Position numbers and translations under genes: made by a program | Notes under the pieces: model-generated | Told to the model about the DNA's origin: nothing | The model's database searches: none | What the model saw: the letters and a program-made list of their open reading frames with translations, nothing else | Shown: one piece after another, positions 1 to 64,000 of the stretch | Layout of the letters: every line of letters starts with the position of its first letter | How positions within the stretch are numbered: position 1 is the first letter of the stretch | Origin: Halogeometricum sp. S3BR5-2 | GTDB taxonomy: Archaea > Halobacteriota > Halobacteria > Halobacteriales > Haloferacaceae | Direction of reading: 5' to 3' | Length of the DNA: 64,000 nucleotides | Assembly: GCF_031624635.1 (NCBI RefSeq) | Contig: NZ_JAMQOQ010000007.1 | Location: 1 to 64,000 of the forward strand

Positions 1-2
1 GC

Positions 3-833
3 GGGTTCGAGGTAGCGTACGAACTGGGCGTCAGACTGGAGGAGGGGACCGTCGAGCTCCGACCCGACCGGTTCGACCTGGACGAACTCGATGTCGTCTA
101 CGACCCGGTGCGCTTCGAGGTCCGGTTCGATATCCCGGAGCTGTGTACCCCGTCCGTCTGCATTCCCGGCTTCCTGGGCCTCGACGAGACGTGCCTCCCC
201 CAGATCTGCTTGTTCGAGACCGATCCCGACCTCTCGTTCGTCCTGGACCTCGGTGGCATCGTAGAGTCGGAGGTGTCGGCACTGCTGGCGGCGCACGTCG
301 AGTTCTTCGAGAATCCCGACCGGACGCCCGGGATGACTGACCTCGACGCATACGACGACGACGTGCTGGACGCATGGCACGTCGTGATCGAGCCGGTCAC
401 GTTCGACATCGACATCGTGGACTTGGCGGACACGGTCGGGAACGCTCTGGAAAAGCGACTAGGCGACGAGATCCAGTCCCTCATCGACGCGATTCCGGGC
501 GCCTCGCAGGTGATTTCGGCCGCAGCCGTCTTCGACTTCCTCCGCGACACCTTCGACATCTTCGACGACCTCCAAGAGGCGATCCACGACGAGTTCGAGA
601 CGGGAGCCAGCCTCGGCGGGACGATCCTCTTCGAGCTGGCCGAGCAGTTCGCCCGCACGAAGCCCATCACCATCCCGACGCCGTTCCCCGCCGCAGAGGA
701 CGACCCCGAGACGGCGGCGGAGGAGGGCCGGGACGTCGTACTCGTGCCCGTGCTCCTCCCGCTGGAGCGCCCACGGGTGGAGGTGACCGACGAGGAACTG
801 ATCGTTGGTCTGGACGTGGGGGTGGAACAGTGA
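3..833 (+). CDS. Unknown acidic protein, 5' end outside the window
   Basis: The reading frame is open from base 3, so the true start lies before the window; the first in-frame GTG at 108 is probably not the start. The visible 276 residues are very acidic, with a CTPSVC cysteine pair and a C(x)6C pattern near residues 43-63, then alternating beta-like and amphipathic helical stretches. I do not recognise a family and see no signal peptide or membrane segment. The stop TGA overlaps the GTG of the next gene by four bases, so the two are very likely co-transcribed and translationally coupled. Codon choice is typically haloarchaeal. Confidence 0.75.
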   Translation, partial: GFEVAYELGVRLEEGTVELRPDRFDLDELDVVYDPVRFEVRFDIPELCTPSVCIPGFLGLDETCLPQICLFETDPDLSFVLDLGGIVESEVSALLAAHVEFFENPDRTPGMTDLDAYDDDVLDAWHVVIEPVTFDIDIVDLADTVGNALEKRLGDEIQSLIDAIPGASQVISAAAVFDFLRDTFDIFDDLQEAIHDEFETGASLGGTILFELAEQFARTKPITIPTPFPAAEDDPETAAEEGRDVVLVPVLLPLERPRVEVTDEELIVGLDVGVEQ

Positions 834-2002
834 CGCTTCGAGCCAACCGGCACGTCCTAGCAGCGACCCGTGTAGACAGCGGTGCGCTGACTCAGGTCGG
901 CGTCGTGCTCCACCGGTTCGACGAACCCGGGACGTACCAGTGCCGGGTCTTTCGCGGCGAACGGCTCGCAGGGCGCTGCTTCGTCGTCGTCGACCCCGAG
1001 GCCGGGGCCTCGGACGCGACCGTCGACCTCGCCAAGGTCGGACACGACGGTTCCACGCCGTCGACGGGCGCCATCGAGGCGGACGACCCGACGTACCGCG
1101 TTCATCCGAACGGGGTCGTCATCTTCCACGTCTCGCGCGGCTCGGGTAGTTACCACGTGGTCGCCAGCCGACCACGGGACGGCGGCGAGGGGTTCGAGAC
1201 GGTGTTCGACAGCACCAGCCTCGGTACCGACGACGTCTTCCTCGCCCGACCGATACGACCGGGCCGCTACACGGTGACGAACGCTCACTCGAACGCGGAG
1301 GGCGAACTGATAGTGACCCGTCCCGAGAAAGGTGACCTGTTCACGCCGCGAGTGCCGGTGTCCGCGACGATCGGTGGTACTGTCGACCCCGAACGCGTCG
1401 AGACGGTCGCCGCGCAGGGCGTCGCGTACCGCGTCGAGCGCCGCGCTCGTGTCGTCGTCGAACACGAGGCGGACCTCGAGTCCGACCGCGGGGACGGAGA
1501 CCGGGAGCCAGTGCGACCCCGTCCTCGGCCTCGTCCCGGCCGATCCATCGTCGGATGGCCGCCGTCCGACGACCGCTTCACGCTCGTCCATCCTGAGATC
1601 GGGGAGCGTTCGGACGCGATTCCGGTGGACGTGATCGAGTCGATTGGTGAGGCGAACGCTGAGGGACTGGCGAGTGTGGGCGTCAGGTCGGTGGCCGACC
1701 TCGCCCGGATGAACCCCGCATCCGTCGCACGTGCGATCGACGCGAGCCCCGAACGGGCGAGCCGGCTTGTCGAGACGGCCCAGCTCGTGACGCTCGGCGC
1801 GAGCTCGACCACCGCTGACCTCCTCACACGGCTCGGCGAGACCAGTCGGACGATCACGGGAGCGGACCCCGAGGACCTCCTCAAGCGGATCCGAACGGGG
1901 ATTGCCGAGGACGAGCTCCCGGAATCGGACGGCTTTGACCCGGCAATCTCGGAGTTAGGGCCCCTCGTCGCGAACGCCAATCGGTTCGGAGCGCATGACT
2001 AA
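830..2002 (+). CDS. Unknown protein with C-terminal helix-hairpin-helix region
   Basis: I chose GTG at 830, which overlaps the previous stop (GTGA); the frame stays open further upstream, but there it only shadows the first gene. The product is about 390 residues. Roughly residues 1-230 look beta-rich, with repeated short strands and a YRVHPNGVVIFHVSRGSGSY stretch. Residues about 263-313 fit a helix-hairpin-helix unit (SIGEANAEGLASVGV, then AIDASPERASRLVE), as in radA-like or DUF4332 HhH domains. This may bind DNA or act structurally. With its overlapping upstream partner it forms a two-gene unit of unknown role. No export signal is seen. Confidence 0.75.
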   Translation: MTLRANRHVLAATRVDSGALTQVGVVLHRFDEPGTYQCRVFRGERLAGRCFVVVDPEAGASDATVDLAKVGHDGSTPSTGAIEADDPTYRVHPNGVVIFHVSRGSGSYHVVASRPRDGGEGFETVFDSTSLGTDDVFLARPIRPGRYTVTNAHSNAEGELIVTRPEKGDLFTPRVPVSATIGGTVDPERVETVAAQGVAYRVERRARVVVEHEADLESDRGDGDREPVRPRPRPRPGRSIVGWPPSDDRFTLVHPEIGERSDAIPVDVIESIGEANAEGLASVGVRSVADLARMNPASVARAIDASPERASRLVETAQLVTLGASSTTADLLTRLGETSRTITGADPEDLLKRIRTGIAEDELPESDGFDPAISELGPLVANANRFGAHD

Positions 2003-2534
2003 TGGAGGGCGATTATCGGAGTGGCCCCCAATCAAGATAGTCGCGACGAACTGGCCCGCTAGGGTGACCGTCGTGGTCGACTGCAATCCGAAGAGAGATG
2101 CGAGTGGGATGGTTATTTTCGACGACACGTAGGGAGAAGTATATACGTGTGAGTCGCCTCTATATTCCTGAGGGGCACTCCCCACATCCCCCCACCCCCG
2201 ATACGCCCCTCACTCTTCCTGTTGGCTAATTCTGCAGTAGATTTTAACCCGAGTCGCGGCAGCGATTACTCAGCACTCATCTAGGGGTCGGGTCATATTC
2301 TACTGTCTCGTGTCGCCAGCATCTGGCCATCGTGTTCTAGGCAATAGTCAGTGCTAAGGAGTACTTACTCCCGGTCCCGGTAGCGAGTATCGGAAAGCGA
2401 CTGAGCCTCTGCTCCGCCGGATTCAACGCCGTGGTCAAATCGCCGTGAGTCATACAGCTGTTGAAACGCTCTTTTTTTGCGCCGTGAGGGGTGCGGCGCA
2501 TTCTGGTCTGACAGAAAGCGTCGTGGTGAATCCG
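2003..2534. other. Intergenic stretch without a supported gene
   Basis: About 530 bases between two plus-strand genes. A minus-strand frame (1955-2185) with a TATATA upstream was considered but lacks support. A T-rich run occurs near 2468-2475. Nothing else firm is seen. Confidence 0.4.
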
Positions 2535-3461
2535 ATGGCAACCAGTGACTCATCGGCCTCCTTCGAGGAGACCGACACGCGAACAGACGAGATGCACAGT
2601 ACGATCGAAGCATGGCTCGACGACCTCGTTGACGATGTCGATGCGGCGCAGGCCAGCGACGAGTTCCAAGAGTGGCTCGACATCCAGAGTCGCTTCCACG
2701 ACTATTCGCACCGAAATACGCTGCTCATCAAACGCCAGTGTCCCCAGGCAACGAAGGTCGCCGGCTACAACACGTGGCGAAACGACTTCGATCGGCACGT
2801 CCAAGAAGGCGAACAAGCGATCTGGATTTGGGCACCGATCATCACCAAGCGATGTCCCGAGTGCGAAAATTCGCCCAGCTACCACGAGAGAACTGATTGT
2901 GAGTACGACGAGACGCCGCCCGAGGAGTGGTCGAAAGGTCTCGTCGGGTTCAAACCAGCACCAGTCTTCGACGTCTCCCAGACAGAGGGAGAACCGCTTC
3001 CTGAACTGGAGACCGCAGCGTTTGGCGATGCCGACGACCTAGTGCCAGCGCTCAAAGATGCAGCTGATGAACTCGGTGTAACAGTACGTATCGTCGACGT
3101 TGACGACTGGGACCATGGCGACGCGAAGGGCGTCTGCAAGCAACGAAATCTCCACGAGCTCCAGCCAGTTGTCGAAGCGAAAGCCCGAGCGAACCAGGCA
3201 GATCTCGCTGTCACATCGATCCACGAGTACGCCCACGCACTGCTCCATTTCGATATCGAGAATGAACCCGAACGGGCAAAACGCGAGGTCGAAGCAGAAG
3301 CCGTCGCGTACATCGTCGGCCGGTATTTCGGCCTCGACACAAGCGGGTCTGCGTTCTATCTCGCTGCGTGGCAGGGTGATGACTCGGAGGTGATTCAAGA
3401 GCGCCTCGGTCGTATCAGTTCCACCGCTCAGGAAATCATCAGCACAGTCGTAGAGGACTGA
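2535..3461 (+). CDS. ArdC-like antirestriction protein with ImmA/IrrE-type metallopeptidase motif
   Basis: About 308 residues from ATG 2535; the frame extends to a GTG at 2445, but the extra 30 residues are not protein-like. The N-terminal half (WLDIQSRFHDYSHRNTLLIK, then the GYNTWRNDFDRHVQEGEQAI block) matches the ArdC-type single-strand DNA-binding region of plasmid antirestriction proteins. Near residue 107 there is a CPEC...C cluster that could bind zinc. The C-terminal half has HEYAH around residues 230-234, a zincin HExxH motif, followed by an acidic helix with EAEAVAYIV that would supply the third ligand. Such proteins protect incoming plasmid DNA. A TTAACCAACA dyad lies right after the stop. 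Confidence 0.8.
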   Translation: MATSDSSASFEETDTRTDEMHSTIEAWLDDLVDDVDAAQASDEFQEWLDIQSRFHDYSHRNTLLIKRQCPQATKVAGYNTWRNDFDRHVQEGEQAIWIWAPIITKRCPECENSPSYHERTDCEYDETPPEEWSKGLVGFKPAPVFDVSQTEGEPLPELETAAFGDADDLVPALKDAADELGVTVRIVDVDDWDHGDAKGVCKQRNLHELQPVVEAKARANQADLAVTSIHEYAHALLHFDIENEPERAKREVEAEAVAYIVGRYFGLDTSGSAFYLAAWQGDDSEVIQERLGRISSTAQEIISTVVED

Positions 3462-3476
3462 AAACGCAAGTTATAG

Positions 3477-3517
3477 TTAACCAACATTCGAAGAAAGCGG
3501 TACTCGTTGTTGGTTAA
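3477..3517. repeat. TTAACCAACA inverted repeat
   Basis: TTAACCAACA at 3477-3486 and TGTTGGTTAA at 3508-3517 form a perfect 10-bp inverted repeat with a 21-base spacer. The same motif recurs near 42463, 54893 and 61194, so it is probably a regulator-binding site rather than a terminator. Confidence 0.7.
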
Positions 3518-3614
3518 GAGAGTTGTGAGGTGGTCTCTTCACGCAGATTTCGTCCTGATACAGCCGCTACAGACAGACGGTGAACTTACCACCTCAGCGG
3601 TCGCGTAACAGCAC

Positions 3615-3788
3615 ATGGAGGAGGAGAATGAGACAGCGTCAAGCGGAAAAGACATGGGGACAGGGATGGCGATTGGGATTGCAATCGGAGTCGGTATTGG
3701 TTCTGCGACGGATAATCTCGGACTGTGGATCGCGCTTGGAGTGGCACTTGGTGCTGCGATCGGAGCTGGATTGAGTAGCCAGAAATAG
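3615..3788 (+). CDS. 57-residue glycine-zipper membrane peptide
   Basis: ATG at 3615 opens a 57-residue frame. After a polar head (MEEENETASSGKD) comes a run of G-x3-G/A repeats (GMAIGIAIGVGIGSATDNLG, then WIALGVALGAAIGAGL) that would form two tightly packed hydrophobic helices. A paralogue at 44032-44205 has the same length and an almost identical zipper but a diverged head, which is strong evidence that both are translated. Function unknown; a small membrane-inserting peptide, perhaps toxin-like, is an inference. Confidence 0.75.
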   Translation: MEEENETASSGKDMGTGMAIGIAIGVGIGSATDNLGLWIALGVALGAAIGAGLSSQK

Positions 3789-3968
3789 AGACTATGGTTC
3801 TGATTGAGTAGTGTGCAGGCTCTACTCCGTAGTCCTGTGCGTTGGCTGACGTTGACTACTATAGATAAGTTTGCGACCCATGTAATGGATTTTTGAATGA
3901 GTTCACTGCGATTTTGAACGGGAGTATTGTACAAGCGTTAAGTTCCGGTGCGAAAACAACTAGAGACT

Positions 3969-4424
3969 ATGGCATACGAAGATCTTGACAAACAGCTCAT
4001 CAACGCGCTTATTGGGAATGGACGGGCGAGTCTGCGCAGTCTTTCTGAGGAATTGGATGTCTCGGTGACAACAGTCTCGAATCACATTAACGATCTCGAA
4101 AATGAGGGAGTGATTACCGGGTATACGCCGATACTGAACTATGAGGATCTTGGATACGAAGCAACCGCCGTGCTACAGCTCAAAGTTGAGGGACAGGCGC
4201 TCTCGGACGTTATTAGACGGCTACAGGAGCACAAGCAGATAACGACGGTATACGAAACGACAGGGGAATTCGACATTATCGGTATTGGCTCATTTCGAGA
4301 CACAGAGGACGTTAACCAGACGATCAAGCAGCTACTGAACGACGCAACTGTCCGGCAGTCTTCAACTGCGATCGTACTGAACAAACCGGTAGAGAATGAA
4401 CAGTTTAAGCTTGATGTTGAATGA
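3969..4424 (+). CDS. Lrp/AsnC family transcription regulator
   Basis: 151 residues from ATG 3969, the usual length for Lrp/AsnC proteins. The frame runs 21 bases further upstream, but MAYEDLDKQLINALIGNGRA is the standard family beginning. Residues 5-55 form the helix-turn-helix (RSLSEELDVSVTTVSNHIND) and residues about 70-145 the RAM ligand-binding fold, including ETTGEFDIIGIGSFRD. It probably binds DNA as an oligomer and responds to an amino acid. A truncated paralogue lies at 53661-53830, next to a second copy of the small ORF that follows this gene, so gene plus small ORF behave as a duplicated pair. Confidence 0.9.
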   Translation: MAYEDLDKQLINALIGNGRASLRSLSEELDVSVTTVSNHINDLENEGVITGYTPILNYEDLGYEATAVLQLKVEGQALSDVIRRLQEHKQITTVYETTGEFDIIGIGSFRDTEDVNQTIKQLLNDATVRQSSTAIVLNKPVENEQFKLDVE

Positions 4425-4540
4425 GCTGCCCGATCTGCAATGATCGGGTGCCGACCATTTCTTCTTCAGTCATTAGTACCCAAGATATGACTCAGTAGTT
4501 GGCCACAATCGGCATTCACTGGACGCCGTTATCCCCTCCA

Positions 4541-4657
4541 ATGGCCCGTGCAAACGAGACTACCGAAGAAAGTCTGAGAAACGCCTTAGAGTACGTTGAG
4601 GAAGAAGAAGCAGAATACTGGATTTGGACCGCACTTCAGCAGCTCGTGTCGGGGTAG
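4541..4657 (+). CDS. 38-residue conserved peptide downstream of lrp-like gene
   Basis: ATG at 4541 to TAG at 4655-4657 encodes MARANETTEESLRNALEYVE and a tail ending in ALQQLVSG. A second copy at 53938-54054 has the same length, with about three quarters of residues identical and many silent differences, which argues for translation. Both copies follow an Lrp-type gene by about 110 bases. The peptide is one amphipathic acidic helix with two tryptophans in this copy. Function unknown. Confidence 0.7.
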   Translation: MARANETTEESLRNALEYVEEEEAEYWIWTALQQLVSG

Positions 4658-4685
4658 CAGTAAGTATCAGACGGGTCCGCTCGTA

Positions 4686-5966
4686 TTACACTCTGGCTGT
4701 AGTCGTTGAAGTCATGAAGACCTCAACCTTCTCCCTGCATTCCGAAAGTAGGCTCTCGTACAAGGAATCGAAGTTTTCGATAAAATCGACAGAACCGTGG
4801 TGATTCAGTGCATTCGGGTCTAAATCATCTTGGCTCACGTCATTTGGTCGGGATATAACATCTACCGAAATACCTAAATCAGATAAATTCTCCTGTGCGT
4901 CCAATGTTGCAGAGTCTTCATGAAGGTCGTCTGGATACGATCCGGTAGTCAAGTATATGTATTGTATCTCGAGTTCACTGTATCGGTTCTGTAGGGCGTG
5001 AAGTTGTAATATGACGTTGTGCTTGTTACGGAGCTTCGAAGAATTGACTTCATTTTCAGCAGTTGTCTCTATAACTACTACCTGTTGGTTTTCGTAGTCA
5101 CTCAAAACAATATCTAATTCTTGACTCATCTTCATCGGGCCTTCACATCGGCAGTTCAGTTTGACCTCTTCAAAATCAAAATCTACGTTAAGCTGAAAGG
5201 CAATTACAGCATTGAACAGGAACTCACCTTCGTCTTCTAACCCGAGTGAGTCCATTTGTCCTTCGTGACTGGCTATGAAATCATCATCTGTTTCGACCTC
5301 TGACGGTGGGTCTGACCCTGTCGCCAGTTCCAGTATATCGTAGTCTTCGAACTCACCGGGGATTGTGTAATCCACAGGAATATCGTGCAAGAGTCCGCTA
5401 CCACCCAACATCCACAGATAGTTCGGATTCTCCCTTACTTTATCGGAGAACCAAGAAGACATGTACTCTTGACAGTCTTCACAGGCCTCGCTCGTACTTT
5501 CTTCTGCATATTCGATTGTATCAGGAACCTCAATATCTCTTCGTCCTTGCTCCATTGTTCTCGGGAGATTCGAGTGACCGGAATTGAATCCAAGTAGGGA
5601 TTTTGACGGACAGACACCACAATTTCCATAGGCGTGGCCGAGGTGTGTCAAGGGATCTCGAACCTTCCCTCGACCATACGGGGTAGCGGCGTCATTTGGA
5701 CACCAAATTGACGCAATCAGGTCGTCGTCTAAAATGACATGAGACAAGTCTCCCTGACCACTCCACCCCTCGTAATAGAAGGAGAACAGCCCTAAACGAC
5801 CAATGTCGTCGAAGACGTTTCGTTCAGAAACGTGGTACTCTTCTGAATCTCGCGTGATTACTCCATTCTCACGTAGGATACTCAAAAAGGCTGTTTGGAG
5901 TCTTTCCCCATCCGAATCCGGAATGAGATTGAACGAATCAGCTGTTAATTGCTCTTCTTCCGGCAT
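4686..5966 (-). CDS. Protein with PD-(D/E)XK-like core, partner of Panacea gene; candidate toxin or defence effector
   Basis: 426 residues from ATG at 5966, overlapping the end of the upstream Panacea-domain gene by 29 bases. Two CxxC pairs (C116-C119 and C162-C165) could build a zinc knuckle. Residues about 249-345 resemble a restriction-endonuclease-like core: helix FLFNAVIAFQL, then ELDIVLSD (D285), then VVVIETTAENE with E300-x-T302 where the family has E-x-K. The missing lysine makes nuclease activity uncertain. The N-terminal 110 residues are unassigned. DNA here is clearly AT-richer than its surroundings, suggesting recent transfer. Given the partner, it may be the toxic half of a toxin-antitoxin or abortive-infection pair. 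Confidence 0.7.
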   Translation of the reverse strand: MPEEEQLTADSFNLIPDSDGERLQTAFLSILRENGVITRDSEEYHVSERNVFDDIGRLGLFSFYYEGWSGQGDLSHVILDDDLIASIWCPNDAATPYGRGKVRDPLTHLGHAYGNCGVCPSKSLLGFNSGHSNLPRTMEQGRRDIEVPDTIEYAEESTSEACEDCQEYMSSWFSDKVRENPNYLWMLGGSGLLHDIPVDYTIPGEFEDYDILELATGSDPPSEVETDDDFIASHEGQMDSLGLEDEGEFLFNAVIAFQLNVDFDFEEVKLNCRCEGPMKMSQELDIVLSDYENQQVVVIETTAENEVNSSKLRNKHNVILQLHALQNRYSELEIQYIYLTTGSYPDDLHEDSATLDAQENLSDLGISVDVISRPNDVSQDDLDPNALNHHGSVDFIENFDSLYESLLSECREKVEVFMTSTTTARV

Positions 5967-6417
5967 TCACAGTAGTATCCTGCAACAGCGGAGTGTACTT
6001 CTCTATACCGTCTAAATCGTCCAAGTCGTAAACCGTCTCAACGAGTTGTTTCGTTTGAGTGTTCTCGTATTCGCGTAGAACCTGTTTCAAGATAGCCCGC
6101 TCTTCCCGAGTTAGAGTTGAGCCTTCATAGTCGCTGTTAGACTCATAACGATAGTAGGTACCATTCTGTGAACGGCCTGATAACTCCCGTATCTCGTCAC
6201 CGTCCATATCCTGCAAGGCGTCCACTATGTCTTCAGAATACGGGCCGTAGTGATACTTTATGTACTTGATGTTAGAAATTTGCCTATCACGGCCAATGTA
6301 TGATTCTCGGTCTGCCAAGTAGAGAAGCTTCACTATCTTGGTTCTGGTGAGTGCATTACCCGAGAAGTGACTCACGAGGTACTCAATCATATCGTTGAGT
6401 TTAGCCTTCTCGGGCAT
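5938..6417 (-). CDS. Panacea-domain (SocA/DUF4065-like) putative antitoxin
   Basis: 159 residues from ATG at 6417. The N-terminal pattern KAKLNDMIEYLVSHF, then LTRTKIVKLLYLADRESY, and later KYHYGPYSEDIVDALQDM is the signature of the Panacea/SocA (DUF4065) fold, in which the Y-x-GPYS loop is most conserved. Panacea domains serve as antitoxins for many unrelated toxins. The gene is the first of a two-gene minus-strand operon and overlaps the next gene by 29 bases. Low GC matches its partner. Alternative: a stand-alone phage-type GepA protein, less likely given the coupling. Confidence 0.85.
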   Translation of the reverse strand: MPEKAKLNDMIEYLVSHFSGNALTRTKIVKLLYLADRESYIGRDRQISNIKYIKYHYGPYSEDIVDALQDMDGDEIRELSGRSQNGTYYRYESNSDYEGSTLTREERAILKQVLREYENTQTKQLVETVYDLDDLDGIEKYTPLLQDTTVNAGRRAINS

Positions 6418-6565
6418 TGTCCTATGATGAAATCAAACCTACTTCCTGAAATGCTTTGTTGTGTATTGGTACGAATCCACACCTCTGAAAGTTACACGGC
6501 GAATACATAGACTACCACTCAATGCAGTCCTCTATTTGGGAAAATGATAGCGTGATTGGCACTGT

Positions 6566-7300
6566 CTAGTTAACCTCCTGAGCTGGCGTTCGACCATCAA
6601 GCGATTGATGCGGTCGCTGAAAATTATAGTAATGAACGAACACTGCAAGCCATTGGCGGACGCTCAGCCGACTGCCCACCCATGAATTGTGGAAACGGTC
6701 GACCCTCATTTTGAACGTGTGAAACCACTTTTCGATGAGGTTTCTCTCTGTATAGTCAACCCGACCGTTCACACCTAATCGAGAGAAGGCAGTCCGATAG
6801 CCGAAAGCATCGGCCAGAAACACCGTGTCTGAACAATCGTGTTTCTCACAAACTCCGTGGAGAAACGCAGCCGCCGGATCAGTTCCGTGACGTTCGAACA
6901 ACGCAACGTCAAGGATTACTTTTGTATCGAGGTCTATTGCAGCGTACAACCAAGACCACTTGCCGTTGATTTTGACAGCGGTCTCGTCAACTGCGACCCG
7001 CCTTGGCTGCGCCTTCGGCGGGTCTGACACGCTGTCAGCCAACCGATGTACCCACTGGAAAATCGCTTGAAACGAGCGTTCTACGCCGAGAAGATGCAGA
7101 ATCGCTTCTGTCTCTCTGAGCGAAAGACCGGCAGCATGGAGTCGGACGGCGAACGCCCTGACGGGCGTCCCCAGAACCCGAAGGGTTCTGGTGTGCGAAC
7201 GAGACGCGAAGCGTCTCGTTAACGTCGCCGTCCGCTCCCGCTGCCAACATTCAAGCGTAGAGGTGGCTAAACTCTGCTTGAGCAGGTCTCTGAGTAGCAT
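6566..7300 (-). CDS. IS6-family-like DDE transposase
   Basis: 244 residues from ATG at 7300. The catalytic core has VAVDETAVKINGKWSWLYAA with the first Asp, VFLADAFGYRTAF with the second, and RNLIEKWFHTFKMRVDRFHN with the Glu, spaced as in archaeal IS6-type transposases; the C-terminus RPHQSLDGRTPAQEV is also typical. Near residues 23-50 the coding sequence runs through three perfect hairpins enclosed by a longer inverted repeat (7143-7234), giving an unusual Arg/Thr/Ser-rich stretch without breaking the frame. The related copy at 52937-53614 is frame-broken at exactly this place. Confidence 0.9.
   Translation of the reverse strand: MLLRDLLKQSLATSTLECWQRERTATLTRRFASRSHTRTLRVLGTPVRAFAVRLHAAGLSLRETEAILHLLGVERSFQAIFQWVHRLADSVSDPPKAQPRRVAVDETAVKINGKWSWLYAAIDLDTKVILDVALFERHGTDPAAAFLHGVCEKHDCSDTVFLADAFGYRTAFSRLGVNGRVDYTERNLIEKWFHTFKMRVDRFHNSWVGSRLSVRQWLAVFVHYYNFQRPHQSLDGRTPAQEVN
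7143..7234. repeat. Triple-hairpin cassette inside transposase gene
   Basis: Outer arms CGGACGGCGA (7143-7152) and TCGCCGTCCG (7225-7234) enclose three perfect stem-loops: ACGCCC/GGGCGT (7153-7168), CCAGAACCC/GGGTTCTGG with GAA loop (7171-7191) and AACGAGACGC/GCGTCTCGTT with GAA loop (7198-7220). Confidence 0.85.
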
Positions 7301-7379
7301 GAATTACTAGCTCTTCGACCTGCTCGTTCCTTATCTAGACAGTGCCATTTTACTTTATCTCTCCGAGCGCTGACGGTGA

Positions 7380-7830
7380 CGGCGGCGCCCCCCAAGACAG
7401 GACAGCGTGTCCTGAGTGTCCTGTTGTGTCCTCCCCCCGGGGAGAGGACACAACAGGACAGAGATTCGGGAGTTAGAGCGCTTACAGGTGGTATTTTTAG
7501 AGGGCACCCGAAGTGTGTCCTGGGTGTCCTGGGTGCAAACCGAATCTATCGAGCGTGCGAGCGAGCGTGTGCACGGGTGCACATACGTGCGCTCACGCTA
7601 TAGATTCCGATTAGGGGAAGGACACCCAGGACACGTCAGTACTCTTACCACCGAACACCCGCAACACCGCCCGTAGCGCCTGTTTTCACGGCCGGCCTCT
7701 GTCCTGGGTGGGAAAGGATACGCCACCCGCACCACCCACATAGAACGCCTTGGACGTCGCCAGAGACGCCTCTACGCGACGGATATGACGGTGTCCTCCT
7801 CCGGGGGAGGACAGAGGCAGGACAAAACAC
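7380..7830. repeat. TGTCC/GGACA repeat cluster in gene-poor region
   Basis: Many direct and inverted copies of TGTCCTG. The longest is a perfect 17-bp inverted repeat, TGTCCTGTTGTGTCCTC and its complement, spanning about 7418-7461 around a C/G-run loop. Further copies sit near 7515, 7619, 7699 and 7790 (the last also a hairpin, GTGTCCTCC...GGAGGACA-like). Between 7347 and about 7900 no gene is supported. This could be an iteron array or a decayed origin or regulatory region. Confidence 0.5.
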
Positions 7831-7911
7831 ACGGCCGTCGCGACGATGTCGACACCCGACGCTTGACAGTCGGTGGCCGGCGAGAGAAGAGAGAACAGTT
7901 CGGTGCTACTG

Positions 7912-8070
7912 CCCGTCGCCGCTGTCGGGGAGAGCTTCGGTCTCGCCGTCGCTCTCCTCACGGCGTGCGAAGAACCGCTCGGCGTGGTAGTGGCGTACCG
8001 CCAAGGTCCTCGGTGAGATCGGCACGGACGTCCTCCCGGAGGTCCTGGATAGCTTCACTGGCCTCGGCTC
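7912..8070 (-). pseudogene. Decayed gene fragment, C-terminal end
   Basis: On the minus strand, protein-like segments appear in two frames: EASEAIQDLREDVRADLTED, then after an apparent frameshift RHYHAERFFARREESDGETE followed by a stop near 7905. The composition is haloarchaeal, but no start is available. It abuts a plus-strand fragment at about 8071, so two broken genes seem to have been joined here. Confidence 0.35.
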
Positions 8071-8376
8071 CCCCCGTACGACTTGGTGCGAGACGACCCG
8101 TCAGGAGCCGGCGACTGCGTCCTGTTCCGGTCGTACCTCGAACCAGAACCCTCGGCCGTCGATGAAGCCGCGAAGGGAGCGAAGGCAGACGCGAGGCGGT
8201 TAGCAGAGTGGGTCAAGGCCAAGAAGGTGAAGAAGGCCCGCGGGGACATCATCTTCCACGCTGTCGAGAACTTCGAGGACTGCGACGGCGAGCGTGCGAA
8301 GAAGCTCCTCGACATCGCCGCCCGGCAGGGGTGGTTGATCGGGACTCCCGAAAGCGACTACGAGGCGAACGTCTGA
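8071..8376 (+). pseudogene. C-terminal fragment of an unknown, possibly replication-related gene
   Basis: The frame is protein-like from about 8071 (PPYDLVRDDPSGAGDCVLFR) to a TGA at 8374-8376 but has no convincing start; TTG 8083 and GTG 8086 are internal to the protein-like run. The charged helix KGAKADARRLAEWVKAKKVK and the tail GERAKKLLDIAARQGWLIG read like the C-terminal domain of a larger helicase or primase-type plasmid protein, which is an inference. It begins where the minus-strand fragment ends, consistent with a rearrangement junction. Confidence 0.45.
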
Positions 8377-8391
8377 GCGGCGGCCTTCCGC

Positions 8392-8841
8392 CTACGCCTC
8401 GGCTCCGTCTTCGCTCGCGCTGTCGCCAGCGGTGAGTGGGAGTTCGACGGCTATCTCGTCGTACCAGACAACCGGGCGCTTCGGTTTCCCGGGGCCGTCG
8501 GTCTCGAACTTGATGAGGTCCAGCTCCGCGAGTTCTTCGAGGTTCCCGTGGACCTGCCGAACGTCGCGGTCGACGAGGCGGGCGGTCTCTCGGATACTCG
8601 CTGGCGCCTCGGCCGCGAGGACCCGCAGGAGTTCGAGATTCTTCGGTCGCGTCACCCGATGTAGGTTATCGACGTCGCGATAGACGCGTTCGAGGTACGG
8701 CTCCGGCTCTTCGCCACGGTCGAGCGCCGCGAGCGTCTCCTCGATGCGCTGCTCGTTCCCGGACCCGAACCGGATGTGCATGATGCGGTGTTTGCTCTCG
8801 TCGTCTTTGCTTCGGTCGGGGTCAGTCCCAGTGTTCGCCAT
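8392..8841 (-). CDS. HVO_A0114-type winged-helix protein, probable antitoxin
   Basis: 149 residues from ATG at 8841, inside the last 20 bases of the upstream toxin-like gene. The core RPKNLELLRVLAAEAPASIR, then ETARLVDRDVRQVHGNLEEL, is a winged helix-turn-helix, followed by a beta-wing with the PKRPVVWYDEIAVELPL ending typical of the HVO_A0114 family. These genes are usually found directly after a TumE (DUF6516) gene. The operator-like dyad in front of the operon (9163-9186) fits autoregulation. Confidence 0.85.
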   Translation of the reverse strand: MANTGTDPDRSKDDESKHRIMHIRFGSGNEQRIEETLAALDRGEEPEPYLERVYRDVDNLHRVTRPKNLELLRVLAAEAPASIRETARLVDRDVRQVHGNLEELAELDLIKFETDGPGKPKRPVVWYDEIAVELPLTAGDSASEDGAEA

Positions 8842-9160
8842 AGTTTCGTACCTCTTGTTTAAAATCGTGGAAGAGATCCAGCAGGCCATCGAACTCGACC
8901 GGCTCGATTCCTCCGTCCTCGGTGTGTTTGTGATGCAGCGGAGCGTCTGGGTGGTCCGGGAAGTTGTCGTACCGGATGATCGTCCCGTCGTCGTCCTCGG
9001 GAGCGTCGCTGCGGCCGTACTGCATGCGGTACTTCACGCCGTCGGGGTAGCGCTCCGAGCGGGGGACGTGATAGGCACTGACCTGTGCGTAGGTCGCGTT
9101 CGTCGGGAACCGCTCCCGGACGTCCAGCACTTCGGTCGCCGTGTCGTCGCCCTCCGCCAT
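8822..9160 (-). CDS. TumE family (DUF6516) putative toxin
   Basis: 112 residues from ATG at 9160 (a TTG one codon upstream is less likely). The pattern EVLDVRERFPTNATYAQVSA, then YPDGVKYRMQYGRSD, then GTIIRYDNFPDHPDAPLHHK and a closing acidic helix with the FHDFKQEV end matches TumE-type proteins: a small beta-sheet with an RYDN...HHKH motif. It is the first gene of a two-gene operon and overlaps the winged-helix partner. The mode of toxicity is not known from sequence. Confidence 0.85.
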   Translation of the reverse strand: MAEGDDTATEVLDVRERFPTNATYAQVSAYHVPRSERYPDGVKYRMQYGRSDAPEDDDGTIIRYDNFPDHPDAPLHHKHTEDGGIEPVEFDGLLDLFHDFKQEVRNYGEHWD

Positions 9161-9162
9161 CA

Positions 9163-9186
9163 ACTGTTGTTACACACCACAACAGT
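9163..9186 (-). promoter_or_regulatory. Operator dyad and TATA-like element of TumE operon
   Basis: ACTGTTGT (9163-9170) and ACAACAGT (9179-9186) are a perfect 8-bp inverted repeat with an 8-base spacer, directly upstream of the ATG at 9160. On the minus strand it overlaps a CTTATACTG TATA-like stretch about 27 bases before the start, so binding would block a nearly leaderless promoter. Confidence 0.65.
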
Positions 9187-9190
9187 ATAA

Positions 9191-9628
9191 GGATGCTGCC
9201 GAGGAGCGCTGAAGGAGTTCTACGAGGCCCAGCAGAACACGGTCGCCGCGTTCAACGAGGTGATGGAAGACCTCGACGACGAGTACGAAGCCCACGGCCG
9301 ACCGGCGGGCGAACACCGCATCAACGACCCCCCGCCGTTCGAGAAATGGGCCGACGACCTGTTCAACCGAACCGTGGGGAGTCCTGGAGGACGAGACTAC
9401 GGACTGTACGGGCGGTGCGAGGCGACAGCGAAGTCCAGAGGCGGACGGTGTCGCCAGCCTGCGACCGGGGAGCACGGAAAGTGCTACTACCACAGTGGCG
9501 CTCCGGGAACCGGCGTCGGCGAAGAGCAGACCGACTGGAAGGCCGCAGAGAAACGCGCCCGGGTTCGCCGGCGCATCCGGGAGCATGTGGGCCACGCGGA
9601 CGACGTTGACGAACTGGCTGCGGACTGA
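9191..9628 (+). pseudogene. Zinc-knuckle protein, probably 5'-truncated
   Basis: Protein-like sequence runs in frame from 9191, right after a stop, but the first ATG is at 9260, leaving conserved-looking residues (ALKEFYEAQQNTVAAFNEV) outside. Residues after 9260 number 122. The cluster GRCEATAKSRGGRCRQPATG then KCYYHSG gives a C-x8-C...C-x2-H zinc knuckle as found in phage terminase small subunits and similar proteins. It lies just beyond the TumE operator on the opposite strand, so loss of its own promoter and start is plausible. It may still be expressed from 9260. Confidence 0.5.
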
Positions 9629-9929
9629 CGCCGGAGTGGCGTCACATCGACTTCGCAAGGGCGTCTGGTAGACTGAGTTCTGGAGCACCGACGGGAGGCG
9701 GGCGACCGCGCTACGTACGTCCTGCTTCGCCATCCTCCAAAGCTAACATGTGGACGCTAGTTAGGCGTCAGACAGAAGTCACTCAGACGTCGAATATATG
9801 CCGATATGACGTTGGCGGGGTAGAGAGAACGAATGTCGCCCCTGCCGATTTATGGGACGTGTGACCCGAGTACTGGGTACGATGGACGGAACGTCGGGGA
9901 AGTAAGGCGACGTCGACGACGACACTCTC
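9629..9929. other. Intergenic region distal to the CRISPR array
   Basis: About 300 bases between the truncated zinc-knuckle gene and the trailer end of the array. No convincing gene, promoter or repeat copy is seen. Confidence 0.4.
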
Positions 9930-12900
9930 GCTTCAACTCCACGAGGGTACGTCTGAAACCAGCGAGTTGTCGGATATGTTCCGCTACCGAGGACAGCTTC
10001 AACCCCACGAGGGTACGTCTGAAACCGAGTCCGGCTACCGGACTCTCCACAGACGACGGACGGCTTCAACCCCACGAGGGTACGTCTGAAACACGTGTCG
10101 AGCGGCGGGGCCATCGAGCAGTACAACAGCTTCAACCCCACGAGGGTACGTCTGAAACTATTCTGCCGGGGTATCGCTACCCGGTCCCGGAAGCGCTTCA
10201 ACCCCACGAGGGTACGTCTGAAACCCGCACATCCTCACCATCGGTCAGACGCGCGCCGGGCTTCAACCCCACGAGGGTACGTCTGAAACGGCAACGCTCG
10301 TCGCTGTTCAAGTGACTCAGAACACGCTTCAACCCCACGAGGGTACGTCTGAAACTTCGAACCCCTGAACGCTGTACCCCATTCGACACAGCTTCAACCC
10401 CACGAGGGTACGTCTGAAACAGCGTCAAGACCGTCTCCGCAGGCCGCACACGCGCTTCAACCCCACGAGGGTACGTCTGAAACGCGAGGTATCGAGACTG
10501 TAGATACGCGTCGGGTGCTTCAACCCCACGAGGGTACGTCTGAAACGCGTCCCTTCGGCGTCGTCGCCCCCGTTCGGCGCTTCAACCCCACGAGGGTACG
10601 TCTGAAACAATCGAGCACGCATCAATCGCATACTCGCCAGTCGGCTTCAACCCCACGAGGGTACGTCTGAAACTGAGGGCGTCCCGGTCGGCCTCGCGCA
10701 CGTCCCGGCGCTTCAACCCCACGAGGGTACGTCTGAAACACGAGCGGGGGCACGTCGCCGACTACGGTGCGTTCAGGGACCTCGTGGCGCTTCAACCCCA
10801 CGAGGGTACGTCTGAAACAAGTCCATCTCGTGCCTCCGGTCGGCGAACTCGTCGCTTCAACCCCACGAGGGTACGTCTGAAACCTACTGGCACTGCGAGC
10901 GGTGCATGATGTTCTACCAGCTTCAACCCCACGAGGGTACGTCTGAAACGCGAGCGGTCGCCCGGCGAGCCCGAGTCATCCTCGCTTCAACCCCACGAGG
11001 GTACGTCTGAAACAGTGGAAACGGATTCAAGAGTTCGCCGCCCTCGACGCTTCAACCCCACGAGGGTACGTCTGAAACCAGATAGTATGGTGAATCCGGG
11101 CGGCCCTTACGCGCTTCAACCCCACGAGGGTACGTCTGAAACAACGCCTCGAACTCAGCCGCCGGAAGCTACAGAGCGCTTCAACCCCACGAGGGTACGT
11201 CTGAAACTCCTCGTGACCGTCGGCGGTTCGGATGTCGGTACGTCGCTTCAACCCCACGAGGGTACGTCTGAAACGCAGAGGGGCTTTCGCGTCCTGATTC
11301 GCCTCCTCGCTTCAACCCCACGAGGGTACGTCTGAAACTGACGTCTCAAAACATCCCGCAGGCGACGCAATTGAAGCTTCAACCCCACGAGGGTACGTCT
11401 GAAACTCGCGGAGGTCTCCGAGAGTCGTCTCCTCCCCCGCGCTTCAACCCCACGAGGGTACGTCTGAAACGTCAGTGATGACGATCAGGACGGACTCTCG
11501 GCGCGCTTCAACCCCACGAGGGTACGTCTGAAACTCCGGTCGGCGTCATCCATGGCTTCGTCGTGTGGAGCTTCAACCCCACGAGGGTACGTCTGAAACT
11601 CGGCAGTTTGGGCGTGTTCGGCCGTCGTCGCAGCTTCAACCCCACGAGGGTACGTCTGAAACACCTCATGGCCTCCGTGGAGGGCGACACCATCGATGAG
11701 CTTCAACCCCACGAGGGTACGTCTGAAACCACTTCTCTTCTCCGCGGTGGTCGTAGCACCGGAGGCTTCAACCCCACGAGGGTACGTCTGAAACGCTCTT
11801 CGGTTTCTTCGACAGGTTCGGCACCGGAGCGCTTCAACCCCACGAGGGTACGTCTGAAACGGCGGCCGGGGCGTCTCCCGGCGCCGTCGCGACCTCGCTT
11901 CAACCCCACGAGGGTACGTCTGAAACCGTGCGGCGGTCGCTCTCGGTCGGGCGGCCGAAAGCTTCAACCCCACGAGGGTACGTCTGAAACGCGAGTTCTT
12001 CCATCACCTCGGTCTCCCGCTCGGCGCTTCAACCCCACGAGGGTACGTCTGAAACGACGATGTAGTCGTACCCATCTTCGAGCGAATCGCTTCAACCCCA
12101 CGAGGGTACGTCTGAAACCTCGACAGTAGTTCTCGGCGGCCACGCGCACGGGGCTTCAACCCCACGAGGGTACGTCTGAAACCGGCAGTGTAGGGCCTCC
12201 CCGGCTCCATCGCTTGGCGCTTCAACCCCACGAGGGTACGTCTGAAACACCATGAGCGCGAGCAGGCAGGCAGCGAGCAACCGCTTCAACCCCACGAGGG
12301 TACGTCTGAAACCCGAGCCGTCGCGCGCCGTCATCGTCGTCAGGGTGCTTCAACCCCACGAGGGTACGTCTGAAACATCCGCTCCAGAGGACTTGCATGA
12401 AGTCAAATCCTCCGCTTCAACCCCACGAGGGTACGTCTGAAACACCCTGACGTAGTCGGGAGAGAACAGCCACCCGACGCTTCAACCCCACGAGGGTACG
12501 TCTGAAACCCCTCGGGTTTGATGTATTTGAGTGGGTGGATGAGGCTTCAACCCCACGAGGGTACGTCTGAAACTCGAACTCACCGGCGGATTGGAAATCC
12601 CCGCCGATACGGCTTCAACCCCACGAGGGTACGTCTGAAACAGCACCATCACCGAGTCCCGGTCACTCCCCCTGCGCTTCAACCCCACGAGGGTACGTCT
12701 GAAACCGAGGACGCACGTTTCGCCTCCGTCCGCTTAAACTCGCTTCAACCCCACGAGGGTACGTCTGAAACTCGGCTACGGCCATGCAGCATACGCGACT
12801 CGACGGCTTCAACCCCACGAGGGTACGTCTGAAACTCAATCTCCCGTTCGCCCGCACGGTCGACGTCGCGGCTTCAACCCCACGAGGGTACGTCTGAAAC

Positions 12901-13292
12901 TCCGCCATATTGCACGGTACATCTAACGCATACTGCTTCAACCCCACGAGGGTACGTCTGAAACCGCCGACACGGCACGTGATTGAGGCCTTATCGTGGT
13001 CGCTTCAACCCCACGAGGGTACGTCTGAAACACTCTTGAGAGGTCTGCACGACAGCGCCTTTGACTGCTTCAACCCCACGAGGGTACGTCTGAAACGGGA
13101 ACGGTTGCCGGCAGCACTCCGACCCCAACCCGCTTCAACCCCACGAGGGTACGTCTGAAACTTCGGGAGAGCGCGTCTCCGACCTCCCGCGTCGGGAGCT
13201 TCAACCCCACGAGGGTACGTCTGAAACCTGTTGCTTGTGCGCCGATTCGTAGACCGCCTCGGGCTTCAACCCCACGAGGGTACGTCTGAAAC
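9930..13292 (-). CRISPR. Type I-B CRISPR array, 52 repeats and 51 spacers
   Basis: The 30-base repeat reads GCTTCAACCC...ACGTCTGAAAC on the plus strand. The usual haloarchaeal orientation is the complement (GTTTCAG...GGTTGAAGC), so transcription runs right to left. I counted 52 repeats starting at 9930 and ending 13292. All look identical except the first listed (9930-9959), which has CTCC for CCCC; a changed terminal repeat marks the trailer end and puts the leader at the right, next to cas2. Repeat-to-repeat spacing is 62-68 bases except one 49-base spacer at 10740-10788. Long frames through the array are artefacts. Confidence 0.98.
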
Positions 13293-13393
13293 CATGGTGA
13301 TTTTGCCCACCATACCACCTCTACCAGAGGAATACACTTCATCATTTCCGTCGACCTGCAATCCCCCCCAAACCCCCGGGGGGTCGACATCAG
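13293..13393 (-). promoter_or_regulatory. CRISPR leader between cas2 and first repeat
   Basis: Only 101 bases separate the cas2 stop from the leader-end repeat. On the plus strand it contains GTCGACC...GGTCGAC (about 13352-13390) around C and G runs, a possible terminator or binding site, and a small CCTCT/AGAGG hairpin. The stretch next to the repeat is the most AT-rich part. Confidence 0.7.
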
Positions 13394-13654
13394 TTAGAGG
13401 AACCGACTGTCCTCGGTCGGATCGTCCCCATATACGGCCCGATTCAACAAGCTGTCCGAGGAAAGCTCATATACCATAACTGACTCCCCCTCCTGCAGTA
13501 GGTCTTCGATCTCCCCTTTCAATGTCGTCAGGTCGCCTTCCGAAATCTCGCCTTCGAGTACCGAGTTCTGGACGTGAACAAGATATCGACGACAGAGTTT
13601 CAGCATCAGCTGAGTCCGATCGGCCTCCATGTCGTAGACGACGATGACGTACAT
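13394..13654 (-). CDS. cas2: CRISPR adaptation protein Cas2
   Basis: 86 residues, typical Cas2 length. It begins MYVIVVYDMEADRTQLMLKL with the beta-1 Asp, and the ferredoxin-like fold continues with RRYLVHVQNSVLEGEISEGD and ends in a YELSSD strand. Cas2 dimers bridge two Cas1 dimers to form the spacer-integrating complex. Its ATG follows the cas1 stop with no gap. It is the last cas gene before the leader, as usual for haloarchaeal I-B loci. Confidence 0.97.
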   Translation of the reverse strand: MYVIVVYDMEADRTQLMLKLCRRYLVHVQNSVLEGEISEGDLTTLKGEIEDLLQEGESVMVYELSSDSLLNRAVYGDDPTEDSRFL

Positions 13655-14647
13655 CTACCACCACCGCTTGAATGAGTCGTAGGACTCGCCGGTCAACAGG
13701 TGCTTCTTTAGTTTGTACGCCTCCAAGCGAAGCAGATACTGATAGCTCACCTTCCGGTTCAGCGTTGGGTGCTCGACTGTTCGCTCAAGTGTCTGCTCAA
13801 ACTCCTTCAGAAACGTCGTTCGCCCCTCTTCGTTGAGTAGACAGGAGCCAACCTCGTCTCGGAAATCGTCTCGGCTGATCTGCTTCCGGTTGACCAGTCT
13901 GAACAGCAGCCGATCCGTCAACACAGGCTTGAACAGGTCGGCAATATCCAGCGAGAGCGAGTACCGGCGCTCACCCGGTTCGTGAAGATAGCTGATGGTC
14001 GGGTCGAGCGCGGTAGCACGGATTGCTGAGACACAGTTTGCGTACACCATACTGTTCCCGAACGAGATGAGCGCGTTCACAGGGTTCGGTGGAGGGTTGT
14101 ACTCTCGACCATCGAACGCGAACGAGTTGGGAAGAACTGCCTCGAACGTTCGGTAGTACGCCCGGCGGGCCGTCGCTTCCACGCCCATGAGCTCTGAGAT
14201 ATCGGCAGTGTCGCCGATACGTGCAGTTGCGTCATCCAGATCCTCGATTACGCCCCCGAGCTTGTACTCTCGACTGTCGTAGTATGTGACGTTCGTCCGC
14301 ATGTTGTGGATACTCCCACGGACGAACGAAGCGGCGAGAGACTGCCGTTGCTCCGGATCGTCGTACGCCCTGACCTGCTCAACGACGGTTCGACCGCTCG
14401 TCTGGCCGCGTTCGGGCATCAGCGATCCCGCGTAGCGATCGTTCCATCCAAAAACGTGTACGGCGACGCCGTGGTCGTTGAGAAACGACATCAGCCGCGT
14501 GTTGTAGTCGATCTGTCCGTGCAGGTAGATCGCTTCGGCGTGTTCGACGGGGATGTGTTTCTTCTCGCCGTCCGCTGTCTCCAGCCGGATCGTGTCCTCG
14601 CTCCGTTCGATGCGCCCGTCCGAAAAGATGTGGTAGTTCTTGTCCAT
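13655..14647 (-). CDS. cas1: CRISPR integrase Cas1 (type I-B)
   Basis: 330 residues from ATG at 14647; the frame extends 11 codons upstream over the end of cas4, but MDKNYHIFSDGRIER is the standard beginning. The N-terminal beta domain is followed by the helical domain with metal ligands E157 (MGVEATARRAYY), H222 (SYLHEPGERRYSLSLD) and D234/D237. The two-base gap after cas4 and direct junction to cas2 indicate one operon. It catalyses insertion of new spacers at the leader end. No lesion is visible. Confidence 0.97.
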   Translation of the reverse strand: MDKNYHIFSDGRIERSEDTIRLETADGEKKHIPVEHAEAIYLHGQIDYNTRLMSFLNDHGVAVHVFGWNDRYAGSLMPERGQTSGRTVVEQVRAYDDPEQRQSLAASFVRGSIHNMRTNVTYYDSREYKLGGVIEDLDDATARIGDTADISELMGVEATARRAYYRTFEAVLPNSFAFDGREYNPPPNPVNALISFGNSMVYANCVSAIRATALDPTISYLHEPGERRYSLSLDIADLFKPVLTDRLLFRLVNRKQISRDDFRDEVGSCLLNEEGRTTFLKEFEQTLERTVEHPTLNRKVSYQYLLRLEAYKLKKHLLTGESYDSFKRWW

Positions 14648-14649
14648 GA

Positions 14650-15195
14650 TCAGATCCAACAGAAGTCGTGGTAGGCACACGACTCGCAGTACGGTTTCTC
14701 AGTGGCTTCCGGCGGGCTGTCCGCGGTCACGACCGCGTGAATCCCCCGGATCGCCGACTCGACTTTGTCGCGCCGATCGTCGTCGAGGGAGACATCCTCA
14801 CGTCGACGCTCAGTCGGGTGTGCCAACACGCCCTCACGTTCGACGCCGAGTACCCGGTCGAGGTACCAGAGGTAATACGAGAGCTGCATCCGCGCTGGCT
14901 CAGTCAGCGTCGAGGAGGGTTTCACCTCGACCACCCGACCGTCTTCCAGTAGGTCGAGAGCGATCATCCCGAGTCGAAGGTTCTCCTGAGAACGTTCGCC
15001 ATAGGAGGACTCGTCGACGCGGGCCCCTCGGGCAACGCTCGCGTTCTCCCGGTCGATCTCGACGTTCCGGCTCTCGAACCAGAGTTCGCGTTCACAGACG
15101 TAGTAGTACTGCATCATCACGCCGGTAACGCGAAACGGGTCGTCGATGGCGTCGCCCTGAGCTGTCGCCACCAGTCGAGAGACAGGGTCGCTCAC
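14650..15195 (-). CDS. cas4: CRISPR-associated exonuclease Cas4
   Basis: 181 residues. It has the four Fe-S cysteines of Cas4 (C34, and C170-x2-C173-x5-C179) and the RecB-like nuclease core D81...E90-V-K92, then Q104 and Y108. Cas4 trims pre-spacers and helps select PAM-bearing fragments for Cas1-Cas2. It overlaps the end of cas3 by four bases (ATGA), so it is translationally coupled. Confidence 0.96.
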   Translation of the reverse strand: MSDPVSRLVATAQGDAIDDPFRVTGVMMQYYYVCERELWFESRNVEIDRENASVARGARVDESSYGERSQENLRLGMIALDLLEDGRVVEVKPSSTLTEPARMQLSYYLWYLDRVLGVEREGVLAHPTERRREDVSLDDDRRDKVESAIRGIHAVVTADSPPEATEKPYCESCAYHDFCWI

Positions 15196-17876
15196 AGCAA
15201 CCGAGCCTCCACACTCGTGTCGGGGATGACGATGCCGTCGGTGGCGTCGAAGTAGCCGTCATGCCGTCCCGGGCGCCCGTCGAGCACCAGCCGGTCGGTG
15301 TCGGGGAACAGCGGCTCGCACGCAGCGAGTTTCTCCATCGTGTCGTCGCCGGGGTAGACGGGAACGGAGACCTGCCAGTCCGCGGTCGACTCGACAAGGT
15401 CGTCCAGATCGTCCCACCGGTACTCGCCGAATGCTCGCCGGATCTCTTCGACGGTCTCGCGCTCATCGGCCGTTCTCGTCACGATCACGTCGACGGCGGG
15501 CCGCTCGTCGATGAGCGAGAGTCGCCCGAGCTGTTCGACTTCTGCCCGCTCGAGGTACTCCACGTACTCGTCGGCACCGACGTCACGCCCATCGAGCAGG
15601 TCGAAGTAGTGTTCGACGGCATTTCGAGTTACGTCTGGCTCGGGCATTGGGTCACCGTCGTAGACCGTTGCCAGCGCTTGGCCAGTCAATTTGGTGAGAC
15701 TCTCTCCTCGACCGTAGACCGCGCTTGCGGGCGTTGTCTCGCGGTTCGGCGGCGGCGCGAGCTGCCAGACTGTCACGCGCCCACGGTTGCGGTCGTATGA
15801 CCGGTTACATCGACCCGCAGCCTGCACGAGACTGTCCATCGGCGCGAAATCACGGATGACCTCGTCGAAGCTCACGTCGACGCCCGCCTCGACCAGCTGG
15901 GTGGAGACGAACAACACTGGTTCACCCGCTTCGGCGAGGTCGGATGCTACGTCGATGAGGTGGCGTCGGTCACACGGGCGGTGGCGTGTCGTGAGGTGGA
16001 CCAACAGCGGTTGCCCCGAGCGTCGTCGACGGATCGCGTCGGCGCGTGTTCGCTTGGGCGGTATCGATTCGGTCGATTCATCCGTGTCGTCGAGCAGTTC
16101 GTCGTACACCTCATTGACGTCCACTGGTGTTGTTCGGTCGGCAACTGACTCGGTGAGCTCACGCGCGCTGTCGATCGTGTTGCAGATCGCCAACACCGAA
16201 TCGCCGTCGCCCGCCCGGGTCGCGACGAGGTCGCCGGCTCGGTCGTAGGAGAGCGCTGCTGACTCCGCGTCGTCGTCGGTCGTGTCGCTCTCTTCACTGT
16301 CCTGCCCGGGAAGCATCGCGGTCGCGGACGGGTGAAGCACGAAGTCGAGCCGGTCCAGCTCGTCGTAGTACGGATTAGGATCCGCGACAAGGGAGAACGG
16401 CTCTCGGTCGCCCGCAGACAGGAGTTCAGGCTGGGTGGCCGTCATGGCGATCACCGACGCACCGTACTCCTCGGTCAACAGTTCGACCAGCCGGTCCACA
16501 AGCGGCCACCACTCAAGCGGCAGCGCCTGCGGTTCGTCGAGAACCACCACGCACCCGTACAGCGAGGGGAGCTTCATCGAGCGGGCGTTTGTCGGCCCGG
16601 CCAGACTCTCGAACATCTGGACGAACGTCGTCACGACCATCCCCGACCGCCAGCTCTCGCCGAGGAGGGCGGCGACGTTCTCGACGGCGTCGTCTGCGAC
16701 TGATTCGGGCTCGTCCGGCGGCGAGACGAGGGTATCCGCAAGGTGGTGGTCGACGGTGAGTCGTTCGCCTCTCTCACCGGCCCCGAACAGTTCGCGGCTC
16801 TGTTCAGCCACCTGATCGATAATGGACGTGTACGGCAGTGCATAGACGAGGCGCCCCTCGTTTGGGTTCGACGCCATCTCACTCCCCTCGAGCACTGTTA
16901 GGGCGGCGTCCAGCCCCGTGAGTGTCTTCCCCATGCCCGTTGGGAGCGTCAGCGTCGCGACGTTCCGATCGTCGTCGACGAACTCTTTGGCGCGAGCGTG
17001 AACCTCCTGTCGAGCGTCCTCGCGCCGCTCGTTCATCTGTTCCGTGCGCGGGTCCAGCTCTGTCTCAGCATTCTCAGTCTGGAGTTCGTCGATGTACGCG
17101 TCGATTTCTAGCCGCCCAGGGGTCGGCGACCGGTAGGCCTCCCGGCCGATTTCGATTCCGGTCGATAGGTGCGTCGCGCTCGCCTTGTCGGCGAAGACGA
17201 GCGCACTCCAGACCTGTAGCACTGACTCGTAAAAGCCGGGAGGAAGTTTCTCCGGTGCGGGGCGAAGTCGCCGGCCGCTACAGACGGCTTCCGCGACCCA
17301 CGGGAGCTCGATGGCTGCATCGGAATCGGCGAGCCGTTCGTGGAACGTTTCCCAGTCTCCAGCACCGCCCGTCGCTCGGTCCACGAGTGCCTCAGCGAGT
17401 TCAGGAACCGTCTCGTCGATGTGTGCTGCCTGTTCGAGCGCGTCGGACCGGTAGAATGTCTGGATCCGTCCGGACTGCTCGACGCTCGCTCGGTGCACGT
17501 AGTCGGCGGTATCGGGGAGGCGTCCGTGGTGTCTCGCGACGGCCAGAAAGCCGACGAGCTGATCGGCGCCGTCGAACCCGCGTGCCTCCAACGCGTAGTG
17601 GGCGAGTAGCGCCGATATCGGGGCGTGGTGTTTCGGTCCAGCTGGCTGTGCGTCGTCCGAAAGGAGATGCTCGCGGAACCACGCGGTCAACTTTCCGAAA
17701 TCGTGGACTCGTGTCACCACCTCCGCCAACTCGGAGAGCGAGTTCCCCTCCGGTGTCTCGGCGTCGTCGGGGACGAGCCATCCGACCCGCTCGCGGACGT
17801 CGTCCAGATGTTCTTCGAGTGGGATCCGTTCCCCGTCAGGTCCGATGTGTGACGGTCGGTCGGTGAAATCGACCAT
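15192..17876 (-). CDS. cas3: CRISPR nuclease-helicase Cas3 with N-terminal HD domain
   Basis: 894 residues. The HD nuclease domain lies at about 20-240: H23, then VHDFGK with H58-D59 and K62, HH at 83-84 and HH at 116-117. The SF2 helicase follows: Walker A PTGMGKT at 312-318, the DExH-type box DEPQ at 447-450, and the RecA2 region with a QAAGRCNR motif VI. After Cascade opens the target, Cas3 unwinds and degrades the DNA. Start at 17876, 19 bases after the cas5 stop; the four-base overlap with cas4 follows. The gene looks intact. Confidence 0.97.
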   Translation of the reverse strand: MVDFTDRPSHIGPDGERIPLEEHLDDVRERVGWLVPDDAETPEGNSLSELAEVVTRVHDFGKLTAWFREHLLSDDAQPAGPKHHAPISALLAHYALEARGFDGADQLVGFLAVARHHGRLPDTADYVHRASVEQSGRIQTFYRSDALEQAAHIDETVPELAEALVDRATGGAGDWETFHERLADSDAAIELPWVAEAVCSGRRLRPAPEKLPPGFYESVLQVWSALVFADKASATHLSTGIEIGREAYRSPTPGRLEIDAYIDELQTENAETELDPRTEQMNERREDARQEVHARAKEFVDDDRNVATLTLPTGMGKTLTGLDAALTVLEGSEMASNPNEGRLVYALPYTSIIDQVAEQSRELFGAGERGERLTVDHHLADTLVSPPDEPESVADDAVENVAALLGESWRSGMVVTTFVQMFESLAGPTNARSMKLPSLYGCVVVLDEPQALPLEWWPLVDRLVELLTEEYGASVIAMTATQPELLSAGDREPFSLVADPNPYYDELDRLDFVLHPSATAMLPGQDSEESDTTDDDAESAALSYDRAGDLVATRAGDGDSVLAICNTIDSARELTESVADRTTPVDVNEVYDELLDDTDESTESIPPKRTRADAIRRRRSGQPLLVHLTTRHRPCDRRHLIDVASDLAEAGEPVLFVSTQLVEAGVDVSFDEVIRDFAPMDSLVQAAGRCNRSYDRNRGRVTVWQLAPPPNRETTPASAVYGRGESLTKLTGQALATVYDGDPMPEPDVTRNAVEHYFDLLDGRDVGADEYVEYLERAEVEQLGRLSLIDERPAVDVIVTRTADERETVEEIRRAFGEYRWDDLDDLVESTADWQVSVPVYPGDDTMEKLAACEPLFPDTDRLVLDGRPGRHDGYFDATDGIVIPDTSVEARLL

Positions 17877-17895
17877 GACTACGCCCCCTCGTGGC

Positions 17896-18687
17896 TCACG
17901 AGAACATCACCCGTCGGCCGTCGACCTCGTGGGTCTCGACGTCCTGTACACGGAGTGGTTCTGCCCCAGTTGCGTACGCAATCGACTGGAACGCCGTTGT
18001 CGTCCGGCCACCTTCGTCGGCCGCCATGAACGCCGGTGAGCGTTCGACTTTGACCTCCGTTTCAGGGGTGAGTTCGACGCTATCGACGGCTTCGAGCACC
18101 ACCGAATCGACATCGGTCGTCTCGCGCTCGTGAGGCGTTAGCTCGAACTCGCCGAGATACGTGACCTCTGCAAGATGCTCCGAGAGGCCGAGACTCGGCG
18201 GGTAGTAGGACGTCCCATCGCGGAGTCGGTCCTGCAGTCGCCCTCGGAGATCGTCGTTCGCGAGCTGGAGATCGACACGGTAGGCCGGTTCGACGAGCAC
18301 CTCGTAGTTGTGTTGCTGGCGGAGCTCCGATGGGTCAGGCATCGAGATTCGTGCATGCCCGCGGCTGGGCATCGTCGTCATGTGCTCTTTTGCCGTCGAG
18401 AGCGTGTTCATCGGCATATTGATCGCCCGGAGCTCGTCGATCGGCTCCACCGCGACAGCCGACACGTTCTGGCTGAACGCCTCGTAGTAGCTGTCCCGGT
18501 CCAACCCAAGCATCGCGGCGACGAGACCGGCGACAGTCGTCCGGGGAATGATCCGATACGTCTGTTTGACGATGTTCCCCTCGACCCGTCGGAAGTGCCC
18601 CCACTCCCCGCGGAGTTCGAACGAGAGACACGTCTCTGGGAGCCCGTCGTCCTCGTCGGTCCTGCCTTCGAGTGACTCTTGGGCCAT
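17896..18687 (-). CDS. cas5: Cascade subunit Cas5 (type I-B)
   Basis: 263 residues from ATG at 18687, overlapping the cas7 stop (ATGA); a GTG one codon earlier is possible. The beginning CLSFELRGEWGHFRRVEGNI, then YRIIPRTTVAGLVAAMLGLD, is the Cas5 RAMP domain with its GPxG-like promoter of crRNA 5'-handle binding. The product caps the 5' end of the crRNA in Cascade and contacts Cas8. Gene order cas7-cas5-cas3 is standard for haloarchaeal I-B. Confidence 0.95.
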   Translation of the reverse strand: MAQESLEGRTDEDDGLPETCLSFELRGEWGHFRRVEGNIVKQTYRIIPRTTVAGLVAAMLGLDRDSYYEAFSQNVSAVAVEPIDELRAINMPMNTLSTAKEHMTTMPSRGHARISMPDPSELRQQHNYEVLVEPAYRVDLQLANDDLRGRLQDRLRDGTSYYPPSLGLSEHLAEVTYLGEFELTPHERETTDVDSVVLEAVDSVELTPETEVKVERSPAFMAADEGGRTTTAFQSIAYATGAEPLRVQDVETHEVDGRRVMFS

Positions 18688-19808
18688 CACTCGGGCATTG
18701 TCGCGGCAGCCTCGTCGTAGACGTCGACGACCTCAACCGTCTCGTCGTCGACAGCCTCACGGAGCACGTCGTAGAAGCCGTGCTCGCTGGGCTTGTCGCC
18801 CGCAGTGTAGACCTCGTCGTCGACGGTCACGTCGAGCACGTCGCTGGCGACGACACGAACGCGGGCGATACGGTCGGCGTGGCGGCCCAACCGGGAGACG
18901 AGCTCAGTCCCATCGAGCGTGAACTCTCGGACGTTTCGGAGTTCGTCGACAGGGGCCGAGCGCTCTTCATCGATGTCGAGGTCACGGGTGAGGCCACCGA
19001 GGTGGAAGCTCTCGTCTTCGTACTCCACACGGAGGTAGAGTCGTGGCTCTTGGCCGACTTTGCTCCGGCTGATGGTCTGGTTCTTGATCGCGCGCCACGG
19101 GAGGGTGTCGAGACGCTCGACGTCAGCCTCGGAGAGCTTCGTGTCGGCGGCACCGTTCTCATCGACCAATCCGTGAAACGCGATGAAGCCATACTGAATA
19201 CGGTGGTCGTCGAGGTCGAACCCACCCTGCTCTTTCCCCTCGCCGGTCGCGATGACGCTTGTAAGGCTGTTGTACTCCTCGTTCTCGGTTACAGGATGAA
19301 GCGTCTTCGCGGGCGAGAACTGGACGGGACCGGTAAAGTGGTCTGGAAGGTAGTCCTCGAACCCCTCGTAGCTCCCCTTCATGTCGACGCTCATCGTCGC
19401 GCCGAAATACCGCACGTCGGCGCTGGCGTCAAGGAACGTGCCGAATACTTCCTCGCGGAGTTCAGCCGCCTCATCGTCGTCCAGATCGCCGAGCTCCCAG
19501 TCGTCCGGGTCTAGCTCACGCATCCGGTCCGCGAGCAGGTCTTCACGCGAGGACTGCTTGCCCGCCTCGTTTTTGACGTTCCGCACGTAGACGCCGTGGC
19601 CGTCGTCGTCTAGCTGGTCGCGGAGGTAGCGCTTCAGCCGGACGTCGGTCACGATCGCCTGCTGGGTCTCGGGATCGATGCGCGGCCGGTTCGCCCCGCT
19701 CAGGGGGTTCCCGTTCGGGTTGGCGTCGACGGCGTCGTAGCAGAAGACGATCTCGGATCGGTTCGTTACTGGGTCGTAGCTGTCGTCGGCGTATGTGTCG
19801 TCGGTCAT
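18687..19808 (-). CDS. cas7: Cascade backbone subunit Cas7 (Csh2-like)
   Basis: 373 residues. The start of the fold is RSEIVFCYDAVDANPNGNPL and the Csh2-type segment with TDVRLKRYLRDQL and VRYFGATMSVDM follows, both hallmarks of I-B Cas7. Several copies polymerise along the crRNA to form the Cascade backbone. It overlaps cas8b by four bases and cas5 by one codon. No frameshift is seen. Confidence 0.95.
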   Translation of the reverse strand: MTDDTYADDSYDPVTNRSEIVFCYDAVDANPNGNPLSGANRPRIDPETQQAIVTDVRLKRYLRDQLDDDGHGVYVRNVKNEAGKQSSREDLLADRMRELDPDDWELGDLDDDEAAELREEVFGTFLDASADVRYFGATMSVDMKGSYEGFEDYLPDHFTGPVQFSPAKTLHPVTENEEYNSLTSVIATGEGKEQGGFDLDDHRIQYGFIAFHGLVDENGAADTKLSEADVERLDTLPWRAIKNQTISRSKVGQEPRLYLRVEYEDESFHLGGLTRDLDIDEERSAPVDELRNVREFTLDGTELVSRLGRHADRIARVRVVASDVLDVTVDDEVYTAGDKPSEHGFYDVLREAVDDETVEVVDVYDEAAATMPE

Positions 19809-21958
19809 GCTTCTTCCTCCTCGGCTGCGGGCTGGCCATCGGCCTGTTCGTCGTCGTCGCTGCTCGTCCAGTTGTTCATCCCGTAGGCAACCCCGAGCGA
19901 GTAGTAGAATCGAAGGTCCGTTGTGTCGAGTTCCCAGTCGCCGTCGATATCGAGCTGGGGGAGCGTCGTCACCAACCGATCGACAACCTCGCTGTACATC
20001 GTCCCCGCCATATTGTTCTCCCGGGAGTAGACGATGTTCTTGTCAAGCACGTCGCTGGCAAGGCGCTTCAGCTTCGACTCTGTGACGGCCTTGATCGGGT
20101 ACTGGTCGATTAGCGTCGTCGAGCGCCCCTCACTGACTTGCTGGTAGCCAGTTACTTGACCGACCAGTGCGCCGAGGAGGAAACTGCCACGCCGTTCAGG
20201 CTGATCCTCCGCGAGCGCCGGCGTCTGTTCAAGGAACTGTTCGAGCTTCGTCTCCCGAGCCGCGGCGACGTTCCCGCCGTCAGCTCGGGCTGGTGTGTCC
20301 TGTTGCATATCGTCTGTCTGGTCGTGTGTCAACTGCCGCGGCTCTGCGACCGGTTCGTACGCGTCGCGTCCGGTGAGAAGCCCCGCTTCGGCGAGCGCAC
20401 AGAGCTGTGCGTACTGTGCAGCGACACGGAAGCTCGGGAACTCCTCGCCCTCGTCCTCAAGCAGTCGTTCCACGTACTCTGTGAGCACCGTCTCGATGTC
20501 GAGCGGCTCGCCCGAGAGAACGGCCACGAGCGCACGGATTCGATAGTCGTCGGCGCTGGCGTCGTCGTCATCGGCCGGCGCGAACGTCTGTTCGAAGTAC
20601 CAGCCGGTTGCGAGGGTGCTCAGCAATGCCGACTCCTCCGGAACGAAGATGTCCCAGTTGTCCGGTGTCGGGAACGCGGCTCGAAGCCCCGGATCGGGGT
20701 GGTCGGCGTCACCCTCCGCGTCGTACAGCCACGATCGGAGCACCCGCTGGTGCGATCTGGTGAGCTCGACGGGCGAGAACAGCGTCCCGTCCATACTGTC
20801 GCCGAATACGTCGAAGCGCTTCGTCTGGTGTTCCATCACTGCAGCGACGTAGAACCGGAAGCGTTCACCCACTTCCTGCAGCCGCGGGGTGTCCTGATAG
20901 CTTCGGTAGGCGCTCTCTAGCGGGCTCATCTCTCCGGCGTGAACCAAGTCGTAGAGAAGCCCGTAGAGATCTCTCGCATCTTCCGGACCAAGCCGCCCAA
21001 AAAAGTACGGGAGGTAGTAGACGTTTGCCCCCATCGTGTAGTAGTCGCAGGCGTCGACGAACGTACTCGCGTTCATCAGCGTCACTGCAACGTCTTCCGA
21101 GACTGGGTGTGTCCGCCACGCCTCGTCCGGATCGAACCCGGGGAACTTCTCGAGCTGCTTGCCGAGGAAGTAGTTCAGCGGATCCTCAGCTGTCCCGACA
21201 GTCGGGCCTCGATTGCCGGTCACGAGATCGGTTGCCTCACCGATGGAATCCGTGGCCTCTCCCTTCGAGACGAGCTTCGATCGCTTGCGCGCTCGCATTG
21301 CTTCGTTGAACACGGAACTCGCCTCACCCGGGAGGAGATACTCGCCGTCAGGCTCGGATTTGACTGCGACGGTCGTGAGCGCCGTCGTCTTGCCGTCGAG
21401 CTGTTCGTCGACGGCTGTCTCGATGCGTTCTCTAAGTCCCTCACTCTCGCCGAGCTCGGCGAGCGCGTCGACGATCCATCCGTCTTCGTGATCGGCGACA
21501 GCCTCTTGGATCACGTCGTCGGCCGCCCACGCGGTGAGCCGTTCGTGGAGATACTCCGCGACCTTCTCTGGCTCTTTGTTCTTGCCCGTTCGGTGGGTGA
21601 CACTGTGGTCGAACCCTTTTGCGGCGTTATACCACGAGTGGGCGACTGCCTCGACTTTCTCCTTGCCGTAGCTCTCGACACCGATCGGTTGGTCGGGGTC
21701 GAGGCGGGGCTTGTCCTCACTCAGATCGACGCGGAGATAGAGTAGGCTCTCGGACTCGTCGAACAGGTCGGTCGATTTCTCCGGCGTCAGGTAGGCTGCG
21801 TACTCGCCACCTCCGGCGGTTGCGAGCGTGTATAGACGCCCGTAGACGTACTGGAGATCGCGGAGCGAGGTGATCGGTCGATCAGGCAGCTCGCTCGCTA
21901 GCTTCTCGTCGTCGCTGTAACGCTTCTCGAACGTCGACGGCTCGGGGAGCAGACTCAT
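19805..21958 (-). CDS. cas8b: Cascade large subunit Cas8b (Csh1)
   Basis: 717 residues, normal for haloarchaeal Cas8b/Csh1. Primary sequence of this family varies widely; identification rests on length, on the position between cas6 and cas7 with four-base overlaps on both sides, and on Csh1-like blocks such as NYFLGKQLEKFPGFD and the RRGSFLLGALVGQVTGYQQ helix near the C-terminus. Cas8b recognises the PAM and stabilises the R-loop. The tail is highly acidic (AEEEEA). Confidence 0.93.
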   Translation of the reverse strand: MSLLPEPSTFEKRYSDDEKLASELPDRPITSLRDLQYVYGRLYTLATAGGGEYAAYLTPEKSTDLFDESESLLYLRVDLSEDKPRLDPDQPIGVESYGKEKVEAVAHSWYNAAKGFDHSVTHRTGKNKEPEKVAEYLHERLTAWAADDVIQEAVADHEDGWIVDALAELGESEGLRERIETAVDEQLDGKTTALTTVAVKSEPDGEYLLPGEASSVFNEAMRARKRSKLVSKGEATDSIGEATDLVTGNRGPTVGTAEDPLNYFLGKQLEKFPGFDPDEAWRTHPVSEDVAVTLMNASTFVDACDYYTMGANVYYLPYFFGRLGPEDARDLYGLLYDLVHAGEMSPLESAYRSYQDTPRLQEVGERFRFYVAAVMEHQTKRFDVFGDSMDGTLFSPVELTRSHQRVLRSWLYDAEGDADHPDPGLRAAFPTPDNWDIFVPEESALLSTLATGWYFEQTFAPADDDDASADDYRIRALVAVLSGEPLDIETVLTEYVERLLEDEGEEFPSFRVAAQYAQLCALAEAGLLTGRDAYEPVAEPRQLTHDQTDDMQQDTPARADGGNVAAARETKLEQFLEQTPALAEDQPERRGSFLLGALVGQVTGYQQVSEGRSTTLIDQYPIKAVTESKLKRLASDVLDKNIVYSRENNMAGTMYSEVVDRLVTTLPQLDIDGDWELDTTDLRFYYSLGVAYGMNNWTSSDDDEQADGQPAAEEEEA

Positions 21959-22761
21959 CCGTGGACCTCCGCCGCGGGTTCGCCGTACGGGTTGCGCTTC
22001 TCGACCAGGTTACAGAAACCCAATCCAAGCGCGTTTCGTTCCCCAAGCCCGCAGTCCAGTACAAGGTTGAGGTGGCGTCGATGGTCATCGTCTCTGACGG
22101 TGTAGTTGAACTGCCACTTCGAGAGCACGAAGGTTAGCTCCTGGTCTGCGGTTACCTGAATCGGGACGGCGAACGTCTTCAGTAGCTCGTATCCCTCGAA
22201 GAGATCGCCCGCAGTGTCGCTCGGACCCGGAAGATATTCCGGGCTGAACAGCTCGTGTTTCTGGTCGAGATTCGCTTCGACCTGCTCGCGCAGTGGCTCG
22301 ATTGTATGTTCTGGCTGCCAATACACCGCCTCTTCGCCGGGGTTCTCAATTCCATAATCGTCACAACGCCATGGTGGGATGCGCACGAGGAGTCCAGTGC
22401 CAGTCTCGATCGTCCCGCTGCTCCCTGGTTCGCCGACGTCCGGTGACAGTGACGTGAGTTCGTCGATATGGAACGGCATCTGGCCGATATTGAGCTCGCG
22501 ATCGGCGGTCAGGTCTTCTGCAACATCGGCCAGTAGTTGCTCTTGGGGGGCCGAAATCAGCAGAGTGCGCTCGTCCCCTTCCTGCATATCTCCCGGCGGG
22601 AAGGGGTTACTGTAATTGAATCCCGGTGGGCGGTTTTCGTCATGATACTGTTCGTACTCCGTGCCCTGCAACGCTCGCCAGATCCGACCTCGGAGCTTGT
22701 GGTGATACGCGTTGTCGTATGCGGCATCAGCGCGCGCGTGTAGCCGTGCTAGTAGTCTCAC
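21955..22761 (-). CDS. cas6: CRISPR RNA endonuclease Cas6
   Basis: 268 residues starting with GTG at 22761. The N-terminal RAMP fold has HHKLRGRIWRAL, giving candidate catalytic histidines H20/H21, and the C-terminal glycine-rich loop DCGLGERNALGLGFCNLV is the Cas6 signature. It cuts pre-crRNA within the repeat, leaving an 8-base 5' handle. It is the first gene of the cas operon; the crRNA-like element at 22831-22918 lies just upstream in the same direction and would need Cas6 for maturation. Confidence 0.96.
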   Translation of the reverse strand: MRLLARLHARADAAYDNAYHHKLRGRIWRALQGTEYEQYHDENRPPGFNYSNPFPPGDMQEGDERTLLISAPQEQLLADVAEDLTADRELNIGQMPFHIDELTSLSPDVGEPGSSGTIETGTGLLVRIPPWRCDDYGIENPGEEAVYWQPEHTIEPLREQVEANLDQKHELFSPEYLPGPSDTAGDLFEGYELLKTFAVPIQVTADQELTFVLSKWQFNYTVRDDDHRRHLNLVLDCGLGERNALGLGFCNLVEKRNPYGEPAAEVHG

Positions 22762-22830
22762 AGTGTTATGTCGATTTAGGTACCGATTCCATGGTAGTTA
22801 TTCTTTTCTCCTGATGAGAAGTACATGCCA
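22762..22830 (-). promoter_or_regulatory. Putative cas6 promoter region
   Basis: On the minus strand an A-rich block (GAGAAAAGAATAAC, about 22796-22809) lies about 35 bases before the cas6 GTG, placed to act as BRE/TATA for a short leader or leaderless transcript. The next bases on the minus strand start TACCA, the same five bases that begin the pseudo-spacer of the adjacent crRNA-like element. Confidence 0.45.
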
Positions 22831-22918
22831 GCCCCCACCTCACCGAAGTTCATCTGAAACTTGTGACAGTGTTGGCACCATACTGGTAACTTCAACCGCA
22901 GTTGCGTTCATCTGATAC
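22831..22918 (-). ncRNA. crRNA-like element: two degenerate CRISPR repeats around a 28-nt pseudo-spacer (CreA/CreR-like)
   Basis: On the minus strand, pseudo-repeat 1 (22918-22889) matches the array repeat at 21 of 30 positions and pseudo-repeat 2 (22860-22831) at 20 of 30. Both carry the same two changes in the CAGATGAAC block. Conservation is placed as function would demand: pseudo-repeat 1 keeps the 3' part GGTTGAAG that becomes the crRNA 5' handle, and pseudo-repeat 2 keeps the 5' part GTTTCAGA that forms the 3' tag. The pseudo-spacer (22888-22861) starts TACCAGTATGG. CreA and CreR are known crRNA-like RNAs near cas6 that guide Cascade to repress a toxin or the cas promoter. The target here is inferred, not shown. 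Confidence 0.7.
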
Positions 22919-23014
22919 GGATTGGGTGCCTCATCTAGCCGCAACCATCATGAGTGCTGGGTGTATACCCACCTATTGCACTATTTCCGTGCGGTGCTTG
23001 CATGCCTAGGGCCC

Positions 23015-23041
23015 GGAGTAGATATCAGGAATATCTACTCC
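23015..23041. repeat. Perfect 11-bp stem-loop near the crRNA-like element
   Basis: GGAGTAGATAT (23015-23025), loop CAGGA, then ATATCTACTCC (23031-23041). It lies between the crRNA-like element and the vapBC-like remnant with no T-run on either side, so an operator or a structured RNA is more likely than a terminator. Confidence 0.7.
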
Positions 23042-23116
23042 CCTGAGGCAAACATCATATTCTTGGCTTCATCAGTATCCTATTTCCTCGCTACCGATAT
23101 AGTTGTTTCTACCACT

Positions 23117-23254
23117 ATGGAAGAGTTCCGCACGCTCCTGCTTCAGTCCCACAAGGATGCATCGCCGAGGGGCAAGTCTCGGAGATGCGGGAAGCCATCG
23201 ACACTGCCGACGATCGGATCAAGATGAGGCATGACGAGTCTCAGAGCGGTTCGA
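23117..23254 (+). pseudogene. Frameshifted small gene upstream of vapC remnant (vapB-like position)
   Basis: ATG 23117 opens MEEFRTLLLQSHKDA, then protein-like sequence continues one frame over as IAEGQVSEMREAIDTADDRI and KMRHDESQSGSNDR up to a stop touching the next ATG. A single-base loss near 23160 explains the break. The position directly before a VapC-type start suggests a former antitoxin, but the family is not recognisable. Confidence 0.5.
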
Positions 23255-23362
23255 ATGATCGTTGACACCAGCTTCATTCTCAACGTTTTCGACGATCTCG
23301 ACGAAGCAGTGGTCTGTCGCCGACTCCGAGTAGCACTGCGCACCTACGCGTTGAGCGAGTGA
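23255..23362 (+). pseudogene. Truncated VapC (PIN-domain) toxin remnant
   Basis: ATG 23255 begins MIVDTSFILNVFDDLDEAV, the exact pattern of a VapC PIN domain with its first catalytic Asp. After that the sequence departs from the family (VCRRLRVALRTYALSE) and stops at 35 residues instead of about 130. The rest of the toxin is missing. It ends in the gap before the integrase. Confidence 0.65.
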
Positions 23363-23673
23363 AAATTGCTCCCATGAGGTTTCGTTTCGAGGCGGCGTAC
23401 GTGGTGGCCAAGGCGCCCGATTCGGCCGAGACGCTGACCCCCTGGACCTATCTAAGATTTTAAAATAGCGGTATTCAGTGTATGAGAGGACAGAGGCACC
23501 ACCGTCTGGCGATTTTCACTCTGCACGCGGGGTCTTGGGCCACTTCCGTTTAGAGCCATAAAACAAAGTGAATATGGAAGGGTCGTCGCTGTACCCTCAT
23601 CCCATCCAATGCCAACCACAGAATCCAGGGGTTACAACCCGCAAAACGCCATTCCAGTCTCACGGAGAATTTC
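23363..23673. other. Gap upstream of integrase copy 1
   Basis: No gene is seen. From about 23584 the sequence matches the region upstream of the second integrase copy, including GCTGTACCCTCATCCCATCC and AATCCAGGGGTTACAACCC (GGGTT/AACCC dyad), which is probably its promoter or a recombinase-binding site. Confidence 0.5.
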
Positions 23674-24765
23674 GTGACCGTCGACGACTCCGAGGTCTCC
23701 CAAGCTGTCGGCCGCTATCTCCGCTCCAGCGGTGACTCCGACCAGTACCGTCACACCGCCGAAACCGTCCTCGACCAGTTCACCGTCTGGCTCCGACGTC
23801 GCGATCTCGAGACCTTCGGCTCCTTCGAGAACGATGGCGAGCAGATTCTTCGCCGGTATGCCGATAGGCTGAATCAGCGCGTCGAGGCAGATGGAATCGC
23901 AGCGTCGACAGCACAGATGTACTATAACGTCGTGAGCGGATTTCTCGGCTACTGTGTTCGCGACGGCGTCCTCTCACAGAACCCGGCACTCACTGATCGT
24001 GCTCGTGAGCCTTTGCCTCGCGACGATGAAGACCGTACGCAACAGTTCTGGACGCCCGAAGTTCGCCAGCAACTCGTCGAGTACACGAACGACCGCGCGT
24101 ACGAAGCAATCGAAGCAGACGGTCTCGACGCGACACAGGCCGTCCAAGACCGCGCGTTCATCCACGTCCTCGCGTACACGGGTGTCCGAGGAGCAGAGGT
24201 CTTCCGCGTGAGCGGCGACGACCGCTCGGGCCGACAAGGACTCACCTGGGAACGTGTGGATATGGACTCGTGGACGTTCCGCGTCTGGGGGAAATCGCAG
24301 TCGTGGGAGGACGTCTCCGTACTTGAACAGGCTCGTGAGGCAATACAGCAGTGGAAGCGTATTCAAGATCCTCCGACCGAAGCGTGGCCGGTGTTCCCGA
24401 CCGGCCACGCGCCGTCAAAGTACGCTGTGGTCCGCGATGCACGCGAGGACGCCGACGCACTTCTCAACGACGCTGACGTCAACGAGGTTCTCCGCAAGTA
24501 CGAAATCGCACCACCGACGGTCACGACCCACGGCGCGCGTCGGGTCCTCGCGCGAATCGCCGCCGATGCCGGCGTCAACGTCGACGGAGAGGCACCGAAG
24601 CTACACGGTGCTCGTCGCGGCCTCGGGGACGCGCTATTCCGCAAAGACCGGGGACTGGCGTCCGACGTCCTGCGGCACTCCAGTCTCTCCGTGACGAAAG
24701 CGGCCTACTCGCACATCGACGCTTCAGAGCGCGGTGAGACCGCTAGCCGGCTCCTTGACGAGTAG
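23674..24765 (+). CDS. Tyrosine recombinase/integrase, copy 1
   Basis: 363 residues starting with GTG 23674. The N-terminal SAM-like core-binding domain (about 5-110) is followed by the catalytic domain: first Arg in YTGVRGAEVFRVSG, then a Lys-bearing hairpin, KLHGARRGLGDALFR with H-x-x-R, LRHSSLSV with the second His, and nucleophile Tyr in TKAAYSHIDASERGETASRL. A near-identical copy lies on the opposite strand at 62435-63526. No tRNA gene is nearby, so the attachment site is not evident. Could act as integrase, resolvase or inversion enzyme. Confidence 0.93.
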   Translation: MTVDDSEVSQAVGRYLRSSGDSDQYRHTAETVLDQFTVWLRRRDLETFGSFENDGEQILRRYADRLNQRVEADGIAASTAQMYYNVVSGFLGYCVRDGVLSQNPALTDRAREPLPRDDEDRTQQFWTPEVRQQLVEYTNDRAYEAIEADGLDATQAVQDRAFIHVLAYTGVRGAEVFRVSGDDRSGRQGLTWERVDMDSWTFRVWGKSQSWEDVSVLEQAREAIQQWKRIQDPPTEAWPVFPTGHAPSKYAVVRDAREDADALLNDADVNEVLRKYEIAPPTVTTHGARRVLARIAADAGVNVDGEAPKLHGARRGLGDALFRKDRGLASDVLRHSSLSVTKAAYSHIDASERGETASRLLDE

Positions 24766-24774
24766 TCTTACTAT

Positions 24775-24830
24775 TTCTCCACCAGAGATATGGGTGAAAT
24801 AGCCGTTTAGTAGGGCTTGCGGATTCATCA
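24775..24830 (-). repeat. AACGGCTATTTCACCC element behind integrase copy 1
   Basis: Read on the minus strand, TACTAAACGGCTATTTCACC matches the element behind integrase copy 2 (62375-62412) and the CTGAACGGCTGTTTC repeats at about 27771 and 28924. The homology between integrase copies therefore continues past their stop codons. Confidence 0.6.
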
Positions 24831-24868
24831 CCTAAGACTCATTTTGCTTGCGCTCGCCAGTGGTGAGT

Positions 24869-25153
24869 ATGAACTGGAAAGTCCTTCTGATTATTGTATT
24901 AGTTGGTCTCTCTTGGCCTCTCTTCATCTATTCCTCACAGAAGCAAGACTGGAATACAATCCGGAATGTCGGGATGATTATTGTCTTTAGTGGTTCCACA
25001 GCGAGTGCGGTTCTTGTAATTATCCGCCCCTTTGAGCCGTCGTTCCGCCTGTCAATGAACATACTTTGTAGCGTGAGTATGCTTGTGGGAGGAATCGTAA
25101 TGTGGATGGGAAGTCGGGATCAAACACCGATGCCACCCTACTCCGATAAATAG
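24869..25153 (+). CDS. Small three-helix membrane protein, unknown
   Basis: 94 residues from ATG 24869 (GTGs at 24860 and 24863 are alternatives). Hydrophobic segments at about 4-22 (VLLIIVLVGLSWPLFIY), 35-53 and 66-84, separated by short polar loops. No motif is recognised. It stands alone, downstream of the integrase in the same direction. Likely a real gene from its membrane pattern and lack of competing frames. Confidence 0.6.
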   Translation: MNWKVLLIIVLVGLSWPLFIYSSQKQDWNTIRNVGMIIVFSGSTASAVLVIIRPFEPSFRLSMNILCSVSMLVGGIVMWMGSRDQTPMPPYSDK

Positions 25154-25378
25154 AGACGGCGAACCGATCACCGGCCCGCTTTCGCCATCCTTCTGAGACT
25201 CAGTATGGCTGCCTCGACTGGAAAACCGCAATAGATCTCTTTATCTGTCTGTTCACTCAAAGAGATAATGAGGGAAGTTACCATGGGCCGACGAGATTGT
25301 ATACGTACAGCGGTGTGGGATACTATAGTCTCTCATTCATAGCACGGCTCTTGCAACCCCAACTCTGGATAGGCACAC

Positions 25379-25651
25379 ATGACAACTGCAACAGACAGAA
25401 ATCGTGGGACTGCGCAGACACGAGTGAGAGCGGACGAAGCTCCGAGCGAGGCTGTGTTCCGTCTGATTATGGAGGTAAAGCAAGCTCCGGAATCGGAGAT
25501 TCTGCCGCTCTTTCACGCAATCAACCCTATTGCTCTCGACAATCTGTTTCAGTACGCAGACCCGGATACGATCCAACTTGAAGTTGATCTCGAATACGAC
25601 GACCTTCTGATCAAGGTGTCTGATGAGCTCGTCACTGCCCGCCGCTGGTGA
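25379..25651 (+). CDS. HalOD1-domain protein
   Basis: 90 residues. The pattern APSEAVFRLIMEVKQAPESE, then LPLFHAINPIALDNLFQ and a closing beta hairpin (LEVDLEYDDLLIKVSDE), is the haloarchaeal HalOD1 output domain, a small alpha/beta unit found alone or fused to signalling proteins. Its biochemical role is not established. Single gene with a 225-base upstream gap in which no gene is seen. Confidence 0.8.
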   Translation: MTTATDRNRGTAQTRVRADEAPSEAVFRLIMEVKQAPESEILPLFHAINPIALDNLFQYADPDTIQLEVDLEYDDLLIKVSDELVTARRW

Positions 25652-26158
25652 TTCATGCATCCCCGAGGCAGAACTGCTACTGCGGATGAACCGGTGTGGC
25701 TCTATCGAACCTCGCAGATGCTGTTATCTCTTGGTTGGCGATGGCTTAGTGCAGTGGTTGTAGTCGGCAGAGTACCATCGACGTACTGAGACTCTGTCTC
25801 GGTCACACCACTACTGACAGAGGCTGAGTAGTTCGTTGCGGCGCTGCGAGATACAGAGCGCGTATCTTGCATATCAGGTCGTAAAGAATGTTCTCCTCGG
25901 ATGACCCACCATCCCTCTGCTGGGGAGCAGTTCCTTATTTTACTCCCGACAGTCGCATTTCAAAACGAGATCAGCGACCACCCTCTCAGTACTACGCGTT
26001 GAGGTCGGGGGGGTCGAGACCCTGTTGAAACCCTCAATCGGTGATGGGTGTCGGAACCCGTGCTGCATAGATGGCACGATTCTGGCTATTGCTGGCATGA
26101 ACCTCATAGCAATCTAGGGCTACCGAAAATTAATCAATTGGCCCGGTACTAGGTAGAT
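25652..26158. other. Gap with a degenerate three-arm repeat
   Basis: No gene. About 25785-25890 resembles the GTGCTGAATA repeat family (CTACTGACAGAGGCTGAGTA, then GCTGCGAGATACAGAGCGCG) but is degenerate. The azlC promoter must lie in the last hundred bases. Confidence 0.45.
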
Positions 26159-26848
26159 ATGGCTTTTCAAGCTGATTTCCGGTCAGGGGTGAAGGATGTC
26201 GTCCCGTTGCTCCTTCCGCTTTTCGCTATCGGTGGGGCAACTGGTATCGCTGCCACCAACGCGGGACTGTCCTCGTTCCAGACGCTCGGTATGGGTGTTC
26301 TATTCTTTTCACCCATTTCGACAGTGACTACGATTGAACTTCTGGAATCGGGAGCTCCCGCTATCGTTATCGTGGTTACTTCCATTTCGGTCGTACTGCA
26401 TTTCGCTGTACTTAGTCTGTCTATTGCACCGTACTTCGCCCAGCTCTCGATAAAATGGAAATGGGTTCTTGCGTACTTCCTCAACACACCGCATTATGCG
26501 CTTTCGGTAAAGCGATATTCGGCTGATTCGGAGACGAACATTCGAGAATACTACCTGGGCGTCGCCGTTTCGGGTTGGCTCGTCTGGCAGGCGTCTATCA
26601 TTGTGGGGATGCTATTTGGCGTGGGACTACCGGAGAACCTCTCTGTTGATTTCGTCATTCCGCTGGTGTTCATCGCGCTCTTGGTGAGCATGGTGAAGAA
26701 CCGCCCCACTGCAGCGGCTGCGGTGTCTGCTGGAATCCTATCCTTGCTGGCAAGTACACTTCCGTTCAGCGGCGGTCTAATCCTCGCTGCGATCATTGGG
26801 ATTATCGCGGGAATGATGGTCAAAACTACCGAGGTGACGGCTCAATGA
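26159..26848 (+). CDS. azlC: AzlC family branched-chain amino acid exporter subunit
   Basis: 229 residues with the AzlC layout: an N-terminal amphipathic start (FRSGVKDVVPLLLPLFAIGG), then about six membrane segments and a hydrophobic C-terminus. AzlC with AzlD forms an exporter of branched-chain amino acids or their analogues. The stop overlaps the ATG of azlD by four bases, indicating coupled expression. Ala/Val-rich membrane composition and family order leave little doubt. Confidence 0.88.
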   Translation: MAFQADFRSGVKDVVPLLLPLFAIGGATGIAATNAGLSSFQTLGMGVLFFSPISTVTTIELLESGAPAIVIVVTSISVVLHFAVLSLSIAPYFAQLSIKWKWVLAYFLNTPHYALSVKRYSADSETNIREYYLGVAVSGWLVWQASIIVGMLFGVGLPENLSVDFVIPLVFIALLVSMVKNRPTAAAAVSAGILSLLASTLPFSGGLILAAIIGIIAGMMVKTTEVTAQ

Positions 26849-27204
26849 CAGCAGCATTGGATTCATTGTCGGTGTGGGGATTGATATTCGTAATAGGTGC
26901 AGGTATTTTTGCTGTTCGTTTGTCGTTCATTCACGTCTACACGGAGCGGAGCGAGATACCGCCGAGCATCGAAAAGGCATTGAAATTCGTGCCGATTGCG
27001 ATAATCGCAGCTATCGTCTTTCCCGATGTAATCGTCATCGACGGTCCGTTACGGGGCGTAGGGCCCATCTTCGACGTATTAGTTAGTTCTCGAACAATTG
27101 CTGCGGTGATTGGTGTCCTTGTAGCATACCGAACTAGAAACATGTTGGCGACAGTTGTACTCGGAATGATCACGCTATGGACGTTTCAAATCTTTATTGG
27201 ATAA
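26845..27204 (+). CDS. azlD: AzlD family branched-chain amino acid exporter subunit
   Basis: 119 residues, the usual AzlD size. It begins SVWGLIFVIGAGIFAVRLSF, has the polar loop IPPSIEKALKFVPIAIIAAI typical of AzlD, and ends in a last helix (MLATVVLGMITLWTFQI). About four membrane segments. Second gene of the azlCD pair, ATGA overlap. Confidence 0.9.
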   Translation: MTAALDSLSVWGLIFVIGAGIFAVRLSFIHVYTERSEIPPSIEKALKFVPIAIIAAIVFPDVIVIDGPLRGVGPIFDVLVSSRTIAAVIGVLVAYRTRNMLATVVLGMITLWTFQIFIG

Positions 27205-27329
27205 TTTTGGAGGACGGATGTCCATGATTGTCGAGTCGAAGCGGACAACATACCTCACTGTTCAGACATCGAGACATAGTTTATTCTCATCGATTGATTT
27301 GTTTGCTCCCCTTACTGAAACAAGACGCT

Positions 27330-27470
27330 TGCTGCATACACGCTCTGTATTCGGCACGCGACTTTTGACAGCGTTCGGTGAGGTTCCTGTGGCCGTGCTG
27401 AATACAGAACGCGAATCGGTCGCTGGCACAACACCCAAGCTAGAGAATTGAACCGCTCAGAACAGGGGAG
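27330..27470. repeat. Three-arm GTGCTGAATA repeat, copy A
   Basis: Starts TGCTGCATACACGCTCTG, then arm TCTGTATTCGGCACG (27344-27358), a middle GACAGCGTTCGGTGAGGTT, and arm CGTGCTGAATACAGA (27394-27408), followed by GCGAATCGGTC. Arms pair with one mismatch. Confidence 0.7.
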
Positions 27471-27539
27471 AAGCTCAGCAGTCTGAATAGTATTCACTAC
27501 GTCCCATGCTTTTTTGCGCTCTGCCATTTATGTCATTGT

Positions 27540-27731
27540 ATGAATAGTAATCTGAGTACCGTATTCGGAATGGTCTTTGTGGTCCTCTACTTCTCTTTCC
27601 AGTATGCTCAAGGCGAAATACCGATAGAATTTGCAGTTCTCGGAGCCGGAGGTGCGACAATTACTGCACTCATCTGCCTCGGTTTTTATCTCAGACTGAC
27701 GAGGGACGGCCAGATGAATAATCCGAGTTGA
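27540..27731 (+). CDS. Small two-helix membrane protein, unknown
   Basis: 63 residues from ATG 27540. Two hydrophobic helices (TVFGMVFVVLYFSFQYA and FAVLGAGGATITALICLGFY) joined by a short polar turn, with a positively charged end. No family recognised. It lies between two copies of the intergenic repeat family and reads alone. Confidence 0.55.
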   Translation: MNSNLSTVFGMVFVVLYFSFQYAQGEIPIEFAVLGAGGATITALICLGFYLRLTRDGQMNNPS

Positions 27732-27754
27732 ATTCAGTTCATACGCCGTCCAGT

Positions 27755-27840
27755 TCGCACCTCTCTACTGAACGGCTGTTTCGCAACCAACGGCGTGAAA
27801 CGAATCTCAGTGCCGTGCTGAATACACCCTCTGTGTTTCC
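27755..27840. repeat. Repeat B: ACGGCTGTTTC hairpin plus GTGCTGAATA arm
   Basis: CCAGTTCGCACC...CTGAACGGCTGTTTCGC...GCGTGAAACGAA then GTGCCGTGCTGAATACACCC. The GTTTCGC/GCGTGAAAC part can fold as a stem. About 75 bases match repeat C at 28912-28992 in the same orientation, so the DICT gene sits between direct repeats. Confidence 0.65.
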
Positions 27841-27981
27841 CGAGTCACCCCGAATCATCAAAATGTGTATAGTTTATGAGTGTTTAACTCGGGAGTTCTA
27901 TTGAATGGTCCTCCTATCGGTCCTGTATGATGATGATGATCTGGGTCACGTAATATCTTATTCAGTTGAGGAAAACGAAAG

Positions 27982-28788
27982 ATGAGTGAAGAGGTAATAC
28001 CAATGGTCGACTCGATACGCGATTTCTTTGACTACATTGAAAATCCTGTTCGGAACTTGGTTGTCTTGGACACGTCGTCGCCCAAGCCGGTCCGTAACAT
28101 GCTCAACTCGTTAGTTGAAGGCCAGCCTACCTCACTCAATTTCGATCCTGAGGATATTGGCCCCATTAGCGGAGACGCCGACACGAGTATCGTCGTCTTA
28201 GTCGAAAACGGCACCGTACTTGCTCAGTCAAGCGTTGACGAACTGCTTGAATCAGTTCTGTTGATCAATTCAGACCTGTTCAAAACAGGTGCAATAGATC
28301 TTGGTGATGTTGTCCTTCCAGACGTACTCAAAGGGCTCGATGAGGTTCCGTTTCGAGTCAGGGGATATCCAGACGCAAACAAACAAAATCTGCTGTTTAT
28401 CATTATTTCACGGGTGATTGAACGAATTGCTTCCGAAACAGGTCGTGGGACGCTTCGCTCCTCATTCCAACAGCTTTCCCGAATCCACGATGAGAAGGGA
28501 ACCTACGAGGTGTACGATGCCCTCTGTAAGCAGGGAGTTGACGTCCACATCTATGGTGTCGGTGATCTCGATACGTCGAAGACACCGCCAGCCACCGTTC
28601 ATACTGGAGACACATACGAATACAAGAACGCGTGGGTTGTTGTTTTCACACCGCCAGCAGGGAGTGATACGAGCGACTGTGCCGCTCTCGTTGCACTCGA
28701 AGACGAGCCAAACGTCTGGAATGGCTTTTGGACATTTCGCCCTGAGTTTGTCACTCGGATCGATTCCTATCTTGCAGAGAATATGTAG
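27982..28788 (+). CDS. DICT sensory domain protein
   Basis: 268 residues from ATG 27982. The C-terminal half has the DICT pattern: RGTLRSSFQQLSRIHDEKGT, then YDALCKQGVDVHIYGVGD, then WVVVFTPPAGSDTSDCAALV and ALEDEPNVWNGFWTFRPEFV. DICT domains are thought to sense light- or ligand-linked signals in diguanylate cyclases and two-component proteins; here no output domain is present beyond an N-terminal alpha/beta region (LVVLDTSSPKPVRNML). The gene is flanked by direct copies of an intergenic repeat. Confidence 0.8.
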   Translation: MSEEVIPMVDSIRDFFDYIENPVRNLVVLDTSSPKPVRNMLNSLVEGQPTSLNFDPEDIGPISGDADTSIVVLVENGTVLAQSSVDELLESVLLINSDLFKTGAIDLGDVVLPDVLKGLDEVPFRVRGYPDANKQNLLFIIISRVIERIASETGRGTLRSSFQQLSRIHDEKGTYEVYDALCKQGVDVHIYGVGDLDTSKTPPATVHTGDTYEYKNAWVVVFTPPAGSDTSDCAALVALEDEPNVWNGFWTFRPEFVTRIDSYLAENM

Positions 28789-28904
28789 TAGAAATTCTCC
28801 ACCAGCTTCGATCGTCTCGTTGGTCCGTGCTGAGTTGATGTGCAAAACTCTCCTGTATCTTGTCGACGAGCCGAACAGTGTCTGAGCTGAATACGAATCT
28901 TAGT

Positions 28905-29120
28905 GACCAGTTCGCACGTCCCCACTGAACGGCTGTTTCACGACCCAGGGTGTGAAACGAACCGCAGTGCCGTGCTGAATACACCCTCTGAATCGGTCAC
29001 AACGCTTCTGACAGCGTTCAGTGAGGTTTCGACGAGTGTGCTGAATAGAGGGCGCGAATCGGTCACCAGCTTGGTTCAACATGGGCACTCAAGCCGCTCA
29101 GTACAGAGAATTGACTCAAC
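28905..29120. repeat. Three-arm GTGCTGAATA repeat, copy C
   Basis: Begins AGTTCGCACG...CTGAACGGCTGTTTCAC and GTGTGAAACGAA (perfect GTTTCAC/GTGAAAC stem), then CCGTGCTGAATACACCCTCT, GACAGCGTTCAGTGAGGTTT, and GTGCTGAATAGAGGGCGCGA followed by ATCGGTCAC and a tail shared with copies A and E. Confidence 0.7.
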
Positions 29121-29191
29121 ATTCGGTACTGGTGATAGATTGGGTTGGTGCCTCGCAGACCTCCAGAGGGAGCAGCACGGAAGCGAGTCGG

Positions 29192-30688
29192 TCAGTTTTG
29201 GGCTCCAGAGTCTACATCACGTGCTGTTGCCTCCACCGAATCGTCTCCGAGAACGTCCTGTAGCCACTGGCCACGGATGAAGAAAATCGCCCCTGCTATG
29301 GCTGCGGTAACGTTGGATAGCGCGATAGCGTACCACGCACCGGTCGCACCGAGACTGAGAACGAGTACGAGCACGACTGCGGCGAATGCACGGACGCCCC
29401 ACAGCGTCGTCACACCGATACCCATCGCCATACGGGTTGATCCGGACCCGTAGAACGCCCCGTTCATCATGTGGTACGAGGCCATGATGACCCACGTCGG
29501 CGCGACTATCTGGAGGAACGTCGCCCCGTGGTTGATTATTGAGGTCGCCTCTGGACCAGTGATAAACACACCGACGATTGGCCTCGCAAACAAGACCGTG
29601 ATGGCGCCAGCAACAAGGAAGGCCGTTGCCAATATCGTAATGGCGACGTACACCGTGCGTCGAGCGCGGTCGCGCCGTCCGCGACCGAGGTTCTGTCCCA
29701 CGATTGTCTCGACGGCCATCCCCATCGCCACAGTGGGTAGCCAGACGAGCGAGATGAATCGGTTACCGATGCCGTACGCAGCGACGGCGTCAGTTCCAAC
29801 AGTTGCGATAAGCGCCGTCATGACAATAGCCGCGACGGATTCGGTACTCTGATCGATAGCTCCGGGACCGCCGAGTCGAATGATCTCTCCGACTGTCTCC
29901 AGTTTCAACATGAGATTCTCCAATCGGAGTTGCAGGCCGACACGCCCACCGAACAGTAGCCACAGACCGACGACGGCTGCGACGCCCCGAGAGAGGACCG
30001 TCGCCACCGCTGCTCCGGTGACCCCGTATCCGGTGAAGCCGGTGACGGCGAACAAGGACTCTTGGAGACCGCCGAGGCCGAACCATTCGAACAGCGGGTT
30101 GCTAGCGAATCCGAGGACGAAGAACGGATCGAGAAGGATGTTGAGGCCGACGCTGAGTGCCATCAGATACATCGGCGTCTTTGTATCACCCCAGCCGCGA
30201 AGCAGTGCCATAAAAACGAAGAAGACGGACGTAAGGGGCATGCCGAGGACGATGACTCGCGTATACCTGACGGCGAGTTCGTGAACTGTCGTGCCCGTTG
30301 GAGCGCCGATTGTTTGGAGTAATTGCGGTGCGAATACCGCCCCCAGAGCAGAGACACCGACCGAGAGTACGCCGACGAACGCCATCGTCTGACCGGCGAT
30401 GTGGCCGAGTCGGTCGTCGTTTCCCGCCCCGGCGTGCTGCGAGATGAGGATCGTTCCCGCGTTGGTCATCCCCCCGAGGACGCTTATCAACAGAAAGATG
30501 AATGGCCAGGAAAACGAGAGCGCGCTCACTGGATCGGCACCCAGCCGACCGACCCAGAACGTATCGGTGAGGTTGTACGCTACCTGCAGGAGCTGTGACG
30601 CAGTGAGCGGGCCGGCTAGCACAAGCAGTGGCCAGACGATCGATCCCTGAGTGAATCGCTCGGAGTGTTCACCCGACGTATCTGTCAT
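29192..30688 (-). CDS. MATE family efflux transporter
   Basis: 498 residues from ATG at 30688, with twelve hydrophobic segments in two related halves. Family markers: PLLVLAGPLTASQLLQVAYN (half 1), LGGPGAIDQSTESVAAIVMT (half 2) and the MNGAFYGSGSTRMAMGIGV loop. MATE proteins export cationic drugs using a sodium or proton gradient; sodium is likely in a halophile. It is transcribed alone toward repeat C. Confidence 0.93.
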   Translation of the reverse strand: MTDTSGEHSERFTQGSIVWPLLVLAGPLTASQLLQVAYNLTDTFWVGRLGADPVSALSFSWPFIFLLISVLGGMTNAGTILISQHAGAGNDDRLGHIAGQTMAFVGVLSVGVSALGAVFAPQLLQTIGAPTGTTVHELAVRYTRVIVLGMPLTSVFFVFMALLRGWGDTKTPMYLMALSVGLNILLDPFFVLGFASNPLFEWFGLGGLQESLFAVTGFTGYGVTGAAVATVLSRGVAAVVGLWLLFGGRVGLQLRLENLMLKLETVGEIIRLGGPGAIDQSTESVAAIVMTALIATVGTDAVAAYGIGNRFISLVWLPTVAMGMAVETIVGQNLGRGRRDRARRTVYVAITILATAFLVAGAITVLFARPIVGVFITGPEATSIINHGATFLQIVAPTWVIMASYHMMNGAFYGSGSTRMAMGIGVTTLWGVRAFAAVVLVLVLSLGATGAWYAIALSNVTAAIAGAIFFIRGQWLQDVLGDDSVEATARDVDSGAQN

Positions 30689-31338
30689 TCTTCACCCCTA
30701 AGTGGCCGGTAGTTCCACCGCGTGAATAATCGGGTTGTTTGACTGCGCGATTCCCGTCTTCGAACTGAATATGACGGTCTGGTGAACCAGCTGTGTTGCG
30801 ATTTACTCATGTGGAAGTGTCGTGTACCTCGCCGGACTACGTGGTCGTCGAACGATTCGCTATCCGAGTGCGAACAACGCGGGACTTTGAGGAGAGCGCC
30901 GCCAAGGAAGCGTCAGCGACGAGGGTCGATCCGCGAAAGCAGCGGCTTCAAGCAGGATGACCGACCGTGGGCCCGCGTATATCGAGCCCGGCTACAGCAC
31001 GGCGCACATGAGAACTACACCGATGGACGGTGGTATCGGCTAAATATGTTTGCCACCCGATTAGCGGGATCTCTCGGGACTATCGCTCCAAACAGGACCT
31101 GATACCGGGCTGGGTTCGATAAACCAGAGTCAGCCGAAAGGATCGCCGTTTCGTTGTGAACGTATCGGACGGATAAGTGAACAATACGCAGACCTACTGA
31201 GCGGTTAGTTCAGCGTCGGTAAGATGGAATAAACGAGCCCTCCGTGAGAGATACATCCTCTCTATTCACACGCATCGCTGCAGACAGGCCTACACGGTCT
31301 GGGGTATGAAGACGAAGATTCGAAGTTCCACTGGAAAG
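30689..31338. other. Long gap without a supported gene
   Basis: About 650 bases. Frames here are short and not protein-like. Near 31243-31290 a left half of the three-arm repeat family is present (TACATCCTCTCTATTCACAC then GCAGACAGG). The MATE promoter lies at the left edge. Confidence 0.45.
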
Positions 31339-31344
31339 CTTATA
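31339..31344 (+). promoter_or_regulatory. TATA box of small membrane protein gene
   Basis: CTTATATCGG centred about 27 bases before the ATG at 31369, the spacing expected for a leaderless haloarchaeal transcript. It supports the choice of 31369 over the upstream in-frame start. Confidence 0.55.
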
Positions 31345-31368
31345 TCGGTTCGGCAGTGTAGGGTGGAT

Positions 31369-31629
31369 ATGTCAACACGAAATCAGTACTCCGATCTTCG
31401 ATATCCGCTCGGAGTTGTCGGACTCATCATCGTCTCGTTCTTCCTGAGAGCAGGCATTAGAAGGATCATTGATGGGATAGTTGCTGACTCGGTCTCATGG
31501 GTCCCACTCTTCGGTACGGTTGGGCAGACCGTGCTGATCTACAGCTGGGCTGTATCCCTATTCGCGTTCGTTCTCGTTCCCATAGTGGCTTTCTGGCTCG
31601 GGATGAGGTATGGACAGAGATCAGGATGA
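31369..31629 (+). CDS. Small two-helix membrane protein, unknown
   Basis: 86 residues from ATG 31369, favoured over 31306 by the TATA box and by loss of a non-membrane head. Hydrophobic helices LGVVGLIIVSFFLRAGI, then VGQTVLIYSWAVSLFAFVLV running into VPIVAFWLGMRYGQR. No family is recognised. It is followed by repeat copy D. Confidence 0.6.
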   Translation: MSTRNQYSDLRYPLGVVGLIIVSFFLRAGIRRIIDGIVADSVSWVPLFGTVGQTVLIYSWAVSLFAFVLVPIVAFWLGMRYGQRSG

Positions 31630-31689
31630 GTATGGCCCACTCATCGGGCTGTATCGGTAACAGGTAGCCGAAGTCGCTGATAGCCGTTT

Positions 31690-31790
31690 ACTGATATACC
31701 CTCTCTATTCAGCACGTCGCTCCTGACAGCGCTCGGTGAGGTTTTTCCGAGCGTGCTGCATAGAGGGCACGAGTCGGTCACATAATGACT
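31690..31790. repeat. Three-arm GTGCTGAATA repeat, copy D
   Basis: Arm CCCTCTCTATTCAGCACG (31699-31716) and arm CGTGCTGCATAGAGGG (31752-31767) pair apart from a two-base insertion; TACTGATATA before the first arm is the third, weaker arm. GACAGCGCTCGGTGAGGTTT lies between, and GAGTCGGTCAC follows. Confidence 0.7.
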
Positions 31791-31972
31791 CTGGAGTTAC
31801 ACTGGATTAGCAACAGGGCCAAAATATGGGTTAGAGACAGCTCTCTTTTCTGGGTCGGTTTCTCTCCAAAAAGACGTTTGACACTCGAGCGTCGGCTTCT
31901 GTAGTGGCACATACTTAACGTCTCTCGCTTTGGAGGTTCATCGCGTTACACGAGTGAGCGTAAGGCTCAAAC

Positions 31973-32001
31973 AAGTGAGTGTTCACTAAATGATTTAGTG
32001 A
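31973..32001. promoter_or_regulatory. TetR-type operator at start of its own regulator gene
   Basis: AAGTGAGTGTTCACTAAA (31973-31990) followed by a further half-site TTAGTGA (31995-32001) that covers the GTG start codon. The same palindrome occurs at 33265-33282. Confidence 0.75.
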
Positions 32002-32585
32002 CCGAAGCCGTCCCCACTGAGGCACAGGCAGAAATCACGGATGCAGTGCGCAAAGCGCTCGCCAAACACGGGTACGCGCGACTCACGACTGCGAAGATTG
32101 CCGCTGAAAGCTCGAAGACCGAGGCCGGACTCTATTACCACTACGATTCCAAGGACGCAATGGTCGTTGCGTTCCTCGAAAGTGCAACCGGATTTTTGAG
32201 ACGGCAGCTCGAAGAAATCGAGGCGACTGACCCCGAAGCCCGACTCAGAGAAGCCTGTGATAGGCTGTTCGTGAAGTTCGACGACGAACCGCGGCGACGA
32301 ACCAATATCGCTGTGATGGAACTACTTGCCCATGCCCCACACAACGAGACGCTCCAAGGACCCCTTCTCGAACTCGAATCCAGTAACCTCACCGTCGTCA
32401 AAGGAATCGTTGAAGACGGCATCGAACAAGGCGTCTTCCGAGAGATTGACGCTCGGGGAGTCGCGGCGTTTCTCCTTGCTGCTGCAAGTGGTTCGACCGG
32501 ATTCTACCTCGCGCTGGAGATGGAAGACATCGGAGCTCCACTTCACGCACAGGCCGAGTCGTATATCGACTCGCTGTTAGTGTAG
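31998..32585 (+). CDS. TetR/AcrR family transcription regulator
   Basis: 195 residues from GTG 31998. The N-terminal helix-turn-helix reads DAVRKALAKHGYARLTTAKI, AAESSKTEAGLYYHYDSKD, the classic TetR GLYYHF pattern; residues 55-195 are the helical ligand and dimer domain. Operator copies at its own start and before the membrane-protein pair at 33318 suggest that it represses both itself and that pair. The ligand is unknown. Confidence 0.92.
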   Translation: MTEAVPTEAQAEITDAVRKALAKHGYARLTTAKIAAESSKTEAGLYYHYDSKDAMVVAFLESATGFLRRQLEEIEATDPEARLREACDRLFVKFDDEPRRRTNIAVMELLAHAPHNETLQGPLLELESSNLTVVKGIVEDGIEQGVFREIDARGVAAFLLAAASGSTGFYLALEMEDIGAPLHAQAESYIDSLLV

Positions 32586-32700
32586 CCGAGGTGCTCTGTC
32601 GTGGATGAGCGATGCGAACGATTCGGCAGCCCAAGCGTACGAAGCTCTTGGTCCCTATCACACCGACGACTTATCTATCCCCAAGAGCGAGACTGAATAA

Positions 32701-33093
32701 ATGAACGAAGATGAGACGTACTCGGAGCTATCTGTCGATGGCCGTGTGTTCAGGTCGGTCTCAAACGATGCCGGCGGGGACGTCGGGGGAGAGACGTACT
32801 TCTGGTTCGAACAGACGGACGACCTAATTCACGCGCGATATCACGGTGGGTCGGTCAGGCTCGGACATCTCGTTGGTCACCATCTTGGCGACACCCTCGA
32901 TTTTCGCTACGCACACGCGACTACAGACGGTGAGACAGCGACGGGTCGTTCCGTCGACCGCATCGAACGTCTCGACGGTGATCGTCTCCGACTGCACGAA
33001 GAATGGGAGTGGGACTCCAAAGCGGGTTCAGGGTCGAGTGTCCTCGAAGAAGTCCTTGGAAAACAGATCCCACAGATTGAGCGCCCACTGTAA
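32701..33093 (+). CDS. Lipocalin-like beta-barrel protein (often labelled N-acetylglutamate synthase)
   Basis: 130 residues. Repeated short beta strands with ETYFWFEQTDDLIHARYHGG, VRLGHLVGHHLGDTLDFRYA and DRLRLHEEWEWDS fit a small family common in bacteria and haloarchaea whose automatic label, N-acetylglutamate synthase, is probably misleading. No acetyltransferase motif is visible. It lies between the TetR gene and its second operator but has no operator of its own. Confidence 0.7.
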   Translation: MNEDETYSELSVDGRVFRSVSNDAGGDVGGETYFWFEQTDDLIHARYHGGSVRLGHLVGHHLGDTLDFRYAHATTDGETATGRSVDRIERLDGDRLRLHEEWEWDSKAGSGSSVLEEVLGKQIPQIERPL

Positions 33094-33264
33094 ACTGGTC
33101 TCAAGCCAGCGTCGGTATGTCGACGAACAACTACCGCTGAACGAGCGCTGGATAGGGATTGAGGTTCTCAATATAGCCCATACACCGGGACATACGGTGG
33201 CTGTATCGAGAGCGATTAGGCTATTGAATCGCCGCGTCGGCGGTGCTTTGTCCCATTCTGCCGC

Positions 33265-33282
33265 TTAGTGAGTGTTCACTAA
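33265..33282. promoter_or_regulatory. Second TetR-type operator
   Basis: TTAGTGAGTGTTCACTAA, with TTAGTGA/TCACTAA half-sites, directly before an AAATTTAT TATA-like stretch about 30 bases upstream of ATG 33318. Matches the operator at the tetR start. Confidence 0.8.
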
Positions 33283-33317
33283 GTAAATTTATCACCCTCC
33301 TCATTTATCGTAAGGTG

Positions 33318-33848
33318 ATGAGCAGTACGACGAAGCCTACAGATTTTGACCGTGGCTACGCACAGGTACTCGCCACCCGACTCAGAAGAATTCCCACTCT
33401 TGCGTGGGTTGCCGCAGCGGTCGGCGGGTTCATCGGGAGCGTCCCACTTGGCCTCATGATGCAGTACGGGAACCCTGAACCGTTGATTGCGCTCGCACTG
33501 CCGATGATGTACGGTTTCTCCGGACCTGACTTGCTCGCTGGATGGGCGATTCACCAGTTCCACGGGGTGGCACTCGCGGTGATGTACGTCGCGGCTGCCC
33601 AGTGGCAGCCAGTCACAGGTCACGCGAAGACGCTCCGTGGTGCTGTGGCCCTCGCAGTGGTCGTCGGCGTCGTCTCGACGGCGCTGTTCTCTGTGCTGCT
33701 GATGCCGCTCTGGCTCGGCGCTATCGGCTACCCGTTCACGCCGACGGTTCCCGACCTTGCGATGCCCGAGAAGCTCTGGAGTGTCTTTGGTCACGTCATC
33801 TACGCGCTCCCGGCGACGCTTGGGTATGCGCTCGTCACGAGACGGTGA
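33318..33848 (+). CDS. Four-helix membrane protein in TetR regulon, unknown
   Basis: 176 residues from ATG 33318; the open frame starts at 33243, but that extension covers the operator and TATA box. Membrane segments lie at about 27-45 (LAWVAAAVGGFIGSVPLGLM), 57-75, 84-93, 107-130 and a last one ending in LPATLGYALVTRR. No family is recognised. The next gene starts eight bases after the stop, so both probably form one TetR-controlled operon. Confidence 0.75.
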   Translation: MSSTTKPTDFDRGYAQVLATRLRRIPTLAWVAAAVGGFIGSVPLGLMMQYGNPEPLIALALPMMYGFSGPDLLAGWAIHQFHGVALAVMYVAAAQWQPVTGHAKTLRGAVALAVVVGVVSTALFSVLLMPLWLGAIGYPFTPTVPDLAMPEKLWSVFGHVIYALPATLGYALVTRR

Positions 33849-33855
33849 GGCCTCC

Positions 33856-34521
33856 ATGATCGCCGAAGACGTCACCCTCGGACTCCACATTCTCGCCGGT
33901 TTCACGGCACTGTTCGCGGGTTCTGGCGCGTTCGCAACGAAGAGAGGTAGCCACCGACACCGACGCCTCGGTCGCGTCTACGTCGGGTCGATGGCGTTCG
34001 TTTCAGCCTCGGCACTCGTGTTGTTCGTATTTGATCCGACCGCATCCCGTCAGTTCCTTGCGCTCGTCGCGGTGTTCAGTTTCTACTTCGTCTTCTCCGG
34101 GTACCGCGTCCTCTCGCGCAAGCGACTGACCGATAGTCCTGCAGTTATCGACTGGACAGAGACGGTTCTGCTCATAGGGGCTGGTGTCGGCCTGAGCGTG
34201 TTTGGGGCAACGCAACTCCTGTCGGGCGCAGGGTTCGGAACGGTGATGCTGGTGTTCGGAGGCATCGCCCTCGGGTTCGGTGGTACCGACATCCAGCAGT
34301 TCCGTCAAGGGGTGTCCGATTCTCGGGCGTGGTTCTACGGGCATCTCTCGCGAATGGCGGGTGGCTACATCGCGACAGTGACTGCCTTCTCGTCGGTCAA
34401 CTTCACATTCCTGCCGTCGGTGGTCAGCTGGCTGTGGCCGACCGTCATCGGGACGCCTCTCAGTTTTCTGCTCGTGCGCCGGTATCGGTCGCAGTTTTCC
34501 GACGGGACCGCCAGTTCCTAA
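33856..34521 (+). CDS. DUF2306-type membrane protein
   Basis: 221 residues from ATG 33856. The beginning LGLHILAGFTALFAGSGAFA then RGSHRHRRLGRVYVGSM matches DUF2306 and related YhaN-like membrane proteins, with the conserved His-rich cytoplasmic loop; later segments include GGTDIQQFRQGV and HLSRMAGGYIATVTAF. Six to seven membrane helices. Function unknown. Second gene of the TetR-controlled unit. Confidence 0.82.
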   Translation: MIAEDVTLGLHILAGFTALFAGSGAFATKRGSHRHRRLGRVYVGSMAFVSASALVLFVFDPTASRQFLALVAVFSFYFVFSGYRVLSRKRLTDSPAVIDWTETVLLIGAGVGLSVFGATQLLSGAGFGTVMLVFGGIALGFGGTDIQQFRQGVSDSRAWFYGHLSRMAGGYIATVTAFSSVNFTFLPSVVSWLWPTVIGTPLSFLLVRRYRSQFSDGTASS

Positions 34522-35096
34522 GAGGAGCGTATTCGAGCGACGGATTCGTAGGCGGATGAGTAGTAGCGTGGAGTTGACGCCAGAGTTCAACTTTGGCTTT
34601 CAGTTGAAGGACTGCCGTTCTACCTGTTCGTGACTACGTTTGGCGTACTCGTGTGCAGACAGCCTCTATCTGTTGCACACGGATTTGACAAATTTTGAGT
34701 AGTTTTCGGTTGTGCTGAAGAGAGAGCGCGTATCGGTCACGGGTACAGTACCCAGTATGAGAGAATCGACCCGCTCAGAACAAGGCGCGGGCCTTGTTTA
34801 GACGCGGTCCAGTTCGTCCTCTACGGTTATTTGCCAACCAACGAAATCGGGAGAGCAACTCTTACGAATATATTCTGTTCACCCAACAGAGTCACCAACC
34901 GATGCGATCTGGAGCGTCTAAACAAGGCTCAAGGCGCGAATTCAGCACGGGAGGTCGCTATGCTAAGACGTGTTCGGGGCGGCAGTAGTAGCGACGGTGT
35001 TACTGTAGACATTATCCCACCCCGAATCCTCTAAGAATCCCCATTAGCGCCAACGTTTAGAGTAGGGTTCTTGATGTATGATGTCTTTCTTACTGC
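34522..35096. other. Gap with right half of the three-arm repeat
   Basis: No gene. 34710-34785 carries GTGCTGAAGAGAGAGCGCGT then ATCGGTCAC and the tail GAGAATCGACCCGCTCAGAA shared with copies A and C. A CCAGTTCG...GCCAACCAACGAAATCG stretch near 34808-34852 also resembles repeat B. Confidence 0.5.
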
Positions 35097-35681
35097 ATGG
35101 ATCCAATGTTCTTCGAGTCTCAGAACGAGTTCCGTAGCTGGCTAGAAGAGCACCACGACACGGCAGAGGAGCTGTGGGTCGGCTACTACAAGGCCGATGC
35201 CGAGCGAGTCGGTATGGGCTACGACGAGTCAGTTGAGGAAGCGCTCTGCTTCGGGTGGGTCGACGGCCTGGTCAAAGGCATCGACGATGAGACGTACACC
35301 CGTCGGTTCACGCCCAGGAGCCCCGATAGCAAGTGGTCGAAGGCGAACAAGGAGCGGGTCGGCGCGATGATTCAGGCGGGAAAGATGACCCCGGCCGGAA
35401 TGGAACTCGTCGAAGTGGCGAAGGAAACGGGCGAGTGGGCGGCTGCCTATCGCCTCGGCGACGACCACAAAGTCCCGGCCAAACTTGAGGCAGCGCTGCG
35501 TGCGGACGAAACCGTCTGGAAGAACTTCCAGAACTTCTCGAATACGGACCAGTATGCTTTCATCGCGGCCGTCGAGGAGGCTAAGACGGACGAGACCAGG
35601 CAAAAGCGGATCGAGCGAACGGTCAAACTCGCGGCGCAGGACCTCCGAGCATACGATGAGAACAACAAGCGGCGGCTGTGA
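35097..35681 (+). CDS. YdeI/OmpD-associated family protein
   Basis: 194 residues. The family signature is complete: FFESQNEFRSWLEEHHDTAE, ELWVGYYKADAE, SVEEALCFGWVDGLVKGID, YTRRFTPRSPDSKWSKANKE, followed by the second domain with VPAKLEAALRADETVWKNFQ. Such proteins are cytoplasmic and linked to stress or bacteriocin tolerance in bacteria, without a defined reaction. Stand-alone gene. Confidence 0.9.
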   Translation: MDPMFFESQNEFRSWLEEHHDTAEELWVGYYKADAERVGMGYDESVEEALCFGWVDGLVKGIDDETYTRRFTPRSPDSKWSKANKERVGAMIQAGKMTPAGMELVEVAKETGEWAAAYRLGDDHKVPAKLEAALRADETVWKNFQNFSNTDQYAFIAAVEEAKTDETRQKRIERTVKLAAQDLRAYDENNKRRL

Positions 35682-36005
35682 TGTGGTCTTTCGGAGGTAC
35701 CCGTTTCTTAAGAACTCTCTTTTCTCGTGTCCTATTTCCTCACCATTACGGACGAAGTCACGGCTTTGCTCACCGGGAATGGTCGTGTAGTACGCGTGCT
35801 GAGTCGGTCGCGTCCTCCTGGTAGACTCCGGGTATTTTGTCGAGCTACTGCTGCGTACAGAGGATGAAGTGAGCGAGAGGGTTCACTGTAGAGTTCCGCT
35901 CGATAAAAAATCAGAATAATGACGCAGCGTAGAGCATCAGTGACAGGTTGTTTGCCCACGAGGGTCTGCAGCTAGTATTTGATTAATGGCGACGTTATTA
36001 CATGC

Positions 36006-36575
36006 ATGGCCACTATCCTTACTGTGTTTGGAACTGGCGAGGGACAGACCGCGAAGATAGCCGACAGCATCACGGAGGAATTCAAAGCCCGCGACCACAA
36101 GGCAACAACGGTGAACGTCGCGGAGATTGATCCCGAACTCGATCTCGACGAGTTCGACGCTGTCTTGATCGGCGCGTCGGTCCACTATGGGAGACAACAG
36201 AAGTCAGTTCGGAGGTGGGTCAAAACGAACCGCGACGTACTGGTGAGAAAGCCAAACGGATTCTTCCAAGTCTCCGGTGCGTCCGGGGCGAAGAATGACG
36301 AAGGGCTCGCGGAGGCGACGGGATATCTCGACAAGTTTATCGACGACACGAACTGGCAGCCCGACAGAATCGCCCTCTTCGGCGGCGCGCTACGCTTCTC
36401 AGAGTACGGCTTTCTCAAGCGAGCGCTGCTGAAATTCATCGTGAGAAACCAGGAATTCGAGATGGACGAGTCAGGAGACGCTGAGCTCACCGACTGGGAA
36501 TCGGTCGTGTCGTTTGCCGATGAGTTCGCCGTGTTTGTTGAGGAGCGACTGGGCGAGGCGGTCAAAGCAGACTAA
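36006..36575 (+). CDS. HemG-like flavodoxin-domain protein
   Basis: 189 residues from ATG 36006 (nine upstream codons rejected). ATILTVFGTGEGQTAKIADS is the FMN phosphate-binding loop of flavodoxin-fold proteins, followed by DAVLIGASVHYGRQQKSVRR and FFQVSGASGAKND, as in menaquinone-dependent protoporphyrinogen oxidase HemG. The C-terminal part with ALFGGALRFSEYGFLKR also fits. Heme synthesis is likely but not certain; no heme gene is near. Confidence 0.85.
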   Translation: MATILTVFGTGEGQTAKIADSITEEFKARDHKATTVNVAEIDPELDLDEFDAVLIGASVHYGRQQKSVRRWVKTNRDVLVRKPNGFFQVSGASGAKNDEGLAEATGYLDKFIDDTNWQPDRIALFGGALRFSEYGFLKRALLKFIVRNQEFEMDESGDAELTDWESVVSFADEFAVFVEERLGEAVKAD

Positions 36576-36836
36576 AAACCAACCGACAGTAGGCGACCGG
36601 TTGGCTTTCACGAACTGACACTGGGCGGCCACTACTTTGGCCGAGAACAACTGACTGGAGGAACAGAAGCGCGACAGCTCTCAGGCTGACGAACCCGGTA
36701 TCGCTCAACGGATAAGCCATAGCGACAGTAGCTGACGTGCGCTCTGTATGCACGCAATACAGCAATCGACTCCGAGGTTCAAGGGTTTGGTCAACCTTGG
36801 CTTCTGTTGGTATCTAAATGGCTCTCCTTGCCGCTT

Positions 36837-37919
36837 TCATTTTCCGAACGAATCGGAGGTAATTATTATTAAGTATATCTCGAAATTCCACACGACGATG
36901 ACTTTTCCAGTAGCCCGACCTGCTTCGAGATACTGAATTGCTTCTGTCACCTCGTCCAAATTATACCGTCGGTCGATAACGGGCTCGACATCACCGGATT
37001 CGAGGAGCCCCATCACGAATGCTAAATCGTCTCGGGCGGGGTTGAGCATGAGGGTACGGAACCGTTTTCCGCCCGTCACGGAGAGCACTGGGCCCGCAAG
37101 GAGTGCGGTCACGAATCGTCGCGTGGGTCCTCCAACGAAGACGTACCGTCCCGTCGGACGAAGGGCACGTGCGTACGCTCGCATCGAATGGGTTCCCGCC
37201 GCGTCCAGGATGAGGTCGTACTGCACCCCGCTTTCGGTGACATCCTCCTGCGTGTAATCGATGACGTGGTTTGCTCCGAGAGAGCGGACAGTCTCCATCT
37301 TCGCCGTGCTACACACCGCCGTGACCTCCGCGCCGAGGAACTTGGCGATCTGCACGGCGAAGGTTCCCACGCCTCCCGACGCACCGTTGACGAGGACGGT
37401 TTCACCCGATTGGAGCTTCCCGACATCCCGGAGCGCCTGTAGGGCGGCAACACCTGCAGTTGGGGCCGCCGCTGCCGCTTCGAACGAGACCGCGGCCGGC
37501 TTGCGCACGACAGCGCTGGCCGGGACACTGACGTACTCTGCGAACCCGCCAAACCCGCTTTTGGAGAGGTCAGCGACGACTTCGTCACCCGACTGGAAGT
37601 CAGCGACGTTCTTGCCGACTGCTTCGACCCGTCCCGCGACGTCAACGCCCAGAATTGGGAACTTCGGTTTGCGGTAGCCGCCGTACACAATGCGGACGAG
37701 GAACGGCGTTCCGCGCAGCAGGTGCCAGTCACCAGCGTTGACGGATCGAGCTATCACTCGAACCAGGACATCGTCGTCGCCCGGCGTGGGCAGTTCCACC
37801 TCGTCCACTCGGAGTACCTCAGGCCCTCCGTATTCCGAGTAGACGACCGCCGTCATCGTGGTCGGTTTGTGACCGGTCGTCGAGTGGGGCGATTCGGGCC
37901 GCTGTTTCGCGGTCGTCAT
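36837..37919 (-). CDS. Zinc-free MDR/quinone oxidoreductase-like dehydrogenase
   Basis: 360 residues. N-terminal GroES-like domain (MTAVVYSEYGGPEVLRVDEV, FPILGVDVAGRVEAVGKNV) and NAD(P)-binding Rossmann domain with VLVNGASGGVGTFAVQIAKF; YDLILDAAGTHSM and RYVFVGG follow. Catalytic zinc ligands are absent, as in quinone oxidoreductases. An unusual hydrophobic tail (NFEIYLIIITSDSFGK) extends past the normal end. It follows the DUF4386 gene with a four-base overlap. Confidence 0.9.
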   Translation of the reverse strand: MTTAKQRPESPHSTTGHKPTTMTAVVYSEYGGPEVLRVDEVELPTPGDDDVLVRVIARSVNAGDWHLLRGTPFLVRIVYGGYRKPKFPILGVDVAGRVEAVGKNVADFQSGDEVVADLSKSGFGGFAEYVSVPASAVVRKPAAVSFEAAAAAPTAGVAALQALRDVGKLQSGETVLVNGASGGVGTFAVQIAKFLGAEVTAVCSTAKMETVRSLGANHVIDYTQEDVTESGVQYDLILDAAGTHSMRAYARALRPTGRYVFVGGPTRRFVTALLAGPVLSVTGGKRFRTLMLNPARDDLAFVMGLLESGDVEPVIDRRYNLDEVTEAIQYLEAGRATGKVIVVWNFEIYLIIITSDSFGK

Positions 37920-38680
37920 TGGACCGCCTCCCGGGTTGCCGGGGGCTCCGTCCTGACGCCCTTGACCACGAGATACAGGGCGAGCGCGATTTCACCGACG
38001 ACGGCAGTCACGATGACAATCGTGGCGGCGACCGGTTCGTAGGCGGGGATGAGGAAGAACGTGAAGCTCTCGGTCAGGTAGCCAATTGCTGCGAGTGCTA
38101 CTAGCCCACCGAGAATCGCTGGGAACAGGCTAGATCTGTAGAGCAGGTATCCCAAGACGATGAGGTGTAGTCCGAAGAATATCCCACCGATCAGGTAGCC
38201 GTAGCTGTGCGCGGTGAGGAAGAGCAAGACGAGCGCGTCAATTTGTTCTGGACTAAAGACGGTCAAGTACTCCTCCCCGCGCAGCAGCTGGAGTGCCATG
38301 TACTGGTTGAGCATGTTGATGCTCGCTATCGCGGGGTGGGCAATCAGACGTAAGGATGCGGCCATTAACGCGAGCGTTCGGCTCACCGGTCTGAGGAGAA
38401 CGTAGAGCAGGACAGCCACAACAGCGTCAGCTGAAAAGGCGATCAAGTCGCTGGCGATACCAAGCCGGAACAGTTGCTCAGCAGCGACGATGTTTGCGGC
38501 AGTCGCTGTCGCATCACCGGGGACGATGAGCGAGGCGCGAACGAACCCCTCACTGAAGCCAGCAGTGACAAAGATTAGCAGATAGAGAAGCCCGGTTATT
38601 CGGGCTATCGTCTTGGTTGAGATCGGTCGTTTGTTCGGCGTCTGCTCGACACCGACGGGCTCTGCGGTTGTAGTTGCCAT
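37916..38680 (-). CDS. DUF4386 membrane protein
   Basis: 254 residues. ARITGLLYLLIFVTAGFSEG, the FRLGIASDLIAFSADAVVAV helix and SYGYLIGGIFFGLHLIVLGY are typical of DUF4386. Six membrane segments. It is the first gene of a two-gene operon with the MDR dehydrogenase (ATGA overlap). Function unknown; family members are common beside regulators and dehydrogenases in plasmids. A distant relative is at 39757-40491. Confidence 0.88.
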   Translation of the reverse strand: MATTTAEPVGVEQTPNKRPISTKTIARITGLLYLLIFVTAGFSEGFVRASLIVPGDATATAANIVAAEQLFRLGIASDLIAFSADAVVAVLLYVLLRPVSRTLALMAASLRLIAHPAIASINMLNQYMALQLLRGEEYLTVFSPEQIDALVLLFLTAHSYGYLIGGIFFGLHLIVLGYLLYRSSLFPAILGGLVALAAIGYLTESFTFFLIPAYEPVAATIVIVTAVVGEIALALYLVVKGVRTEPPATREAVQ

Positions 38681-38961
38681 TAGGTGTATCTCTTGGAATC
38701 CTACCTAAGCGACACCAGATACTGGGTTGGCGATATGACGAGAATCGCAGTCCAATCAACTGTGTATGTCCACTAAGGATCGCTGTAAATGTAGGATGTG
38801 AGACGATATAATCGTTTGCGTCAACTGGCAGTTGTGTTAGATATGCATAACCGTCAGTTAGAGATTTGTTGCTACCATCGTCGGCTCCTGATACATTGTT
38901 AATACGCTAATGGGCGACTCGTCCAAATCAAACGGACTGAGATGAGTACGTATGGGACAAG

Positions 38962-39580
38962 ATGTGCGGAATGGTTAGGATTGCCGGAGTGCTACTAGAC
39001 CGGATGGAATCCCGGGCAGATACGCAACAGTCGATGGCACCAGATGGATCTAGGAGCGACGATCTACCTGGGTATCCGAATACCATTGAGGACGTGTCGA
39101 CGGGCGCGTCTATCACGTTCCTTGAAGACAGTGTTGACGAACAGGGCGCGTACTTGCTGATGGAAGGTGTTCTTCCACCGGGAATCGACAGTGGGCCCGC
39201 TCGTCTTCACCCGCGAGCGGAGGCTCACTCGGAGGTCGTAGCGGGTCAAGCCGACGTGACGGTACGGTGAAAGCTACACGCTGCTTCCTGGCGAGTCGCT
39301 GACTATCGAGATTGGCGAGGCCCATAGTATCCGGAACAGCGGCACCGACACGCTTGTGGTTCGGACGACGCTACGTCCGCCAGGCGAATTCGAAGGTGCG
39401 ATTCGGGCGCTCGATGAAGCTAGTGCAGGCGGGGAGCCGGACTTACTTGCGGTGGTGGCGGTGCTCTCCCACTACCGAGCGGACGTGCGTCTCGCGGCGA
39501 TCCCATGGTGGCTGCAGCGCCCCCTCTTGGGCGTGTTCGCCAGGATTTCGACAGTGCTCGGTCGGAATCCGATCAGGTAG
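38962..39580 (+). pseudogene. Frameshifted cupin-domain protein
   Basis: The first frame (from ATG 38962 or 39004) encodes ASITFLEDSVDEQGAYLLME and the cupin motif HPRAEAHSEVVAGQADVTV, then stops at 39268-39270. The next frame continues the same fold as ESYTLLPGESLTIEIGEAHS, IRNSGTDTLVVRTTLRPPGE and a C-terminal LLAVVAVLSHYRADVRLAAI to 39580. A one-base shift near 39265 explains the break. The product would be a small cupin with an added helical tail. Neighbouring genes are intact. Confidence 0.8.
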
Positions 39581-39756
39581 TCCACAGCCCAGACACACCT
39601 GGTCGGCTGTGGACAATCTTGTTTCTCGACTGCCGGGAAAGATGGCGAGCTCATCTGGATCGTCTGGACAGGGACGAGGACAGTATGATTGACGAATGCC
39701 GGCACCAGCGGCACGGTTATCTTCCCAGACAGCTATTGTAATATCAGTGATACAAA

Positions 39757-40491
39757 GTGGCATCGTCTACTAACCAAGCAGTCGAGAGTATTGAGCGGCC
39801 GGCCGGTGTGAGTCGGTGGAACTACCTGCGGGTCGGTGGTCTGGCAGCGCTAACCGAGGCGGCGATCTACGTGGCCGGCATCGTGTACTTCCTCGTCGTC
39901 CTTGACTTTGCGAACGTTACCGCGCCGCTCCAGCAGGTCGAACTGTTCGTGGCGAACCAGACGAGTCTGTACGCGATGTACCTACTCATCTACGTGGTCT
40001 TCGGCGTCGTTCTGGTAGCGCTCGTCTTGTCACTCCACGCGCGCCTCAAGACCGACGCACCGATGCTGATGGGGGCGACGACCGCGTTCGGGCTGATTTG
40101 GGCCGGGCTCGTCATCGCTAGTGGGATGGTCGCCAACATCGGAACGGGCGTCGTCGTGGATCTCTACGGCACTGACCCCGCCCGAGCGACGACGGTCTGG
40201 CTGGCGGTCAGTCCGGTTATCGACGGGCTAGGCGGCGGCAACGAAATCGTCGGCGGCATCTGGACGCTTCTCGTGAGCGTGGCCGCGCTACGGACGCGGG
40301 CACTACACCGGGTGCTGAACTACTTCGGTCTCGTGGTCGGCACGGTAGGCATCCTCTCGGCCATTCCGGCACTCGGTGAGGTCGGCGGTGGCATCTTCGG
40401 TCTCACGCAGATCGTCTGGTTCGTCGGCCTCGGCATCCTCCTGTTACGCGCGGGTCGCCGTGAAGCGTCTACGTTCCTTCGTGAGGAGTGA
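39757..40491 (+). CDS. DUF4386-like membrane protein
   Basis: 244 residues from GTG 39757. Six membrane segments; GLAALTEAAIYVAGIVYFLV, then MYLLIYVVFGVVLVALVLSL, VIDGLGGGNEIVGGIWTLLV and LNYFGLVVGTVGILSAIPAL fit the DUF4386 pattern, more distant than the gene at 37916. Function unknown. It lies alone between the broken cupin gene and a repeat remnant. Confidence 0.75.
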   Translation: MASSTNQAVESIERPAGVSRWNYLRVGGLAALTEAAIYVAGIVYFLVVLDFANVTAPLQQVELFVANQTSLYAMYLLIYVVFGVVLVALVLSLHARLKTDAPMLMGATTAFGLIWAGLVIASGMVANIGTGVVVDLYGTDPARATTVWLAVSPVIDGLGGGNEIVGGIWTLLVSVAALRTRALHRVLNYFGLVVGTVGILSAIPALGEVGGGIFGLTQIVWFVGLGILLLRAGRREASTFLREE

Positions 40492-40519
40492 CTCGGCCGA
40501 CGGCGGTGTAAGACGAACA

Positions 40520-40595
40520 CGGGCGGGTTGCTGAATACACCCTCTCTAGTTCCCACGTCAGTGCTATCAGTTATTGAGGGTTTCAACAACCCTCC
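40520..40595. repeat. Left half of three-arm repeat, copy F
   Basis: TTGCTGAATACACCCTCTCT then AGTTCCCACGTCAGTGCTATC and TTATTGAGGGTTTC. The right arm is missing. Confidence 0.55.
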
Positions 40596-40690
40596 CGCTC
40601 CAATCTGACCACTCATACCGCTCTCGTTGAGGTTTGTCGGCATCCGAAGGCGCGAGGCGCGCCTACGAGCGTGCCGGAACATGACTTCAC

Positions 40691-40956
40691 ATGACTGATC
40701 CAGACGCATTCGAGGATATGGCAGCCGATCACGAACAACTCGAAACCGACCTCCTCGCACAGGACCGGGATGCGGCCCGAGTGTCGACGGCGGACGTCGA
40801 TGAGACGACGGCGCAACAGATCGACAGTGACCTTGTCGACGACGGTGTTGTGACGGCAGTCGCCGAGCAGCGGGTCTCATTCACGAACCGAGTAACGAGG
40901 TATTTGATTTGATTCGACAGCTCGCCGTTTTCCATCGTGGGTGGACAGCTGGCTAG
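40691..40956 (+). pseudogene. Frameshifted copy of acidic module gene (copy 1)
   Basis: ATG 40691 begins MTDPDAFEDMAADHEQLETD and aligns along its length with the intact gene at 42575. After VTAVAEQRVS the frame shifts; the next frame continues LIHEPSNEVFDLIRQLAVFH RGWTAG to a TAG at 40954-40956, matching the intact copy's EPSDEAFDLILQLAVFHRGW. It is therefore a broken paralogue. Confidence 0.8.
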
Positions 40957-40979
40957 GATGCCGCCGAGGAAACGCCGTA

Positions 40980-41360
40980 ATGCAGCAGACGCTTTCGGGA
41001 TGTGCATTCTGCGATACGCTTCCCAAGTCGGAGCGGGCGCCGCCTTCACCTGGGGGAAAGATGAACGGGTTTCACATCCGATCTGCGTTGACTGCGCCGT
41101 CCAAGACCGGGCCGATCCCGACGACCGAGATCACCCCGCCTGTGATCGCAGTGGCCTTGTCGTCGATACGCTCGCGGTGTCGCCGGCACGAAGCGCCGGC
41201 TTCCAGCGGGACCTCCGGTCCCGCCCGGCTCACGCGATTTCGCATGGAACTTGGACATCTCGAGGGCCCGCTACACCTCTGTCCGCTGTCGTCCTGGTGG
41301 GCTCGCAACGTACTGGACGGCGACCCCGACAAGCATCTTGTTTGGGAAGCCACACCGTAG
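40980..41360 (+). pseudogene. Decayed zinc-ribbon gene (copy 1) with hairpin insert
   Basis: ATG 40980 opens MQQTLSGCAFCDTLP; the middle part GKDERVSHPICVDCAVQDRA and the end TRFRMELGHLEGPLHLC lie in other frames, so at least two shifts exist. It parallels the copy at 42865. A double hairpin (41182-41224) interrupts the sequence between the two zinc-binding parts. Confidence 0.7.
41182..41224. repeat. Double GC hairpin insert, copy 1
   Basis: GCCGGC...GCCGGC (41182-41200) and GCGGGACC-TCC-GGTCCCGC (41206-41224). Same stems as at 43068-43110, with different loops. Confidence 0.75.
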
Positions 41361-41438
41361 TAGTCGGCGACCAGCCCCTTCCAACAGGTCAGCTACATGC
41401 GTGTGCAAGCGATATGTATCACCGAAACCGTTATCGGG

Positions 41439-41461
41439 CTATGTGCAAAATTTACACATAG
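41439..41461. promoter_or_regulatory. Operator dyad before RHH/PIN operon
   Basis: CTATGTG (41439-41445) and CACATAG (41455-41461) flank the AT-rich centre CAAAATTTA, ending one base before ATG 41463. A typical autoregulation site for a ribbon-helix-helix antitoxin. Confidence 0.7.
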
Positions 41462-41462
41462 A

Positions 41463-41831
41463 ATGAGCGCGAGAGATGAACCCCGACGAGTCCATTTCCA
41501 GTCGCCGGAGTACCTCGTCGAGCGTCTCGACGCGATTGCGGACCTCTTCGACAAAGACCGGACGGACGTCCTCGTCGAGGCCATCCGCGAATACATCGAC
41601 GAGACGGCCGACAGCGAGACGTTCCAAGAATTGGTGGCGACGAAGTACTACGACGATCAACTCGAGTTCGAGACGGTCAAGCAGCTGGTTGGCGCCGAGA
41701 CCGCCCAGCGGCTTCGGCTTCTCAAAGCGGATCTCGAGGCCGAACCGTTCGATCTCGCAGCGCCGACTGACGTTGACATTTACGGCGACGGTGCGACGAC
41801 GGTCGAGACTGTGGACGACGACGAGCGATGA
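41463..41831 (+). CDS. Ribbon-helix-helix antitoxin-like protein
   Basis: 122 residues from ATG 41463; the frame continues 22 codons upstream through the operator, so those are excluded. RRVHFQSPEYLVERLDAIAD then LFDKDRTDVLVEAIREYID is a ribbon-helix-helix DNA-binding unit; the C-terminal half is acidic and probably wraps the toxin. The stop overlaps the ATG of the PIN-domain gene by four bases. A dyad sits directly before the start. Confidence 0.85.
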   Translation: MSARDEPRRVHFQSPEYLVERLDAIADLFDKDRTDVLVEAIREYIDETADSETFQELVATKYYDDQLEFETVKQLVGAETAQRLRLLKADLEAEPFDLAAPTDVDIYGDGATTVETVDDDER

Positions 41832-42397
41832 GTAGGCCGCGACTGCGGACAGTCATCGCCGACACGAGTGCGCTTGTCAGTCTCGCCGTACCTCGTGCGG
41901 ACGCGACCGTCCACACCGACGTTCCCGACCCGCTGCAGTACCTGTTCACATCGTGTGACGTATTCGTGCCGCCAGAAGTGGTCGCGGAGCTCCGCGACAT
42001 CACGCAGTATCAGGATATTCACGCCGCAGCTGCGAACAATGTCCTCGCAGCCCACAACCACTACACGGTTGAGGATCCCTACGAGCGCGACGAGACGCCA
42101 GACTCGCGGCCGACGTTCGGCCTTGACGACGGCGAAACTGACGGCATTGTGCTCGCGAACGCGCTCGATGTCGACGGGTTTCTCACCGACGAGTTCGGCG
42201 GGACGAACTTCCCGCTGATTCACGCCGTACTGCAGGGGCCGCGGATCGTCCCGACGCCTCGGCTCATCGTGGATTACGCTCGGAATGGACACATGAGCCA
42301 CGAGGAGGCCCGAACGCTCATCACGACGATTAGCCCGCATCGCAGCTGGGAGAACAGTCCCTACGTCACGCAGTTGCTCCAGCGCCTCGACGAGTAG
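41828..42397 (+). CDS. PIN-domain (DUF3368-like) toxin
   Basis: 189 residues. PIN nuclease residues are present: VIADTSALVSLAV (first Asp), PPEVVAELRD (Glu), GLDDGETDGIVLANALD (Glu/Asp pair) and GFLTDEFGGTNF (last Asp). Such proteins cleave RNA and are held by a cognate antitoxin. Coupled by ATGA overlap to the RHH gene. The pair sits between two decaying copies of another module, which may show that it was inserted there. Confidence 0.87.
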   Translation: MSRPRLRTVIADTSALVSLAVPRADATVHTDVPDPLQYLFTSCDVFVPPEVVAELRDITQYQDIHAAAANNVLAAHNHYTVEDPYERDETPDSRPTFGLDDGETDGIVLANALDVDGFLTDEFGGTNFPLIHAVLQGPRIVPTPRLIVDYARNGHMSHEEARTLITTISPHRSWENSPYVTQLLQRLDE

Positions 42398-42462
42398 CTA
42401 TCCAGTGGACCACGCCTACACCCTCCGCATGAAGCTCGTTCATCAATTCTGACCCCCGCGAG

Positions 42463-42503
42463 TTAACCAACAAAGAGTCGTAGTCCTTCGCAGCGTTGGT
42501 TAA
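42463..42503. repeat. TTAACCAAC inverted repeat
   Basis: TTAACCAACA (42463-42472) and CGTTGGTTAA (42494-42503), 21-base spacer, one mismatch. Same geometry as at 3477, here about 70 bases before ATG 42575. Confidence 0.7.
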
Positions 42504-42574
42504 CGGCGTGGCAGCGAGTAGTTTGTCCGCGCCTGAGGGGCCGAGGCGCGTCAATACGCGCTGACGTGATTCCT

Positions 42575-42865
42575 ATGCCAGGTTCAGACGAACTCGACGA
42601 TGCATCAGCCGACCACGAACTGTTTGAAGCGGAACTCGTCGCACAGGATCAAGATGCTGCTCGCGTCACAGTAGCGGATATCGACGACGGGAGAGCCCAT
42701 TCCCTCGTCAATGACCTCGTCGACGACGACGTCGTCACTCCCATCCCCGACGAACGGGTTCTCGTCCACGAGCCAAGCGACGAGGCATTTGACTTGATTC
42801 TCCAACTGGCGGTCTTCCATCGAGGCTGGACCGCCGCTCGCGACACCGACGAGGGAGGAAAGTGA
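42575..42865 (+). CDS. Acidic module protein, unknown (intact copy 2)
   Basis: 96 residues from ATG 42575 (a GTG nine bases earlier is possible). MPGSDELDDASADHELFEAE, LVAQDQDAARVTVADIDDGR and a C-terminal LILQLAVFHRGWTAARDTDE. A broken paralogue lies at 40691. No known family is recognised; size and acidity resemble small haloarchaeal regulators. Its stop overlaps by one base the ATG of a zinc-ribbon gene, so the two formed an operon preceded by a TTAACCAAC dyad. Confidence 0.7.
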   Translation: MPGSDELDDASADHELFEAELVAQDQDAARVTVADIDDGRAHSLVNDLVDDDVVTPIPDERVLVHEPSDEAFDLILQLAVFHRGWTAARDTDEGGK

Positions 42866-43243
42866 TGCAACAGACGCTCGCTGGCTGTGCCTTCTGCGAT
42901 TCGATTCCCGGTACAGGTGTGGGGGAGGCACATACATGAGGAAAAGACGAACGAGTCACACACCCGATCTGCGTCGACTGCGCGATCCAGTCGAATCCCG
43001 ATCCCGACGATCGTGACCACCACGCCTGCGATAGTTGTGGTCTCGTCGTCGATGCGCTTGCAGCGTCGCCGGCGTGAAACGCCGGCTTCCAGCGGGACCG
43101 AAGGTCCCGCCCGGCTCACACGGTTCCGTGTCGAACTCGGCCACCTAGAAGGTCCACTACAGTTGTGTGCGCGATGTTGTCCCGGTGGTCCCGCAACGTA
43201 CTGGACTCGCGACCTAGACGACCATCTCGTTAGTGAGTCTTGA
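42865..43243 (+). pseudogene. Zinc-ribbon gene with nonsense codon and hairpin insert (copy 2)
   Basis: In one frame it reads MQQTLAGCAFCDSIPGTGVG EAHT, stop, GKDERVTHPICVDCAIQSNP and DRDHHACDSCGLVVDALAAS. Copy 1 has Trp (TGG) where this copy has TGA at 42937-42939, so a nonsense mutation is clear. Four CxxC pairs (CAFC, CVDC, CDSC, CARC) suggest two zinc ribbons. The last part, TRFRVELGHLEGPLQLCARC to the stop at 43241, is in another frame beyond the double hairpin. Confidence 0.75.
43068..43110. repeat. Double GC hairpin insert, copy 2
   Basis: GCCGGCG-TGAAA-CGCCGGC (43068-43086) and GCGGGACC-GAA-GGTCCCGC (43092-43110), both perfect. Confidence 0.8.
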
Positions 43244-43323
43244 TACAGAGTCGTAGTCGGCCGTACGTGTCAGCGATGATTCTTGAGACCCTTATCCATC
43301 AGCACAGCCTACTCGCCCTACCG

Positions 43324-43917
43324 ATGACCGACACGGAACGCTATTCTCACGGGTACACCCCGATGGACTACGATGCGGACAGCGAGGCAGACGAGGTATA
43401 CCAGCGGTGTCTGTCGTATCTTCTTGCACACGCGCCTATCGAGCCCGACGACATCGTGCTTGACATCGGTACGGGTACCGGTATCGTCGCTTTCGAACTT
43501 GCGTCGAAGTGTGACCACGTGATAGGGCGGGATATCTACGACGAGTGGCTCCGGTACGCCCGTGAGAAGGCTGAGCAGCGCGGTATAGAGAACGTCTCGT
43601 TCGGCCACGGGTCGTTCCGTGAACCGAACGTTGACGAACCGGTGGACGTCGTCGTCGCCAGCTATGCCCTCTACATGGCCTACGACGAAGGGGGCGAGGA
43701 CGAATTACGCGCCGCCATCGGCGGTCTCGCGTCGCTGAATTCGCGGTGCGTAGTGATCGCCGACAAGATGCGCTTCGCGCCGGTGCAGTCCCCAAGCGAG
43801 TACGAGACGTTGCCACCGATGGGAACCGTCGCAAATCTCCTCGTGGATGCAGGCTTCACGATCACCGATATCGATATCATCACTGAGTCGGTCGGTGTCA
43901 TCATCGCCACCCAGTAG
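43324..43917 (+). CDS. Class I SAM-dependent methyltransferase
   Basis: 197 residues from ATG 43324; in-frame ATG 43276 and an earlier start at 43240 are possible. SAM-binding motif I is DIVLDIGTGTGIVAFELASK, with DHVIGRDIYDEWLRYAREKA (motif II acidic residue) and VDVVVASYALYMAYDEG (motif IV). The substrate is not evident; the small size suggests a small-molecule or arsenite-type enzyme. It follows the decayed zinc-ribbon gene. Confidence 0.88.
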   Translation: MTDTERYSHGYTPMDYDADSEADEVYQRCLSYLLAHAPIEPDDIVLDIGTGTGIVAFELASKCDHVIGRDIYDEWLRYAREKAEQRGIENVSFGHGSFREPNVDEPVDVVVASYALYMAYDEGGEDELRAAIGGLASLNSRCVVIADKMRFAPVQSPSEYETLPPMGTVANLLVDAGFTITDIDIITESVGVIIATQ

Positions 43918-44031
43918 CGCCACATCGGCAGCCTCTGTCGAAAACTCAGCCGTACGGCACTTCCGAAGTGAGATACTGATTTGCTCAGTACGACGGTGGG
44001 CTTACCACCTTCAACAGTCAAGCGGTGATAG

Positions 44032-44205
44032 ATGAGTGAGGACAGTGAGTCAGGAGTAAGCGGGAAAGAGATGGGGGCAGGAATGGCGATCGGGATCGCA
44101 ATCGGCGTTGCTATTGGTGCTGCTACGGATAATCTTGGACTGTGGATTGCACTCGGCGTTGCACTTGGTGCCGCAATTGGGGCTGGTTTAAGTAATCGAG
44201 AATAG
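44032..44205 (+). CDS. 57-residue glycine-zipper membrane peptide, second copy
   Basis: MSEDSESGVSGKEMGAGMAI then GIAIGVAIGAATDNLGLWIA and a GVALGAAIGAGL end. Same length as the peptide at 3615 and nearly identical over the hydrophobic part, with different third-codon bases and head. The upstream 30 bases (CTTACCACCT...) also resemble the other copy (CTTACCACCTCAGCGGTC), so the regulatory region was duplicated as well. Function unknown. Confidence 0.75.
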   Translation: MSEDSESGVSGKEMGAGMAIGIAIGVAIGAATDNLGLWIALGVALGAAIGAGLSNRE

Positions 44206-44319
44206 GGGAGGTATGATCTCTAATTGATGAATTCGCGTCCTGTATGTATCACGCACTTCCAGTCATAATCAGAGGGTTTCAGCAGATTTTCACAGCCCTC
44301 ACGTTCTACCCCCTCGCGG

Positions 44320-45048
44320 TCAGATCGTCGTTGAGCGACGTTCTACGCGCCCATCAGTTACCGCGACGGCGTCTTTCTCTTCCAGCCGCCTCACAATCTC
44401 CTGTACGTCCGCTGCGGGCCAGTCGAGTTCCTGTTGTAGGTCAGTCACCGATTTCGGTTCGTCGAGCGCGTGCAGCACTTCGAGCTCTTCGTAGACGCGT
44501 GCGGTGATCTCCGCCACAGGGCCGTGCAACGGTGTCGTCACGTTGTGTTGTTCGGTGAGATCGGTCAACGCTTCGTTGACGTACGTCACGAACAGCTCTT
44601 GGTCCAAGAGTTCGACCTGCGTCTCGAGTTCCGCTTCGACGACGTCGAACTCGAGGCCGGTCTGCATCAACGAGAACACATCCTCGATGTCGTCCACCCG
44701 ACCGGCGACCGCTTTGAACAGGAAGATGTCTTCTGGACTCACGAGGTCGACCACGAGATTCCCAGGATCGAGATAGCGTTCGCTCCGCTCACGAATGCCT
44801 GGAGACAGAATCAGCTTGCCGATCACCTGCTGGTTGAAGATGTCGATACGACACCCGTCATCGTTCTCGAGGATGCGCTGGGCACCGAGTTCTTCGTACT
44901 CTTGGTCCGGCTCCCGGACGATATCGTATCCCAGCTCGAGGAGCACCGCCTTTAGCTGACTCAGATCGTCGCCGGAGGAGACGATGAGGTCGATGTCTTT
45001 GGTCGTCTCTTTGAGTCCGCGAAACGCCATCGACCCACCACCAATCAA
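44320..45048 (-). CDS. DUF6036-like nucleotidyltransferase, probable toxin; 5' end frameshifted
   Basis: 242 residues from TTG at 45048, but the fold clearly begins earlier: in the same frame RYIRSELERIGQQLDNPLTV FLIGGGSMAFRG follows a stop. An ATG at 45132, overlapping the upstream gene's stop (ATGA), is one frame off, so a single-base change near 45115 has probably broken the natural start. The nucleotidyltransferase signature is GGGSMAFRG then KDIDLIVSS (D-x-D). The C-terminus has an added winged helix (SVTDLQQELDWPAADVQEI). Partner of the HTH gene upstream. Confidence 0.75.
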   Translation of the reverse strand: MIGGGSMAFRGLKETTKDIDLIVSSGDDLSQLKAVLLELGYDIVREPDQEYEELGAQRILENDDGCRIDIFNQQVIGKLILSPGIRERSERYLDPGNLVVDLVSPEDIFLFKAVAGRVDDIEDVFSLMQTGLEFDVVEAELETQVELLDQELFVTYVNEALTDLTEQHNVTTPLHGPVAEITARVYEELEVLHALDEPKSVTDLQQELDWPAADVQEIVRRLEEKDAVAVTDGRVERRSTTI

Positions 45049-45127
45049 GAAGACGGTGAGGGGGTTGTCCAGCTGCTGGCCGATGCGCTCGAGTTCCGAC
45101 CGGATGTAGCGCTATCAAATCGCGCCC

Positions 45128-46051
45128 TCATAGCGTCACCTCGTACTCATCAGCCAGTTCCTGGAAGTCTTCCCACTCGGGAAGTCGGGGCGTCCGCTGG
45201 GCACCGCTGGTTTCGAGATACGTGTAGAGGTCGTCGACGACGTCGTCAACGCCGTACTTGGTGGCTTGGGTTCGGAGTTCGTTGCGGTCGATGTCGACGT
45301 GACTGAGCAAGAGCAGGCAGTATGACTGCGTTCGTGCGCCCGAATCGATCACGAGCATGTGGCAGCACAACATCTCCGGCGAGAGCTCGCTCATCGCCTC
45401 CGAATAGAGGTAGTGTCTGCGGTCACGTGCCAACAGCGGGAGGCCGTATCGCTGGAACTGGTCTGGACCTGTCGGAATGAAGTGTTCGTCGGCGATTTCA
45501 GCCGGCGTCTGGACAAGGAACTCGTCGAGGGACTCCCACAGAATCGTGTAGGTGTCGGTCTGTTCTTCAACAGTCTGGCGGTGGACGTGATGGGCCAGCT
45601 CACGAGCGAATACGCTCAGCTGTTCGAAGCCGTCATTCAGTGCGTACGCCCCGTCGTCGGTCTGGTAGACGATTCCGCGATGCTGAAGCGGGGCAAGCGC
45701 ACGGTGGACGGTGCTTCGGTGGACGTCGGCGCGGCGTGCGAGTTCTGTCGCTGTCCGTGGGGTGTCGAGGTAGTAGCACACACGGAGGGCTGCCCCTGAC
45801 AACAGCTCCGGCCAGTCGATGTGTGAATACTGCTGGGTGAGGTTCGTGAGTACCTCGAGTGCCTTCGCGTCCGACAGTCGAATCCGCTTTGTTTTCCCCT
45901 GTCGGCGTGTCTCTACGAGGCCAGTCGTTTCGAGGCGTTCGACGAGTTCTGAGGTGTAACTGAGACTCCGATCGAGATTCGTCGCGAGTTCAGAGACCAT
46001 CTGCTCACCGTGGAGGACTGTAAGGGCGCGAACTTCACCTTCTGTGAGCAT
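45128..46051 (-). CDS. Double winged-helix regulator, probable antitoxin to nucleotidyltransferase
   Basis: 307 residues from ATG at 46051 (the open frame extends 28 codons further without support). First winged helix MVSELATNLDRSLSYTSELV, then ERLETTGLVETRRQGKTKRI; second ATELARRADVHRSTVHRALA then PLQHRGIVYQTDDGAYALN. The C-terminal 120 residues are unassigned. The TGA overlaps the ATG of the nucleotidyltransferase frame. The layout parallels AbiEi/AbiEii and other HTH-nucleotidyltransferase toxin-antitoxin pairs. Confidence 0.8.
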   Translation of the reverse strand: MLTEGEVRALTVLHGEQMVSELATNLDRSLSYTSELVERLETTGLVETRRQGKTKRIRLSDAKALEVLTNLTQQYSHIDWPELLSGAALRVCYYLDTPRTATELARRADVHRSTVHRALAPLQHRGIVYQTDDGAYALNDGFEQLSVFARELAHHVHRQTVEEQTDTYTILWESLDEFLVQTPAEIADEHFIPTGPDQFQRYGLPLLARDRRHYLYSEAMSELSPEMLCCHMLVIDSGARTQSYCLLLLSHVDIDRNELRTQATKYGVDDVVDDLYTYLETSGAQRTPRLPEWEDFQELADEYEVTL

Positions 46052-46140
46052 CCTGTTGCATACTAGCGAACCAATATATAAATCACTTCGGTATTTTGCA
46101 ACGCAGAGCTGACTTTGTCGAAGACGTGGGCACAACAGAT

Positions 46141-46172
46141 GAAAGCCCTCGGCCGCTCGGCATCGGCTTTTC
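46141..46172. repeat. GAAAGCCCTCGGCCGCTCGG repeat, copy 1
   Basis: GAAAGCCCTCGGCCGCTCGG then CATC, repeated at 48515-48540. Both lie in intergenic DNA flanking the HEPN/membrane-protein segment. Confidence 0.6.
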
Positions 46173-46278
46173 TATGATGTGAATGAAGCATAATCAACGC
46201 AGAGCTGAAGAAGAATCTGCTTGATTAAATGCAGACCGACAGATAGTATTTTCATGTCCCGTCCCACCGTTCTTGCAT

Positions 46279-47088
46279 ATGTATTGGAACGAAGAGGAGG
46301 TCAAGGACTACATTCGCTATCCCAGCGAAGGCAGCGCAGAGGAGCTTGCTTCTGAGATTTATTTCATTGCCCAGAATGAACTTGGCCAAGATGAAGTGAT
46401 GGCGGAGCTCGTCAACGAGCTTGAAGAGAACGGGTACGACTATGCACCTCTCAGGCCATACCGTTCACTCGAATACTACGAGATGAAGACCGGCGAAGTC
46501 CGCTCTACCAATAAGAAACAGTGCGTCAGGTACAATGAGATAATGCTGCACTGTATCAATATCCTGACTGAGTACCCATTTGCACTAGTTACCCATCCCG
46601 ACCCGGACTCCTGGAAAATCGTCACAGCTGCAGATTTGAATACAAGAACTGCGAAGGAGTTCCTGTTCACCTATTATGCAGAGACTGCGAAAGCAGTTGC
46701 TGATCTAATCAAAGCTGAGTACAGCGTTGAAGAACTCCAGGAAGTCTACGAAGATATCCGTCCAAGAGGAGGCGCAATAGGTCGATGGCGTAACGCTGTC
46801 GATGAGAACGTGAATCTTCATCCCGTTGAGTTCATGTCCATCGCAGACCTGAAAGAAGTTATTCGAGGTAACGAGGACCTCCTCAATCAATTGGGGTTCT
46901 CCTCAAAGACTCAGTGTAAGAAGGCGTTCGACACTGTTGAGAAGTATCGAAACAAGGTGATGCACGGCAACAGAAGCGTGATTTCTAGCGAAGGGGATGT
47001 AAACGCACTCGTTGAATCACTTGAGATAGCCTGTAATATAGCGGTTGAATCAGGTGGTGACGGCCCTGGATTAGATATTCCACCTTGA
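46279..47088 (+). CDS. HEPN-motif protein, candidate RNase toxin or defence protein
   Basis: 269 residues from ATG 46279. Mostly helical; near the C-terminus KKAFDTVEKYRNKVMHGNRS contains R-N-K-V-M-H, the R-x4-H catalytic motif of HEPN ribonucleases. The rest (WNEEEVKDYIRYPSEGSAEE, LRPYRSLEYYEMKTGEVRS) is not recognised. Codon use is AT-richer than neighbours, suggesting transfer. No partner is adjacent on the same strand; a divergent HTH-nucleotidyltransferase pair ends about 230 bases away. Confidence 0.65.
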   Translation: MYWNEEEVKDYIRYPSEGSAEELASEIYFIAQNELGQDEVMAELVNELEENGYDYAPLRPYRSLEYYEMKTGEVRSTNKKQCVRYNEIMLHCINILTEYPFALVTHPDPDSWKIVTAADLNTRTAKEFLFTYYAETAKAVADLIKAEYSVEELQEVYEDIRPRGGAIGRWRNAVDENVNLHPVEFMSIADLKEVIRGNEDLLNQLGFSSKTQCKKAFDTVEKYRNKVMHGNRSVISSEGDVNALVESLEIACNIAVESGGDGPGLDIPP

Positions 47089-47104
47089 TTCGCCACAGGT
47101 TGCT

Positions 47105-47245
47105 TCGTACTCTGAGTTCGCCAGAATGTCGGCTGTATCACTGAACGTCGGGCCCGGTTGAACAGGTTCTTTGTTACGGCCTACCATGCAGCGCCGCTGC
47201 CGCCCTCCATGTCGCACGCGACCGTCAATTTGAGTTAATGTTGTC
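47105..47245. repeat. Degraded copy of OB-fold gene upstream region (1)
   Basis: CCAGAATGTCGGCTGTATCA, TTGAACAGGTTCTTTG and CGCCGCTGCCGCCCTCC match 48660-48790 and in part 50800-50950, indicating a dispersed intergenic repeat. Confidence 0.55.
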
Positions 47246-47332
47246 GCCCAATATTCCATAGATCTCTCTGTGAAACAGCTGGTTAGGTAGGTGACTAGGC
47301 GCACGTAGTAAATCGAATCGGGAGTAAGTCAA

Positions 47333-48325
47333 TTAACCGAATGGAAGCCAGACTAGCATCACCCAGACAACAAGCGTATACATGGCATCGATAGCCACTG
47401 ATCTTGCGTTCGTAGTGAGTACCTGATCATATCGGAGTCCGCCAAAGGAGATGTACGCGACGTTGACTACGTGCTGTAGAAGCCTCATTACAACCACCAC
47501 CCCGAGAACGGTGAGGACCGGTCCAAGAATCCATGAAAGAGTCCACGATAAAACGAAGTAAACCGGGAAGACCACCATACCCGAAATTCCGAGTGCAAAA
47601 CCGATAGAAACTCGATCACTGATCGGTTTCTGGTCACGGTGAGTATCAACCCAAGTTTGAAGCTCATCGATGTACGGATTGTCCTCTTCTTCTGGGATTG
47701 AGTTTCGTAGAAGAAAGTAAGCCACAGAAACATAGACTGCCCGAAGAACTTGAATGAGAAGGAGTGAAACCGCGGTTTTCATCGAGTCCCAAATCGAGTC
47801 CTCAGAATTTATGAATTCGGTGACTGCATCAACGTCTCCCAAATCCATACCAATAGATTGGGTGATAGAAACCACCTTGACGTAGTACAGAACGCCCCAA
47901 CTGAACCGGTACGTCTGAAATACCGATTCGTACCCGAGTATAAACAAAACGGTCCCGAGTAGCGTAATCAATAAACTCAGGCCAACTGTCTCAATACTGG
48001 GAACAAACGCTGAAAATTCGATACTAGCAAACTGGACAATCTGTACCAGACAAATTATGGCACTAATTTGGAGAGGCCGAACCGTAAGCCTGGAAACCCG
48101 TTCTGGGTCGGCAAATCGATCTGTGAACGCAAGAAATCTGAAGACAGACGAGAAGACCAGCACCACCATCGCTACTGAAAGCAGGGTCTGTCTGTAGCCT
48201 GATGATGGAATCTGCCCAACAGCCAGTGCAAGTGCAGGTCCAATCGCAAGTTCTGCACCAAACTGTTCAGAGATTGAGCGCTGGAACACGATGTCTGAAA
48301 CAGAATCGCCATCGACGCTCCCCAT
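47333..48325 (-). CDS. Polytopic membrane protein, unknown
   Basis: 330 residues from ATG at 48325. About eight hydrophobic segments, e.g. LLSVAMVVLVFSSVFRFLAF, ISAIICLVQIVQFASIEF, VGLSLLITLLGTVLFILGYE and IGFALGISGMVVFPVYFVLS, with a cytoplasmic loop DEDNPYIDELQTW-like in the middle. No family is recognised. AT-rich relative to the region, with repeats on both sides, as for the HEPN gene; the two may have been acquired together. Confidence 0.7.
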   Translation of the reverse strand: MGSVDGDSVSDIVFQRSISEQFGAELAIGPALALAVGQIPSSGYRQTLLSVAMVVLVFSSVFRFLAFTDRFADPERVSRLTVRPLQISAIICLVQIVQFASIEFSAFVPSIETVGLSLLITLLGTVLFILGYESVFQTYRFSWGVLYYVKVVSITQSIGMDLGDVDAVTEFINSEDSIWDSMKTAVSLLLIQVLRAVYVSVAYFLLRNSIPEEEDNPYIDELQTWVDTHRDQKPISDRVSIGFALGISGMVVFPVYFVLSWTLSWILGPVLTVLGVVVVMRLLQHVVNVAYISFGGLRYDQVLTTNARSVAIDAMYTLVVWVMLVWLPFG

Positions 48326-48509
48326 AGAGATGATAGGTACATTATCACATATTCTGAAGTATCTTGCTCCCCAAGCCGCTAGTTGAGAGTCGTTTTTCGC
48401 TAGCCAGTAGAATTGACTCGATGTACCACCGACAGGTGTAGATGTCCTGATCGGGGAATAACCCGAGGTTGTCGGTGAGTAGCAATTCTCGTCTCACAAG
48501 CATAGATTC

Positions 48510-48905
48510 TGTTTGAAAGCCCTCGGCCGCTCGGCATCCTGCGACCACGCGAGACGCAGTCCCGCTTGCTCCCGTTCGCTTCGCTCACGGGAACCCCGCT
48601 GCGCTCCTCGTGCCTGCGGTGCTTGCGGGGCCGGGGGACGACCGAGACGGCCTCGCCCTTTCTGAGTCCACCAGGATGTCGGCTGGGTAACTGAGCGTCG
48701 AGAGTGGTTGAACGGTGTTCTCTACGGCCCGCCCCGCTCGCCGCTGCCGCCCTCCGCGTCGCTCGCGACCGACCATTCCGGGCATGCGGGCGCTCTCCGC
48801 ACCGCCCGCGCCCGTTCCGGGCTAAAATGAATCTGGTCTCAACGCCAGCGGGTAACCGCGGGGGGTTGCGCGACGTGGCTGCTCACCACCTACTGATTGA
48901 TCTTT
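48510..48905. repeat. Copy of OB-fold gene upstream region (2) with GC palindromes
   Basis: Starts with GAAAGCCCTCGGCCGCTCGG, then GC palindromes (CCCGTTCGCTTCGCTCACGGG), the 47105-type block, GTCGCTCGCGACCGACCATT and GGGCTAAAATGAAT...ACGCCAGCGGGTAACCGCGG GGGGTTGCGCGACGTGGCTG. The last part matches 50980-51045, just upstream of the OB-fold gene. No gene here. Confidence 0.65.
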
Positions 48906-48942
48906 AGCTGAGGATACAGCAGAGAATGAGATCGGAGCCAGT

Positions 48943-49842
48943 TTAGAGGCTATTCGATTCGACGAGAGTCCCAGTCGCAGTCGGAATTACTCGCCCACCG
49001 ACCTCTACCTGAATCGAATCTGCAGTTGTCTGCCCACGTAGATACAGTAGTGAGGGTCGGTTCACTTCATATCCTTGTTCGACACGTACGTCGATCTCAG
49101 ACGTGTCGAAGTACTGGTGTTCAGTAAGGTATGCAGCGAGACACCCATTCGAAGCACCAGTGGCAGGATCCTCAGGGATACCGAAAAACTCTGCAAACAC
49201 TCGGACGTTGAGCTCGTTTTCTGGTTCGTACGTCTCCGGAGCGAACACGAGGAGATTCCGTAATCCGTGCTGATCAACCAATTCCGAATACACTTCATCA
49301 TTAGTCTCGGCCTCCTTCACCGCACTCAGCGATTCAACTGGCACAATTAGTGTCGGAACGCCAGTTGAGATAATCTGGGCTGGGAACTGGTCATCCAGAA
49401 CGTCAGCTGGTAGGGAAACCGCGTCCGCCGCCCTCGTAGGCTCAATTTTTTCATCGAACGTTGGTTCCGGGTGCTCCATTAGTAAGATTTCTTCACCAGT
49501 AGCTGTTTTTTCGACTGAAACGGGGATTGCGCCGACTTGTTCGTGTAACACTAGTTCATCATCGGAAAGTCCGAGCCGCTCTCGGAGAACGTACGCCGTA
49601 CCGAGCGTGGGGTGGCCGGCGAACGGTAGTTCTGTCGTGGGCGAGAAGATGCGGACCTCGAATCCGTCCGCATGACTTCCATCTGGGTCGATGAATGTTG
49701 TCTCTGAGTAGTCGAATTCGTTCGCGATCCGCTGCATTTCCTCGCCGCTCATTTCACCTTCTGGTTGTACAACCGCAAGTTGATTCCCCGTATATTGGCT
49801 TTGTGCAAAGACATCAACGATATCATAACGGATGTCACCCAT
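48943..49842 (-). CDS. PhzF family isomerase-like protein
   Basis: 299 residues from ATG at 49842; a GTG three codons upstream is possible. IVDVFAQSQYTGNQLAVVQP, ANEFDYSETTFIDP (catalytic Glu position), FSPTTELPFAGHPTLGTAYV and the second-half GIPEDPATGASNGCLAAYL are the PhzF epimerase-like signature. PhzF relatives isomerise cyclohexadiene acids in phenazine synthesis; here the substrate is unknown because no other phz gene is present. Confidence 0.92.
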   Translation of the reverse strand: MGDIRYDIVDVFAQSQYTGNQLAVVQPEGEMSGEEMQRIANEFDYSETTFIDPDGSHADGFEVRIFSPTTELPFAGHPTLGTAYVLRERLGLSDDELVLHEQVGAIPVSVEKTATGEEILLMEHPEPTFDEKIEPTRAADAVSLPADVLDDQFPAQIISTGVPTLIVPVESLSAVKEAETNDEVYSELVDQHGLRNLLVFAPETYEPENELNVRVFAEFFGIPEDPATGASNGCLAAYLTEHQYFDTSEIDVRVEQGYEVNRPSLLYLRGQTTADSIQVEVGGRVIPTATGTLVESNSL

Positions 49843-50027
49843 ACTGCTCACGTATTTACTTACAGAGATTGGATGATAAGTAGTCTCGTCAGGGCGAGTC
49901 TCACCGGTCTCTCTTACTCGGAGTGCGCTTTCTACTCTCCTAATTACGGGCTGTAGAAACCTGATAAATCAAGCGTAGTATGTTTCTATGACATTTGGTT
50001 CAACTGTTTAGTCCGGTAGTGTTTTGA

Positions 50028-50050
50028 GCGCCTGCAAAGGGTGCAGGCGC
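50028..50050. repeat. Subterminal hairpin, probable left end of IS200/IS605-type element
   Basis: GCGCCTGCA (50028-50036), loop AAGGG, TGCAGGCGC (50042-50050), perfect. It lies about 90 bases before the small ORF that precedes the tnpB remnant, where such elements carry their left-end hairpin. Confidence 0.55.
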
Positions 50051-50139
50051 GCTCGGTCGTGCCTGCACAGCACAGGTGATTCGAGATGCGAGACCACCAC
50101 CAGCGACAGGTGTACCGTCAGCAGGAGGCGCGGTAACCG

Positions 50140-50316
50140 ATGGCGGTCGAACTGAACGAGATCCAAGTGGCCGAAGTCGAACTGGAGGAGTGGCTAGTCG
50201 AACAGGCTGAGAACGGTGTTCCGGAAATCGTCCTGATCGGGCTCCTTCGGGACTACGCGGACGACATCGAACACCTCGGCTACGTGCCCCGAATGTGGGG
50301 TGAGTCAAAGCAATGA
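50140..50316 (+). CDS. 58-residue protein upstream of tnpB remnant
   Basis: ATG 50140 to TGA 50314-50316. MAVELNEIQVAEVELEEWLV, then IVLIGLLRDYADDIEHLGYV PRMWGES. Short ORFs of this type precede tnpB in haloarchaeal IS1341-type elements. The stop overlaps the tnpB ATG by four bases. Its role is not known. Confidence 0.65.
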   Translation: MAVELNEIQVAEVELEEWLVEQAENGVPEIVLIGLLRDYADDIEHLGYVPRMWGESKQ

Positions 50317-50745
50317 GGCGGACCAACACCTTCGAGGTCGTCCCCCAGTCGGAACAAGACAAGGCCGTCCTGCGACACCTCCTCGATGCATCAGCCAGCC
50401 TCTGGAACCAGCTGACGTACGCCCGTCGGCAGCAGTTCTTCGCCGGCGAGAGCGTCTGGGACTGTGACGGCTACTACGACGAGTACGTCGACGTGTTGGG
50501 GGTCGGCGACGACCCAGCAGGTCACGCGCGTCAACGACGCCGCTTGGCGGTCGTTCTTCGAGACGGTCGAGGAACCCGACCAGGAGGTCAACCCGCCCGG
50601 CTACTGGGGGAACCAAGCCGACGGGCGCGACGAGCTGACGGACCTAGAAGACGAGATGTGGGAGTTGACGACCAAAGTGTCTGAGAGTATCCCGTCCGAA
50701 ACGGAGTACTCGGCGGCGCGTAACGATTGGTGGCCGTTCTGGTAG
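50313..50745 (+). pseudogene. tnpB (IS1341-type RNA-guided nuclease) N-terminal remnant
   Basis: MRRTNTFEVVPQSEQDKAVL then RHLLDASASLWNQLTYARRQ is the TnpB N-terminus. Near 50505 the frame shifts; TTQQVTRVNDAAWRSFFETV continues in the next frame, then the sequence departs from the family and stops at 50743-50745 without any RuvC or zinc part. About two thirds of the gene is gone, so the product cannot be active. Confidence 0.85.
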
Positions 50746-50769
50746 CCACAAAGGCGGAAGAGCACAGTA

Positions 50770-51325
50770 TCCTAGAACGACTCAGCGTCGGTTTCTCGGA
50801 CGAGCAGTAGCCTACAACGACTGGCTGGTGTGTACTCTACGGCTCGCACCGCTCGCCGCATTCCGCCTGCCGGTGAGCAAAGCTCACCGACGTCCCGCTC
50901 ACTCCGTTCACGGGACCTCCGCGTCGCTCGCGACCGACCATTCCGGGCTGCCTGCCTGCGGTAGCGGGCGGGCTGCCGGGCTAAAGTGAATGTGCCCTCG
51001 ACGCCAGCGGGAAAGCTCGGGGGGTTGCGCGGCGTGGCTGCTCACCCCCCACGCTTTCTCCGCTGGACGCTCGCTCCGGGCGGGTCGCTGGAAGACTCAC
51101 TCCGTTCGTCTTCCAAGCCTCACCTCGCTGTGCTCGGTGAGACGGCGCGCGGTGCTGGTTGTGCCTCTCTCTTCCGAGCGCTCTCGCTCGCGCCCCAGGG
51201 GGCGCTCGCGAAGGCGCGAGCGAGAGCGCGTAGACGGGTCTGTCGGTCGTTGTGATACGAAGAACCGCGATGTAGAGGCATCGCGGTGTCGGGCGCGTGA
51301 GCGCCTTCAGGAGCGTGTGACTCCA
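50770..51325. repeat. Palindrome-rich region upstream of OB-fold gene
   Basis: Contains GGTGAGC-AAA-GCTCACC, GGAAGAC...GTCTTCC, CTCACC...GGTGAG and a 17-bp stem GCGCTCTCGCTCGCGCC with its complement (about 51178-51232). The first half is repeated at 48640-48900 and 47105-47245. A frame is open through this region but is not protein-like. Confidence 0.65.
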
Positions 51326-52225
51326 ATGTCAAGTAAGAACGTCACCAGTCAAGTAGTTTCGGTCGATGAACAGGCATTCGGGAACACGGACGAAGCGGCG
51401 GTCGACGAGGACGGCTTCGAAGTCGTCGATGAAACGCCGGAGTTCCAAGCGACGGTGCAGATGGAGACGCAGGCGAAGGTGGATGCGAACCACCCGGACG
51501 GGATGGTCGACACCAGTGATGAGCGGATCTACGGTGCGACGCTCGAACAGGAAGAGCGCATTCAGGCGCGGGAGGCTGAACTGGAGTGTATCAGTGCCAA
51601 AGCCGAACTGGGCACGCAAGAAGGTCGAGAGAAGCGGACGCGAGATATCGCGGCAAAGCGGAGTGCTGAACGACGTGCTGAATTCCAAAGACGGGCCGCG
51701 AGCGTGGATCCGTGGGCCGACCCGGAGCGAAACGATCCTCGTGCAGAACTGACGCAGGAGCAGTTGGCAGCGGTAAATAAGCAGTCGATGCGGCTAGCCG
51801 AGAAGTTGGATGGTTGGTCGCGAGCGGCGATCGGGCGGCGGCTGGGTGAAGCCGTGGCCGATGGGAAGAGCCTGACGAGTGCAGTCGTCGGGGTGTTCGA
51901 GGAATTGGAGACGGCGCCGGGACAGGTAGTTCCCATTGGGAAGCTCGAGGAGGTTAATCGCAAGGAGGTGAGCATTGAAGGTACTGTGACGCAGCTGTGG
52001 GAGCCATCAAGTTCGGCGATTTCCCAAGTGGGACTCATCGAAGATGAGAGCGGGAAAACGAAGTTCACCAGCTGGGTGGCGAGCGACCAGCCGTGGATTG
52101 AAGAGGGCGAGTGCGTTCGGATTCACGGAGCAGCGAAGAACTGGTACAACGGGCGCGTCTCCGTGGCCTTGACGGGGTGGAGCACCGTGTATTTCCCCGA
52201 GCGCGGTCGGTGGTGGGAAGTGTAG
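51326..52225 (+). CDS. OB-fold single-strand DNA-binding-like protein
   Basis: 299 residues from ATG 51326; the open frame begins at 50990, but that part lies in palindromic repeats. Residues 1-170 are charged and partly coiled (EQEERIQAREAELECISAKA). Residues about 205-299 are an OB fold: VNRKEVSIEGTVTQLWEPSS, SQVGLIEDESGKTKFTSWVA and VRIHGAAKNWYNGRVSVALT. Very similar proteins are common on haloarchaeal plasmids, probably for replication or repair. A T-rich run after the stop (near 52237) may be the terminator. Confidence 0.85.
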   Translation: MSSKNVTSQVVSVDEQAFGNTDEAAVDEDGFEVVDETPEFQATVQMETQAKVDANHPDGMVDTSDERIYGATLEQEERIQAREAELECISAKAELGTQEGREKRTRDIAAKRSAERRAEFQRRAASVDPWADPERNDPRAELTQEQLAAVNKQSMRLAEKLDGWSRAAIGRRLGEAVADGKSLTSAVVGVFEELETAPGQVVPIGKLEEVNRKEVSIEGTVTQLWEPSSSAISQVGLIEDESGKTKFTSWVASDQPWIEEGECVRIHGAAKNWYNGRVSVALTGWSTVYFPERGRWWEV

Positions 52226-52716
52226 GCAGTCATCGCGGTTTTCTTTTTTACTAAGTGCCGGACCGACCCAGACCCCACCGCTCCACCCTCCGTTCCTAGC
52301 CTCCTGTAGTCGGCCGGCAGCCACGATTGTATCCTCAACTTGGAGAGAATAAGGTTAATGGGGAGAACGACTCGCTATTGCGAGGTGACTGTGATTATCT
52401 GCCCTACGAGGGGCGAGGATACAGACAAAGTATCCCTCGAACCAACGATATCCGAAGAACACACCCTCACCGCCCGCGAACGGCTTGCGTCCCCCTCCAT
52501 GGAGCCAGACGAATGACCCTCTGGTTGTCAAAGCACAGCTAGAAGTCGCTCTGGACGCCTGAGACGACCTACCCCCAATGCCGCTGCAGGAGTAGTGTCC
52601 AGTCTGTGGAAAGGGGGTGTTTTAGAGCAGATTCAAGACCATCAATGCGAAACCGGTAGCAGGAGATAGAATACGCCAGCTGGTTCGGACTCCCTTCTGA
52701 GTGTTTTCTTTGCTTA
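52226..52716. other. Gap without a supported gene
   Basis: About 490 bases; T-run near 52237-52246, then AT-richer DNA toward the IS. Nothing else firm. Confidence 0.4.
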
Positions 52717-52928
52717 TTATTCTTCTCTGGTTTCCCGCATTAGCCTCTGGATCCGCCTCGGACCATATACGTCTTCTAGATTGGCTATAACATTCTGTAC
52801 GAATACTGGGTGATTTACCTTCGAATACTCTATCGATTTTACGATTCCTGATACGAATTCTTTTTCTTTACCTTCTATACTAGCTTGCTCAGCTAGGTCC
52901 CTAATTAGTACTATAACTGCTTTGTAAA
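52717..52928 (-). pseudogene. C-terminal fragment of an AT-rich gene cut by the IS
   Basis: About 70 residues ending RRIQRLMRETREE, with IRDLAEQASIEGKEKEFVSG and VKSIEYSKVNHPVFVQNVIA before it; the frame runs into the IS, where its upstream part should be. GC content is far below the surroundings. Family not recognised. Confidence 0.55.
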
Positions 52929-53660
52929 GGCACTGTCTAGTTAACCTCTTCAGCCGGCGTTCGTCCATTGAGCGCTTGATGCGGTCGTTGAACGTTATAG
53001 TAATGAACGAACAGTGCAAGCCACTGGCGGACGCTCAGCCGACTGCCCACCCACGAATTATGGAAGCGGTCAACTCGCATTTTGAGGGTGTGAAACCACT
53101 TTTCGATGAGGTTTCGGTCCGTATAGTCAACCCGACCGCTCAATCCTAATCGAGAGAGGGCAGTCCGATAGCCGAACTGGTCGACCAGAAACAGAGTGTC
53201 TTCGCAATCGTGTTTCTCGACGACTCCGTGAAGGAACGCAGCCGCCGGATCGATGCCATGTCGCTTGAACAGCTGTACGTCGAGAAGTAATTTTGTGTCG
53301 ATGTCTATTGCAGCGTACAACCAAGACCATTCACCGTTGATTTTGACAGCGGTTTCGTCGACCGCGACCCGCTTCGGCGAAGCCGAAGGCGGGTCTGAGA
53401 CGCTGTCGGCCAGCCGATGAACCCACTGGAAAATCGCCTGAAACGAGCGATCTACGCCGATCAAGCGAAGTATCGCTTCTGTTTCCCTGAGCGAGAGACC
53501 GGCAGCGGGAGCGGACGGCGACGCCCGTCAGGGCGTTCGCCGTCCGCCTCCACGCTGCCAACATTCAAGCGTAGCTGTGTCCAAACTCTGCTTGAGCAGG
53601 TTTGAGAGTAGCATAGAACACTAGCTCTTCGACCTGCTCGCTCCTTAACTAGACAGTGCC
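52929..53660 (-). mobile_element. IS6-family-like insertion sequence, decayed copy 2
   Basis: 732 bp with the same 12-bp ends as the element at 6558-7346. No target duplication: left flank belongs to an AT-rich gene, right flank to a truncated lrp-like gene. This indicates IS-mediated deletion or rearrangement rather than simple insertion. Confidence 0.9.
52937..53614 (-). pseudogene. IS6-like transposase pseudogene
   Basis: The catalytic two thirds are intact (VAVDETAVKINGEWSWLYAA, LFLVDQFGYRTALS, RNLIEKWFHTLKMRVDRFHN). The start at 53614 reads MLLSNLLKQSLDTATLECWQ, then hits a stop within the hairpin cassette (53511-53547). Compared with copy 1, the cassette is inverted and lacks two hairpins. 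Confidence 0.85.
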
Positions 53661-53830
53661 GCGAATTCGATATTATTGGTATCGGCACATTTCGTGACAC
53701 AGAGGACGTCAATCAGACGATTAAGCAGCTACTGAACGCTGCGACTGTCCGGCAGTCTTCAACTGCGATCGTACTGAACAAACCAGTAGAGAATCAACAG
53801 TTCGAGCTTGACGTCGAGTCATCAGACTGA
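53661..53830 (+). pseudogene. C-terminal fragment of second Lrp/AsnC regulator
   Basis: From 53663 the frame reads EFDIIGIGTFRDTEDVNQTI, then NAATVRQSSTAIVLNKPVEN to a stop at 53828. It aligns closely with the last 56 codons of the regulator at 3969-4424. The rest was removed at the IS boundary. Confidence 0.9.
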
Positions 53831-53937
53831 CCTGCAATGATCGGCTGGTATCCGTTTTTGTTCCAGCAATCATTCCCTACGAGGTGATTCAGTTGTTGGC
53901 CACAATTGGTATGCATGGGAGAACGCTATCCTGCTTG

Positions 53938-54054
53938 ATGGCCCGTGAAAACGCGGCTGCCGAAGACAGTCTGAGAAATGCCTTAGAGCACGTCGAAAAC
54001 AAAGAGACAGAATACTGGGTTCGGACGGCACTCCAACAGCTCGTATCGGGATAG
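53938..54054 (+). CDS. 38-residue conserved peptide, second copy
   Basis: MARENAAAEDSLRNALEHVE then TEYWVRTALQQLVSG. Same length and position relative to an lrp-like gene as the peptide at 4541. The retained frame, with mostly conservative changes, supports a real small protein that has outlived its truncated neighbour. Confidence 0.65.
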   Translation: MARENAAAEDSLRNALEHVENKETEYWVRTALQQLVSG

Positions 54055-54111
54055 AAGTGACGTGTCAAATGGGTCCGTGCAGAATACACTCTCAGCTACC
54101 AGTCGTCGAAT

Positions 54112-54414
54112 TCATGTCGATTCAGTTTCTGAGATGGCAGTGACTGCAGGTAAGCAGTCAATAAACATCGAAAGAATCTCACTGGGCTCGTAATCAGGGT
54201 CGTACGGTGGTGGACTCCAGATTTCGACATCGATAGCCGTCGCTGAGGTGATCTGTCCCTCAGTGACGATGATCATGAGTACTGCGCTCTGATAGATCGC
54301 AATAACGCGGTGGGTGTCAACGTCCAGATGTTCGATTACTGTGGATTTGAGTGCTGCAAGTAGATTCACTTGTTCGGCCAGTTCGCAGTGCTTCGCTGGC
54401 TCATCCTCACTCAT
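54112..54414 (-). CDS. Small unknown protein
   Basis: 100 residues from ATG at 54414. A helical start (EDEPAKHCELAEQVNLLAAL) and alternating strands (HRVIAIYQSAVLMIIVTEGQ, TSATAIDVEIWSPPPYDPDY). No family is recognised and no partner is evident. Composition is acidic and protein-like, so I consider it real. Confidence 0.55.
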   Translation of the reverse strand: MSEDEPAKHCELAEQVNLLAALKSTVIEHLDVDTHRVIAIYQSAVLMIIVTEGQITSATAIDVEIWSPPPYDPDYEPSEILSMFIDCLPAVTAISETEST

Positions 54415-54527
54415 TGTCGTAATCTACGTTTCCCGGATACAAGTAGCTCCGGTCAGGAGCTATCTTTGAGCCCTGCAGGGCGGTGTGGAGGCTCATCAGT
54501 GACACTCACAAGGTCATCCTTGGCACG

Positions 54528-54815
54528 TTAGCGATATAGCCGTGCCTCACGGTCAAATAGATCGAAGACACCGTCCTGCATCCAGTCGAACAGACACTTC
54601 TCGTCCTCATACTCCGCTTAAGGACGTGGTCCTTCGAGAAGTACTCAGTCGTACCGACAAGTAATCCCTGCTCGACGAGGAAATCACTCGGGTCCTTCTC
54701 GGCGACCCCGACGAGGTACGTCACAATATCGGCGATTAAGCAGAATTTCTGGATGCTGTGGTCCCACTCACAACGGATATCGACCGTTCGGAAGACATAC
54801 GCGTCGGTACGTCAG
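54528..54815 (-). pseudogene. Frameshifted, truncated unknown gene
   Basis: On the minus strand, YVFRTVDIRCEWDHSIQKFC, LIADIVTYLVGVAEKDPSDF and LVEQGLLVGTTEYFSKDHVL are followed one frame over by AEYEDEKCLFDWMQDGVFDL FDREARLYR and a stop at 54528. No start is present. Family unknown. Confidence 0.5.
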
Positions 54816-54892
54816 TTGAGGCGATCCACAACACGGTTCAACCGCCCAAGAGATTCTCGATATCGTCGACAGCTAGGTCGAGTGCTCCTGTT

Positions 54893-54931
54893 CTAACCAA
54901 CAATCGGCCTTCACTCTGTCTTGTTGGTTAA
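54893..54931. repeat. TTAACCAAC inverted repeat before AbiEi-like gene
   Basis: CTAACCAACA (54893-54902) and TGTTGGTTAA (54922-54931), 19-base spacer, one mismatch, about 75 bases before ATG 55004. Confidence 0.65.
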
Positions 54932-55003
54932 CTCGTTCAACGCCCGCCCTCTGTGACAAGGCTAATGCCAGTTCATTTCGTACTTTATGTACGGAACGTA
55001 GGT

Positions 55004-55834
55004 ATGAATACCATAGAAGAAACACAAAGTAAGCGAGCAGGGCTTTCAACTCGGGAGAGTCGCCTGCTATCGCGATTGGCTTCAGAGGGTCACCAGATCA
55101 TCTCGATTGACGACATCGAGACGACGCTCGAGGTCCCCTCGAACACAGCCCGGGAGATCGCTTCCCGCCTTGCCGAGAAAGGCTGGCTCGACCGACTCCT
55201 CCCCGGGCGATATCTCATCATCCCACTCGCCGCTGGTGAGGAGGCCATCTACACGACGCACGAATACCTCATTGCCGCCCACGTCGCTGAGCCGATGTAT
55301 ATCGGCTACTACAGCGCCCTCAGTCACCATGGACTGACCGAGCAAGTCCCACGGACGGTCTACGTCGTGACACTGACCCGAGCCCAAAGCCGAGAGATCC
55401 ACGGCGTTCCCTATCGCGTTACGACGGTCACTGAGCGGAAGTTCTTCGGCTTCGAGCCGACGTCTATCGAGGGGACGACCGTCCACATCAGCGACCTCGA
55501 GAAGACGCTCGTCGACTGTGCGGACCACCCCGAATTCTGTGGCGGGATTCGCGAACTCGCGGCGGCGATGGTGGCCGCCGACGAGCAGGGCTGTTCGTGG
55601 CGGACCGTCGGTGAGTATCTTGACCGTCTCGACAACGGTGCCGCGACCAAACGCATCGTCTACCTCGCCGACCAACTTGGAATCGACCTCCCGACCCGAG
55701 AGGTACTCGTCGAATCGTTCACTAGCGGCTACTCTCTCATTGACCCTACGCGTCCCAAGAGGGGGCCCACCGACAGTACGTACTACCTCCGGATCAACGT
55801 CGAGCCAGCGATGCTCAAGCCAACGGAGTCCTAA
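55004..55834 (+). CDS. AbiEi family antitoxin (type IV toxin-antitoxin)
   Basis: 276 residues from ATG 55004; an in-frame GTG at 54953 adds 17 codons. The N-terminal winged helix (ISIDDIETTLEVPSNTAREI, ASRLAEKGWLDRLLPGRYLI) is followed by the AbiEi domain: YIGYYSALSHHGLTEQVPRT, KFFGFEPTSIEGTTVHISDL and EKTLVDCADHPEFCGGIREL. AbiEi represses its operon and counters the nucleotidyltransferase AbiEii, whose gene follows after five bases but is truncated. Confidence 0.9.
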   Translation: MNTIEETQSKRAGLSTRESRLLSRLASEGHQIISIDDIETTLEVPSNTAREIASRLAEKGWLDRLLPGRYLIIPLAAGEEAIYTTHEYLIAAHVAEPMYIGYYSALSHHGLTEQVPRTVYVVTLTRAQSREIHGVPYRVTTVTERKFFGFEPTSIEGTTVHISDLEKTLVDCADHPEFCGGIRELAAAMVAADEQGCSWRTVGEYLDRLDNGAATKRIVYLADQLGIDLPTREVLVESFTSGYSLIDPTRPKRGPTDSTYYLRINVEPAMLKPTES

Positions 55835-55839
55835 CTGCG

Positions 55840-56193
55840 ATGATCAGCCAGAATCGACTCCGCGTCCTCGCCCGGAAACTCGGCGTCCGGCAGGGATACG
55901 CCGAAAAGAACTACGTCAATTCGTGGCTGCTCTGGGGGATCTTCACGAGCAACTATGGTGAGAATCTCCTATTCAAGGGTGGCACCGCGTTGAGCAAACT
56001 GTACTTCCCGCAATCGTGGCGGTTTTCTGAGGACCTCGACTTCGGTGTTGAGGGGGAATACCAAGGGTCGGAAGATGAGTTGCGAGCGCTCCTCGAGACA
56101 GTCACCGACCGCTCCGGGATCGAATTCACGATCCGGGAACACCACGAATCACGGCAGGAGCACTATCCTACTTACCCCGGAGTGCCGCTGTAA
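55840..56193 (+). pseudogene. AbiEii-like nucleotidyltransferase, truncated at the origin
   Basis: 117 residues from ATG 55840. YAEKNYVNSWLLWGIFTSNY then LLFKGGTALSKLYFPQSWRF SEDLDFGV carries the GG...D-x-D active site of AbiEii. The frame ends at a TAA at 56191-56193 that lies inside an origin box (AGTGCCGCTGTAA); a full AbiEii has about 300 residues, so well over half is missing. Recombination with the replication origin is the likely cause. Confidence 0.85.
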
Positions 56194-56700
56194 GCGTCTG
56201 CTCCAAGAGTTGTTCCAACGGGTCCGCGCCCCACCCCACGTTGCCGCTGTAAGACTACGGGAAGCAGCCTCAGATCCAAGAAATCACGCTGTTCCTCAAT
56301 AACGCAAGCTAACATCGGTCGCGGTCTGATCAATAGCTTTATTATCTTGAGAGTCATTCGCTACCGTACCGCAATTTTGGCGTGCTAAGACGCCATGGTG
56401 TTTTGGCGTCGAAAACACGAACTGCTACTTATCTCTTTGCTGTCTCTCTCGTGATATCGCTCAGTAGACAACCGTTCCGAGACAATTATCGACAGCACCC
56501 TTTCCTTCATCTCGAGGTCATACGGGATTCGTGTTTACAGCGGCAACGTGGGGTGTGGGACAGTCGTCAATCCCGGGTTTACAGCGGCAATGTGGGGTCT
56601 GGTATCAGGATGAGATTCCCCAACCGTGAGTAATACCGCCCATATTGCCGAAATTTATCGGATGAACTGGAGTAAGTGACGTTTACAGCGGCAATCCGGT
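56178..56700. other. Replication origin with origin recognition boxes
   Basis: Boxes TTTACAGCGGCAACGTGGGG (56534-56553), TTTACAGCGGCAATGTGGGG (56578-56597) and a shorter TTTACAGCGGCAA (56682-56694) point one way; CCCCACGTTGCCGCTGTAA (56234-56252) and AGTGCCGCTGTAA (56181-56193) point the other. AT-rich DNA (about 56290-56530) lies between, as expected for an unwinding element. The orc1/cdc6 gene starts 40 bases downstream. Confidence 0.88.
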
Positions 56701-56738
56701 GCCGAAGATTGATATAGGTTCCCTGAGTGGAACATCCC

Positions 56739-57935
56739 ATGAGCGACACGGAGTCATTCTTCGGGGACCCCGATCCCATCTTTGCAGACAAGGAACTCCT
56801 GCGTGTGAGTCATCTCCCCGAAGGTGACCGTATTATTGGTCGGAAAGAGGAACTTAGTAACCTCGCGAACGCGATCAAGGACGCCCAACGCGGAGGGACG
56901 CCGAACAACGTGTTGATTTACGGGAAGACGGGCACCGGAAAGAGTCTCTGTTCAAAGTACATCACGCAGGATTTGACCGACGCCGCCACTGAGAATAACG
57001 TTAACGTCTGCGTCGCGTACGTCGATTGTTTTCAAGATTCCACCGAGACACAGACCGTCCGCACGATCGCCGAGTCGTTCAACGATCCCGATGAGACGGA
57101 CATAACAGTCCCGGCATCTGGTGTCTCGACGTCCGACTACTACCGTCGGCTCTGGAAAATTCTCGACGCCCGCCTGGACGTCGGGATCATCATTCTCGAC
57201 GAAATCGACAAGCTCGAAGACGATAACGTCCTCATGCAACTCTCGCGTGCGGCCGAAGCCGGGAAGGTGGATGACAGCACGCTCGGCATCATCGGGATCA
57301 GCAACAAAATCCGCTACAAGGAATCGCTTAACGAGCGCGTCAAATCAAGCCTCTCAGAGCGCGATTTTGTGTTCCCGCCGTACGACGCGAATCAGCTCCG
57401 CGAGATTCTCTCATCGCGGGCGGATGCGTTCCGAGAGGGTGTTCTGGATGACGAGGTGATCCCGAAGGTGGCTGCCCTCGCAGCGAAAGAACACGGTGAC
57501 GCCCGGAAGGCAATCGACATTCTTCGATACGCCGGGGAGATCGCCGACGAACACGGTGACAACCATGTCCGCGCCGAGTACGTCGATGAAGCCCACGAAC
57601 GCGAAGAAGAGGCACGACTCGCCGAACTCATCGGGAAGCAACCCGAACACTCGAAGTATCTGCTTCAAGCACTCGCTCTCCAGATGCAACAATCGAGTGA
57701 ACCCGATGCTGTGATCCCCTCGAAACAGGTCTATTCAGCGTACAAAGTCGTCTGTGAACGCGAGGGGACTGACCCGCTCAAAATCCGTCGTGTCCGCGAC
57801 CTCCTCTCCGAGCTGGCATTTCTCTCACTGATCGAGCAGGACCGGAAGGGTCGGGGGAAAGGGAAGGGGGCTCATGCAGTGAACCAGCTTGTCGATGCGC
57901 CCGAGCTTGTCATCGAAGCGTGTAAATCTGCCTGA
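56739..57935 (+). CDS. cdc6: Orc1/Cdc6 replication initiator
   Basis: 398 residues from ATG 56739, with a GATATAGG TATA-like box about 25 bases before it. AAA+ domain: DRIIGRKEELSNLANAIKDA, Walker A YGKTGTGKSLCSKYI near residues 60-70, Walker B IIILDEIDKLEDDN, sensor 1 GIIGISNKIRYKESLNERVK, then the arginine region GDARKAIDILRYAGEIA, and a C-terminal winged helix. It binds the boxes just upstream and loads the replicative helicase. Probably plasmid-specific. Complete. Confidence 0.95.
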   Translation: MSDTESFFGDPDPIFADKELLRVSHLPEGDRIIGRKEELSNLANAIKDAQRGGTPNNVLIYGKTGTGKSLCSKYITQDLTDAATENNVNVCVAYVDCFQDSTETQTVRTIAESFNDPDETDITVPASGVSTSDYYRRLWKILDARLDVGIIILDEIDKLEDDNVLMQLSRAAEAGKVDDSTLGIIGISNKIRYKESLNERVKSSLSERDFVFPPYDANQLREILSSRADAFREGVLDDEVIPKVAALAAKEHGDARKAIDILRYAGEIADEHGDNHVRAEYVDEAHEREEEARLAELIGKQPEHSKYLLQALALQMQQSSEPDAVIPSKQVYSAYKVVCEREGTDPLKIRRVRDLLSELAFLSLIEQDRKGRGKGKGAHAVNQLVDAPELVIEACKSA

Positions 57936-58030
57936 ATTTGAGAATAGAATCTATGCTGACTGCTCAACCGGATCTGTTGAAATAACCCGAGATCGATGAG
58001 ATTTTGTGGTTATTTCTGAGCCACGAGTTA

Positions 58031-58735
58031 CTACCGCTTTTCGCTCAGGAGACCAATCTGTGAAGACAGATACTCTTGAAGGGCAGTGACCGTTCCTTCT
58101 GAGACAGCTGAGGCTCCGAAGTCACTCCGATATCCGTGCTTGAGTTCGTCGCTCTCCAAGATTTCTAGTCCACGCTCAAGCTGCTCCCGTAACGCATTGT
58201 CGTCTCCTCGCCGCAGATGGGGCGTGACAGCGTCGAGGTCGAGTTCTTCAGCGACTGCTAAGACGTCCCGTAGGTCCGTTTCACGGCCGCTGTGGAGTTT
58301 TGCTGCGACGAGGACCGCCCCATCGATGACTCTGGCTGTCGTCGTCACCGTCCCCCCGCTTACCTCCTGCTGGTGGCTGTGGTCGTACAGATAGTCGAAG
58401 GACCACTGTGCCTCCGTTTGGCGACACCCGAGGCCGTTCACCAGCAGATCGAATCCGATTGGCTGTTGTGGTGTGAGTCGCTTTTCGTACTCGATCACTT
58501 CGGTGTCGTAGAACCATTCTTTGGCGTGGCTGTCCGTTTCCTCGAAGCCCTGTCCTTCGAGGAATTCGGCGAATTCAGCCTTGGAGTCGGGTGCGACGAC
58601 GATATCGAGGTCTGTGGAGAAGCGTGCGTTGAACGCTGAAACAGCGTAGCCGCCGACAAGGACGTACTCGTGCTCCGCTCGCGTGAGTTCCTCGAGCAGT
58701 TCGATGAGTGCGTCACTTCGGTTGTTGAAGCTCAT
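58031..58735 (-). CDS. Nucleotidyltransferase, probable toxin of HTH-NTase pair
   Basis: 234 residues. YVLVGGYAVSAFNARFSTDL DIVVAPD is the minimal nucleotidyltransferase pattern (GG...D-x-D); later GFDLLVNGLGCRQTEAQWSF supplies the third acidic position. The C-terminal half is helical (DLRDVLAVAEELDLDAVTPH). It is second in a minus-strand operon, ATG overlapping the stop of the winged-helix gene by four bases, as in AbiE- and MenAT-type systems. Confidence 0.82.
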   Translation of the reverse strand: MSFNNRSDALIELLEELTRAEHEYVLVGGYAVSAFNARFSTDLDIVVAPDSKAEFAEFLEGQGFEETDSHAKEWFYDTEVIEYEKRLTPQQPIGFDLLVNGLGCRQTEAQWSFDYLYDHSHQQEVSGGTVTTTARVIDGAVLVAAKLHSGRETDLRDVLAVAEELDLDAVTPHLRRGDDNALREQLERGLEILESDELKHGYRSDFGASAVSEGTVTALQEYLSSQIGLLSEKR

Positions 58736-59406
58736 ATCTGTGCCCGTTCCGTCTCTCGATACGTGACACCGAGGTCAAGGTCTTCGTACATCCGGTCAAG
58801 CATCGCCAGCGCTGACTGGAACTGGGCGTAGTTCTCGCGCATATACTCGATCGTCTCAGCTCTCGGGATCACTGGGTACCCTTCGACGTGATTGACGTTG
58901 AGTGACGGGCGTGGCTCAAGGACGATCTGTAGCGGTCCGTCCAACTTGTCTCGGGGTTGTCGCTCGAATGCGGTGGGGAGGTCGAACGACTCGAAAAACA
59001 CCTCCCAGTCGTCGACGTCTTGCTCGCGGACAGCAAGGAACAGCGGATAGTCGTTGGGCTTGCGACCGACCTGGTAGCCGCCTTGGGTCCATACGTAGAC
59101 GGCGTCGATCCGCGTGAAGCTGAACGGCCAGTCTCCGAACTGTGGGATGACGTAGGTCTCTTCAATCGAGGGCGGACTGACGCCGGCGCTGGCAGCGACG
59201 AGCTCACGTGCGGCGTCTCTCACGCGCTCGTCGACGACGGAGAGGCCGTCGTCATAGCTGACGTAGCCTGCGTCTTCGAGCCGATTGGTGGCCTGTCTCA
59301 CCGTCTCGTACGGCGTATGGAGGTGTTGTGCGACACGACGGATGGAGTCACCATTCTCGATGGCGAGGATGATTTGCGCCGCCGTGTCATCGAGTACCTC
59401 GTACAT
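58732..59406 (-). CDS. Winged-helix regulator, probable antitoxin of HTH-NTase pair
   Basis: 224 residues from ATG at 59406. The beginning is a helix-turn-helix: IILAIENGDSIRRVAQHLHT PYETVRQATNRLEDAGYVSY. The remaining part (FGDWPFSFTRIDAVYVWTQG, QVGRKPNDYPLFLAVREQDV) is shared by many haloarchaeal regulators paired with nucleotidyltransferases. First gene of the operon; it diverges from parA, so their promoters share the 59407-59797 iteron region. Confidence 0.82.
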   Translation of the reverse strand: MYEVLDDTAAQIILAIENGDSIRRVAQHLHTPYETVRQATNRLEDAGYVSYDDGLSVVDERVRDAARELVAASAGVSPPSIEETYVIPQFGDWPFSFTRIDAVYVWTQGGYQVGRKPNDYPLFLAVREQDVDDWEVFFESFDLPTAFERQPRDKLDGPLQIVLEPRPSLNVNHVEGYPVIPRAETIEYMRENYAQFQSALAMLDRMYEDLDLGVTYRETERAQI

Positions 59407-59520
59407 CTGGTGGTTACCAATAATCAGGTAACAGTTAAAAGAATTACTAGTGGCTCAATTCTGCTGACGCTTCCCCGTTCTCTCCTACTGCCGGCAGGGA
59501 CTTACCTCACAGACGCCGTC

Positions 59521-59797
59521 ACCGAGAAACGAATGCATCGAGAAAAACGAACGAAACGGGTGAAACGAATTAATTGCAATGAATGAGCTCGGTGAACTCC
59601 GAGAGGGTCTGATCCCTCTGGAGTAACGAACAAACTGAGCGAAACGAATGTGTTGATAGAAATGAACTCGTTTCGTTCAGTGAATGTGACGAACAATGGG
59701 TTTTAACAGGGCAGTATTCCATTCACCGAGCGAAACACTCGCACCGAACGCACCGAGAGAAACGAACGAAACGAAATCACCACTGGACACGAACGAT
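59521..59797. repeat. GAAACGAA iterons upstream of parA (centromere-like)
   Basis: Copies of GAAACGAA(T/C) or close variants at about 59526, 59546-59556, 59562, 59641, inverted near 59670 (TTTCGTTC), and 59758-59775. They continue inside the parA partner gene near 60677-60790. Likely the partition site. Confidence 0.7.
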
Positions 59798-60616
59798 ATG
59801 AGCGACACGAACACTTCACGAATTACCGTAGCGAATCAGAAAGGAGGTGCGGGGAAAACAACGGACGTCATCCACACTGGCGGCGCACTTGCCGCGCGAG
59901 GATACGACGTACTCCTCGTCGATATCGACTACCACGGTGGGCTCACATGCTCACTTGGCTACAGTGACCTGTACTACGATACTGATCGGACCACGCTCTT
60001 CGACGTGTTCGACTTTGATCAGATGGAGGCTGTGAACGATATCATCGTCGAGCACGAAGAATTCGATATTCTCCCCGCCAGTGAGAAGCTCGCGAACAAC
60101 AAGAACATCCAGACGCTGCTCGAAGCGCCTAAGAGCCGGGAGCGTCTGGGAATGACTCTTGACAAACTCGAGATGGACTACGACTACATCGTCGTCGACA
60201 CTCCACCGTCCCTCAATGTTCTCACCGACAATGCCCTCGTCGCGACGGGGAACGTTATCATCCCAGTACTCCCTGAGAAACTCAACGCCAATAGTCTCCG
60301 AATTTTTGCGAAACAGCTCCAGTCCCTCGAACCAGCCTATGGTGACGTCAACCGCCTCGCTATCGTATGCAACCGGGTTGAACAGAACGCCGAACATCGA
60401 AGTACGATCGAGGAAATCCAGTCAGCCTACTCGCTACCTGTATTCGAGATCCCAAAGCGGACGGACCTATCACAATCGATTGGTGAAGGCGTATCGATCT
60501 TCGGCTTCAGCAAGGAGAACAAGCGGGTCGAAGACGCCCGCGCGCTATTCAACGATATCGCCGATCTACTTGACGAGACCTTCGAGAAAACCCCGCCGAC
60601 GGAGGTGGAAGCATGA
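59798..60616 (+). CDS. parA: ParA/Soj-type partition ATPase
   Basis: 272 residues from ATG 59798; 34 upstream codons in the open frame fall in the iterons and are excluded. Deviant Walker A KGGAGKTTDVIHTGGALAAR, Walker A' LLVDIDYHGG (usually DxDPQGN), Walker B DYIVVDTPPSLNVLTDNA. A plasmid-type partition motor; it overlaps its partner gene by four bases. The changed A' motif is unusual but keeps the key Asp. Confidence 0.93.
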   Translation: MSDTNTSRITVANQKGGAGKTTDVIHTGGALAARGYDVLLVDIDYHGGLTCSLGYSDLYYDTDRTTLFDVFDFDQMEAVNDIIVEHEEFDILPASEKLANNKNIQTLLEAPKSRERLGMTLDKLEMDYDYIVVDTPPSLNVLTDNALVATGNVIIPVLPEKLNANSLRIFAKQLQSLEPAYGDVNRLAIVCNRVEQNAEHRSTIEEIQSAYSLPVFEIPKRTDLSQSIGEGVSIFGFSKENKRVEDARALFNDIADLLDETFEKTPPTEVEA

Positions 60617-61014
60617 GCGATGATTGGGGAAGCGCCTCGGGTATCGAAGGAAACTACGATGACGACGATGAAGCGGAGGAAACGAACGAGGCGAGCGAGG
60701 TGACCGAGATGACTGAAACCAGTTCCTCGACTGGAACGCAGGAAACGACTTCACCGAATAAAACGAAGGAAACGAGCAAAACGAACATCAAGGAGGAGTG
60801 GAACGGCCGAACGATCTACATCCCGGACAGCATCCTTGACGACCTGGAAGATACGTACCTTGAATCCCAACTGAAACTCCGAAAAGCGGGTCGTAACGAG
60901 TTCAAGAAGAATCGACATTTCTACCCCCTCCTTGTGCAGTTCGGTCTTGAAGCACTTTCAGACGCCGACGCCGATGAAATCCAGGCTCGGCTCTCCGACA
61001 TCGCCGACGAATAA
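60613..61014 (+). CDS. ParA partner protein, putative centromere-binding
   Basis: 133 residues. The first 55 are Glu/Thr/Ser-rich (ETNEASEVTEMTETSSSTGT, KTKETSKTNIKEEW) because the DNA carries GAAACGAAC iterons in frame. The C-terminal part (NGRTIYIPDSILDDLEDTYL, LKLRKAGRNEFKKNRHFYPL) looks like a ribbon-helix-helix-type DNA binder. Position after parA with ATGA overlap suggests the ParB role. Low-complexity N-terminus is probably disordered. Confidence 0.75.
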   Translation: MSDDWGSASGIEGNYDDDDEAEETNEASEVTEMTETSSSTGTQETTSPNKTKETSKTNIKEEWNGRTIYIPDSILDDLEDTYLESQLKLRKAGRNEFKKNRHFYPLLVQFGLEALSDADADEIQARLSDIADE

Positions 61015-61193
61015 CCCACCCACTCTTAGACCATGCTTTTTAGCTCTCACCTTAGCTGCAATCATATCGTCACATTTCGGTTACTGACTACTCATTGAGC
61101 AGTTGTGAAGGAGATCAAGAGGTTGCTGGTTCTCTGGGAACTCGTGAAAAGTGGTGTGCTAGATACGCCAACTCCATTGATTCATCAGTAGGC

Positions 61194-61225
61194 TTAACCA
61201 ACGCACGGCCGATAATTAACCAACA
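61194..61225 (+). repeat. TTAACCAAC direct repeats before small gene
   Basis: TTAACCAACG (61194-61203) and TTAACCAACA (61216-61225), 22 bases apart start to start, here in the same direction and just upstream of ATG 61232. Confidence 0.65.
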
Positions 61226-61231
61226 TCGAGT

Positions 61232-61537
61232 ATGCGTGACGTGCCTGACGACATTGAAGACCGACTAGAGAAATTGACTCCCCGGCAACTGGACCAGGTC
61301 TCACGACTAGCTGAGCGACTGGCCGAGGATCAACGACGTGAACAGAGGACAGAGGAGAAAGAAGAACGAGACGATGAGGTACGGACGGATATTCGGGGAG
61401 ACAATCTTCCGGACGGCGTCCCAGGTAAAGCGACTTTGACGAAGAAGAAAATCAACAGCAATGAGTACTGGTACTGGCAGTGGCGAGACGGAGACAAAAT
61501 CCGCTCACAATATAAGGGACCTGTTGACAGCAGCTGA
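61232..61537 (+). CDS. DUF6788-like small protein
   Basis: 101 residues. A long charged helix (RLEKLTPRQLDQVSRLAERL AEDQRREQRTEEKE) and a C-terminal beta motif NEYWYWQWRDGDKIRSQYKG, the W-x-Y-W-Q-W pattern of DUF6788 proteins found beside plasmid and transposon genes in haloarchaea. Probable DNA-linked role, not proven. Two TTAACCAAC sites lie directly upstream and may regulate it. Confidence 0.75.
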   Translation: MRDVPDDIEDRLEKLTPRQLDQVSRLAERLAEDQRREQRTEEKEERDDEVRTDIRGDNLPDGVPGKATLTKKKINSNEYWYWQWRDGDKIRSQYKGPVDSS

Positions 61538-61617
61538 CGAATTAATGACCAGAGATTCTACGAATCGTTCGGTACAGGCGAAATACCTATTTCTCACACC
61601 TATAATACTCTGGCAAG

Positions 61618-61968
61618 ATGCCAGGTATGGACTACGGTCTCGAACGAGGTTTCGGGATGATCGTCGAGACCGTCGTTGTTGCCCTCCTGATTAGTGAACT
61701 CGTTCCTTTGCTGGTTGAGCAAGGTATGCTCCCATCAGGTATCTTCTGGTGGGTAATTCCTGTTTCAATCGTGAGTGCGGTAATGACTGTAGATGCATCC
61801 CGATATTGGTCGTTCGGCTACCTCGCAGGCGTCTGTATTGGAATCTATCTTGCTATCCCAATCTTCCTCGAAGCAGGGTTACTGAGTACACTTGACATAC
61901 TAATTTACGGAGGTCTCGCACTTGCAGCAGTTGGCCTCCGAGTCAAGATTCATAGTTCGGGATTCTAA
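61618..61968 (+). CDS. Small membrane protein, unknown
   Basis: 116 residues, four hydrophobic segments: GMIVETVVVALLISELVPLL, GIFWWVIPVSIVSAVMTV, FGYLAGVCIGIYLAIPIFL and LDILIYGGLALAAVGLRV. A TATAAT-like stretch lies shortly before the ATG. No family is recognised. Confidence 0.65.
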   Translation: MPGMDYGLERGFGMIVETVVVALLISELVPLLVEQGMLPSGIFWWVIPVSIVSAVMTVDASRYWSFGYLAGVCIGIYLAIPIFLEAGLLSTLDILIYGGLALAAVGLRVKIHSSGF

Positions 61969-62107
61969 CCCGCTGCCTGTCCAGTAGTAGCATAAAACCC
62001 AGCTCACTTTTCCCTGATGATGAATCGGACTACGCATTTTGTTCACGCCACTTATCCGGCCTCGGTGTTACGTACAGGTGAGCTACGAATCGGTTGGTAT
62101 ACTATCT

Positions 62108-62320
62108 TTATGGGTCGATATGATGCACTGCTTCAGGAGAAAGGAGACGCCCAGTTGGTAAAGCAACCCAACTGTTCGGAAGAATTCTGAGATTACCTTC
62201 GTGGAGAATCTGTTCTTGTTCGAAATCGCCGTATACCGTTGCATTCTCGTACTCAATCACCGTTCCGTCCGAAAGTTCCTCCGCAACTTCGTCCCACACC
62301 GACTTCGTTGAAATGACCAT
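62108..62320 (-). CDS. Small unknown protein
   Basis: 70 residues from ATG at 62320: STKSVWDEVAEELSDGTVIE, YENATVYGDFEQEQILHEGN and a WVALPTGRLLSPEAVHHIDP end. Compact alpha/beta look without family match. It lies between a membrane-protein gene and the second integrase. Confidence 0.5.
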   Translation of the reverse strand: MVISTKSVWDEVAEELSDGTVIEYENATVYGDFEQEQILHEGNLRILPNSWVALPTGRLLSPEAVHHIDP

Positions 62321-62369
62321 GTCAACCGTATTGTTCTTCCAAGTGTAATCTTTAACGAATCACACGACA

Positions 62370-62415
62370 ATCAATTCGCAGACTCTCCTGAACGGCTATT
62401 TCACACCCATCTACT
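62370..62415 (+). repeat. CTGAACGGCTATTTCACACC element behind integrase copy 2
   Basis: AATTCGCAGACTCTCCTGAA then CGGCTATTTCACACCCATC, related to 24775-24830 and to repeats B and C. Confidence 0.6.
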
Positions 62416-62434
62416 GTAGAAATAAGTGATACAA

Positions 62435-63526
62435 CTACTCGTCGAGGAGCCGACTAGCGGTCTCACCGCGCTCTGAAGCGTCGATGTGCGAGTACGCCTC
62501 TTTTGTCACTGAGAGACTGGAATGCCGAAGGATATCGGACGCTAGTCCTCGATCTTCCCGGAACAACGCATCCCCGAGGCCGCGACGAGCACCATGCAGC
62601 TTCGGTTTCTCGCCGTCGACGTCGACGCCAGCGCCCTCAGCAATCCGCGCGAGAACTCGACGAGCTCCGTGAGTCGTAATCGCCGGCGGAGCAATCTCGA
62701 GTTCATAGAGAACCTCGTCGACGTCGCCGTCGTCAAGAAGCGTGTCGGCGTCGTCGCGAGCGTTACGGACCGCAGCGTACTTCGACGGCGCGTGCCCGGT
62801 CGGGAACACCGGCCACTCGTCGATCGGAGAATCTTGAACACGCTTCCACTGCTGTATTGCCTTACGAGCCTGTTCAAGTACAGAGACGTCCTCCCACGAT
62901 TGCGACTTCCCCCACACGCGGAGCGTCCACGAGTCCGTATCCACGCGTTCCCAGGTGAGTCCTTGTCGGCCCGAGCGATCGTCACCACTCACCCGGAAGA
63001 CCTCCGCCCCTCGGACACCTGTGTACGCGAGAACGTGGATGAACGCGCGGTCCTGAACGGCCTGCGTTGCATCGAGACCATCTTCTTCGATAGATTCGTA
63101 CGCGCGGTCGTTCGTGTATTCGACGAGCTTCTGACGGACTTCGGGCGTCCAGAATTGCTGGGTTCGGTCTTCATCGTCGCGAGGCAAAGGCTCACGAGCA
63201 CGATCAGTGAGTGCCGGGTTCTGTGAGAGGACGCCGTCGCGAACACAGTAGCCAAGAAACCCACTGACGACGTTATAGTACATCTGTGCCGTTGATGCCG
63301 CGATTCCATTTGCCTCGACGCGCTGATTCAGCCGGTCGGCATACCGGCGAAGGATCTGCTCGCCATCGTTCTCGAAGGAGTCGAAGGTCTCGAAATCGCG
63401 ACGTCGGAGCCAGACGGTGAACTGTTCGAGGACCGTCTCGGCAGTGTGGCGGTACTGATCGGAGTCGCCACTCGAACGCAGGTAGCGGTCAACAGCTTGG
63501 GAGACCTCGGAGTCATCGTCGGTCAC
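62435..63526 (-). CDS. Tyrosine recombinase/integrase, copy 2
   Basis: 363 residues, GTG start at 63526, with most residues identical to copy 1 at 23674-24765 and in opposite orientation. All catalytic positions are kept (TGVRGAEVF, KLHGARRGLGDALFR, LRHSSLSVTKEAYSHID). Differences such as DVDEVLYELEIAPPAITTHG and EGAGVDVDGEKP are spread along the gene, so the duplication is not very recent. The upstream regions are also alike over about 90 bases. Confidence 0.93.
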   Translation of the reverse strand: MTDDDSEVSQAVDRYLRSSGDSDQYRHTAETVLEQFTVWLRRRDFETFDSFENDGEQILRRYADRLNQRVEANGIAASTAQMYYNVVSGFLGYCVRDGVLSQNPALTDRAREPLPRDDEDRTQQFWTPEVRQKLVEYTNDRAYESIEEDGLDATQAVQDRAFIHVLAYTGVRGAEVFRVSGDDRSGRQGLTWERVDTDSWTLRVWGKSQSWEDVSVLEQARKAIQQWKRVQDSPIDEWPVFPTGHAPSKYAAVRNARDDADTLLDDGDVDEVLYELEIAPPAITTHGARRVLARIAEGAGVDVDGEKPKLHGARRGLGDALFREDRGLASDILRHSSLSVTKEAYSHIDASERGETASRLLDE

Positions 63527-63619
63527 GTGATCCTCCGTAATGCTGGAGTGGCGTTTCGAGGGTTGTAACCCCTGGATTTCGTTGGTGACATCGGATGGGA
63601 TGAGGGTACAGCGTCGACC

Positions 63620-64000
63620 CCTTTAGTTCTACGTACGTGTACTGAGATACACGTAAGTGGACACTCATCATCACTTGTTGCTACAGAGAACGCTCCTACT
63701 TGCCGAATATCGCATTCCAATGCCCACCCAAGATCAATAAATCACATAGTGGTATACAAAATCTGACGGATGGGGGAACCCAGAGTTTCGGAGGACGGGT
63801 TATTTTTGCGCTTTTCTAGGGATTTTCGTGGGTCGGACAGGCCACATCGGTGTCGCATCAACTACTGTTCTCGGTGAGACACCATCGAATGCGCGAAAAC
63901 AGCCCCAAATTCGACCACTCGCAAAGTGTCGCCACTCACAACAGGCAATCCGAGCTGGTGTAGAGCGCTAATCAGGTGGGATTAGTGGTGAGCAAACCAA
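63620..64000. other. Right edge without a supported gene
   Basis: No convincing frame, promoter or repeat was seen in the last 380 bases. Confidence 0.4.

Follow-up and report, generated by a model that had tools for sequence, protein, structure and literature searches.

A spacer-like guide between two degenerate CRISPR repeats is located upstream of cas6 in the window (the whole stretch of 64,000 nucleotides from Halogeometricum sp. S3BR5-2 that was analysed), which raises the question of where this guide takes Cascade and what is silenced there. The sequence-only reading had tentatively answered that guided Cascade binds at 23068-23100 and silences, or once silenced, a vapBC-like toxin-antitoxin pair starting at 23117 on the plus strand; such an arrangement, a guide RNA against a protein toxin, would be CrePA-like. 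We report that the locus very probably represents a CreTA (CRISPR-regulated toxin-antitoxin RNA pair, type VIII) of the Halobacterium hubeiense type. The target is found at 23107/23110 and not at 23068/23071, the silenced promoter is on the minus strand instead of the plus strand, and the toxin is predicted to be an RNA that carries a six-codon ORF and sequesters tRNA, in place of a protein VapBC pair. The right kind of system had been seen, slightly misplaced and with the toxin misnamed: the idea that Cascade, directed by a crRNA-like guide encoded next to cas6, keeps a toxin promoter in this interval repressed stands, while the exact site does not. Coordinates are collected in Table 1.

Table 1. 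Features of the creTA locus and of the adjoining CRISPR-Cas genes in the window
Feature	Positions	Strand	Description
CRISPR array	9930..13292	-	52 repeats GTTTCAGACGTACCCTCGTGGGGTTGAAGC; Rfam RF01337
cas8b, cas7, cas5, cas3, cas4, cas1, cas2 (type I-B)	13394..21958	-	All ORFs intact; cas4 and cas2 assigned by position, as in the H. hubeiense annotation
cas6	21955..22761	-	First gene of operon cas6-8-7-5-3-4-1-2; Pfam PF01881; same order in the H. hubeiense annotation
ΨR2, degenerate repeat	22831..22860	-	20/30 to CRISPR repeat; first 22 nt 15/22
Mature CreA (predicted), ~58 nt	22839..22896	-	8-nt 5' handle + 28-nt ΨS + 22-nt 3' handle; ends placed by analogy with H. hubeiense CreA, whose Cas6 cuts are mapped (PMC8501985)
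ΨS, spacer-like guide, 28 nt	22861..22888	-	TACCAGTATGGTGCCAACACTGTCACAA
ΨR1, degenerate repeat	22889..22918	-	21/30 to CRISPR repeat; last 8 nt (5' handle) 7/8
creT stem-loop	23015..23041	-	Stem 12 bp, loop 3; -20.2 kcal/mol, z = -2.8; kept in relatives
creT mini-ORF	23055..23072	-	AUG AAG CCA AGA AUA UGA; six codons; mixed rare Arg + Ile codons
Target of the sequence-only reading, rejected	23068..23078	+	TTCAT is the creT start, ATGAA, read on the opposite strand
creT promoter	23096..23109	-	BRE-like GAAACAA; TATA box TATATC at 23101-23096; ~26 nt before the start codon
PAM 5'-TTC-3'	23107..23109	+	Complement of GAA in the creT-promoter BRE; invariant, 6/6 loci
CreA protospacer	23110..23137	+	Seed 23110-23120; pairing poor past the seed; 13/28 in total
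R0, decayed CRISPR repeat upstream of creT	23140..23169	-	19/30; clearer repeats at the equivalent place in relatives

On the minus strand the order is creT promoter, mini-ORF, 12-bp hairpin, ΨR1–ΨS–ΨR2 and cas6, with creA (ΨR-ΨS-ΨR) lying next to a type I cas operon, approximately 70 nt upstream of cas6. The spacing of the creT promoter is kept in the aligned relatives, and its position is consistent with that of the H. hubeiense promoter (PMC8501985). The mini-ORF is predicted to be leaderless, with its start placed from the promoter spacing; it carries two consecutive rare codons, but these are unlike each other, and a stable stem-loop is present 3' of it. The guide of 28 nt falls within the length range where interference by the Haloarcula hispanica Cascade is largely lost and repression is still possible (PMC10989794).

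The strings quoted for the earlier site are correct, i.e. TTC at 23068-23070 is followed by ATCAGTAT and the pseudo-spacer starts with TACCAGTATGG (minus strand, 22888-22861), and the 7/8 identity to the pseudo-spacer was reproduced, given a one-base slip. With the guide in register, pairing after TTC 23068 drops to 1/10 seed positions and 3/28 overall. The slipped match is approximately at chance level as judged by counts against randomised windows: TTC followed by at least 7/8 of ACCAGTAT at an offset of 0-2 occurs four times in the window, with the true target among the four, and randomised windows of similar dinucleotide make-up gave a mean of 1.37 (sd 1.35). Moreover, the GTAT part of the site varies, relatives having ATCACAAC or ATCAACAG, and the part that is kept, ATCA, belongs in reverse complement to the start region of the toxin. 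Site 23068 was rejected on register, chance level and lack of conservation.

A better PAM-adjacent match, the outcome that the sequence-only reading had itself named as refuting its site, lies only 39 bases downstream. TTC 23107-23109(+) is followed by TACCACTATGG (23110-23120), which matches ΨS at 10/10 of positions 1-5 and 7-11, so that the guide pairs with the creT promoter from a 5'-TTC PAM in the complement of the BRE; the sole mismatch between target and ΨS within the seed is at position 6. In type I Cascade, position 6 of the seed is unread. Among the 2503 TTC sites scanned on both strands of the window, the runner-up to the 23107 site reached 7/10, and the PAM-seed pattern TTCTACCANTATGG has a single occurrence in the 4.66-Mb genome. 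Positions 1-5 and 7-11 are exactly those needed in H. hubeiense according to mutation data (PMC8501985).

The pairing was compared across six loci: the window, H. hubeiense (G213), Halorubrum amylolyticum, Halorubrum sp. Atlit-26R, Halobonum tyrrellensis and genome G070. All six have the 10/10 seed match, the TTC PAM, a target 202-203 nt from ΨR1, the mini-ORF and the hairpin. Position 6 of the protospacer is C in the window, A in H. hubeiense, Hrr. amylolyticum, Atlit-26R and G070, and G in H. tyrrellensis, and the bases past the seed are unconserved. Ten fixed seed bases together with a free, unread position 6 is the pattern predicted by selection on Cascade pairing. A doubtful 7/8 match is hereby replaced by a guide-target pair that is specified in full and accompanied by natural comparative data.

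In favour of silencing of a VapBC-type gene are the TTC with its slipped match at 23068, the ATG at 23117 and a PIN-like stretch, MIVDTSFILNVFDD, at approximately 23255; against it stand the 1/10 in-register seed match, the unconserved GTAT, the chance level of the slipped match, and the finding that the plus-strand ORF behind ATG 23117 runs for 36 codons and the VapC-like piece for 43 before a stop, with no Pfam match for either. The ATG taken as the toxin-antitoxin start corresponds to seed positions 8-10 of the true protospacer. Relatives keep the seed target with other DNA past it, CRISPR repeats included, and KilA-N proteins are the typical toxins of known CrePA (PMC12737573), while no intact toxin protein is present under the CreA-targeted promoter, where the DNA differs in relatives. 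We give this alternative next to no credence, and VapBC as the silenced toxin was rejected, being broken, unconserved with the target and without Pfam or plasmid match. What was called the "vapBC remnant" is a neighbouring piece, broken and unconserved: a VapC-like N-terminus, MIVDTSFILNVFDDLDEAV, at 23231-23362(+), which stops after 43 codons and has creT on one side and a phage-type integrase gene (23674-24765) on the other; searches of this piece against Pfam and plasmids gave no match. Further along the window, at 27330-34740, several dispersed repeats of 30-90 bp with GTGCTGAATAnAG...CGCGAATCGGTC (families D5, D7 and D10) are present in several copies within 8 kb.

A different role for the guide would be autoregulation of the CreR type, where it binds the cas6 promoter and tunes cas expression. 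TACCA is indeed present in the cas6 promoter region, and an orphan creA remains beside cas6 in Halobacterium sp. DL1 (G172), G310 and G119. The cas6 site is limited to TACCA, i.e. positions 1-5 (5/10), and is preceded by AAC rather than by a TTC PAM; other TTC sites near the locus reach at most 6/10, and the sole 10/10 site is the creT promoter. We consider autoregulation very unlikely for this guide.

In the same three genomes, G310, DL1 and G119, creA is kept, the mini-ORF is lost and the seeds have drifted. No target was found near the locus in any of them, and genome-wide searches for a PAM-seed target of the orphan creA gave none, using the exact pattern in DL1 and G119 and the exact or one-mismatch pattern in G310. 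Retargeting of the orphan creA in G310, DL1 and G119 was rejected on these exact (in G310 also one-mismatch) searches; these creA copies may be orphan antitoxins or guides with some other role. The orphan seeds beside intact cas6 read TATCAGTATAG in G310 (L083), TACGAGTATGG in DL1 (L084) and TACAAGTATGT in G119 (L085). Sequence similar to the D5/D7/D10 repeats is found beside the DL1 orphan creA (end of the L011 stretch). In Salarchaeum JOR-1, with closely related cas genes, neither creT nor creA is present within 400 bases upstream of cas6. Taken together, the comparative picture is one of ten fixed seed bases with position 6 free and, where the toxin is gone, a lost target and a drifting guide.

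Returning to the CreTA reading, codons 4-5 of the mini-ORF are AUA-AUA in H. hubeiense, G070 and both Halorubrum, AGA-AGA in H. tyrrellensis and AGA-AUA in the window. The mixed pair is a new feature of the window's creT and is intermediate, by sequence as well as by tree position, between the two published toxin types. AGA-AUA and AUA-AUA are separated by one base, and an assembly error is possible, yet the nearest creTA relative also has AGA at this position. The window's creT may tie up tRNA-Arg(UCU), tRNA-Ile(CAU) or both. One tRNA-Arg(UCU) gene, with an intron, was detected in the genome together with two genes for tRNAs with a CAU anticodon; one of these has initiator tRNA features, and the other probably encodes tRNA-Ile(CAU), the identities given here being inferred. 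With simple ORF calling, AGA is rare at approximately 1.9 per thousand codons and AUA amounts to at most approximately 3.9, where the counts are noisy, include some misread frames and likely overestimate AUA; in the cas genes AUA is at 0.6 per thousand. AUA may therefore be not very rare in this genome, and one copy of each rare codon could make a weaker toxin.

Two readings of the mixed pair were weighed. In the first, AGA and AUA would together starve tRNA-Arg(UCU) and tRNA-Ile(CAU), neither tRNA alone rescuing the cell; we regard this as possible, though less likely than not. In the second, the locus is a decaying relic where creA still silences and the AGA-AUA toxin is weak or dead. The mixed pair is unlike the homogeneous pairs of the characterised tRNA-sequestering CreT, and loss of creT is frequent among relatives (G310, DL1, G119 and Salarchaeum JOR-1), both of which would fit decay; against it, no damage is seen in the start, UGA stop, hairpin, promoter or target, and the altered codon is itself rare and found in the toxin of the nearest relative. 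Decay is judged unlikely, short of being remote. If the combined starvation of both tRNAs is true, the window holds a living intermediate between AUA-AUA and AGA-AGA, and an RNA toxin can switch its tRNA target codon by codon with function kept. The mixed toxin offers a simple test of target change in tRNA-sequestering toxins, and of whether sequestering one each of two rare tRNAs equals two of one in toxicity.

With respect to the evolutionary routes, the tree based on the creTA region (22780-23125) places the window with H. tyrrellensis (support 96/94; 92/92 with the codon columns removed), and a one-base deletion is common to the creTA of these two. The cas6-cas8 tree (19805-22761) differs and is partly unresolved, with the window nearest Halorubrum (97% DNA identity). 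Given the discordance between the two trees, creTA and cas may have exchanged partners by recombination.

A covariance-model search for distant CreT in 170 genomes of the family and 391 of the class, using an RNAalifold structure in which some pairs are probably spurious, returned the known loci and a decayed copy in G310 only. No match was found in the 125 genomes of another haloarchaeal family. Virus-borne copies were also sought, and the mini-ORF pattern was unmatched in viral contigs; four viral contigs match GTTGAAGTTACCANTATGG, a pattern so short that chance matches are possible at that scale.

In the window and in 4/4 relatives scanned, the creT promoter has an R0-type repeat relic upstream of it. 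One decayed repeat is found in the window and in G070, and two copies, 70 nt apart, in H. hubeiense and Hrr. amylolyticum. In H. tyrrellensis (L086, approximately 1-275) at least four repeats form a real array that ends just before creT. These relics suggest that creTA originated in a CRISPR array, at the end distal to the leader.

Cas6 processing, Cascade-dependent repression and toxicity by tRNA sequestration have been shown for the H. hubeiense homolog, where the inverted repeat of creT is required (PMC8501985). With the H. hubeiense creT, transformation of a cas6-minus host drops approximately 10^4-fold. By extension from this homolog, Cas6 would cut ΨR1 and ΨR2 and free CreA, and CreA-loaded Cascade would occupy 23107-23137, without cleavage, and keep TFB/TBP off the creT promoter. 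Loss of Cascade would release creT transcription, and repeated translation of the mini-ORF would tie up the scarce tRNAs for AGA/AUA; their depletion would stop growth and make the cas genes addictive. The victim in the window's copy would be tRNA-Arg(UCU), tRNA-Ile(CAU) or both.

Among known systems, CrePA (as described in PMC12737573) resembles the present locus in that a crRNA-like antitoxin represses a toxin promoter via the CRISPR effector, but its toxin is typically a KilA-N protein, and the target in the window is without an intact toxin protein. The founding member, Haloarcula hispanica CreTA (Li et al. 2021, Science, as described in PMC8501985), shares repression by CreA-Cascade of a toxin RNA acting through sequestration of a rare tRNA, with pairing at positions 1-5 and 7-11; unlike the window's copy, it is situated between cas6 and cas8, has one ΨR and a Shine-Dalgarno-led four-codon AGA-AGA ORF, and shows little sequence similarity. 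The nearest relative of the window's creTA is that of Candidatus Halobonum tyrrellensis G22 (L019/L086), a homolog noted in PMC8501985. Both have AGA as the first rare codon; in H. tyrrellensis, however, the pair is AGA-AGA, position 6 is also matched, the locus sits where a second, real CRISPR array ends and cas6-cas8 is more diverged.

The closest characterised system is H. hubeiense CreTA (Cheng et al. 2021, PMC8501985), located upstream of the cas operon with two ΨR, pairing at positions 1-5 and 7-11, TTC in the complement of the BRE and a leaderless six-codon ORF with AAG CCA followed by two AUA. In comparison with H. hubeiense JI20-1 pSTJ001 (NZ_LN831303), the window is 90.4% identical over 301 bases of creTA and 91.3% over 9 kb of cas genes. 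The two share a two-ΨR creA with an identical seed, located ahead of cas6 in the same type I-B operon, an ORF starting AUG AAG CCA and ending with a UGA stop, the inverted-repeat hairpin and TTC in the BRE complement. They differ in the codon pair, AGA-AUA in the window versus AUA-AUA in the H. hubeiense mini-ORF (AUG AAG CCA AUA AUA UGA), in protospacer position 6 (C versus A) and in the TATA box, which reads TATATC in the window; the upstream flank of the target is different as well. The approximately 90% identity and these shared features place the window in the H. hubeiense group and, apart from its mixed codons, the locus is ordinary for CreTA.

Follow-up and report, generated by a model that had tools for sequence, protein, structure and literature searches.

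Organization of the par locus

The window, which is the whole 64-kb stretch of DNA that was analysed, carries on its + strand a parA gene (59798-60616) whose 272 aa product is a Walker ATPase (Pfam AAA_31, 3.1e-34). The start at 59798 corresponds to the starts of annotated plasmid ParA genes, with a further in-frame ATG at 59696, and the protein is a small ParA in which the ATPase domain begins at residue 9 and no N-terminal DNA-binding domain is present. The parA stop overlaps, as ATGA, the start of a partner gene on the same strand (60613-61014) that encodes 133 aa and has 61 distinct ortholog genes among the 70 matches kept at a threshold of at least 170 bits. The partner falls into no Pfam or NCBIfam family, and the ParB/Spo0J CTPase domain of type Ia ParABS systems was absent from it in searches of both collections. 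Comparison of the orthologs identifies three parts. The N-terminal peptide MSDDWGSASGIEGNY (60613-60657, + strand) is near-invariant in 12 aligned orthologs and is a candidate for a tail that contacts ParA. It is followed by a low-complexity linker (60658-60783, + strand; residues 16-57), rich in E-T-N/S/K and variable in length, and by a C-terminal domain (60784-61011, + strand) for which an alignment of 39 domains and a low-confidence model indicate a beta-alpha-alpha arrangement, probably a ribbon-helix-helix. Conservation covers the 15 residues at the N-terminus (MSDxWGxASGIEGNY) and the 76 at the C-terminus, neither of which carries the array described below, and throughout the 61 distinct genes the N-terminal peptide and the C-domain flank a linker of variable length. 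The module is widely distributed: of 391 genomes of the class, 75 have the ParA at E<=1e-110, and matches to the partner occur in 78 plasmid records, 44 of them with 80% cover or more.

The neighbourhood of the operon includes 20-bp tandem repeats followed by an orc1/cdc6 gene (56533-56598 and 56727-57935); these repeats, 2 kb from parA, are a possible replication origin. A gene pair encoding a nucleotidyltransferase and a helix-turn-helix protein adjoins parA on the - strand (58031-59406), and a similar pair lies beside parA in Haloarcula marismortui pHMA155. Elsewhere in the window there is a CRISPR-like array (9930-12902) with the unit GCTTCAACCCCACGAGGGTACGTCTGAAAC and a period of ~65 bp.

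One iteron upstream of parA and within the partner gene

A weight matrix, trained on non-coding sequence in front of parA at 47 other loci with the window's close group left out, identified an array of the iteron RAAACGAAY, phased at 9 bp, upstream of parA (59525-59777, + strand), with nine sites on the + strand and one on the - strand at 59665. In the same scan parA had no site, whereas the linker held five and the C-domain one, against a background in the rest of the window of 0.753 sites per kb per strand; the Poisson odds at this density are 2e-11 for the upstream block and 7e-8 for the linker. The intragenic iterons (60678-60787, + strand) start at 60678, 60741, 60759, 60768 and 60777 and all lie in one frame, GAA ACG AAY. 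Exact copies of GAAACGAA on the + strand occur upstream at 59526, 59562, 59641, 59759 and 59768 and in the partner gene at 60679, which together are six of the eight + strand copies in the window, and both - strand copies lie elsewhere. The exact 8-mer therefore occurs only once inside the partner gene, the other copies there being one-step variants (AAACGAA at 60761 and 60779, GAAACGA at 60742 and 60769). These positions and weight-matrix sites bear out the first-pass annotation in its claim that repeats extend from upstream of parA into the partner gene. That annotation also had them encoding an E-T-N/K-rich N-terminus of the partner: such a tract is indeed encoded, but it is the internal linker and not the N-terminus.

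The upstream array was seen in all 25 orthologs inspected. By eye, TTTTAA at 59701-59706 (+ strand) is the probable TATA box from which the operon is transcribed, and a TTTAA-containing block is similarly placed in most of 25 orthologs. Across 54 loci the arrays hold a mean of 15.5 upstream sites, with ten in the window. Of the 1,935 upstream site-to-site distances no longer than 60 bp, 87% are divisible by 9, a lag peak that supports phasing of the repeats. Within the linkers of these 54 loci, 295 of 296 sites are in the same frame, giving Glu-Thr-Asn/Ser/Lys. If the 9-mer is translated in either remaining frame of the same strand, the residues are more basic, and translation of the opposite strand yields hydrophobic ones.

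Apparent constraint on the linker as DNA

The first-pass annotation had named codon bias as an explanation that, if sufficient by itself, would undermine it. Both synonymous recoding and synonymous diversity speak against this. When the protein was kept and its codons were redrawn from the usage of the same genes, the sites per linker fell from 5.49 to 0.45 (59 loci; p<0.05 in 57 of them, and p=0.01 for the window linker alone), so that codon bias alone is ruled out. The same 59 loci have no such excess in the C-domain (0.22 observed, 0.21 recoded) or in parA (0.41 and 0.82), and in a recode test of 88 loci, comprising 25 loci of family 0 and all loci of the other families, p<0.05 was reached by 56 linkers, in contrast to 16 of the C-domains and 13 of the parA segments. 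Linker codons are correspondingly skewed relative to the rest of the operon, with Glu read as GAA in 65% (28-37% elsewhere), Thr as ACG in 63% (28-47%) and Lys as AAA in 54% (22-23%). Among 31 genes of one ungapped clade, third-base (synonymous) diversity is 0.051 at seven linker ACG columns and 0.160 at the remaining fourfold columns of the linker. It is 0.310 in the partner outside the linker (18 columns) and 0.239 in parA (79 columns), significantly above the value for the ACG columns (MWU p=8e-4). One ACG column (column 59) is variable (0.287), and in the same clade the linker Glu columns read GAA (p=0.003). Given the loss of sites on recoding and the low synonymous diversity, the linker appears to be constrained at the level of DNA. 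The overlap of centromere and gene that had been put forward for this locus thus receives strong comparative support as an overlap of centromere-type DNA with coding sequence, the array being a putative centromere.

It is conceivable that selection acts on the protein, favouring an acidic Thr/Ser/Glu tether, and that the repeat is a by-product of this together with codon bias. The linkers are hydrophilic and of low complexity in most families, as such selection would have it. However, this explanation is highly unlikely for two reasons: first, the motif is lost when codons are redrawn according to the usage of the genes themselves; second, in other families the tethers are of the K-N-E, S-K-P or A-K-P type and match their own upstream DNA.

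Linkers and upstream repeats across ParA families

From 151 loci, 21 were dropped (parA missing or broken, no start, and the like) and 123 remained after de-duplication. In distant relatives, with ParA ~38% identical, both the repeats and the linkers differ. By eye, locus L075 has aagaacgag/tggaacgca upstream and a linker with AAGAACGAG and AGGAACGGA (K-N-E, R-N-G); L083 has tccaaacct/tccgaacca and TCCGAAACG/TCCAAACAG (S-E-T, S-K-Q); L082 has agcaaaact and GCAAAACCG (A-K-P); L070 has gaaacgatc and GAAACGATC (E-T-I); and in L152 agatcaaagatagcaagga upstream is paired with AGATCAAAGACAGCAAAG in the linker. The L082 linker fails the same-strand recode test (p=0.87), which covered 121 loci. The upstream repeats of families 3 and 6 are on the opposite strand and were missed by this initial same-strand test; subsequent tests were conducted on both strands.

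When linkers were matched to upstream DNA over 14 ParA families, with 20 loci representing family 0, the score was 0.311 for the own family and 0.184 for other families (permutation p=5e-5), and the own family ranked first in 10 of the 14. Control segments also favour the own family slightly (C-domain 0.188 vs 0.157; parA 0.181 vs 0.160; p about 0.001) and shared base composition therefore contributes to the match, being probably what this small control excess reflects. Family 1 (17 loci, 303-aa ParA) has no upstream phasing and a linker recode effect in 1 of 17 loci. Families 9 and 13 fail the 200-bp upstream test, and for family 9 an array ~440 bp upstream of parA was found post hoc.

A match between linker and upstream DNA at the level of families is also what copying predicts, and raises the possibility that the repeats spread without function. 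In that case slippage, or gene conversion with the array in front of parA, would have made and homogenised the linker, and its coding copies would be idle as DNA. Linker lengths, which change mostly in steps of 3 aa (lengths modulo 3: 45, 14 and 2 of 61), are in keeping with this. Nevertheless, such spread is an unlikely explanation, given that synonymous variation is lower in the linker motif than elsewhere in the same genes, and given that the arrays are rearranged between loci while linkers are no nearer to the array of their own locus (0.227, against 0.226 for other loci; 25 loci of family 0). This own-locus excess is absent from families 0, 2, 3 and 4 alike (family 2, p=0.06), so that recent local gene conversion is rejected and the coupling is visible only between families.

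Broken copies of the partner gene were also seen. In L068, the Salinigranum rubrum plasmid NZ_CP026313, a second copy ~1.4 kb past the partner gene has a stop in its linker and keeps five iteron sites; a fragment in L067 lacks parA and has about six sites, and a decayed copy in L066 has few. Since these copies are mixed in their retention of sites, they were given no weight.

The putative DNA-binding domain of the partner

The C-domains of 39 partners, drawn from the 14 families minus family 13, align as a strand, a long helix and a helix. The AlphaFold model of the C-domain has the same beta-alpha-alpha arrangement at low confidence (mean pLDDT 57.2; 45.6 for the full-length partner) and found no match in Foldseek. 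The best ribbon-helix-helix match in Pfam was RHH_5 (E=0.13, in 2 of the 39 members), and a profile of the 39 domains retrieved no related PDB chain at E<=1, chains of SegB, whose structures are present in the PDB, included. The similarity of repeats between families tracks four strand residues before a conserved Tyr (rho 0.22, family-block permutation p=0.006): families 3 and 12 have in common NVNMYLP and CAAAGA-type repeats, and families 0 and 4 GRTIY and GAAACG-type repeats. Ribbon-helix-helix proteins touch bases through their strand, and the association fits, though it does not prove, a protein of this kind that reads bases through the strand. The C-terminal domain is a probable ribbon-helix-helix DNA-binding domain, and the position of the gene, the beta-alpha-alpha domain and the link between strand and repeat together suggest, indirectly, that the 133-residue partner binds the repeats, as the first-pass annotation had proposed.

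Given that orc1/cdc6 lies only 2 kb away in the window, the repeats could instead be bound by another protein, such as a replication initiator or a host regulator, to which the operon is merely adjacent. This is very unlikely because, in families and plasmids with differing neighbours, the type of repeat goes with the par module, and it tracks the putative strand residues of the partner as well.

Comparison with known partition systems

A partition site within the partner gene is already known, from SCP2 parT and segAB, and in B. subtilis parS lies within spo0J. The window locus resembles in its layout the type Ib ParABS systems TP228 ParFG-parH, pSM19035 delta-omega-parS and pCXC100 which, in the parts of the source available, likewise have a small ParA, a small downstream partner gene, an upstream array of direct repeats and a partner with a flexible N-terminal part; the beta-alpha-alpha DNA-binding domain of their partners has a probable counterpart in the window partner (PMC5016525). 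Two differences stand out: first, the linker of the partner is here encoded by iterons that extend into its gene. Second, type Ib partners are described in the same partial text as having an arginine finger in the flexible N-terminal part (PMC5016525), whereas the window partner has no Arg in residues 1-65, a region that is Arg-rich in several other families. Since a search of the window partner for the arginine finger was negative and the fold is only putative, the system is not classed as a proven member of type Ib.

The archaeal SegAB system of Sulfolobales also combines a ParA-type ATPase with a small ribbon-helix-helix partner, and in S. acidocaldarius SegB sites lie upstream of and also within segAB; unlike the iterons, however, SegB sites are 13-bp palindromes dispersed on the chromosome, and the sections available do not mention a linker coded by repeats (PMC12284271). 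In the accessible text on Streptomyces SCP2 ParT-parS, parS lies inside the coding sequence of the DNA-binding partner but, in place of a tandem array that shapes a low-complexity tract, consists of one 18-bp inverted repeat (PMC12260392). Similarly, parCAB of Myxococcus pMF1 has iterons within ORFs, although their encoding of the partner's own linker is not reported in the part of the source seen (PMC3235114). The portions seen of PMC5120986, PMC8305020 and PMC6471424 make no mention of such repeats. A search of a literature collection with few subscription papers and no preprints found no account of iterons that code for the linker of the partner or co-vary with it, and in the literature examined haloarchaeal plasmid partition systems are little described.

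A model for the par module

Taken with the comparisons above, the locus is probably a type-Ib-like partition system whose partner binds the iterons and has a disordered linker written in centromere DNA. In such a system the C-domain, probably as a ribbon-helix-helix dimer, would bind the 9-bp iterons, which would serve as both operator and centromere, and the conserved N-terminal peptide would engage ParA. The array would be split, with most copies around the promoter and about five within the partner gene, so that bound partner would lie on both sides of parA and the intragenic copies may matter for partition or autoregulation. As each iteron spans exactly three codons, the array runs on in frame as what would be a soluble, hydrophilic and disordered tether joining the ParA-facing peptide to the DNA-binding domain, and DNA-binding specificity would in this way dictate the amino-acid sequence of the linker. 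Selection on the binding sites would fix the codons of the tether together with a large part of its amino-acid sequence; on a shift of binding specificity between families, operator and tether would change jointly. On balance we lean towards extending this to a class of haloarchaeal partition systems in which the tether of the binding protein is encoded by the centromere itself and a change of specificity rewrites the operator, the intragenic sites and the tether.

If true, this would be a clear case of selection at the level of nucleic acid writing the disordered region of a protein, in a basic cellular process and in roughly a dozen ParA families. The protein sequence alone would be enough to recognise such modules, and the iteron of haloarchaeal plasmids, and so perhaps their incompatibility type, would be readable from sequence. 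Synonymous recoding would part the DNA role of the linker cleanly from its protein role.

Further features of related loci

Many distant parA genes are preceded, whatever their iteron, by a GTCTGACG-type block and then a TTTA-like box (for example L069, L076 and L117), a possible promoter or regulator site that they share. In L128, iterons (1810-1855) lie in front of a gene that itself precedes parA, and they may double as coding sequence for the N-terminus of that gene's product (E-T-P-E-T-T-E-T). A search of viral contigs gave 29 pattern matches, none of them a relative. The haloviruses phiH1 (L160) and ChaoS9 (L161) carry distant versions of the par module, and in ChaoS9 GAAACG repeats occur both at the parA start and in a long E-T linker.
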